A stretch of 22,034 nucleotides of DNA from a virus. A program made the translations under genes and the position numbers. The notes under the pieces are model-generated. The model did no database searches and was not told where the DNA came from. It saw only the letters and a list, made by a program, of their open reading frames with translations. The stretch is from positions 1-22,034 of the IMG/VR virus record IMGVR_UViG_3300020191_000081; one strand, written 5' to 3'. Below, in pieces: positions 1 to 22,034 of this stretch (position 1 is its first letter; the number at the start of each line of letters is the position of its first letter).

Positions 1-436
1 AGTTCCATCCACGACCATCGATTGCTAAGATATCTGATTCTTTATATCCTGAACTAAGAAGTGCATATGCTGCATGTGATTGATGATGGTCAATATAGTA
101 TTTGTTACCGATTAATTTATAATCCCACAACGTAGAAGGCTTAAATTCTAAAAATTCTTTTTCTATATTATGATAAGGTATTGATTCTATTCCGCCTACA
201 GTTATAGTAAATGCTAGAACTTCATGATTATCTGGTTTGAAATATTCGTCATAAAATTTTCTAGTATATTTTGTATCTTTTTTATTCATTCTTGATGCTT
301 CGGAATGATGTGGATATACATCAACATGCCATGGAACATTATGTTTTTTTCGGCTATATCTTTCTATTTGATTATGGAACATCCCATCATATGTATTATG
401 ATCATGTGGACCTAGGGCTATACTAAATATTTTCAT
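1..436 (-). CDS. NodU/CmcH-family O-carbamoyltransferase, N-terminal part (cut by window edge)
   Basis: The minus strand reads 145 codons from an ATG at 434-436 without a stop to the window edge; the C-terminus lies outside. The N-terminus (FSIALGPHDHNTYDG) fits the family opening with a conserved His-Asp (H11, D12), followed by an ERYSRKKH segment (residues 25-32), the hallmark HHQSHAA metal/ATP-site motif (117-123) and AIDGRG (138-143). Family members transfer a carbamoyl group from carbamoyl phosphate, via a carbamoyl-adenylate, to a hydroxyl of a sugar or antibiotic; full-length proteins are usually 500-600 residues, so roughly a quarter is visible. Its start overlaps the end of the SGNH gene by 14 bases, so it is the fifth gene of a coupled operon. 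The substrate cannot be told from sequence; a sugar made by the neighbouring enzymes is the natural guess. The other metal ligands and the C-terminal domain cannot be checked here. Confidence 0.82.
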   Translation of the reverse strand, partial: MKIFSIALGPHDHNTYDGMFHNQIERYSRKKHNVPWHVDVYPHHSEASRMNKKDTKYTRKFYDEYFKPDNHEVLAFTITVGGIESIPYHNIEKEFLEFKPSTLWDYKLIGNKYYIDHHQSHAAYALLSSGYKESDILAIDGRGWN

Positions 437-1082
437 ACATAAAATCCGCTATTAATTCTTGTCCTTTTTTATTTGGGTGAGCATCTTCATTAGATATTTC
501 AAAACGCCTGTCTGGTTTATGTACTATTTTATTTTGAATATTAAAACCTCCAATTTCTTTAAATATTGGCCAACCTATAAAATTATCTTCGTTGATTAAA
601 TCAATAATTACGCTAGTTTCAAAGGAAACTAAAGCCCTTCTATTACCAATTCCACTACCATCCCCATACTGTGTTGGACTTAACATTTGAACTTGTTTAT
701 ATGGTACTTTAATATATTCACATAATATTTGAAAACTATAATAATATCTTATTTGTCTTTGGATCCAATATTCATTTGTCCCCTTTATATCAAATCTTTC
801 ATTATTCCAAGTTTTATTCTGTTTTTGCCAATCACGTCTTTCTGATTTTGACCAAGCCGCAATTACTAAACCAATATTACTAGTATGAGGTACTGTTTCT
901 AATAAGCTATTATATATGTATTCAGAGCCAGAACCTCCCTTACCTAGGTTAATGCATTCCATTCCTAATTTTTCGGCCAACATTTCTGGCCATTTTGGCC
1001 AAGAGCAATCTAGCTCCGGATGGAACACCGACTCAAATTTTGTATCACACCAGCTGCAACCTGAAACAATTAGCTTTTTCAT
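423..1082 (-). CDS. SGNH/GDSL-like hydrolase or acyltransferase
   Basis: A 219-residue protein. It opens MKKLIVSGCSWCD, where GCS (8-10) sits at the position of the GDS nucleophile block and S10 would be the catalytic serine. A glycine-rich GKGGSGSEY stretch near residue 48 fits block II, and a C-terminal NEDAHPNKKGQ (198-208) fits the Asp/His block V with H202 as the base. Such proteins remove or transfer acyl groups on sugars and other small molecules; short versions are common in marine T4-like phages. No signal peptide or membrane segment is seen, so it should act in the cytoplasm of the infected cell. It overlaps the radical SAM gene by 4 bases (ATGA) and the carbamoyltransferase gene by 14. 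GCS instead of GDS, and an uncertain acidic residue (E199 or D200), leave hydrolase versus transferase open. Confidence 0.62.
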   Translation of the reverse strand: MKKLIVSGCSWCDTKFESVFHPELDCSWPKWPEMLAEKLGMECINLGKGGSGSEYIYNSLLETVPHTSNIGLVIAAWSKSERRDWQKQNKTWNNERFDIKGTNEYWIQRQIRYYYSFQILCEYIKVPYKQVQMLSPTQYGDGSGIGNRRALVSFETSVIIDLINEDNFIGWPIFKEIGGFNIQNKIVHKPDRRFEISNEDAHPNKKGQELIADFMYENI

Positions 1083-1894
1083 AAACTAGGTCCTGATGCA
1101 GCTAAAATACTTAAAAGCATTTCCCTATTTATTTTTGGTATTTTTTCAGTACATACCTTACAATATTCTTCAAATTCAAAAAGTTGATAGTTCATCATCT
1201 TATCGACATTCTCTTGACTAATTTCATATTGGCGAGAGCCATTAATTACTTTTTTGCTACAATGTCTTATTTTTTTGATTTCGAAATCAATTACCGGTAC
1301 TGATGGAAATGCAGCACAGATCCTTCTTTTTTCCTCAGGGTCTTGTTCCAATCTGTTAAAAGTGGGAGACCTTGAATTATATGCTTTGAGTATGGTATTG
1401 TCATGATCAATATATCTTAAATCATAATTTTTTCTATATTCAAAATAGCCAGGAGTTTGAATTACGATATTATAGTTATTCTTGTCATTTTTTTCGAAGA
1501 AATCGTAATTGCCTAGTTTTTCCATTTTATCCCCGTAAAAATCTAATACTAAATGTTCCATATAAAAAATTGTAGGATCTTCTAATACAAATGGATATTT
1601 TTTTCTTACAAATGAATTAGATAATACTGCAGGAATATGTTTATCGTTTTTTTTTATTTCAGAAATAACCTCATCTAGATTTTTAATTAAACCAGGCTCT
1701 CCTCCAAGAAGATTAAACTTAGCTTTATAATTTTTAAAATAATCTAGGGTTTCTCGTAGGAAATCCATATCAACAGTTAGATTTCTCATTTCAAGTGTCC
1801 ACGCAGTACAATAATGGCAAGACTTATTGCATGACATTGATAGGTATAGATCTATTGAAGGATAACCAATACTTAGTTCATTATATGATATCAT
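1079..1894 (-). CDS. Radical SAM enzyme with extra C-terminal cysteines
   Basis: A 271-residue protein with the canonical 4Fe-4S motif CNKSCHYC (C22, C26, C29) and a GGEP SAM-binding motif (64-67) in the expected order. This defines a radical SAM enzyme that cleaves S-adenosylmethionine to a 5'-deoxyadenosyl radical. After the partial barrel there are further cysteines at 193, 212, 245 and 248 (ending CKVC), similar in spirit to the auxiliary-cluster region of SPASM/twitch proteins but shorter. The reaction is not predictable; epimerisation, dehydration or C-H functionalisation of a sugar or peptide are all known for the superfamily. Its start codon overlaps the aminotransferase stop as ATGA and its own stop overlaps the SGNH start the same way. 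The start is supported by this coupling; no strong Shine-Dalgarno sequence is visible. Confidence 0.85.
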   Translation of the reverse strand: MISYNELSIGYPSIDLYLSMSCNKSCHYCTAWTLEMRNLTVDMDFLRETLDYFKNYKAKFNLLGGEPGLIKNLDEVISEIKKNDKHIPAVLSNSFVRKKYPFVLEDPTIFYMEHLVLDFYGDKMEKLGNYDFFEKNDKNNYNIVIQTPGYFEYRKNYDLRYIDHDNTILKAYNSRSPTFNRLEQDPEEKRRICAAFPSVPVIDFEIKKIRHCSKKVINGSRQYEISQENVDKMMNYQLFEFEEYCKVCTEKIPKINREMLLSILAASGPSL

Positions 1895-2949
1895 AAGAAT
1901 ACCGATTCTATTTCTATTAGGATTTTATTTATCTCTTCACTAGTTAGCCATGGATGAATGGGTAAAGACAATATGGATTTACTTACTAGTAAAGAGGTTG
2001 TCCTAACTGGGCCGCTATACATACTATTTTCAGATATAGTTTTTTCATAATGTACTTGTGCTTTTAACCTATTTCTAACACGATCTCTGATATCTTTATT
2101 TTCAAAACGAACAGTATACTTATGATAGTTATGGTTTAGCCCATTACTACATTTTTGTATTGATACTGGAAGATCATTTAGTACGTACTCATATTCCGAA
2201 GCTATTTTTTGACGCTTAGTTTGCCATTCATCCATTTTATCTAAACGGAAATTAATAAATGCAGCATTCATATAAAACATTTTAGAATTATATCCTAGGA
2301 ATTCAAAGTCATTTCCTTTACCATGCTTTCTTAATTTCCTTACATATTCTGCTTTATTTTTGTTATTGGTCATAAGCATGCCACCACCAGATATACCAGC
2401 AATGACCTTATTATTATTAAAGCTATAAGAACTTATATCTCCAATCGATCCGGCCTTTACACCATTCAGACTTGATCCTAATGACTGTGCAGCATCTTCA
2501 ATAAAGACAATATCATTGTCTTTGCAATATTGTAAGATTTCAGATGTATCGGTCATGTTACCAAAAAGATGGGTGTATATTAATGCCTTGGTTTTTTTGG
2601 TTGTTCTTTTCTTGATCTCTGGGAATGATATGTGATATGAATCTAAATCAATATCACAAAAGACCGGCGTAGCGCCTGTTCTAGTAATACAGGATGCTGA
2701 CGATATCCAAGAAAAATCACTTACTAATACCTCATCACCTGGACCAATATCATAGCATAGCAACGAATAGTAAAGTGCATCAGTAGCGCTATTTACGGCT
2801 ACCGCGTAACTTCTATCTGAATATTGCGCAATACGTTCTTCTAGAAATTCTACATTGCTATCATTATCTTCTTGCATTACTTTATGAAAAAGATCTGAAT
2901 AGGCATCTTTATTTTCTAGGTATTCTCTATCCCATCCATTATAATTCAT
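1891..2949 (-). CDS. DegT/DnrJ/EryC1-family PLP-dependent sugar aminotransferase
   Basis: A 352-residue protein of normal length for the family. Visible landmarks are VAVNSATDALYYSL (51-64, cofactor-phosphate region), GDEVLVSDFSW (71-81), FIEDAAQSLGS (149-159, the Asp that contacts the pyridine nitrogen), and SYSFNNNKVIAGISGGGM with the Schiff-base lysine at K181. Family members transaminate nucleotide-linked keto sugars (usually from glutamate) to give amino sugars for O-antigen, capsule or glycoprotein glycans; a minority are dehydratases, but these replace the lysine, which is present here. The gene overlaps the upstream glycosyltransferase-like gene by 11 bases and the radical SAM gene by 4. 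A GGAG about 12 bases before the ATG is a fair ribosome site. This is the clearest indicator that the cassette makes or changes a sugar. Confidence 0.93.
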   Translation of the reverse strand: MNYNGWDREYLENKDAYSDLFHKVMQEDNDSNVEFLEERIAQYSDRSYAVAVNSATDALYYSLLCYDIGPGDEVLVSDFSWISSASCITRTGATPVFCDIDLDSYHISFPEIKKRTTKKTKALIYTHLFGNMTDTSEILQYCKDNDIVFIEDAAQSLGSSLNGVKAGSIGDISSYSFNNNKVIAGISGGGMLMTNNKNKAEYVRKLRKHGKGNDFEFLGYNSKMFYMNAAFINFRLDKMDEWQTKRQKIASEYEYVLNDLPVSIQKCSNGLNHNYHKYTVRFENKDIRDRVRNRLKAQVHYEKTISENSMYSGPVRTTSLLVSKSILSLPIHPWLTSEEINKILIEIESVFL

Positions 2950-3760
2950 TTACAATATTCTCCACATTAGGCTTTTCAATTTTTCTTTTGTAATATATTT
3001 CAGCGCCTTTATTCATGGCTTCAAATATGATAGGTTTATTGTAGTATTTACACTCCTGTATAATACGGGGTGCAGGATCATTTATACCTTTAGTGTACAC
3101 ATACGAATCGAAGATACCAAGTAAATTATCAACTGGTACAATAATATGATTATTCTGATAATTTACTACGCCAATATCATATATCAAAATGCCATGTGAT
3201 TCGTACTTGTGTAATACAGATTCTGCAGCACTATAGTAATCGTTATTGGTACCATTGAAAAGATACTTAAATTGGATATCATTTTCAATTGGTTTATGTA
3301 CATCAAAATATATTCGTTTTTCGAATGGCTTTCCTTCACCATATGGATACACCTCATAGTCACAAAGATCTACTACTAATTCTGGTACAAAATAAGAAAG
3401 AGCATTATAGTATTCTATCTTATGATTTTCTGAGTATACAGCAAGTACCTTTCCTTTAAAAAGTAAATGTAATAAAAGCAACTGGTCGCTACTATAATTT
3501 TCCCGATTTAGAAAACCATGTGTCATCATACTTCTACCCATAATCAAGGTAACACCATCCATTGCCATATCATTAAAAATGATATTATTAAATGATGTGT
3601 ACTTTTTGGTGATAGCGTCGAAGTAATCTTCAGCTTTAAAATGAGGATGTGTTACAATTACCAAGTGACATTTTACGCCAATTGAATTTAGATAACAACA
3701 ATATTCATAACTGTAATAAAGCAAACCATCACAAGGTTTACTAGTGCATACTATATTCAT
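2939..3760 (-). CDS. GT-B glycosyltransferase-like protein
   Basis: A 273-residue protein, first gene of the leftward operon. The N-terminus (MNIVCTSKPCDGLLYYSYEY) resembles the Rossmann start of GT-B enzymes. The C-terminal stretch NDPAPRIIQECKYYNKPIIF (about 226-245) has the layout of the GT4 donor-binding E-x7-E region, where an acidic residue precedes a hydrophobic beta strand. The protein is shorter than the usual 350-400 residues and I cannot point to a full EX7E motif, so donor and acceptor are unknown. Similar proteins occur beside aminotransferases and carbamoyltransferases in marine phage genomes. The start is the first ATG after the divergent promoter region; no strong Shine-Dalgarno sequence precedes it. 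Alternative: a non-catalytic or otherwise distinct Rossmann-like protein of the cassette. Confidence 0.5.
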   Translation of the reverse strand: MNIVCTSKPCDGLLYYSYEYCCYLNSIGVKCHLVIVTHPHFKAEDYFDAITKKYTSFNNIIFNDMAMDGVTLIMGRSMMTHGFLNRENYSSDQLLLLHLLFKGKVLAVYSENHKIEYYNALSYFVPELVVDLCDYEVYPYGEGKPFEKRIYFDVHKPIENDIQFKYLFNGTNNDYYSAAESVLHKYESHGILIYDIGVVNYQNNHIIVPVDNLLGIFDSYVYTKGINDPAPRIIQECKYYNKPIIFEAMNKGAEIYYKRKIEKPNVENIVNEL

Positions 3761-3793
3761 TTTTTAAGACCAAATAACATTTCAATCAAAGGT

Positions 3794-3801
3794 TATTTAT
3801 C
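3794..3801 (-). promoter_or_regulatory. Possible late promoter for the leftward cassette
   Basis: Read on the minus strand this is GATAAATA, one base off the T4 late box TATAAATA, 34 bases before the first leftward ATG. The same GATAAATA variant occurs before the gene at 11347. The region is AT-rich, so a chance match is possible. Confidence 0.35.
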
Positions 3802-3808
3802 GATCGTT

Positions 3809-3816
3809 TATAAATA
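3809..3816 (+). promoter_or_regulatory. T4-type late promoter box
   Basis: A perfect TATAAATA, the box recognised in T4-like phages by RNA polymerase carrying the phage late sigma factor (gp55) and co-activator. It lies in the divergent intergenic gap about 50 bases before the first rightward structural gene, as expected for virion genes. Confidence 0.65.
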
Positions 3817-3832
3817 CTAAGCAGCATTCTTT

Positions 3833-3840
3833 TATAAATA
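3833..3840 (+). promoter_or_regulatory. Second T4-type late promoter box
   Basis: A second perfect TATAAATA, 24 bases after the first and 26 bases from the ATG at 3867. Transcription from about 10 bases downstream would leave a short leader containing the AAAGGA ribosome site. The two boxes in tandem suggest strong late expression of the fibre array. Confidence 0.68.
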
Positions 3841-3866
3841 AAGAAAATAAAGGATAATTTATCAAC

Positions 3867-4220
3867 ATGGCTCAATACGAAGATTTTACAATTGATCAAG
3901 GTACGGACGTGGCAATTGAGATCCATGTTGTTGATGCTTTGAATGCTACTAAAAATTTGACAAACTATTCTGTTTCTGCTAAGATGAAAAAGACTTACAA
4001 CAGTGATAGTTCAGACACAACTAATTTTACATCAATTGTTTCTACACCACCTACTGATGGGATTGTTACTCTATCACTTACCAATACCCAAACAGATAAT
4101 TTAAAATCAGGGCGATATGTATATGATGTAGAACTTTCCTTTGTTGATAGCGCCGGCAGTACAATTGTCGAAAGAATACTAGAAGGAAAAATTTTAGTTA
4201 CACCATCTGTTACTAAATAG
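3867..4220 (+). CDS. Small phage structural protein with LtfC/Gp6-like beta-sandwich
   Basis: A 117-residue all-beta protein. The pattern DFTIDQGTDVAIEIHVVD near the start, a T-NYSVSAKMKK strand, D-GIVTLSLTNTQTDNLKSG, then GRYVYDVELS and a final ILEGKILVTPSVTK matches what I know of the LtfC/p132/Gp6 beta-sandwich domain found in fibre and neck regions of many tailed phages. It is probably a small virion or fibre-attachment component. It is the first gene behind the tandem late boxes, with an AAGGA ribosome site, and is followed 8 bases later by the next gene. The exact place in the virion is unknown. Confidence 0.6.
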   Translation: MAQYEDFTIDQGTDVAIEIHVVDALNATKNLTNYSVSAKMKKTYNSDSSDTTNFTSIVSTPPTDGIVTLSLTNTQTDNLKSGRYVYDVELSFVDSAGSTIVERILEGKILVTPSVTK

Positions 4221-4228
4221 AGGAAAGA

Positions 4229-4489
4229 ATGACAGTTAAAGTTACATCTTCTCAAGAAGCTTCAAAAGTAAAGGTTATATCGACCGATCAGACTACAATT
4301 GTTAAACAAGTTAAAATAGGAACACCAGTAAGACGAGTAACTGGTGGTTCATTTAGTATTAATAGTATCGACGGAGTAAATACATCTGGAAAACAAGATG
4401 GAAGTGTACTCGTTTATAATGCTACCACTTCAAACTTCGAAGCAACATTAAATTTAGATAAGCAATTAGTTAACGGGGGCAACTTCTAA
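4229..4489 (+). CDS. Small fibre-associated structural protein
   Basis: An 86-residue protein. The second half (SIDGVNTSGKQDGSVLVYNA, then a N-F-EAT ending with LVNGGNF) is a recurrent module in marine T4-like phage fibre proteins, where 'DGSVLVYN' segments precede a trimerising end. The first half is rich in Val/Lys and alternates like beta strands. GAGGAA overlaps the upstream stop and serves as ribosome site; the stop overlaps the next start as TAATG. I cannot assign a precise function; a connector or adaptor between baseplate and the fibres that follow is plausible. Confidence 0.6.
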   Translation: MTVKVTSSQEASKVKVISTDQTTIVKQVKIGTPVRRVTGGSFSINSIDGVNTSGKQDGSVLVYNATTSNFEATLNLDKQLVNGGNF

Positions 4490-5820
4490 TGGCCACAATA
4501 ATTCGAATTAAGAGATCCGGCACCACGGGATCTCCAACTACCCTCAAGCTAGGTGAACTCGCGTATACCTATCTTGGCGGTACTCAATCCAACGGTGGTG
4601 ATAGATTATATGTAGGAACCGGCGGCGTTGATTCGAATGGTGACGCTCTTACCTTAGACGTTATAGGTGGTAAATATTTTACTGATAAGTTAGACCATGT
4701 ACCTGGTACACTAACAGCATCAAGTGCTATTATTACCGATGCTAGTAATAAAATTGACGTATTGAACGTTGATAATATTACTATCGACGGCAATGCTATT
4801 ACCTCAACAAACACCAACGGTAATATTACAATTACTCCCGATGGTACTGGCGAGATTATTGCTTCTACCCTAACAGTTAGTGATTTAACAGATAATCGTA
4901 TTGTTCTTGCTGGAGCTAGTGGTGCGCTCGAAGACGATACTAATCTGACGTTCGATGGTACAGACTTTATTATTAATACAACCAGCTCTTTACAAATTCC
5001 AGCTGGTTCTACTGGTGATCGTCCTACTCCCGTTACCGGACAAATTCGCTTTAATACTACACTTGCAGCCTTTGAAGGTTATCATGGTACTTCTTGGAAC
5101 AGTCTTGGTGGAATTATTGACGTTGACCAAGACACAAAAATTACTGCTGAAAATGCCGCTGGCGCAGATTCCGATGCACTAAAATTCTTTACAGGTGGCG
5201 TCTTAAGGATGACACTTGATTCTGCAGAATTATCATTGGATGGTATTAACTTAATTTCAAGTAAGTCTGGTGATACATTAACAATTGATCCAAATCCAGT
5301 AGGTGATTCTGGAACATTAGTTATTCTTGGTAACTTGAAAGTCGAAGGTACACAAACAATTGTTAATTCGACTGCAGTTTCTATTAATGACAAAAATCTT
5401 GTTCTTGCAGATTCTGCAGTAGATTCAGCTGATGCAAACAATGCTGGTTTTACTATTAACGGTCCTGCAAATCCAGTTACATTCCTTTATAAATCAGCTT
5501 CTGATACAATCCAGATCAATCGCCCATTTACGACTCCTGGTGGCGGTGTTACCAATATTCTTGATAATTATACAACCGATGACCTAACAGAAGGTTCTAA
5601 TCTTTATTATACAGACGAACGTGTTGATGATCGACTAAGTAACCTCTTATTAGCAGGTGAAGCAATTGATCTTACATATGACGACAGCGCAAATACTTTA
5701 CAGATCGACGTTGAGCTTGCAACAGTTAGCAATCCTGGTGCAGCTTTCTTTGATTCTGATCAGATGACTGTTACATCAGGATTTGTAACGATCTTTGAAC
5801 TTGATGGTGGTGTATACTAG
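4489..5820 (+). CDS. Tail fibre protein with Mtd-like N-terminal domain
   Basis: A 443-residue protein. Residues 1-40 (IIRIKRSGTTGSPTTLKLGE, then LAYTYLGG and RLYVGTGG) fit the N-terminal domain of major tropism determinant-like fibres, a presumed attachment module. After a repetitive beta region (NITIDGNAI, TPDGTGEI) comes the 'GNLKVEGTQTIVNSTAV' shaft module (about 281-344), which recurs in the genes at 8450 and 11347, then TTDDLTEGSNLYYTDERVDD and a short C-terminal end. No S74 chaperone or recognisable adhesin domain is present, so it is likely a proximal fibre or connector. Start codon shares TAATG with the upstream gene. Confidence 0.72.
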   Translation: MATIIRIKRSGTTGSPTTLKLGELAYTYLGGTQSNGGDRLYVGTGGVDSNGDALTLDVIGGKYFTDKLDHVPGTLTASSAIITDASNKIDVLNVDNITIDGNAITSTNTNGNITITPDGTGEIIASTLTVSDLTDNRIVLAGASGALEDDTNLTFDGTDFIINTTSSLQIPAGSTGDRPTPVTGQIRFNTTLAAFEGYHGTSWNSLGGIIDVDQDTKITAENAAGADSDALKFFTGGVLRMTLDSAELSLDGINLISSKSGDTLTIDPNPVGDSGTLVILGNLKVEGTQTIVNSTAVSINDKNLVLADSAVDSADANNAGFTINGPANPVTFLYKSASDTIQINRPFTTPGGGVTNILDNYTTDDLTEGSNLYYTDERVDDRLSNLLLAGEAIDLTYDDSANTLQIDVELATVSNPGAAFFDSDQMTVTSGFVTIFELDGGVY

Positions 5821-5828
5821 TAATTGAT

Positions 5829-5846
5829 AAGAAGTTTTTACTTCTT
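5829..5846 (+). terminator. Weak AT-rich hairpin, possible terminator
   Basis: AAGAAG and CTTCTT can pair around a TTTTTA loop just after the stop of the fibre gene, followed about 11 bases on by CCTTTTTT. The stem is only six mostly A-T pairs, so it may do nothing; its position in one of the few real gaps (53 bases) is the main argument. Confidence 0.25.
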
Positions 5847-5873
5847 CTATATTACCTTTTTTAAGGACTGACA

Positions 5874-8450
5874 ATGTCAACAACTATTTTTAAACTTAAA
5901 AAGTCTTCTGTTGCGAGTAGAGTACCTGGTACTTCAGATCTAGCTTATGGCGAATTAGCTATTAACTATGAAGACGGTGTAATCTATTATAAAAATAGTT
6001 CTAACTTAATACAAAAGATTGCTTCTAATAGCTACCTACAATTTCCCCATTCTACAACAATTACCTATACAGTTGTTGTTGCCAGTAAAGATGCTACACA
6101 TCGATATAATGGTACCGGATCTGGATCTGGATATAAAATCGATGGTGTCTTTTCACCTTTTCTTACATTAGTACCTGGAAGAACATATAGATTCGACCAA
6201 TCGGATTCTACTAATGGTGGTCATCCGCTATTATTTTATTATGATGCAGCAAAGACTGCTTCTTATACAACTGGTGTTACAACCAATGGTACACCTGGAA
6301 GTGCCGGCGCATATACAGAAATTACAATCAGTGATTCTACACCTTCCGTACTTCATTACCAATGTTCAGCACATGGGTATATGGGTAATGCTGTACAAAC
6401 AAATTCCCGTAATTTAACTGGATTTGATACAGACGATCTTACTGAAGGTTCAACTAATTTATATTACACGGACACGCGGGCTCGCGCGAGCGTATCTTTA
6501 GGTACGGCTGGATCCCAGGCATATAATAGTAGTACAGGTGTATTTACTATTCCTGGTACAACTGATCATATTACTGAAGGTAGTAATCTATACTATACAG
6601 ACGCAAGAGTATCAACATTAGTCGACTCAGCATATGTTCAGGCAAGACAAGTTGATCTACAGAGAGATTCCGCATTTATTACTGGTGTTGTTGATTCTGA
6701 TTATATCAAAACCGTTAATTATTTAGATAATGAAAAACTAATATTTGGAAACAATACTGATCTTCAAATCTATAGTAATGGTACTAACTCATTTATTACC
6801 GAAGGCGGTACTGGAGATCTTGTCTTACAAGGTGGTAACATTAGATTTGAAAACGGATCTGGTGAATACTATATTCGATTATATAATAATAGTAAAGTAG
6901 CTTTATACCATGACAATAGTGTTAAATTAGAAACATCAGCTACTGGTATTACAGTTACAGGTACTGTTAATGCCGATTCTGCCACATTTACTAATCTTAC
7001 ATTAAATAATGAGCTAGTAGATTCTTCTTGGGTACAGGCAAGACAGATTACCTATGACTTCCTAGACTCGAGTGAAGCAATTAATCTTATTGATTCTGCG
7101 TACGTACAAGCAAGGCAAATTACATACGATTTCTTAGATTCCGGTGAAGTTATTAATCTTATTGATTCTGCTTATGTACAGGCTAGACAGTCTATTACTG
7201 GCGGCACTGATCCTATCTTTAAAACAATCTCAGTTTCTGGTCAATCTGATGTAGTAGCAGATCTTGTAGCTGATACACTGACATTAGTTGCTGGTACTGG
7301 TATGACCATTACTACTAATGCTGCTACTGATACTATTACCTTTACTTCTGCAGCAGCTGGTGTAGATTCTGCAGCAACAATTGCTTTAATTCAAGCAAAT
7401 TCTGTTGATTCAGCTGAAGTTATTAATCTAATTGATTCTGCATATGTACAAGCACGCCAATCATCTACTTCTTCGGTTAATACATTTAGTACAATTTCAA
7501 TAGCTGGTCAATCGGATGTAATTGCAGATAGTACTAGTGATACGTTAACATTAGTTGCTGGTTCTGGTATTACACTTTCAACGACCGCTGCATCAGATGA
7601 AATTACAATTACTTCTACCGGCGGTGCTGGAGGTGGTGGACTTGTTACTGGTACAACTTTAACGGCATCAAATAATCTTTATACTGGTGATAGTTCTACT
7701 ACAACATTTACTTTATCAACTGAACCATCAGATGAAAATAATGTAATTATTTCAATTAACGGTGTTGTCCAGCAAGCCGATACATATAGCTTAACTGGAT
7801 CAGTTATTACTTTAGATTCTGCACCTGTTACTGGTGACGAAATTGAAATGAGAGTGTTTAATCACTTCTCTGCTAATGTGTCACTTAGGGATTATCAGAA
7901 TTATGTATACCAACCATCATCTTCAACTACAGCATTTAGTGGTACAGATATAAATGGTAATTCACTTACATATGATGTAGGTAAATTAGAAGTATATGTC
8001 AATGGTGCTAGATTAGTAAATGGATTAGATTATACTGCTACTAGTGGTACATCTGTAGTTTTAATTAACGCAATTGATAATGGAGATACTTTAGAAATAG
8101 TATCATTGGCTGCAGCAACTCTTGTTAATCCGGGAATTGCAATAGTTGATAGTGATTTATCTACAACAACTGTAGATCAAATCGTAGATACATTTTCGAA
8201 AACTCAATATAGAACTGTTAAATATGTTGCACAGATTGAACACGATTCTAGCAGCTCTTATCATGCAGAAGAAATTTTGTTAACACATAATGGATCAACC
8301 GTTGCAATGACTACATATGCTCAAATATTATTAGATTCTAGTTTAGGAACATTTGATGCAGATGTAGTAGGTGATTTAATTCGATTAAAATTTTCACCAA
8401 CAAAAACCAATACTAGCACTAAGCTTAGAAAAATACAGGTGATTGCATAA
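5874..8450 (+). CDS. Large tail fibre protein with embedded cupredoxin-like domain
   Basis: An 858-residue protein, the largest in the window. Order of parts: an Mtd-like N-terminus (1-45, AYGELAINYEDGVIYYKN); a cupredoxin-like domain (about 62-176) with the type 1 copper ligand set H117, C164, H167, M170 in GGHPLL and HYQCSAHGYMGN; two NLYYTD modules (about 190-240); DSAYVQARQ repeats (five forms between 250 and 530) alternating with beta repeats of the type SGQSDVVADLVADTLTLVAG; and two 'ING/YVNGA' beta domains at the C-terminus (about 615-760), also found in the genes at 14948, 16672 and 21550. No S74 chaperone. Ribosome site AAGGA. Likely a long structural fibre that projects a metal-binding or metal-fold head. 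The Cu ligands are seen; copper binding itself is inference. Confidence 0.75.
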   Translation: MSTTIFKLKKSSVASRVPGTSDLAYGELAINYEDGVIYYKNSSNLIQKIASNSYLQFPHSTTITYTVVVASKDATHRYNGTGSGSGYKIDGVFSPFLTLVPGRTYRFDQSDSTNGGHPLLFYYDAAKTASYTTGVTTNGTPGSAGAYTEITISDSTPSVLHYQCSAHGYMGNAVQTNSRNLTGFDTDDLTEGSTNLYYTDTRARASVSLGTAGSQAYNSSTGVFTIPGTTDHITEGSNLYYTDARVSTLVDSAYVQARQVDLQRDSAFITGVVDSDYIKTVNYLDNEKLIFGNNTDLQIYSNGTNSFITEGGTGDLVLQGGNIRFENGSGEYYIRLYNNSKVALYHDNSVKLETSATGITVTGTVNADSATFTNLTLNNELVDSSWVQARQITYDFLDSSEAINLIDSAYVQARQITYDFLDSGEVINLIDSAYVQARQSITGGTDPIFKTISVSGQSDVVADLVADTLTLVAGTGMTITTNAATDTITFTSAAAGVDSAATIALIQANSVDSAEVINLIDSAYVQARQSSTSSVNTFSTISIAGQSDVIADSTSDTLTLVAGSGITLSTTAASDEITITSTGGAGGGGLVTGTTLTASNNLYTGDSSTTTFTLSTEPSDENNVIISINGVVQQADTYSLTGSVITLDSAPVTGDEIEMRVFNHFSANVSLRDYQNYVYQPSSSTTAFSGTDINGNSLTYDVGKLEVYVNGARLVNGLDYTATSGTSVVLINAIDNGDTLEIVSLAAATLVNPGIAIVDSDLSTTTVDQIVDTFSKTQYRTVKYVAQIEHDSSSSYHAEEILLTHNGSTVAMTTYAQILLDSSLGTFDADVVGDLIRLKFSPTKTNTSTKLRKIQVIA
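6057..6401 (+). other. Cupredoxin-like domain with complete type 1 copper ligand set
   Basis: Codes residues 62-176 of the 858-residue fibre. The layout His-(46 residues)-C-x2-H-x2-M is the plastocyanin-type arrangement: H117 in GGHPLLFYY, then a long loop, then C164-S-A-H167-G-Y-M170. Preceding strands (YTVVVAS, FLTLVPGRTYRFD) fit the family's beta sandwich. Similar embedded domains are present, from memory, in marine cyanophage fibres. Confidence 0.65.
6624..7464 (+). repeat. DSAYVQARQ coding repeats in the large fibre
   Basis: Five copies of the DSxxVQARQ unit begin near 6624, 7017, 7092, 7164 and 7434, separated by LIDS/ITYDFLDS/AEVINL segments. The unit recurs in the genes at 11347 and 20726; the stretch from 6624 (DSAYVQARQVDLQRDSAFI) is nearly the same as that from 11503 over about 57 bases. 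Codon choice varies between copies, so the repeat is held at protein level except in that longer match. Confidence 0.75.
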
Positions 8451-10447
8451 TGGCTACTAAATTAAGAAGATCTAATTTTCATACTGATGCAGATAATCAT
8501 GTAAATGAATCTATTAATGCTAAATTAGCAGCAAATTTAGGAAATATATCTACTGGAAATATTACTACTACAGGTTATATTGCTGGTCCTGCTACCTTTA
8601 CAATCGATCCAGCAGCAGTCGGTGATAATACTGGAACATTAATTGTTGCAGGTAATCTACAAGTTGATGGTACAACTACTACTATTAATAGTACAACGTT
8701 GGAAGTTGATGATCTTAATATTACATTAGCAAGTGGTGCAGCAAATGCAACTGCAGCTAATGGAGCAGGTATTACAGTAGATGGTGCCAGTGCAACTATT
8801 ACATATGCATCAGCTAGTGATGCTTGGTCATTTAATAAAAACGTAGGTATTGGTGGAAATACCGCTAGCGCAACGGGATTTGTAAGGTCGCTAAATTTAG
8901 AAGGCTCTGATGTTTCTCTTCAGCTTCGTGAAACCACAACTAATTCAAGTTGGGAAATAGGTAACGATAATACTGGTTTATTTAGAGTTTTAAATAACGG
9001 TGCTAATAAATTAGTTATAAACAGCACTGGTAACGTGGGCATTGGGACGAGTTCGCCAAGCACTGCCTTAGATGTCACCGGCACTGTGACGGCTGATGGG
9101 CTGACTGTTTCACCTAGTTCTGGTGCGGCTATAGGAACAGTTAAGGCTATAGCTGGACAAAGCGCATATGTTTCCATTAGGGGAAACAACACCACATTTT
9201 TAACTGACTCATTTGATATCAACCAGTTGTCAAATGGTTCAGCCGAAGTCATGCAAAGAGCCAATCATCCATTGATTATTGGCACTAACAATACAGAACG
9301 CCTCCGCATCGACAGCAGCGGAAACGTGGGTATTGGGACGAGTTCGCCAACCAACGGAAAGCTAGAAGTCACAAATGCTAGTAGTACAGTCCCCACTGGT
9401 TTCTTCAGAAACACAAGTACCGGTGGTGATAGCCCATCGTTAACTGTGCAGGGTGGTGCAAACAATGCTGCTCCAAACTTTAGTGTCCTTGATTATAACG
9501 GAAACACTGATTTTGTTGTTCAAGGCGCAGGTAACGTGGGCATTGGGACGTCGAGTCCAGTATATACTTTAGTTGTCTCTGAAGATGGTAATGATAATAT
9601 TGAAATTGGCGCTGGAATTATTCAAAGATATAATAGAGCTACTAGTAGTTATGGAGCAATGAATTATTATTCCGCTAGCCATAATTTTTATACCACTGGT
9701 GGTGGACAACAGTCTTTGTTTATTAACAGTGATGGCAAAGTGGGCATTGGGGCGAGTTCGCCTTTTGACGCATTGCACGTTGAAGGAACAATTCGTGGAA
9801 ATGTTAGTAGTGCCTCAGATGAAAATATACGTTTAACAACAACAGGCGGCGGCGGTTTTGTTGTTGATGTTGATGATGCAACTGTAGCCAATCCAACTTG
9901 GTCTATCCGAACATTTGCGTCAGAACCATTGGCGTTTGATATTGGCGGTACAGAACGTATGCGTATTGACTCCAACGGCAGGGTCTTAATCGGACGAACA
10001 ACAACGCTTGGCTACAAACTAGACTTGCTTGGTGATATGCGGTCAGAGCGTTCGGCCGCCAGCGGAACGCATATTGTTTTCACAAACTCTGGTGGAAATA
10101 AAGGTACTATAACAACAGATGCAGCTGGTACAACATACAACACCACATCTGACCGTAGACTCAAAGAAAATATCGGATTGATTACAGATGGTAAAGAAAA
10201 GCTGCTTGCGATGAAACCATCTACATTCAATTTCATAGAAGATGAAAACAAAACAAAAGTGCACGGTTTCATCGCTCAAGAAATGCGAGATATTGTACCT
10301 GAAGCAGTGTCACAAGGTCAGGAAGAAAATGATACTTGGTCAATGGACTATGGTAGAATTACCCCAGTCATTGTTGCTGCATTACAAGATGCACTAAAAG
10401 AGATAGATATGTTAAAAAATAGAATTACAGAATTGGAGGCTAAATAA
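8450..10447 (+). CDS. Tail fibre/spike with C-terminal peptidase S74 chaperone domain
   Basis: A 665-residue protein. Residues 1-60 are an anchor; 68-131 are the shared GNLQVDGTTTTINSTTL shaft module ending WSFNKNVGIGG. A long adhesin body follows, punctuated by five GIGTSSP-type hinges (about 193-515). The C-terminus holds an S74 intramolecular chaperone: TSDRRLKENI with the Ser-Lys catalytic pair S567/K572, HGFIAQE, VPEAV, and a terminal coiled coil (ALKEIDMLKNRITELEAK). In endosialidase-type proteins this domain guides trimer folding and then cuts itself off just before the serine; that is expected here, leaving a mature fibre of about 566 residues. GC-richer codons appear around the hinges and from about 9840. 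Starts within TAATG of the previous stop. Confidence 0.85.
   Translation: MATKLRRSNFHTDADNHVNESINAKLAANLGNISTGNITTTGYIAGPATFTIDPAAVGDNTGTLIVAGNLQVDGTTTTINSTTLEVDDLNITLASGAANATAANGAGITVDGASATITYASASDAWSFNKNVGIGGNTASATGFVRSLNLEGSDVSLQLRETTTNSSWEIGNDNTGLFRVLNNGANKLVINSTGNVGIGTSSPSTALDVTGTVTADGLTVSPSSGAAIGTVKAIAGQSAYVSIRGNNTTFLTDSFDINQLSNGSAEVMQRANHPLIIGTNNTERLRIDSSGNVGIGTSSPTNGKLEVTNASSTVPTGFFRNTSTGGDSPSLTVQGGANNAAPNFSVLDYNGNTDFVVQGAGNVGIGTSSPVYTLVVSEDGNDNIEIGAGIIQRYNRATSSYGAMNYYSASHNFYTTGGGQQSLFINSDGKVGIGASSPFDALHVEGTIRGNVSSASDENIRLTTTGGGGFVVDVDDATVANPTWSIRTFASEPLAFDIGGTERMRIDSNGRVLIGRTTTLGYKLDLLGDMRSERSAASGTHIVFTNSGGNKGTITTDAAGTTYNTTSDRRLKENIGLITDGKEKLLAMKPSTFNFIEDENKTKVHGFIAQEMRDIVPEAVSQGQEENDTWSMDYGRITPVIVAALQDALKEIDMLKNRITELEAK
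9020..9994 (+). repeat. GIGTSSP hinge repeats, set 1
   Basis: Five copies at about 9020-9059, 9296-9349, 9531-9559, 9731-9762 and 9952-9994 encode (ERxRIDSS)GNVGIGTSSP or its variants. Several share the nucleotide string GTGGGCATTGGGACGAGTTC with few changes, in a more GC-rich style than the flanking fibre coding. They separate successive adhesin blocks. Confidence 0.75.
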
Positions 10448-11052
10448 TGTCTTTTAGTATAGGCCCAGAACAAACTATATATAAAGCACCGTCGACTAAT
10501 AGTAATACACATTATATTATACATGAGGTTGCTGGTATCTCTAACTATCAGTCATCGGGAACTATGAGTCACTGGTTTAGAATAAATCTATACGCTAGAT
10601 ATTATAATGCGGACGGACAGGGGGGAAAAGTTGTTCTATTTTTTACAAATAATCCAACACATGCGACAAGAGCAGTTTATAAAGAAATTGAAATTATGTT
10701 TACGAGTGGTGTTGGTGGGGGTTACACCACGACATCAGATAGTAGCGCCATGACTGCAAGGTATCTAAAAGATTTATACATGGGATGGAATTATTATGGC
10801 ATAACATATACATGTAATTTATATTATCCTAATAGTGGATTAACTATTGCTAATTCCAGCGATCCTAGTTATCCCTTACTTTTGAAGATAGATGAAAGTG
10901 GGAACGGAAATTATTCTGGGGGTAAAACCCTACATACTTATGCACAGGTTGCAGGTTCAAATATAGCCATTAGAAATAAAGTAACAGAATACTTAGGTAC
11001 ATCAACCCCAAGTTATTATTCTGGAAACTATACACAACTTACTATTACTTAA
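10447..11052 (+). CDS. Unrecognised fibre-locus protein, candidate tip or adhesin
   Basis: A 201-residue protein I do not recognise. It is rich in Tyr, Ser, Thr and Asn with many short beta-like stretches (WFRINLYARYYN, KVVLFFTNN, LKDLYMGWNYYGITYTCNLY) and no signal peptide, membrane helix or coiled coil. It follows the S74 fibre directly (TAATG, GGAGG ribosome site inside the fibre's last codons) and precedes an assembly-chaperone-like gene, the place where a receptor-binding tip or fibre-associated protein would be expected. Composition and length fit a globular beta-rich tip. Function is inferred from position only. Confidence 0.45.
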   Translation: MSFSIGPEQTIYKAPSTNSNTHYIIHEVAGISNYQSSGTMSHWFRINLYARYYNADGQGGKVVLFFTNNPTHATRAVYKEIEIMFTSGVGGGYTTTSDSSAMTARYLKDLYMGWNYYGITYTCNLYYPNSGLTIANSSDPSYPLLLKIDESGNGNYSGGKTLHTYAQVAGSNIAIRNKVTEYLGTSTPSYYSGNYTQLTIT

Positions 11053-11064
11053 TAGGGATAAAAA

Positions 11065-11301
11065 ATGAACGAAGAATTACCACCAGATATACCAAATGAA
11101 GAATTACCAGAAAATTGGTATCTTGATCCTACTCATCAAATCCCAACGGAAGCACAGCTTCAAGAGTGTTATACAATGCGTAAAATGAATTATCCATCTT
11201 TAGAAGATCAACTTGATGCATTCTGGAAAGGTGGAGAAGATTCAGAGATAATGAGACAAAGGGTTTTAGAGGTAAAGACTAGATTTCCTAAACCGGAATA
11301 A
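11065..11301 (+). CDS. Small tail-fibre accessory protein (YPSLEDQLDA type)
   Basis: A 78-residue acidic protein. Its core YPSLEDQLDAFWKGGEDSEI (42-61) followed by RVLEVKTRFPKPE is a recurring small-protein signature beside tail-fibre genes in marine and other tailed phages, generally regarded as a fibre assembly or structural accessory. The Pro/Glu-rich N-terminus (ELPPDIPNEELPENW) looks unstructured. Ribosome site AGGGAT; 12 bases after the previous stop. It closes the first transcription block, as a late-promoter-like box follows. It differs from the other chaperone-like gene at 19021 except for the shared PKPE/TKPE end. Confidence 0.6.
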   Translation: MNEELPPDIPNEELPENWYLDPTHQIPTEAQLQECYTMRKMNYPSLEDQLDAFWKGGEDSEIMRQRVLEVKTRFPKPE

Positions 11302-11314
11302 TATTATAAAACTA

Positions 11315-11322
11315 GATAAATA
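11315..11322 (+). promoter_or_regulatory. Possible T4-type late promoter (GATAAATA)
   Basis: A one-mismatch late box in a 45-base gap, 24 bases before the ATG at 11347 and followed by a GGAG ribosome site. Position in a true gap between modules supports it. Confidence 0.5.
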
Positions 11323-11346
11323 GAGATATAGATCTCGGAGTAAAGA

Positions 11347-12066
11347 ATGGCAACAACAAAAGCAACTGAACTATCCCAGTTCTCCAGTACCCTTACTGTT
11401 GATAGTAGTGGTAATGTAGTTCTTACTGGGTCAGTTACTGCATCTAGTTTTCTAACTGGAGGTACTGCCTTACTTGATTCTTCGCGAGCGACGTCGCTTA
11501 TCGATAGTGCGTATGTTCAGGCAAGACAAGTTGATCTACAAAGAGATTCTGCATTTATAACTAGTATTGCTGACTCTGCATATGTACAGGCAAGGCAGAC
11601 CGACTTCCTTGATTCAGCCGAAGCTATTAATTTGATTGACTCTGCATATGTAAGAGCAAGAGTAAAAACAAATCAGAATCTACAGACTTCAGATAATGTT
11701 ACTTTTGCAGATTTAACATTATCAGGAAATTTACAGGTTAATGGTACTACAACTACTATTAATTCAACTACATTAACAATTAATGATAAGAATATAGTAC
11801 TTGCTGATTCTGCTGCAAATGCTGCAGCTGCTGATGGTGCAGGTATTACAATTAACGGGGCGAGTGCAACATTAACATATGCCTCAGCTGGTGATAATTG
11901 GGTATTTAATAAAGCCCCTTATTATAGTTCAGCTAGGTTAATTACAACGGACGATAAGTTAATCGACTCAGCTCTTACAACGCAACTTATTGATTCAGCA
12001 TATATACTAGCAAGGGCACCTGAACCCGATGGTGACGGCCTTGCTTATGCTATTGCATTAGGATAA
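11347..12066 (+). CDS. Fibre adaptor protein with DSAYVQARQ repeats
   Basis: A 239-residue protein: an N-terminal anchor (ATELSQFSSTLTVDSSGNVV), four DSAY(V/I) units (VQARQ twice, then VRARV and a terminal ILARA; about 53-222), a KTNQNLQTSDNVTFADLTLS linker, the GNLQVNGTTTTINSTTL shaft module (about 127-190, ending WVFNKAP), and a short tail GDGLAYAIALG. It carries no adhesin or chaperone. Its counterpart is the gene at 20726, which also begins a block behind a late box and is also followed by an 'IPVGGAL' gene. Likely a scaffold on which the following exchangeable proteins are mounted. Confidence 0.68.
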   Translation: MATTKATELSQFSSTLTVDSSGNVVLTGSVTASSFLTGGTALLDSSRATSLIDSAYVQARQVDLQRDSAFITSIADSAYVQARQTDFLDSAEAINLIDSAYVRARVKTNQNLQTSDNVTFADLTLSGNLQVNGTTTTINSTTLTINDKNIVLADSAANAAAADGAGITINGASATLTYASAGDNWVFNKAPYYSSARLITTDDKLIDSALTTQLIDSAYILARAPEPDGDGLAYAIALG

Positions 12067-12076
12067 AGGTTAGGAA

Positions 12077-12406
12077 ATGGCAAACACATTTAGAACATTT
12101 ACAGATACCGCAGTAGGTACAAGTGCTGCAACCATTTATACTGTTCCTTCTGCAACAGCAACTACGATTATCGGTTTGAATATATCAAATATATTAACTG
12201 TAGGAATTACAGTAGATATTCAACTTGAAAATAACGACGGTGATAATGTTTATATTCTAAAGGATGCACCAGTACCTGTAGGTGGTGCACTAGTTGCTGT
12301 TGGTGGAGATCAAAAGATTGTTATGAATGCTTCTGATGTATTAAAAGTAACAGCAAGTCAGGCATCAGCTGCTGATGTAATCGTATCGGTTCTGGAGATT
12401 ACTTAA
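12077..12406 (+). CDS. Small beta-rich virion protein (PVPVGGAL type), copy 1
   Basis: A 109-residue protein: TFRTFTDTAVGTSAATIYTV, then a strand-rich middle (IIGLNISNILTVGITVDIQL) and VYILKDAPVPVGGALVAVGG. It pairs with the 108-residue protein at 21214, which shares the order and most key residues (VGTSAAT, SNI, KD-P-PVGGAL, SGD-LKV). Such proteins are common between fibre genes in marine myoviruses and are probably structural, but their place is not known to me. Ten bases from the previous stop; the stop overlaps the next start as TAATG. Confidence 0.62.
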   Translation: MANTFRTFTDTAVGTSAATIYTVPSATATTIIGLNISNILTVGITVDIQLENNDGDNVYILKDAPVPVGGALVAVGGDQKIVMNASDVLKVTASQASAADVIVSVLEIT

Positions 12407-13554
12407 TGGCTTTAAGCGATATTGATAAATCCCCATTATACATCGATAGTACAAACGGTCGGGTAGGTATTGGGACGAGTTCGCCAAACGAAGCGCTAAC
12501 GATTGAGGCACCGTTATCAGGCGACACTGGATTGGCGATCAACTATAACGGAGACAATAAAGCTGGCATTACAGTTAATCCAACCACGGGTCAAATCCAA
12601 GTTGGCGCACATCCAGACTTAACCAGTGCTAATGCTTATTATTTAAGTTTTAACACCGCTTCATCAAACACTGTTTATGAGCGCATGCGCATCAACAGCA
12701 GCGGTAACGTTGGCATTGGTAGTTCAACCCCTTCATTTCGGCTTGCAGTAGAAGACGGCAGCGGCGCAACACGAGTTAATGTAAGAAACAACGCTAATGC
12801 GGCGGCTGGTTCCGGCATTTACTTTGAGGTTTTAAACGGTGGTAGCACTGTTGGAAATGGAACTATTGCCACTCAAAGCAATGGCGATATGGCGTTTTTT
12901 ACCGGAACATCTTCTGGCGCAGAACGTATGCGCATCGACAGCAGCGGCGTCGTAGGCATTGGTACGAATTCGCCATCTGGTGCAAAGTTAGAGATCTTTA
13001 CAGCTAGTACAGCAGTAGATGGTCTGAAAATATCTAGATATACCCCGGGAAATTACTATTCAACTTTACGTCAAGACAATCACGGCTTAGCTATTCACGT
13101 TGGAACTGGCGGCACTGTTTCTGAACGAGTAGCAATTACACCAAATGGTATTACCTTCAACGGAGACACCGCTGCGGCAAATGCGCTGGATGACTATGAG
13201 GAGGGGACTTGGACGGTTCAGGAACGTCATGGTCAAGCGACAATAACAACAAACAGGGCTAATTACACCAAGATAGGGCGTTTGGTTTACGCTTCTGCCT
13301 CAGTAAATATTAGTTCGACAAATACCAACAACCTCAACCTTACACTACCATTTGTCTCCTCCATTTCCAGTTATTACGCAGGTAACGGCTCTGCGGGTTA
13401 CCACAGCCTTAACAGCACTTATGCCGACAACCTCCGACCTGTAGTTGAAAACGGCGCAGACAATATAATGTTTTACTACGGCACCGGTAGTCTTGTTCCT
13501 TGTAATGGCGCTTCAGGAACTCGCATAGATTTTACAGTAATGTATATGACTTAA
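12406..13554 (+). CDS. Fibre tip protein with GIGTSSP hinges and DDYEEGTW C-terminal module
   Basis: A 382-residue protein. Unlike other fibres it has almost no anchor: a GIGTSSP hinge appears already at about residue 22, then again near 103 and 184. From about 260 the ALDDYEEGTWTV module starts, followed by NYTKIGRLVYASASVNI and a globular beta end; this is a widespread non-S74 C-terminal tip module. Coding style is GC-richer than in the two genes before it, suggesting the body came from elsewhere. It is translated from TAATG after the 109-residue protein with a GGAG site inside that gene. It could be a stand-alone tip held by the adaptor at 11347. Confidence 0.7.
   Translation: MALSDIDKSPLYIDSTNGRVGIGTSSPNEALTIEAPLSGDTGLAINYNGDNKAGITVNPTTGQIQVGAHPDLTSANAYYLSFNTASSNTVYERMRINSSGNVGIGSSTPSFRLAVEDGSGATRVNVRNNANAAAGSGIYFEVLNGGSTVGNGTIATQSNGDMAFFTGTSSGAERMRIDSSGVVGIGTNSPSGAKLEIFTASTAVDGLKISRYTPGNYYSTLRQDNHGLAIHVGTGGTVSERVAITPNGITFNGDTAAANALDDYEEGTWTVQERHGQATITTNRANYTKIGRLVYASASVNISSTNTNNLNLTLPFVSSISSYYAGNGSAGYHSLNSTYADNLRPVVENGADNIMFYYGTGSLVPCNGASGTRIDFTVMYMT
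12454..12976 (+). repeat. GIGTSSP hinge repeats, set 2
   Basis: Three copies at about 12454-12487, 12679-12731 and 12921-12976. The last two include the ERMRI(D/N)SSG lead. CGCATCGACAGCAGCGG at the third copy is identical to that at 9296-9349. Confidence 0.75.
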
Positions 13555-13588
13555 CCAGCTGCAGTCCAACCATCACAGGAGATAAACG

Positions 13589-13639
13589 ATGGCACTAACA
13601 GAAGAACAAGTAGAAGACAAACAGGAATTACCGGAGTAA
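13589..13639 (+). pseudogene. 16-codon remnant of a tail-assembly-chaperone-like gene
   Basis: ATG at 13589 follows a good AGGAG and opens MALTEEQVEDKQ, then closes ELPE-stop at 13639. The last bases (CCGGAGTAAATAAATG, running into the next start) match the end of the intact gene at 19021 (CCGGAGTAAGTAAATG), and both lie directly before an NGAMQVAQR gene. The simplest view is an internal deletion that kept the translation start and the terminal ribosome site for the next gene. It might instead be a functional leader peptide that couples translation; the sequence alone cannot decide. Confidence 0.45.
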
Positions 13640-13643
13640 ATAA

Positions 13644-14762
13644 ATGCCTCTTAGCACCATTACCACTAACAGTATTGCAGACGATGCTATTACTGTTCCA
13701 AAGGTAACAGATCAGATTCTTACAAATAGAAATCTGATTATCAATGGCGCGATGCAAGTGGCACAGAGGAGCAGTGGTCCTATAACTGTTTCTGATAGTA
13801 GTAACGAAGGCTATTCAACGCTTGATAGGTGGTATTTGAACTTTAATGCGGCTCCCGGAGGAGCGTTAGATTTTTCTCAAAGCACAGATGCCCCAGACGG
13901 GTTTGCCTCCTCTGTTAAACTAGCTTGTAGCACTGCTGACGCCTCACACACCGGAACTGAGCAAATATATCTAACCCATTATATGGAAGCGCAAAATCTT
14001 CAACAATTTGGGTATGGTACTTCAAGTGCTAAAACAATAACTATTTCTTGGTACATGAAAGCGGTTAATTTTACTGGTCCAATTACTCTAGCACTTGCAA
14101 CGATTGACGGAACACAAGAATACTATGTTGTAAGTAAAACCCCAACATCTTCTTGGGCAAGATACAGCGTAACAATTCCGGGCAGTTCCTCTGCAACTAT
14201 TAATAATGATAATGGCAACGGTCTTAGTGTAAAATTTGTTGTAGCTGGCGACTCTAGTGGCACTTATGCGGCGGCATCAGACAGTACGGCTTGGTCAACA
14301 ACCAGAAAAGATTATAGAAATGATATTGGCAATCTTGTATCAAGCACCAGTAATGAGTTTTACATCACAGGCATCCAGCTTGAATTAGGCGACACAGCCA
14401 CGCCGTTTGAACACCGCAGCTTTGGCGATGAGTTGGCTAGGTGTCAGCGGTATTATCAAAAATCATACCCATACACAAATTATGCAGGCGAGAATCTTGG
14501 TTCGGGATCCCATGGATTCATTCCTATCGACCTCCTAGATGATGTAAATATTCACTTCAAGCAGACTATGAGAGCTACCCCCACTTTAACAATATATCGA
14601 AAAAACGGCACTGCTACTTCTTCGGCTCAAAGAGCAGATAATGCTGCCGCCTACATGACTATAACTGTAAGTGCAATCAGAGATAATGGTTTTCAGTTTA
14701 ATCCCGGCTCATCAGTTAGTAGGCGTTATAGATTACATTATGTTGCCGATGCGGAGATATAA
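13644..14762 (+). CDS. Receptor-binding-type fibre protein, NGAMQVAQR family, copy 1
   Basis: A 372-residue protein. Residues 1-30 (TITTNSIADDAITVPKVTDQ) form a short attachment leader; NLIINGAMQVAQR (30-42) begins a jelly-roll domain like carbohydrate-binding modules (DRWYLNF, TISWYMKA, then an ITGIQLELGD strand). TPFEHRSFGDELARCQRYYQ (253-272) closes the domain, and a variable C-terminal sandwich follows. Members are frequent in marine phage fibre loci and are presumed to bind surface glycans. Its homologue at 19412 shares leader, core and closing motif but differs strongly in the C-terminal third. Ribosome site GGAG lies in the remnant gene just upstream. Confidence 0.68.
   Translation: MPLSTITTNSIADDAITVPKVTDQILTNRNLIINGAMQVAQRSSGPITVSDSSNEGYSTLDRWYLNFNAAPGGALDFSQSTDAPDGFASSVKLACSTADASHTGTEQIYLTHYMEAQNLQQFGYGTSSAKTITISWYMKAVNFTGPITLALATIDGTQEYYVVSKTPTSSWARYSVTIPGSSSATINNDNGNGLSVKFVVAGDSSGTYAAASDSTAWSTTRKDYRNDIGNLVSSTSNEFYITGIQLELGDTATPFEHRSFGDELARCQRYYQKSYPYTNYAGENLGSGSHGFIPIDLLDDVNIHFKQTMRATPTLTIYRKNGTATSSAQRADNAAAYMTITVSAIRDNGFQFNPGSSVSRRYRLHYVADAEI
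14396..14456 (+). repeat. 61-base near-identical repeat, copy 1
   Basis: Matches 20146-20206 with one difference (G at 14440, A at 20200). It codes the ATPFEHRSFGDELA(R/K)CQRYY joint between the conserved jelly roll and the variable C-terminal part, a likely recombination point. Confidence 0.85.
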
Positions 14763-14765
14763 AAA

Positions 14766-14948
14766 ATGGAAAATGAATTAAATATTACATCAGCTAAATA
14801 TATTGCAAAAGATGGTATCAGTAGTTGTATTGAAATAGTTATTAATGAAAAAACTATGTCAGTACCCCTCAACCCTGCCAACCGCCACTACGCAGAAATT
14901 ATGCGTCAGGTAGAAGCTGGCGAATTAACAATACAGGAAGCTGAATAA
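14766..14948 (+). CDS. Small partner protein of the NGAMQVAQR fibre, copy 1
   Basis: A 60-residue protein: LNITSAKYIAKDG, a Val/Ile-rich middle, then SVPLNPANRHYAEIMRQVEA and GELTIQEAE. It lies 3 bases after its fibre gene and overlaps the next start as TAATG. The C-terminal half is nearly the same as that of the 59-residue protein at 20497, which follows the other NGAMQVAQR gene, so the pair travels together. A NxxHYxxI-type C-terminus is common in small proteins next to phage fibres; a role in fibre assembly is a reasonable guess. Confidence 0.65.
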   Translation: MENELNITSAKYIAKDGISSCIEIVINEKTMSVPLNPANRHYAEIMRQVEAGELTIQEAE

Positions 14949-16672
14949 TGGCATATATCGGATCTCCAGTTCAACAGGTATTATCAAGACCAACTAGCCA
15001 AAGCTTTAATGGTGATGGTTCAACTACCGTATTTACGTTAAACCGTTCTGTTAACGTAAGTGAAGAACTTGAGGTTTTTGTATCAAATGTACAGCAGGAG
15101 CCAGGCGTAGGTAAATCCTATACTGCAAATGGTACTAGTCTAACATTTGACGAAGCACCGCCAAGTGGTACCGGAAACATCTATGTAATATACCGGGGCT
15201 TGGCAGAGGTAACACGTGTCTTAGAACATCATCCTAATAATCCTCTTGCTGCTACAACAGGAACATTTAGTGATGACGTTTTTTTATATAGAGCTGATGG
15301 ATTAAATTTTAGTAAAATAGTAAATCCTGAAGGCGCGGCTAATGTAAGTCCGTTAGAATTTCATGTTGGTGGCGGTATGGCTATTCATATCGACAATTCT
15401 ACTAATGTCGGTATTGGTACTACTGATCCGGGCGCAAAATTAGAAGTAGATCGTGGCAGTGCGTCCTTTGCTGCAATTTTTGGTGCACCGCAAGGTTCTG
15501 GTAGAGCAGTATTATTTAAAGATAACCATGCTTCACCCAACAGATATAACTACTTAATTGGTTCGCAGTATAATATTAACAATGGTTTTGAAATAACTCC
15601 TTCAACAACCGTCGGGGGAACCACCTTTAGTAACCCTGCAATTGCTATCTTGGAAACGGGCAGAATTGGGATTGGAACGAATTCGCCGGGCCGGCAGCTA
15701 GAAATAACAGACGGCAATTCAGGTAAAATACGGGCTTCTGGGCCAGATGGTGGTATGATCGAGTGTTGGAACGGATCTCACGGTGTTTACTTTGGATCAG
15801 GCTCGTTAGTAACCGGTACCGGAAATAGTCAAGATAGTGTTATTTTCGTAGAAGGTGGCGGCAGCCAGCGATACTATACAAGTGGTTATGAACGCATGCG
15901 CATCGACAGTGGTGGCAAAGTCGGCATTGGCACGACAACCAACACAACACACAGTTTGTTTATTCACAATAGTGATTATCAACAGCTAGGTTTGTCTGGA
16001 AATACACCTACAATCTGGTTAAAAGAAACAGACGGTAATGCAAATGAAAATTATCAAATCAGGCTAGGTAATGGTGCCTTACAATTTCAAACGCAAAACG
16101 ATGCCCAAACAGGTGCTGTGTCTAGGGTTATTTTCGACAGCAGCGGTTCTGTAAGGATAAATGCTACTTCTGATGTTGTAGGTAGTGGGGAAAAGTTAAG
16201 TGTTGCAACAGGTAGCGGTTCGGGTGGTATTGGTTTTGCTGGTACAAGCGGCACTATTTTGAGGATTTGGCAACAGGGCAGTGGTGGTGGTACTGCCATA
16301 CAATTTTATTCCCAGCCTGCTGGAAATTTTGTTGGAAGTATTACAGTCACAACTTCAGCAACATCTTACAACACCTCATCCGACTACCGCCTGAAGGAAA
16401 ATGTAACGGCAACTTGGGATGCAACCACACGCCTCAAGCAACTCAATCCTGTGCGGTTTAACTTTATTGCTAACGCAGACAACACAGTCGATGGCTTCCT
16501 TGCTCACGAGGTACAGGCCGTTGTTCCAGAGGCTGTCACCGGCACACATAATGAGGTAGATGACGATGGCAATCCTGTGTACCAAGGCATTGACCAATCG
16601 AAACTAGTACCATTACTAGTTAAAACGATACAAGAACTTGAAGCCCGTATTACGGCATTGGAGAATAATTAA
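14948..16672 (+). CDS. MAYIG-type fibre with peptidase S74 chaperone
   Basis: A 574-residue protein. Residues 1-100 are the MAYIG adaptor (FNGDGSTTVFTLNRSVNVSE, NVQQEPG, IYVIYRG), shared with the genes at 16672 and 21550. Then come GIGT hinges (about 156, 242, 322) within an adhesin region containing GGMIECWNGSHGVYFGSG, and an S74 domain with SDYRLKENV (S478/K483), DGFLAHEVQ, VPEAV and a coiled coil IQELEARITALENN. Self-cleavage before S478 is expected by family rule. The S74 domain differs from that at 8450 in wording and codon style, so the two were not recently copied from each other. Starts at TAATG with AGGAA upstream. Confidence 0.85.
   Translation: MAYIGSPVQQVLSRPTSQSFNGDGSTTVFTLNRSVNVSEELEVFVSNVQQEPGVGKSYTANGTSLTFDEAPPSGTGNIYVIYRGLAEVTRVLEHHPNNPLAATTGTFSDDVFLYRADGLNFSKIVNPEGAANVSPLEFHVGGGMAIHIDNSTNVGIGTTDPGAKLEVDRGSASFAAIFGAPQGSGRAVLFKDNHASPNRYNYLIGSQYNINNGFEITPSTTVGGTTFSNPAIAILETGRIGIGTNSPGRQLEITDGNSGKIRASGPDGGMIECWNGSHGVYFGSGSLVTGTGNSQDSVIFVEGGGSQRYYTSGYERMRIDSGGKVGIGTTTNTTHSLFIHNSDYQQLGLSGNTPTIWLKETDGNANENYQIRLGNGALQFQTQNDAQTGAVSRVIFDSSGSVRINATSDVVGSGEKLSVATGSGSGGIGFAGTSGTILRIWQQGSGGGTAIQFYSQPAGNFVGSITVTTSATSYNTSSDYRLKENVTATWDATTRLKQLNPVRFNFIANADNTVDGFLAHEVQAVVPEAVTGTHNEVDDDGNPVYQGIDQSKLVPLLVKTIQELEARITALENN
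15390..15936 (+). repeat. GIGT hinge repeats, set 3
   Basis: Copies at about 15390-15430, 15659-15690 and 15890-15936. The third begins GAACGCATGCGCATCGACAG; its first 14 bases recur at the right edge of the window (22021-22034). Confidence 0.7.
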
Positions 16673-17403
16673 TGGCATATATAGGATCAGAGCCAAATTA
16701 TGGTACTATAGCTTCCCAGAGATTTACTGGTGATGGTTCAACTACTGCATTTGGTCTAACACAAACAGTACCAGATGGTGAATCGATTCTAGTTACTATT
16801 GGTAACGTAGTACAAGAACCAGGTGCAAGTGCAGCTTATGTAGCAGGTGCAAATACTCTAACATTTAGTTCTGCACCTGCAAATGGTGATGTAATCATTG
16901 TCAGATATCTTGGTAGATCAATTGATACACCATCAAGTTATACTAATGTTATACGTTTTAAATATGTAGCAACTTCCGGACAAACAGTCTTTACAGGTTC
17001 TGATGTTAATAGTGCTATCCTTTCATTTTCAGGTTCGATTGTAAATGTATTTCTAAATGGAGCACATTTGGATGAAACAGATTATACTGTTAGTGGTGGT
17101 GATACAGTTACTTTAGTTAGTGGTGCAACAACAGGTGATGAATTAGTCATTATCTCTTATAGAGATCAGACATTTTCGGATGTTGTAGCAGCATCGACTG
17201 GCGGTACCTTTACAGGAGGACTTACAGCACCAAATTATCAGACAACAGCTACAACTGTACATACAGCAGTCTTTAGAACAAATAATCAAACTGTAACTCA
17301 AGATACTACTATAGATAGTGCAGAGAACGCATTAGCTATCGGTCCATTGACTATAAATAGCAGTGTAACTATTACAGTTGATGGAAATTTAACAATACTG
17401 TGA
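16672..17403 (+). CDS. MAYIG-type fibre protein without chaperone
   Basis: A 243-residue protein: MAYIG adaptor (1-84; FTGDGSTTAFGLTQTVPDGE, NVVQEPGASAAYVAG, VIIVRYLG), a second beta domain (about 95-165, IVNVFLNGAHLDETDYTVSG) like the last domain of the 858-residue fibre, and an end piece with ALAIGPLTINSSVTITVDGN, a common phage fibre terminus that reads like a short beta helix. It lacks hinges, adhesin and chaperone. It may be a connector, or a MAYIG fibre whose tip is supplied by the separate short genes that follow. TAATG start with GGAG upstream. Confidence 0.68.
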   Translation: MAYIGSEPNYGTIASQRFTGDGSTTAFGLTQTVPDGESILVTIGNVVQEPGASAAYVAGANTLTFSSAPANGDVIIVRYLGRSIDTPSSYTNVIRFKYVATSGQTVFTGSDVNSAILSFSGSIVNVFLNGAHLDETDYTVSGGDTVTLVSGATTGDELVIISYRDQTFSDVVAASTGGTFTGGLTAPNYQTTATTVHTAVFRTNNQTVTQDTTIDSAENALAIGPLTINSSVTITVDGNLTIL

Positions 17404-17410
17404 GACATAT

Positions 17411-17974
17411 ATGGCTTCGATATTAAATGTAGACCAAATCAATAACGCCGCTGGGACAGGTGCTATTACGATTGACGCAAGCACAGGCAAGCCATCGTTT
17501 CCAAACAGTGTCACCATACCAAATGGCGCAACGATGCCAGCGGGTAGTGTGGTTCAGGTTCAAAGGGTACAGAACGCAGGCATTAGTATCGCTGTTGCCA
17601 CAGCAACTTGGACAGACTTCTTTACCTTTAGTCTAACTGCAACTGCTGGAAATATAATCCATGTTTCTTCAGTAGTTCCAGTTAGAGGATCAGGGACTAG
17701 CGGTTATTCGCTTTCTTTGATGAGAATACTGGCAGGCGGAACGAATGTGTGGGGCAGTGGTTTTGCTGGTGACAACAACTATTCTACCATCAACGAGCCA
17801 TTGACTCATATGCCTATCAGTGCCTCATGGGTTTGGACAGGCTCGGGGAGTAATACTCAAACTATTTCTGTTCAAGGTTCCACATATAATTCGGTGCAAA
17901 AATACTTTGGTACGAACAACCAAAACAGCACCACAACCACTCCTATATTTACGTTTATGGAGATTGCACAATGA
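17411..17974 (+). CDS. Short fibre tip protein with SILNVDQI anchor
   Basis: A 187-residue protein: N-terminal anchor MASILNVDQINNAAGTGAIT with a DASTGKPSFPN extension, then a beta-rich globular domain (FFTFSLTATAGNIIHVSS, SLSLMRILAGGTNVWG) ending TFMEIAQ. It is GC-richer than the gene before it. The weak GAGAC ribosome site 8 bases after the previous stop is the only real gap in this stretch. Related to 17971 and 18495 by the anchor, and to 17971 by the ending. Likely an alternative receptor-binding tip; no fold assigned. Confidence 0.55.
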   Translation: MASILNVDQINNAAGTGAITIDASTGKPSFPNSVTIPNGATMPAGSVVQVQRVQNAGISIAVATATWTDFFTFSLTATAGNIIHVSSVVPVRGSGTSGYSLSLMRILAGGTNVWGSGFAGDNNYSTINEPLTHMPISASWVWTGSGSNTQTISVQGSTYNSVQKYFGTNNQNSTTTTPIFTFMEIAQ

Positions 17975-18498
17975 GTACGCTATACGTTGATACAATCACC
18001 GAAAAGACGAGCGGCAACGGTGTGCAGATTCCGGGTCATGTGGTTCAGTTTGTGTATAGTCCACGAACAAGTTTAGCAAGTGGGGTATCTGGCTCTACCT
18101 CAAGCAGTTTTATCGATAGCGGTGTATCAGCTACAATTACCCCAACAACAAATAGTAGTATTATCTATGGTGTTGTGACTTATAATTATTGGTTCAGCAG
18201 TTCAACTGTAACTGATTATATAGTTTCTACTATATTCAGAAATGGGACGAATATAGCGGGTCTATCTGGTTCAGGTCCTCCCACTACAAATAACAGCATT
18301 TATAATATGCAGTGGATGCAATCAGGCAACCCAATGGCAACTTATAACAACGGTGTGACGCATGACTTTAAGGACGCTCCTGCTAGCACTAGCGCATTAA
18401 CCTACACATTATATTTAAGGTCATACGCTGGGGGTACTTGGTCAGCTAACTGGAACGCGCAACTCTGTTCAATGACCCTAATGGAGATTGCACAATGA
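17971..18498 (+). CDS. Short fibre tip protein with TLYVDTITEKTSGNGVQ anchor
   Basis: A 175-residue protein: anchor MSTLYVDTITEKTSGNGVQI then PGHVVQFVYSP, and a beta domain with FIDSGVSATITPTTNSSIIY and SALTYTLYLRSYAGG ending MTLMEIAQ. The 'TLYVDTITEKTSGNGVQIPGHV' start is a frequent and characteristic opening in marine phage fibre loci. The start overlaps the previous stop as ATGA, with the ribosome site GGAG supplied by the Met-Glu codons of the upstream MEIAQ ending. The same arrangement joins it to the next gene. Presumed tip or adhesin. Confidence 0.6.
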   Translation: MSTLYVDTITEKTSGNGVQIPGHVVQFVYSPRTSLASGVSGSTSSSFIDSGVSATITPTTNSSIIYGVVTYNYWFSSSTVTDYIVSTIFRNGTNIAGLSGSGPPTTNNSIYNMQWMQSGNPMATYNNGVTHDFKDAPASTSALTYTLYLRSYAGGTWSANWNAQLCSMTLMEIAQ

Positions 18499-19007
18499 CG
18501 AGCATATTGAAAGTCTCCGAAATCCAAGATCCAACGAACAGCAACACCGCGCTGACGATTGATGCTAATGGGTATGTGTCTGGCAAAACAATCAGCCCAG
18601 CCTTTGTTTGTCGTCAGTCGGCTGATGCTACATTAACAAGTGGTATTTTCATGTCATTGTCGTGGACAGAAGAACTAGATACTCATAGCTCAGTTTCAAA
18701 TGGTGTGTTTACAGTGCCTTCAGGACAGGCAGGATTATATCATTTTAGTACAGGTGTTACAGTAAATGGAATTGGTGGCAGCACATTTATTATTACTACT
18801 CTTTTTCTTAACGGAAGTCATACTAATTTATTTGAAGTATATAATCCAACCGCGATTACAAATCAGGCTGTAAGACAAGTAAATATAGCTAATTTATCGG
18901 CAGGTGATACAGTTGAATTTAAAGTGCAACAATCTAGTGGATCAGATAAAACTACTGGATTTCCACAAAGTAGGCTAGCATTTTTCTGCGGATTTAGATT
19001 AGGATAG
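18495..19007 (+). CDS. Short fibre tip protein with C1q-like jelly roll
   Basis: A 170-residue protein: anchor MTSILKVSEIQDPTNSNTAL (1-20) with IDANGYVSG, then a C1q/TNF-like domain from about residue 35. Its signatures are SPAF (34-37), GVFTVPSGQAGLYHFSTGVT (70-89, the F-x-P-x-x-G-x-Y-x-F core), a long strand with TTLFLNG, VNIANLSAGDTVEFKV (129-144) and the closing LAFFCGFRLG (161-170, like the SxFSGFLL end). C1q-like folds are trimeric beta sandwiches that bind varied ligands, suited to a fibre tip. The start overlaps the previous stop as ATGA behind GGAG. Fold call is by eye. Confidence 0.6.
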   Translation: MTSILKVSEIQDPTNSNTALTIDANGYVSGKTISPAFVCRQSADATLTSGIFMSLSWTEELDTHSSVSNGVFTVPSGQAGLYHFSTGVTVNGIGGSTFIITTLFLNGSHTNLFEVYNPTAITNQAVRQVNIANLSAGDTVEFKVQQSSGSDKTTGFPQSRLAFFCGFRLG

Positions 19008-19020
19008 GAGTAAAAACAAA

Positions 19021-19407
19021 ATGGCATCAATAGCAGAGGCTCTGAACGAACTAGGCATCACCGAATGGGTGTTGCGCGGTGAGCCAACAAATGAAGCAGA
19101 GTTCAACGAGATGTTCCGTAAGGTTACGGGCGCTGACGAAAATGGCTCGGCTATCGAAAGCAGCAACGTAGCTGACTGGGGATGTAGCTGGGCAACCGTC
19201 AACGCAAAGCTAACCGAGCTTAATGCAGCGGAGCCTTTGAAGCTGTTACGCGCCGAGCGTGACCGCTTGATTGCGGCTACCGACTGGTGGGCATCGTCTG
19301 ATCTTACAATGAGCGCCGAGCGTACAGCATACCGTCAGGCACTGCGTGACATCACTGACAGCTACACCTCGCTTGACGATGTAGTGTGGCCTACAAAGCC
19401 GGAGTAA
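19021..19407 (+). CDS. Tail assembly chaperone-like protein
   Basis: A 128-residue protein. The C-terminal half (LLRAERDRLIAATDWWASSD, then ERTAYRQALRDITDSY and a VVWPTKPE end) has the signature of phage tail/fibre assembly chaperones of the Phage_tail_APC type: RDxLLxxTDW, YRQxLRD and a final W-P-x-x-P. The N-terminal half (EALNELGITEWVLRGEPTNE) resembles the target-protein part of such genes. It is strongly GC-richer than its surroundings, a sign of separate origin. It lies directly before the second NGAMQVAQR gene, which uses the GGAG in its last codons as ribosome site. Expected to help fold or multimerise the fibre and not to be part of the virion. Confidence 0.72.
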   Translation: MASIAEALNELGITEWVLRGEPTNEAEFNEMFRKVTGADENGSAIESSNVADWGCSWATVNAKLTELNAAEPLKLLRAERDRLIAATDWWASSDLTMSAERTAYRQALRDITDSYTSLDDVVWPTKPE

Positions 19408-19411
19408 GTAA

Positions 19412-20500
19412 ATGAGCAACGCCCGTAATCTAGCAAACCTACTTGGTACTGGAACGCAGATAACCACTGCCGATATTGCTGATGGGGCGTTTCAGGCAAA
19501 CAAGAACCTCGTCATCAATGGTGCTATGCAGGTGGCACAGCGAGGGACGAGTTTTACTTGTACTAACACTAATTTTATAACGCTAGATAGATACAATGTT
19601 TATGAAGGAGCAGCAGGTACTACTTATACAGTAACGCAAGATTCAGATGCTCCCGCAGGATTTAGCAAAAGTTTAAAAATAGTCAATTCAACTGCGGTTT
19701 CTGTTACGGGTGAGCAATATGGTGGAATCGGGTATGCAGTTGAAGGTTATGACAACGTTTCAACAGGAATGGGTACGTCATCAGCAAAAGACGTTACATT
19801 GTCTTTTTGGGTTAAATCTAGCTTAACAGGAACATTTGGGGTGACGCTTAGGGCATCAGGAAGCAGTAGTGCTAATTATGTTTCGTCCTACACGATTAAC
19901 TCAGCAAACACTTGGGAATATAAGACAGTTACCTATCCTGCTACTTCATTAGGCACTTGGAATACCACTAATGGCATAGGATCAGATATTGTTTGGAGTT
20001 TAGGAACCGGACCAACATACTCAAACACTGCGGGCTATTGGAATACAGGGTCAAACAAGTTTGCTCTAACAGGTGAGACAAAAATAAATGGCACAGCAGG
20101 TGCAACATTTCAAATCACCGGAGTCCAACTCGAAGTCGGCAGCGTAGCCACGCCGTTTGAACACCGCAGCTTTGGCGATGAGTTGGCTAAGTGTCAGCGG
20201 TATTATACAGAAGCAACACCTCAAATGGTTCACGCTTATTCTACGACAAATGTTTCGGGGAAACTGTCGTATCCTGTGACAATGAGGGCTACCCCAACAG
20301 GGACTCTTAAGTCAGGAACTGCTTTTGTAGACCCGATTGCAGGTGCCTCAATCTTCCCCAGTTCAATAGATACTACTGTTTATGAATATGGGCTAAATGA
20401 TTCCCTTATAGTTTCTCGAAACTATTCTGGATTAACTATAAACAAACCTTATTGGGTCATTACTACCAGTATGATATTTGGTATGGATGCTGAACTATGA
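19412..20500 (+). CDS. Receptor-binding-type fibre protein, NGAMQVAQR family, copy 2
   Basis: A 362-residue protein: leader MSNARNLANLLGTGTQITTA and DIADGAFQ, then NKNLVINGAMQVAQRGTSFT (30-49), a jelly roll like carbohydrate-binding modules (VTLSFWVKSSLTGTFGVTLR, NTWEYKTVTYP), ITGVQLEVGSVATPFEHRSF (237-256) and GDELAKCQRYYTEA. A C-terminal part of about 95 residues follows, unlike that of copy 1. The leader also differs from copy 1, so conservation is confined to the middle: head and tail both vary. The stop overlaps the 59-residue partner's start (ATGA). Probable surface-glycan binding, inferred from fold likeness only. Confidence 0.68.
   Translation: MSNARNLANLLGTGTQITTADIADGAFQANKNLVINGAMQVAQRGTSFTCTNTNFITLDRYNVYEGAAGTTYTVTQDSDAPAGFSKSLKIVNSTAVSVTGEQYGGIGYAVEGYDNVSTGMGTSSAKDVTLSFWVKSSLTGTFGVTLRASGSSSANYVSSYTINSANTWEYKTVTYPATSLGTWNTTNGIGSDIVWSLGTGPTYSNTAGYWNTGSNKFALTGETKINGTAGATFQITGVQLEVGSVATPFEHRSFGDELAKCQRYYTEATPQMVHAYSTTNVSGKLSYPVTMRATPTGTLKSGTAFVDPIAGASIFPSSIDTTVYEYGLNDSLIVSRNYSGLTINKPYWVITTSMIFGMDAEL
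20146..20206 (+). repeat. 61-base near-identical repeat, copy 2
   Basis: Second copy of the 14396-14456 repeat, one base different, about 5.75 kb away in direct orientation. Confidence 0.85.
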
Positions 20501-20676
20501 TAGAAATGAATATTACATCGGCTCAATATTATGCCCACAGCGAAGCAAATGCGGGAATAAAAGCCACCATTGACGGTGTTGAAATGTCCGTACCCCTCGA
20601 CCCAGCCAACCGCCACTACGCGGAAATCATGCGTCAGGTAGAAGCTGGTGAATTAACCATTGCAGATGCAGAATAA
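20497..20676 (+). CDS. Small partner protein of the NGAMQVAQR fibre, copy 2
   Basis: A 59-residue protein read from the ATG at 20497, which overlaps the stop of the fibre gene (ATGA). It begins MIEMNITSAQYYAHSEANAG, and its C-terminal half SVPLDPANRHYAEIMRQVEA-GELTIADAE is almost that of the protein at 14766 in both residues and bases. An alternative start at the second Met (20506) would align better with copy 1 (NITSA). The position immediately after an NGAMQVAQR gene is the same in both units, so a dedicated partner or assembly role is likely. Confidence 0.75.
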   Translation: MIEMNITSAQYYAHSEANAGIKATIDGVEMSVPLDPANRHYAEIMRQVEAGELTIADAE

Positions 20677-20680
20677 TTTA

Positions 20681-20688
20681 TATAAATA
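20681..20688 (+). promoter_or_regulatory. T4-type late promoter box
   Basis: A perfect TATAAATA in a 49-base gap, 37 bases before the ATG at 20726, with a GGGGAG ribosome site between. It starts a block that repeats the gene order found after the GATAAATA box at 11315. Confidence 0.68.
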
Positions 20689-20725
20689 AAGTTATAATTA
20701 AAGCCTATCGGGGAGAGTGAACTGA

Positions 20726-21202
20726 ATGGCTAGTCAAAAAGATTTCAAGATCAAAAATGGTCTTGATGTAGCTGAAAATGTAAATATTGCAGGAACACTT
20801 ACAGTAGGAAATACTACTGTATCTTCTGTAATTGATTCTTCCCAAGCAATTAGTTTAGTTGATTCTTCTTATGTACAGTTAAGACAAGATTATTCGTATA
20901 GTTCTCTTACTGGTACACCTAACGTATTAGATTCCGCAAATGTTAATTCATTAATTGATTCTGGTATTAATGTATTAATTGATGGTGCGCCTGGTGCACT
21001 TAATACATTAAATGAACTTGCAGCTGCTTTAAATGATGATTCCAACTTTGCTACTACTATTACAAATCAAATTGCAGCATTACCAGACTCTGCTCAAGTA
21101 ATTACTTTAGCAGGAAATCTAGTAGATTCTGCATATGTTCAGGCAAGAGAATTGGGTGATGCAAGTCGAGGCTTTTCAATTGCAATGTCAATAGCACTTT
21201 AG
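20726..21202 (+). CDS. Fibre adaptor protein with DSAYVQARQ-type repeats, second block
   Basis: A 158-residue protein: MASQKDFKIKNGLDVAENVN (1-20), a typical marine-phage fibre opening, ITIAG-like NIAGTLTVGNTTVSSVIDSS, two DSxYVQ units (about 46-54 and 132-140), a PGALNTLNELAAALNDDSNF segment with Ala/Leu/Asn repeats that could form a trimeric helix, and a GFSIAMSIAL end comparable with LAYAIALG of the adaptor at 11347. It lacks the GTTTTINSTT module. It is the first gene behind a perfect late box and precedes an IPVGGAL gene, as in the first block. Confidence 0.66.
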   Translation: MASQKDFKIKNGLDVAENVNIAGTLTVGNTTVSSVIDSSQAISLVDSSYVQLRQDYSYSSLTGTPNVLDSANVNSLIDSGINVLIDGAPGALNTLNELAAALNDDSNFATTITNQIAALPDSAQVITLAGNLVDSAYVQARELGDASRGFSIAMSIAL

Positions 21203-21213
21203 GGTAAAAAAAT

Positions 21214-21540
21214 ATGGCACAGAATTTTAGAAGATATACTAGTAACGCTGTTGGCACTAGTGCAGCTACTTTATTTACAGCAAATTCATATGATACAATT
21301 GTAGGTATTCATGTATCAAATATTGTTACCTCACAGATTACAGTAAGTGTATATATTAATGATGGATCAAATGATATCTATCTTGTCAAGGATACACCTA
21401 TTCCAGTTGGCGGTGCGCTTCAGGTATTAGACGGAGGTGCTAAGTTTGTTGTAGAATCAGGTGATGCATTAAAAGTAGTTACCGATACAGCATCTAGTGG
21501 CGACGTCTGGGTATCATGCGTAGATGACATTAGTACATAA
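21214..21540 (+). CDS. Small beta-rich virion protein (PIPVGGAL type), copy 2
   Basis: A 108-residue protein: NFRRYTSNAVGTSAATLFTA, a TIVGIHVSNIVTSQITVSVY strand pair, IYLVKDTPIPVGGALQVLDG and ESGDALKVV. It is the paralogue of the protein at 12077 and occupies the same place in the block. Nucleotide similarity is much lower than protein similarity, so the duplication is old or came in from a related phage. Ribosome site AGGG. Confidence 0.62.
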   Translation: MAQNFRRYTSNAVGTSAATLFTANSYDTIVGIHVSNIVTSQITVSVYINDGSNDIYLVKDTPIPVGGALQVLDGGAKFVVESGDALKVVTDTASSGDVWVSCVDDIST

Positions 21541-21549
21541 GGTTTAAAA

Positions 21550-22034
21550 ATGGGATACGTAGGAAACGCTCCGGCGGAAAAATATACTACTATAGACAAA
21601 CAGACCCTGACAGGTAATAGTACTGTTGGTCCATATACTCTTACGCATTCTGTTGGAAATGAACAGGAAATAGAGGTATTTGTCAATAACGTTCGTCAAG
21701 AGCCGGGTGTATCATATACCGTAAGTTCAAACCAACTTACTATGTCGGCTTCAGTTGATTCTGCAGATGACTTTTATGTTATCTTCCAGGGTAAAGCAAA
21801 GATGACTGCTACCCATCCACCTACCTTTGATCTAACAGCAGCAAATGGTACATTTACCGGTACAGTAACAACTGGTGGATTGACCGTTGGTTCTGATACT
21901 GCAAAGACTAAATTTTATTCAAATAGTATCTATAATGGTATCTACAATGGTTCAGCCCTAACAAATAATGAAAGTATATACATGGGCTCTGGCACCCTAT
22001 TCTTTTATAGCGGTGGTGGAGAACGCATGCGCAT
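21550..22034 (+). CDS. MAYIG/MGYVG-type fibre protein, N-terminal part (cut by window edge)
   Basis: 161 codons from the ATG at 21550 run off the right edge. It starts MGYVGNAPAEKYTTIDKQTL and continues with an adaptor domain (VGNEQEIEVFVNNVRQEPGV, FYVIFQG) homologous to residues 1-100 of the gene at 14948 and 1-84 of that at 16672. A TAANGTFTGTVTTGGLTVGS segment and an NGIYNG/GSGTLFFYSGGG region follow, and the last visible residues GERMR are the lead of a GIGTSSP hinge. The rest is therefore predicted to be hinge plus adhesin, perhaps with an S74 end. AAGG 7 bases before the ATG. Confidence 0.72.
   Translation, partial: MGYVGNAPAEKYTTIDKQTLTGNSTVGPYTLTHSVGNEQEIEVFVNNVRQEPGVSYTVSSNQLTMSASVDSADDFYVIFQGKAKMTATHPPTFDLTAANGTFTGTVTTGGLTVGSDTAKTKFYSNSIYNGIYNGSALTNNESIYMGSGTLFFYSGGGERMR

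Follow-up and report, generated by a model that had tools for sequence, protein, structure and literature searches.

Results

The window analyzed here spans an entire viral contig of 22 kb (22,034 nucleotides), and its first 3,760 positions carry five overlapping genes on the minus strand, an arrangement that the first-pass annotation had described and that the open reading frame coordinates uphold. In order of reading these encode a small protein with a predicted GT-B glycosyltransferase fold (2939..3760, 273 aa), a DegT/DnrJ/EryC1/StrS sugar aminotransferase (1891..2949, 352 aa), a radical SAM enzyme of predicted twitch type (1079..1894, 271 aa), a divergent SGNH-like protein that is optional in the cassette (423..1082, 219 aa), and the N-terminal 145 aa of a NodU/CmcH/TobZ-type O-carbamoyltransferase (2..436), which runs off the contig edge. 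From the GT-B gene to the carbamoyltransferase gene, successive overlaps are 11, 4, 4, and 14 nt. Ahead of the GT-B gene lies a divergent promoter region (3761..3866) with T4-late-like motifs on both strands: the cassette strand has GATAAATA at 3801, 41 nt upstream of the GT-B start, and the fibre strand has TATAAATA at 3809 and at 3833. The cassette had been placed beside fibre genes, and indeed a gene of the L-shaped tail fibre assembly family (3867..4220, plus strand; PHROG 3304/1084), which serves as the fibre-side marker, adjoins it divergently, followed on the same strand and outside the cassette by a tandem array of tail-fibre and virion-structural genes (4229..22032).

The DegT protein scored 264.5 bits against Pfam PF01041 (cut-off 19.8, E 2e-78) with a glutamine--scyllo-inositol transaminase as its best PDB sequence match (E 4e-60). 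The Schiff-base lysine said to be intact is Lys181, within SFNNNK, and it is invariant in 107 of 107 relatives together with E151, D152, and Q155. The protein fell into no named NCBIfam substrate group (PseC, LegC, ArnB, and others), the best score being 184.9 against a cut-off of 423.5. The radical SAM protein scored 29.8 bits against PF04055, just above the cut-off of 29.5, and has the CxxxCxxC motif (C22-x3-C26-x2-C29), in agreement with its original naming. Four further cysteines (C193, C212, C245, and C248) likely ligate a predicted auxiliary [4Fe-4S] cluster, as four cysteines do in BtrN (PMC9012708), and all seven were invariant in 32 aligned sequences. Its structure model (pLDDT 84) matched BlsE (Z 12.8, 4.1 A, 239 aligned) and BtrN (Z 12.5, 3.7 A, 201 aligned), supporting a BtrN/BlsE-like twitch radical SAM enzyme.

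The GT-B gene had no match in Pfam, PHROG, or NCBIfam, and a structure model was therefore used; a PDB profile search with its alignment also gave no useful sequence match. The AF2 model (pLDDT 93.1, pTM 0.90) has the two Rossmann-like domains of a GT-B fold and matched PimA (Z 14.8, 4.1 A over 243 residues), BshA (14.6), HepE (14.4), and T4 AGT (13.4), with WaaG also among its fold relatives. Thus the GT-B-like call stands on structure despite the lack of a sequence family match, and the model supports a small GT-B enzyme. D228-x7-E236 (DPAPRxxxE) is invariant in 107 of 107 relatives; with D-x7-E rather than E-x7-E and no Pfam match, the protein lacks both the motif and the profile match of the GT4 family (Glycos_transf_1). 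For both modeled proteins, likeness of fold is not proof of reaction.

The carbamoyltransferase fragment matched PHROG 1601 (E 4e-6), keeps the HHQSH motif, and shares up to 78% identity with full-length relatives, whose profile matches the NovN, GdmN, and TobZ structures (E 1e-75 to 1e-65), so that the NodU/CmcH-type assignment is supported. Truncation of this gene had been named as a possible objection to the cassette. The copy in the window is incomplete because the contig edge cuts it, but relatives are full length with both domains, which in Pelagibacter phage Mosig score 69.5 (N-terminal) and 221.8 bits (C-terminal; cut-offs 24 and 27). The SGNH-like protein fared less well. It scored 17.6 bits against Pfam GDSL, below the cut-off of 32.9 (E 0.006), and a PDB profile search with its alignment gave no useful sequence match beyond a weak one to a GDSL lipase (E 0.002). 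Block I Ser10 is nearly invariant among relatives and the late His202 invariant, but the GxND block (III) is absent and DxHP spacing replaces DxxHP, so that the protein falls short of the SGNH/GDSL hydrolases in profile score and in the full set of blocks I, II, III, and V. Acyl exchange is the weakest assignment of the proposed chemistry. Catalytic residues are invariant across relatives of the cassette, with the exception of this one divergent gene. It was present in 16 of 38 well-flanked radical SAM loci; a DNA-pattern search for it yielded only 2 loci, the family being too divergent.

Viral contigs were searched in three independent ways with three seeds, returning hundreds of relatives, and the cassette genes co-occurred whichever seed was used. 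Among these relatives, 165 loci, with 76 distinct radical SAM sequences between them, shared the order GT-B, DegT, radical SAM, carbamoyltransferase, and because of this recurrence the arrangement is far beyond chance, which we reject as an explanation. With order kept in relatives and adjacent cassette pairs overlapping in 1,260 of 1,464 cases, the idea of a coupled operon is supported. The exact five-gene order, which the first-pass annotation had proposed seeking in marine phage contigs, was found in at least 4 others, where methyltransferase and GT-A-type genes continue it. In many loci the DegT and radical SAM genes are separated by a split radical SAM/SPASM pair together with the gene for a small protein of ~100 aa. 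The five-gene unit therefore recurs, but conservation extends to a larger and more variable unit than first drawn: its core comprises the GT-B, DegT, radical SAM, and carbamoyltransferase genes plus a methyltransferase-like gene, which would lie past the end of this contig, and the SGNH gene is optional.

In many Kyanoviridae-like contigs the cassette and the fibre-assembly gene stand directly next to each other and diverge. A recognizable T4-type fibre or baseplate marker lay within ~10 kb in only 8 of 23 well-flanked loci; in contigs lacking the searched T4 core genes in their flanks, fibre or virion-structural genes were still within ~6-20 kb. We considered whether such marker-poor contigs were an unrelated lineage, but one of them, at 261 kb, carries a divergent gp23-type capsid gene and so belongs in the wider T4 superfamily. 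On the cassette strand NATAAATA occurred in 22 of 33 non-redundant loci, whereas dinucleotide shuffles averaged 3.6 (max 9). Strict sigma-70-like promoters preceded the cassette in 10 of the 33 (0.3 expected), which suggests that the cassette is to some extent expressed early and is equally compatible with host takeover. None of the 296 host-order genomes sampled had the cassette. Searching genomes with the radical SAM alignment returned three MAG contigs, which we read as misbinned phage DNA rather than host loci because the phage cassette was in all three and phage fibre-side genes in two. Within that sampling, the genome scan and the host-order genomes give no support to a host-derived O-antigen operon.

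Discussion

The evidence from the DegT, radical SAM, GT-B, and carbamoyltransferase genes agrees with the sugar-modification chemistry originally suggested. We infer a substrate, an order of reactions, and an acceptor as follows. By analogy with BtrN, the twitch enzyme would oxidize a ring hydroxyl to a ketone on a nucleotide-linked or free sugar or cyclitol, which the DegT enzyme would transaminate to an amine, as BtrS/BtrR do on aminocyclitols. The GT-B enzyme would transfer the sugar to its acceptor, the carbamoyltransferase would carbamoylate a free hydroxyl, and addition or removal of an acyl group may be the task of the SGNH-like protein. The methyltransferase-like protein and GT-A-type enzymes present in complete relatives would finish the glycan. 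There is no sugar-nucleotide-making enzyme in the core cassette, and the starting sugar therefore must come from the host or elsewhere. The most likely acceptors would be the fibres or other virion proteins that bind receptors and are encoded alongside the cassette.

A phage-specific, cytosolic sugar-tailoring set that would make an unusual carbamoylated amino sugar and attach it to the phage's own tail fibres or receptor-binding proteins is accordingly the reading that we put first, at close to an even chance. Gene identities were established directly, as were the observations that we count in its favor: the invariant catalytic residues, the two folds, the order conserved in 165 loci, the location divergent from fibre genes, and the late-promoter-like motif. 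The lack of membrane segments in the core proteins and the absence of the cassette from the 296 host-order genomes also count for it; against it are the sigma-70-like promoters (10/33), the scarcity of T4-type markers (8/23), and the lack of a sugar-nucleotide-making enzyme in the core. Should fibres be decorated, the cassette would represent phage-made modification of the virion at an unusual level of elaboration, and host recognition by marine phages would gain a chemical layer. A bolder extension, which we consider unlikely, sees in large marine phages an exchangeable “assembly line” of radical chemistry that marks receptor-binding fibres and thereby sets host range or hides the virion. Its steps would be radical SAM oxidation, transamination, glycosyl transfer, O-carbamoylation, and methylation, resembling aminoglycoside decoration. 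Further modules of radical SAM/SPASM, nitroreductase-like, and hydroxylase type would be swapped between phages, and the resulting mark on fibres would be of a chemically new class.

A serious rival, to which we give appreciably less credence than to fibre decoration, is that the cassette changes lipopolysaccharide or another glycan of the host surface during infection such that competing phages cannot adsorb. This is the published reading of glycosyltransferases in the pelagimyophage host recognition cluster (PMC7029224), and both the sigma-70-like promoters in about a third of loci and the presence of WaaG and HepE among GT-B fold relatives are consistent with it, with a bearing on competition between pelagiphages should it prove correct. 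However, no flippase, polymerase, or membrane-bound transferase was recognized in the core cassette, the core enzymes were not found in the 296 host-order genomes, and a late-type motif shared with fibre genes would act late for superinfection exclusion. That the cassette makes a diffusible small molecule of aminoglycoside-like type or a modified, ribosomally made peptide directed against competitors or the host seems to us improbable: the combination of DegT, BtrN/BlsE-like radical SAM, TobZ-like carbamoyltransferase, and methyltransferase-like genes does resemble aminoglycoside decoration, and the split radical SAM/SPASM pair with its ~100 aa protein in many loci also counts for this reading, but no cyclitol synthase, precursor peptide, transporter, or resistance gene was recognized and the cassette persistently sits in the virion fibre region.

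DNA base hypermodification, offered earlier as the rival idea, with the GT-B enzyme and carbamoyltransferase acting on a hydroxymethylated base, is disfavored and in our view highly improbable. A phage 5-hydroxymethylcytosine carbamoyltransferase of the same broad family is known (PMC8670742), and the T4 DNA alpha-glucosyltransferase is among the GT-B fold matches, close to many others; yet the cassette enzyme is only 22–28% identical to the 5hmC enzyme and lies in the fibre region among different neighbors. A carbamoyltransferase tree including that enzyme and core cyanophage enzymes had very long branches, and we give it no weight. In that study DNA-modifying carbamoyltransferases were accompanied by thymidylate synthase and dCMP deaminase, and glycosyltransferase neighbors marked unmodified contigs (PMC8670742). 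The thymidylate synthase/hydroxymethylase family was not found in 7 of 8 large cassette records, including Mosig, all seven possibly incomplete, and the homologue in the eighth has two in-frame stops.

Among known systems, TobZ, NovN, GdmN, and NodU share with cassette relatives the Carbam_trans N- and C-terminal domains, HHxSH, and a length of ~500 aa, but cassette members have GNRAL or GHRAL (113/115) where the other members checked have GPRAL. The BtrN and BtrS/BtrR enzymes of butirosin (2-deoxystreptamine) biosynthesis resemble the cassette in the twitch radical SAM fold with four further cysteines, the DegT-family neighbor, and sugar or cyclitol chemistry; they differ in that the cassette is phage-borne and lacks a cyclitol synthase, and identity by structure alignment is only ~11%. 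Closest is the gene cluster at 61–71 kb in Pelagibacter phage Mosig EXVC030M (MT647606), the only isolate among those searched to carry the cassette; this phage was isolated on HTCC1062, a member of SAR11, an abundant ocean bacterium. Homologues of all five genes lie there on one strand (GT-B 50%, SGNH 42%, DegT 56%, and radical SAM 58% identical), although a second radical SAM/SPASM pair breaks the order, the SGNH gene precedes DegT, and DegT has a C-terminal extension. The Mosig cluster is annotated as molybdenum-cofactor and hypothetical proteins and lies between fibre and VrlC/baseplate genes. Such a placement would suit the pelagimyophage “host recognition cluster”, a variable region of tail fibres, glycosyltransferases, and radical SAM cassettes (PMC7029224) that lies between VrlC/baseplate and neck genes; in the window, from the same phage group, the fibre side is adjacent and the VrlC side, as seen in Mosig, would lie beyond the contig. 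The main text of that report makes no mention of the conserved core, the carbamoyltransferase, or DegT. Since glycosyltransferases and radical SAM cassettes had already been described in these phages, we take the present cassette as a novel form of a known type.

Results

The five cassette genes, all on the minus strand at 2–3760, overlap their neighbours by 11, 4, 4, and 14 bases, which indicates translational coupling. From the 5′ end, the operon encodes a 273-aa GT-B protein that matched no family, a DegT aminotransferase (264.5 bits in Pfam), a radical SAM protein (29.8 bits, cut-off 29.5), an SGNH-like protein scoring under the cut-off, and a Nol-like carbamoyltransferase (PHROG 1601), of which the 145 N-terminal aa are present before the gene leaves the contig. 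The IMG/VR record is complete at 22,034 bases and has no other contigs; because carbamoyltransferase relatives are ~500 aa with both carbamoyltransferase domains present, the cut is the contig edge rather than a broken gene.

Viral contigs were searched from three independent seeds, giving 173 relatives for radical SAM, 238 for GT-B, and 159 for carbamoyltransferase, and co-occurrence was counted in the 36–38 loci per seed having at least 6 kb on each side. Near the radical SAM gene were found carbamoyltransferase (38/38), DegT (36/38), a methyltransferase-like gene (35/38), and GT-B (34/38); near carbamoyltransferase, the methyltransferase-like gene (36/36), DegT (35/36), radical SAM (34/36), and GT-B (32/36); and near GT-B, DegT (36/38), carbamoyltransferase (33/38), and radical SAM (32/38). 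The order GT-B, DegT, radical SAM, carbamoyltransferase was kept in 165 loci; these hold 76 different radical SAM sequences, and some of them overlap on one contig. Of 1,464 adjacent gene pairs of the cassette, 1,260 overlap. The first-pass annotation had taken the five genes for a single sugar-modification cassette, and their exact order does recur in other phage contigs (relatives L006/L095, L008/L096, L004/L176, and L019). In L095 the five genes are followed by GT-A-type genes and a methyltransferase-like gene and then by opposite-strand fibre-side genes, and the same should lie left of the window's edge. The SGNH gene is an optional member. Nitroreductase-like proteins are often inserted, as is a second radical SAM whose SPASM-like part is a separate ORF.

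This radical SAM/SPASM-like split is found beside the cassette in most relatives, and in Pelagibacter phage Mosig EXVC030M (L083) the two ORFs (17426–18061 and 18054–18392) overlap by 8 nt; the pair may form a two-subunit enzyme or result from a frameshift. In some phages, DegT and radical SAM are separated by a ~100-aa protein with a conserved N.MIDITD stretch (L132:14468–14788; L084:3823–4149), possibly a partner or carrier. This protein is missing from the window, and in Mosig it appears as a C-terminal extension of DegT (L083:19095–20354). Two adjacent carbamoyltransferase-like ORFs (~355 and ~530 aa) replace the single gene at L074:10786–13478 and L077:10786–13427, and a QueC-like PP-loop protein (L158:13875–14642) recurs near the cassette, with 70 copies before redundancy removal.

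Mosig is the only isolate with radical SAM, GT-B, and SGNH relatives, and its cluster, flanked by tail-fibre and VrlC/baseplate genes, goes unmentioned in the announcement paper. The GenBank name of Mosig_00083 (L083, 16563–17429), molybdenum cofactor biosynthesis enzyme, was unsupported; the protein is a GT-B homologue here. A GTDB scan gave three MAG contigs with the cassette (L084, L085, and L086, in Rhodobiaceae, Pelagibacter, and Gammaproteobacteria bins); phage fibre-side genes adjoin it in two, and the third is short and holds the cassette only. Most simply, these are likely misbinned phage DNA. Among 297 genomes from the order of L085, whose title is Candidatus Pelagibacter, GT-B with a full radical SAM match occurred once, in the L085 MAG itself, and weak partial radical SAM matches in five further genomes. 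Within this order and the GTDB sampling, the cassette is phage-borne.

The fibre-assembly gene (3867–4220, plus strand) adjoins the cassette divergently in many relatives, and T4-type fibre/baseplate markers lie at most 10 kb away in only 8 of 23 well-flanked loci. Seven of the marker-less loci were traced further outward; the flanks read held none of the T4 core genes sought and one weak fibre match, and the traced loci that were annotated had large fibre/virion-structural genes ~6–20 kb off. The 261 kb record among them carries a divergent gp23-type capsid gene and a terminase, which places it in the wider T4 superfamily. In the window, fibre-like genes at 4229–22032 form a long tandem array in which DSAYVQARQ-type motifs repeat; the gene at 8450–10447 has a peptidase S74 chaperone domain, and the C-terminus of 14948–16672 is similar. 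GC is 40% in the array and 31% in the cassette. The divergent gap of 106 bases carries GATAAATA facing the cassette, 41 bases ahead of gene 1, and TATAAATA twice facing the fibre genes. Among 33 non-redundant loci, with 200 shuffled sets as control, the T4-late-like motif preceded the cassette in 22 (shuffled mean 3.6, maximum 9) and strict sigma-70-like promoters in 10 (0.3 expected). On this motif evidence, the cassette would be expressed late, perhaps with some early activity.

Discussion

Conserved residues and folds suggest what the enzymes may do. DegT Lys181 and the EDxxQ residues do not vary among 107 sequences; the closest solved relative is glutamine--scyllo-inositol transaminase (E 4e-60), and no named substrate group was attained. 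In radical SAM, the three CxxxCxxC cysteines and C193, C212, C245, and C248 are all invariant, and the model (pLDDT 84, poor at cluster loop 21–36) matches BlsE (Z 12.8) and BtrN (Z 12.5) better than SuiB and anSME. BtrN is a twitch enzyme in which four Cys ligate the auxiliary cluster and an aminocyclitol hydroxyl is oxidised (PMC9012708). The SGNH-like protein retains Ser and His and has lost the remaining blocks, so its activity is doubtful. From these identities and folds, which are observed, we infer substrate, reaction order, and acceptor: radical SAM would convert a ring hydroxyl to a ketone, DegT the ketone to an amine, GT-B would perform the transfer, and the carbamoyltransferase would place carbamoyl onto a hydroxyl, with methylation and more glycosylation in complete copies.

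A simple hydropathy scan found no membrane segments in the core proteins, and neither a flippase nor a polymerase was recognised. This favours an acceptor in the cytosol, for example a fibre protein, over a new surface polymer, although LPS precursors could still be altered by soluble cassette enzymes. DNA hypermodification, which the first-pass annotation had raised, is disfavoured, since a thymidylate synthase/hydroxymethylase homologue is absent from seven of eight large records and the neighbours differ from those of the known 5hmC carbamoyltransferase; T4 DNA alpha-glucosyltransferase does resemble the GT-B model (Z 13.4), as one of many near-ties.

Compared with known enzymes, the GT-B model (pLDDT 93) matches PimA, BshA, and HepE (Z 14.4–14.8), and the GT4 motif E-x7-E is D-x7-E in 107/107 sequences. 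The carbamoyltransferase profile matched NovN, GdmN, and TobZ (E 1e-75 to 1e-65), and cassette members have GNRAL or GHRAL in place of the GPRAL shared by core cyanophage enzymes, HTVC008M, and the 5hmC enzyme. A full-text search of open-access papers for these enzymes in combination returned no paper on phages. The pelagimyophage host recognition cluster reported in 2020 contains glycosyltransferases and radical SAM cassettes, and was interpreted as O-chain modification against coinfection (PMC7029224); the present analysis adds a defined conserved core, a likely chemistry, residue-level tests, and spread of the cassette past Kyanoviridae-like contigs.
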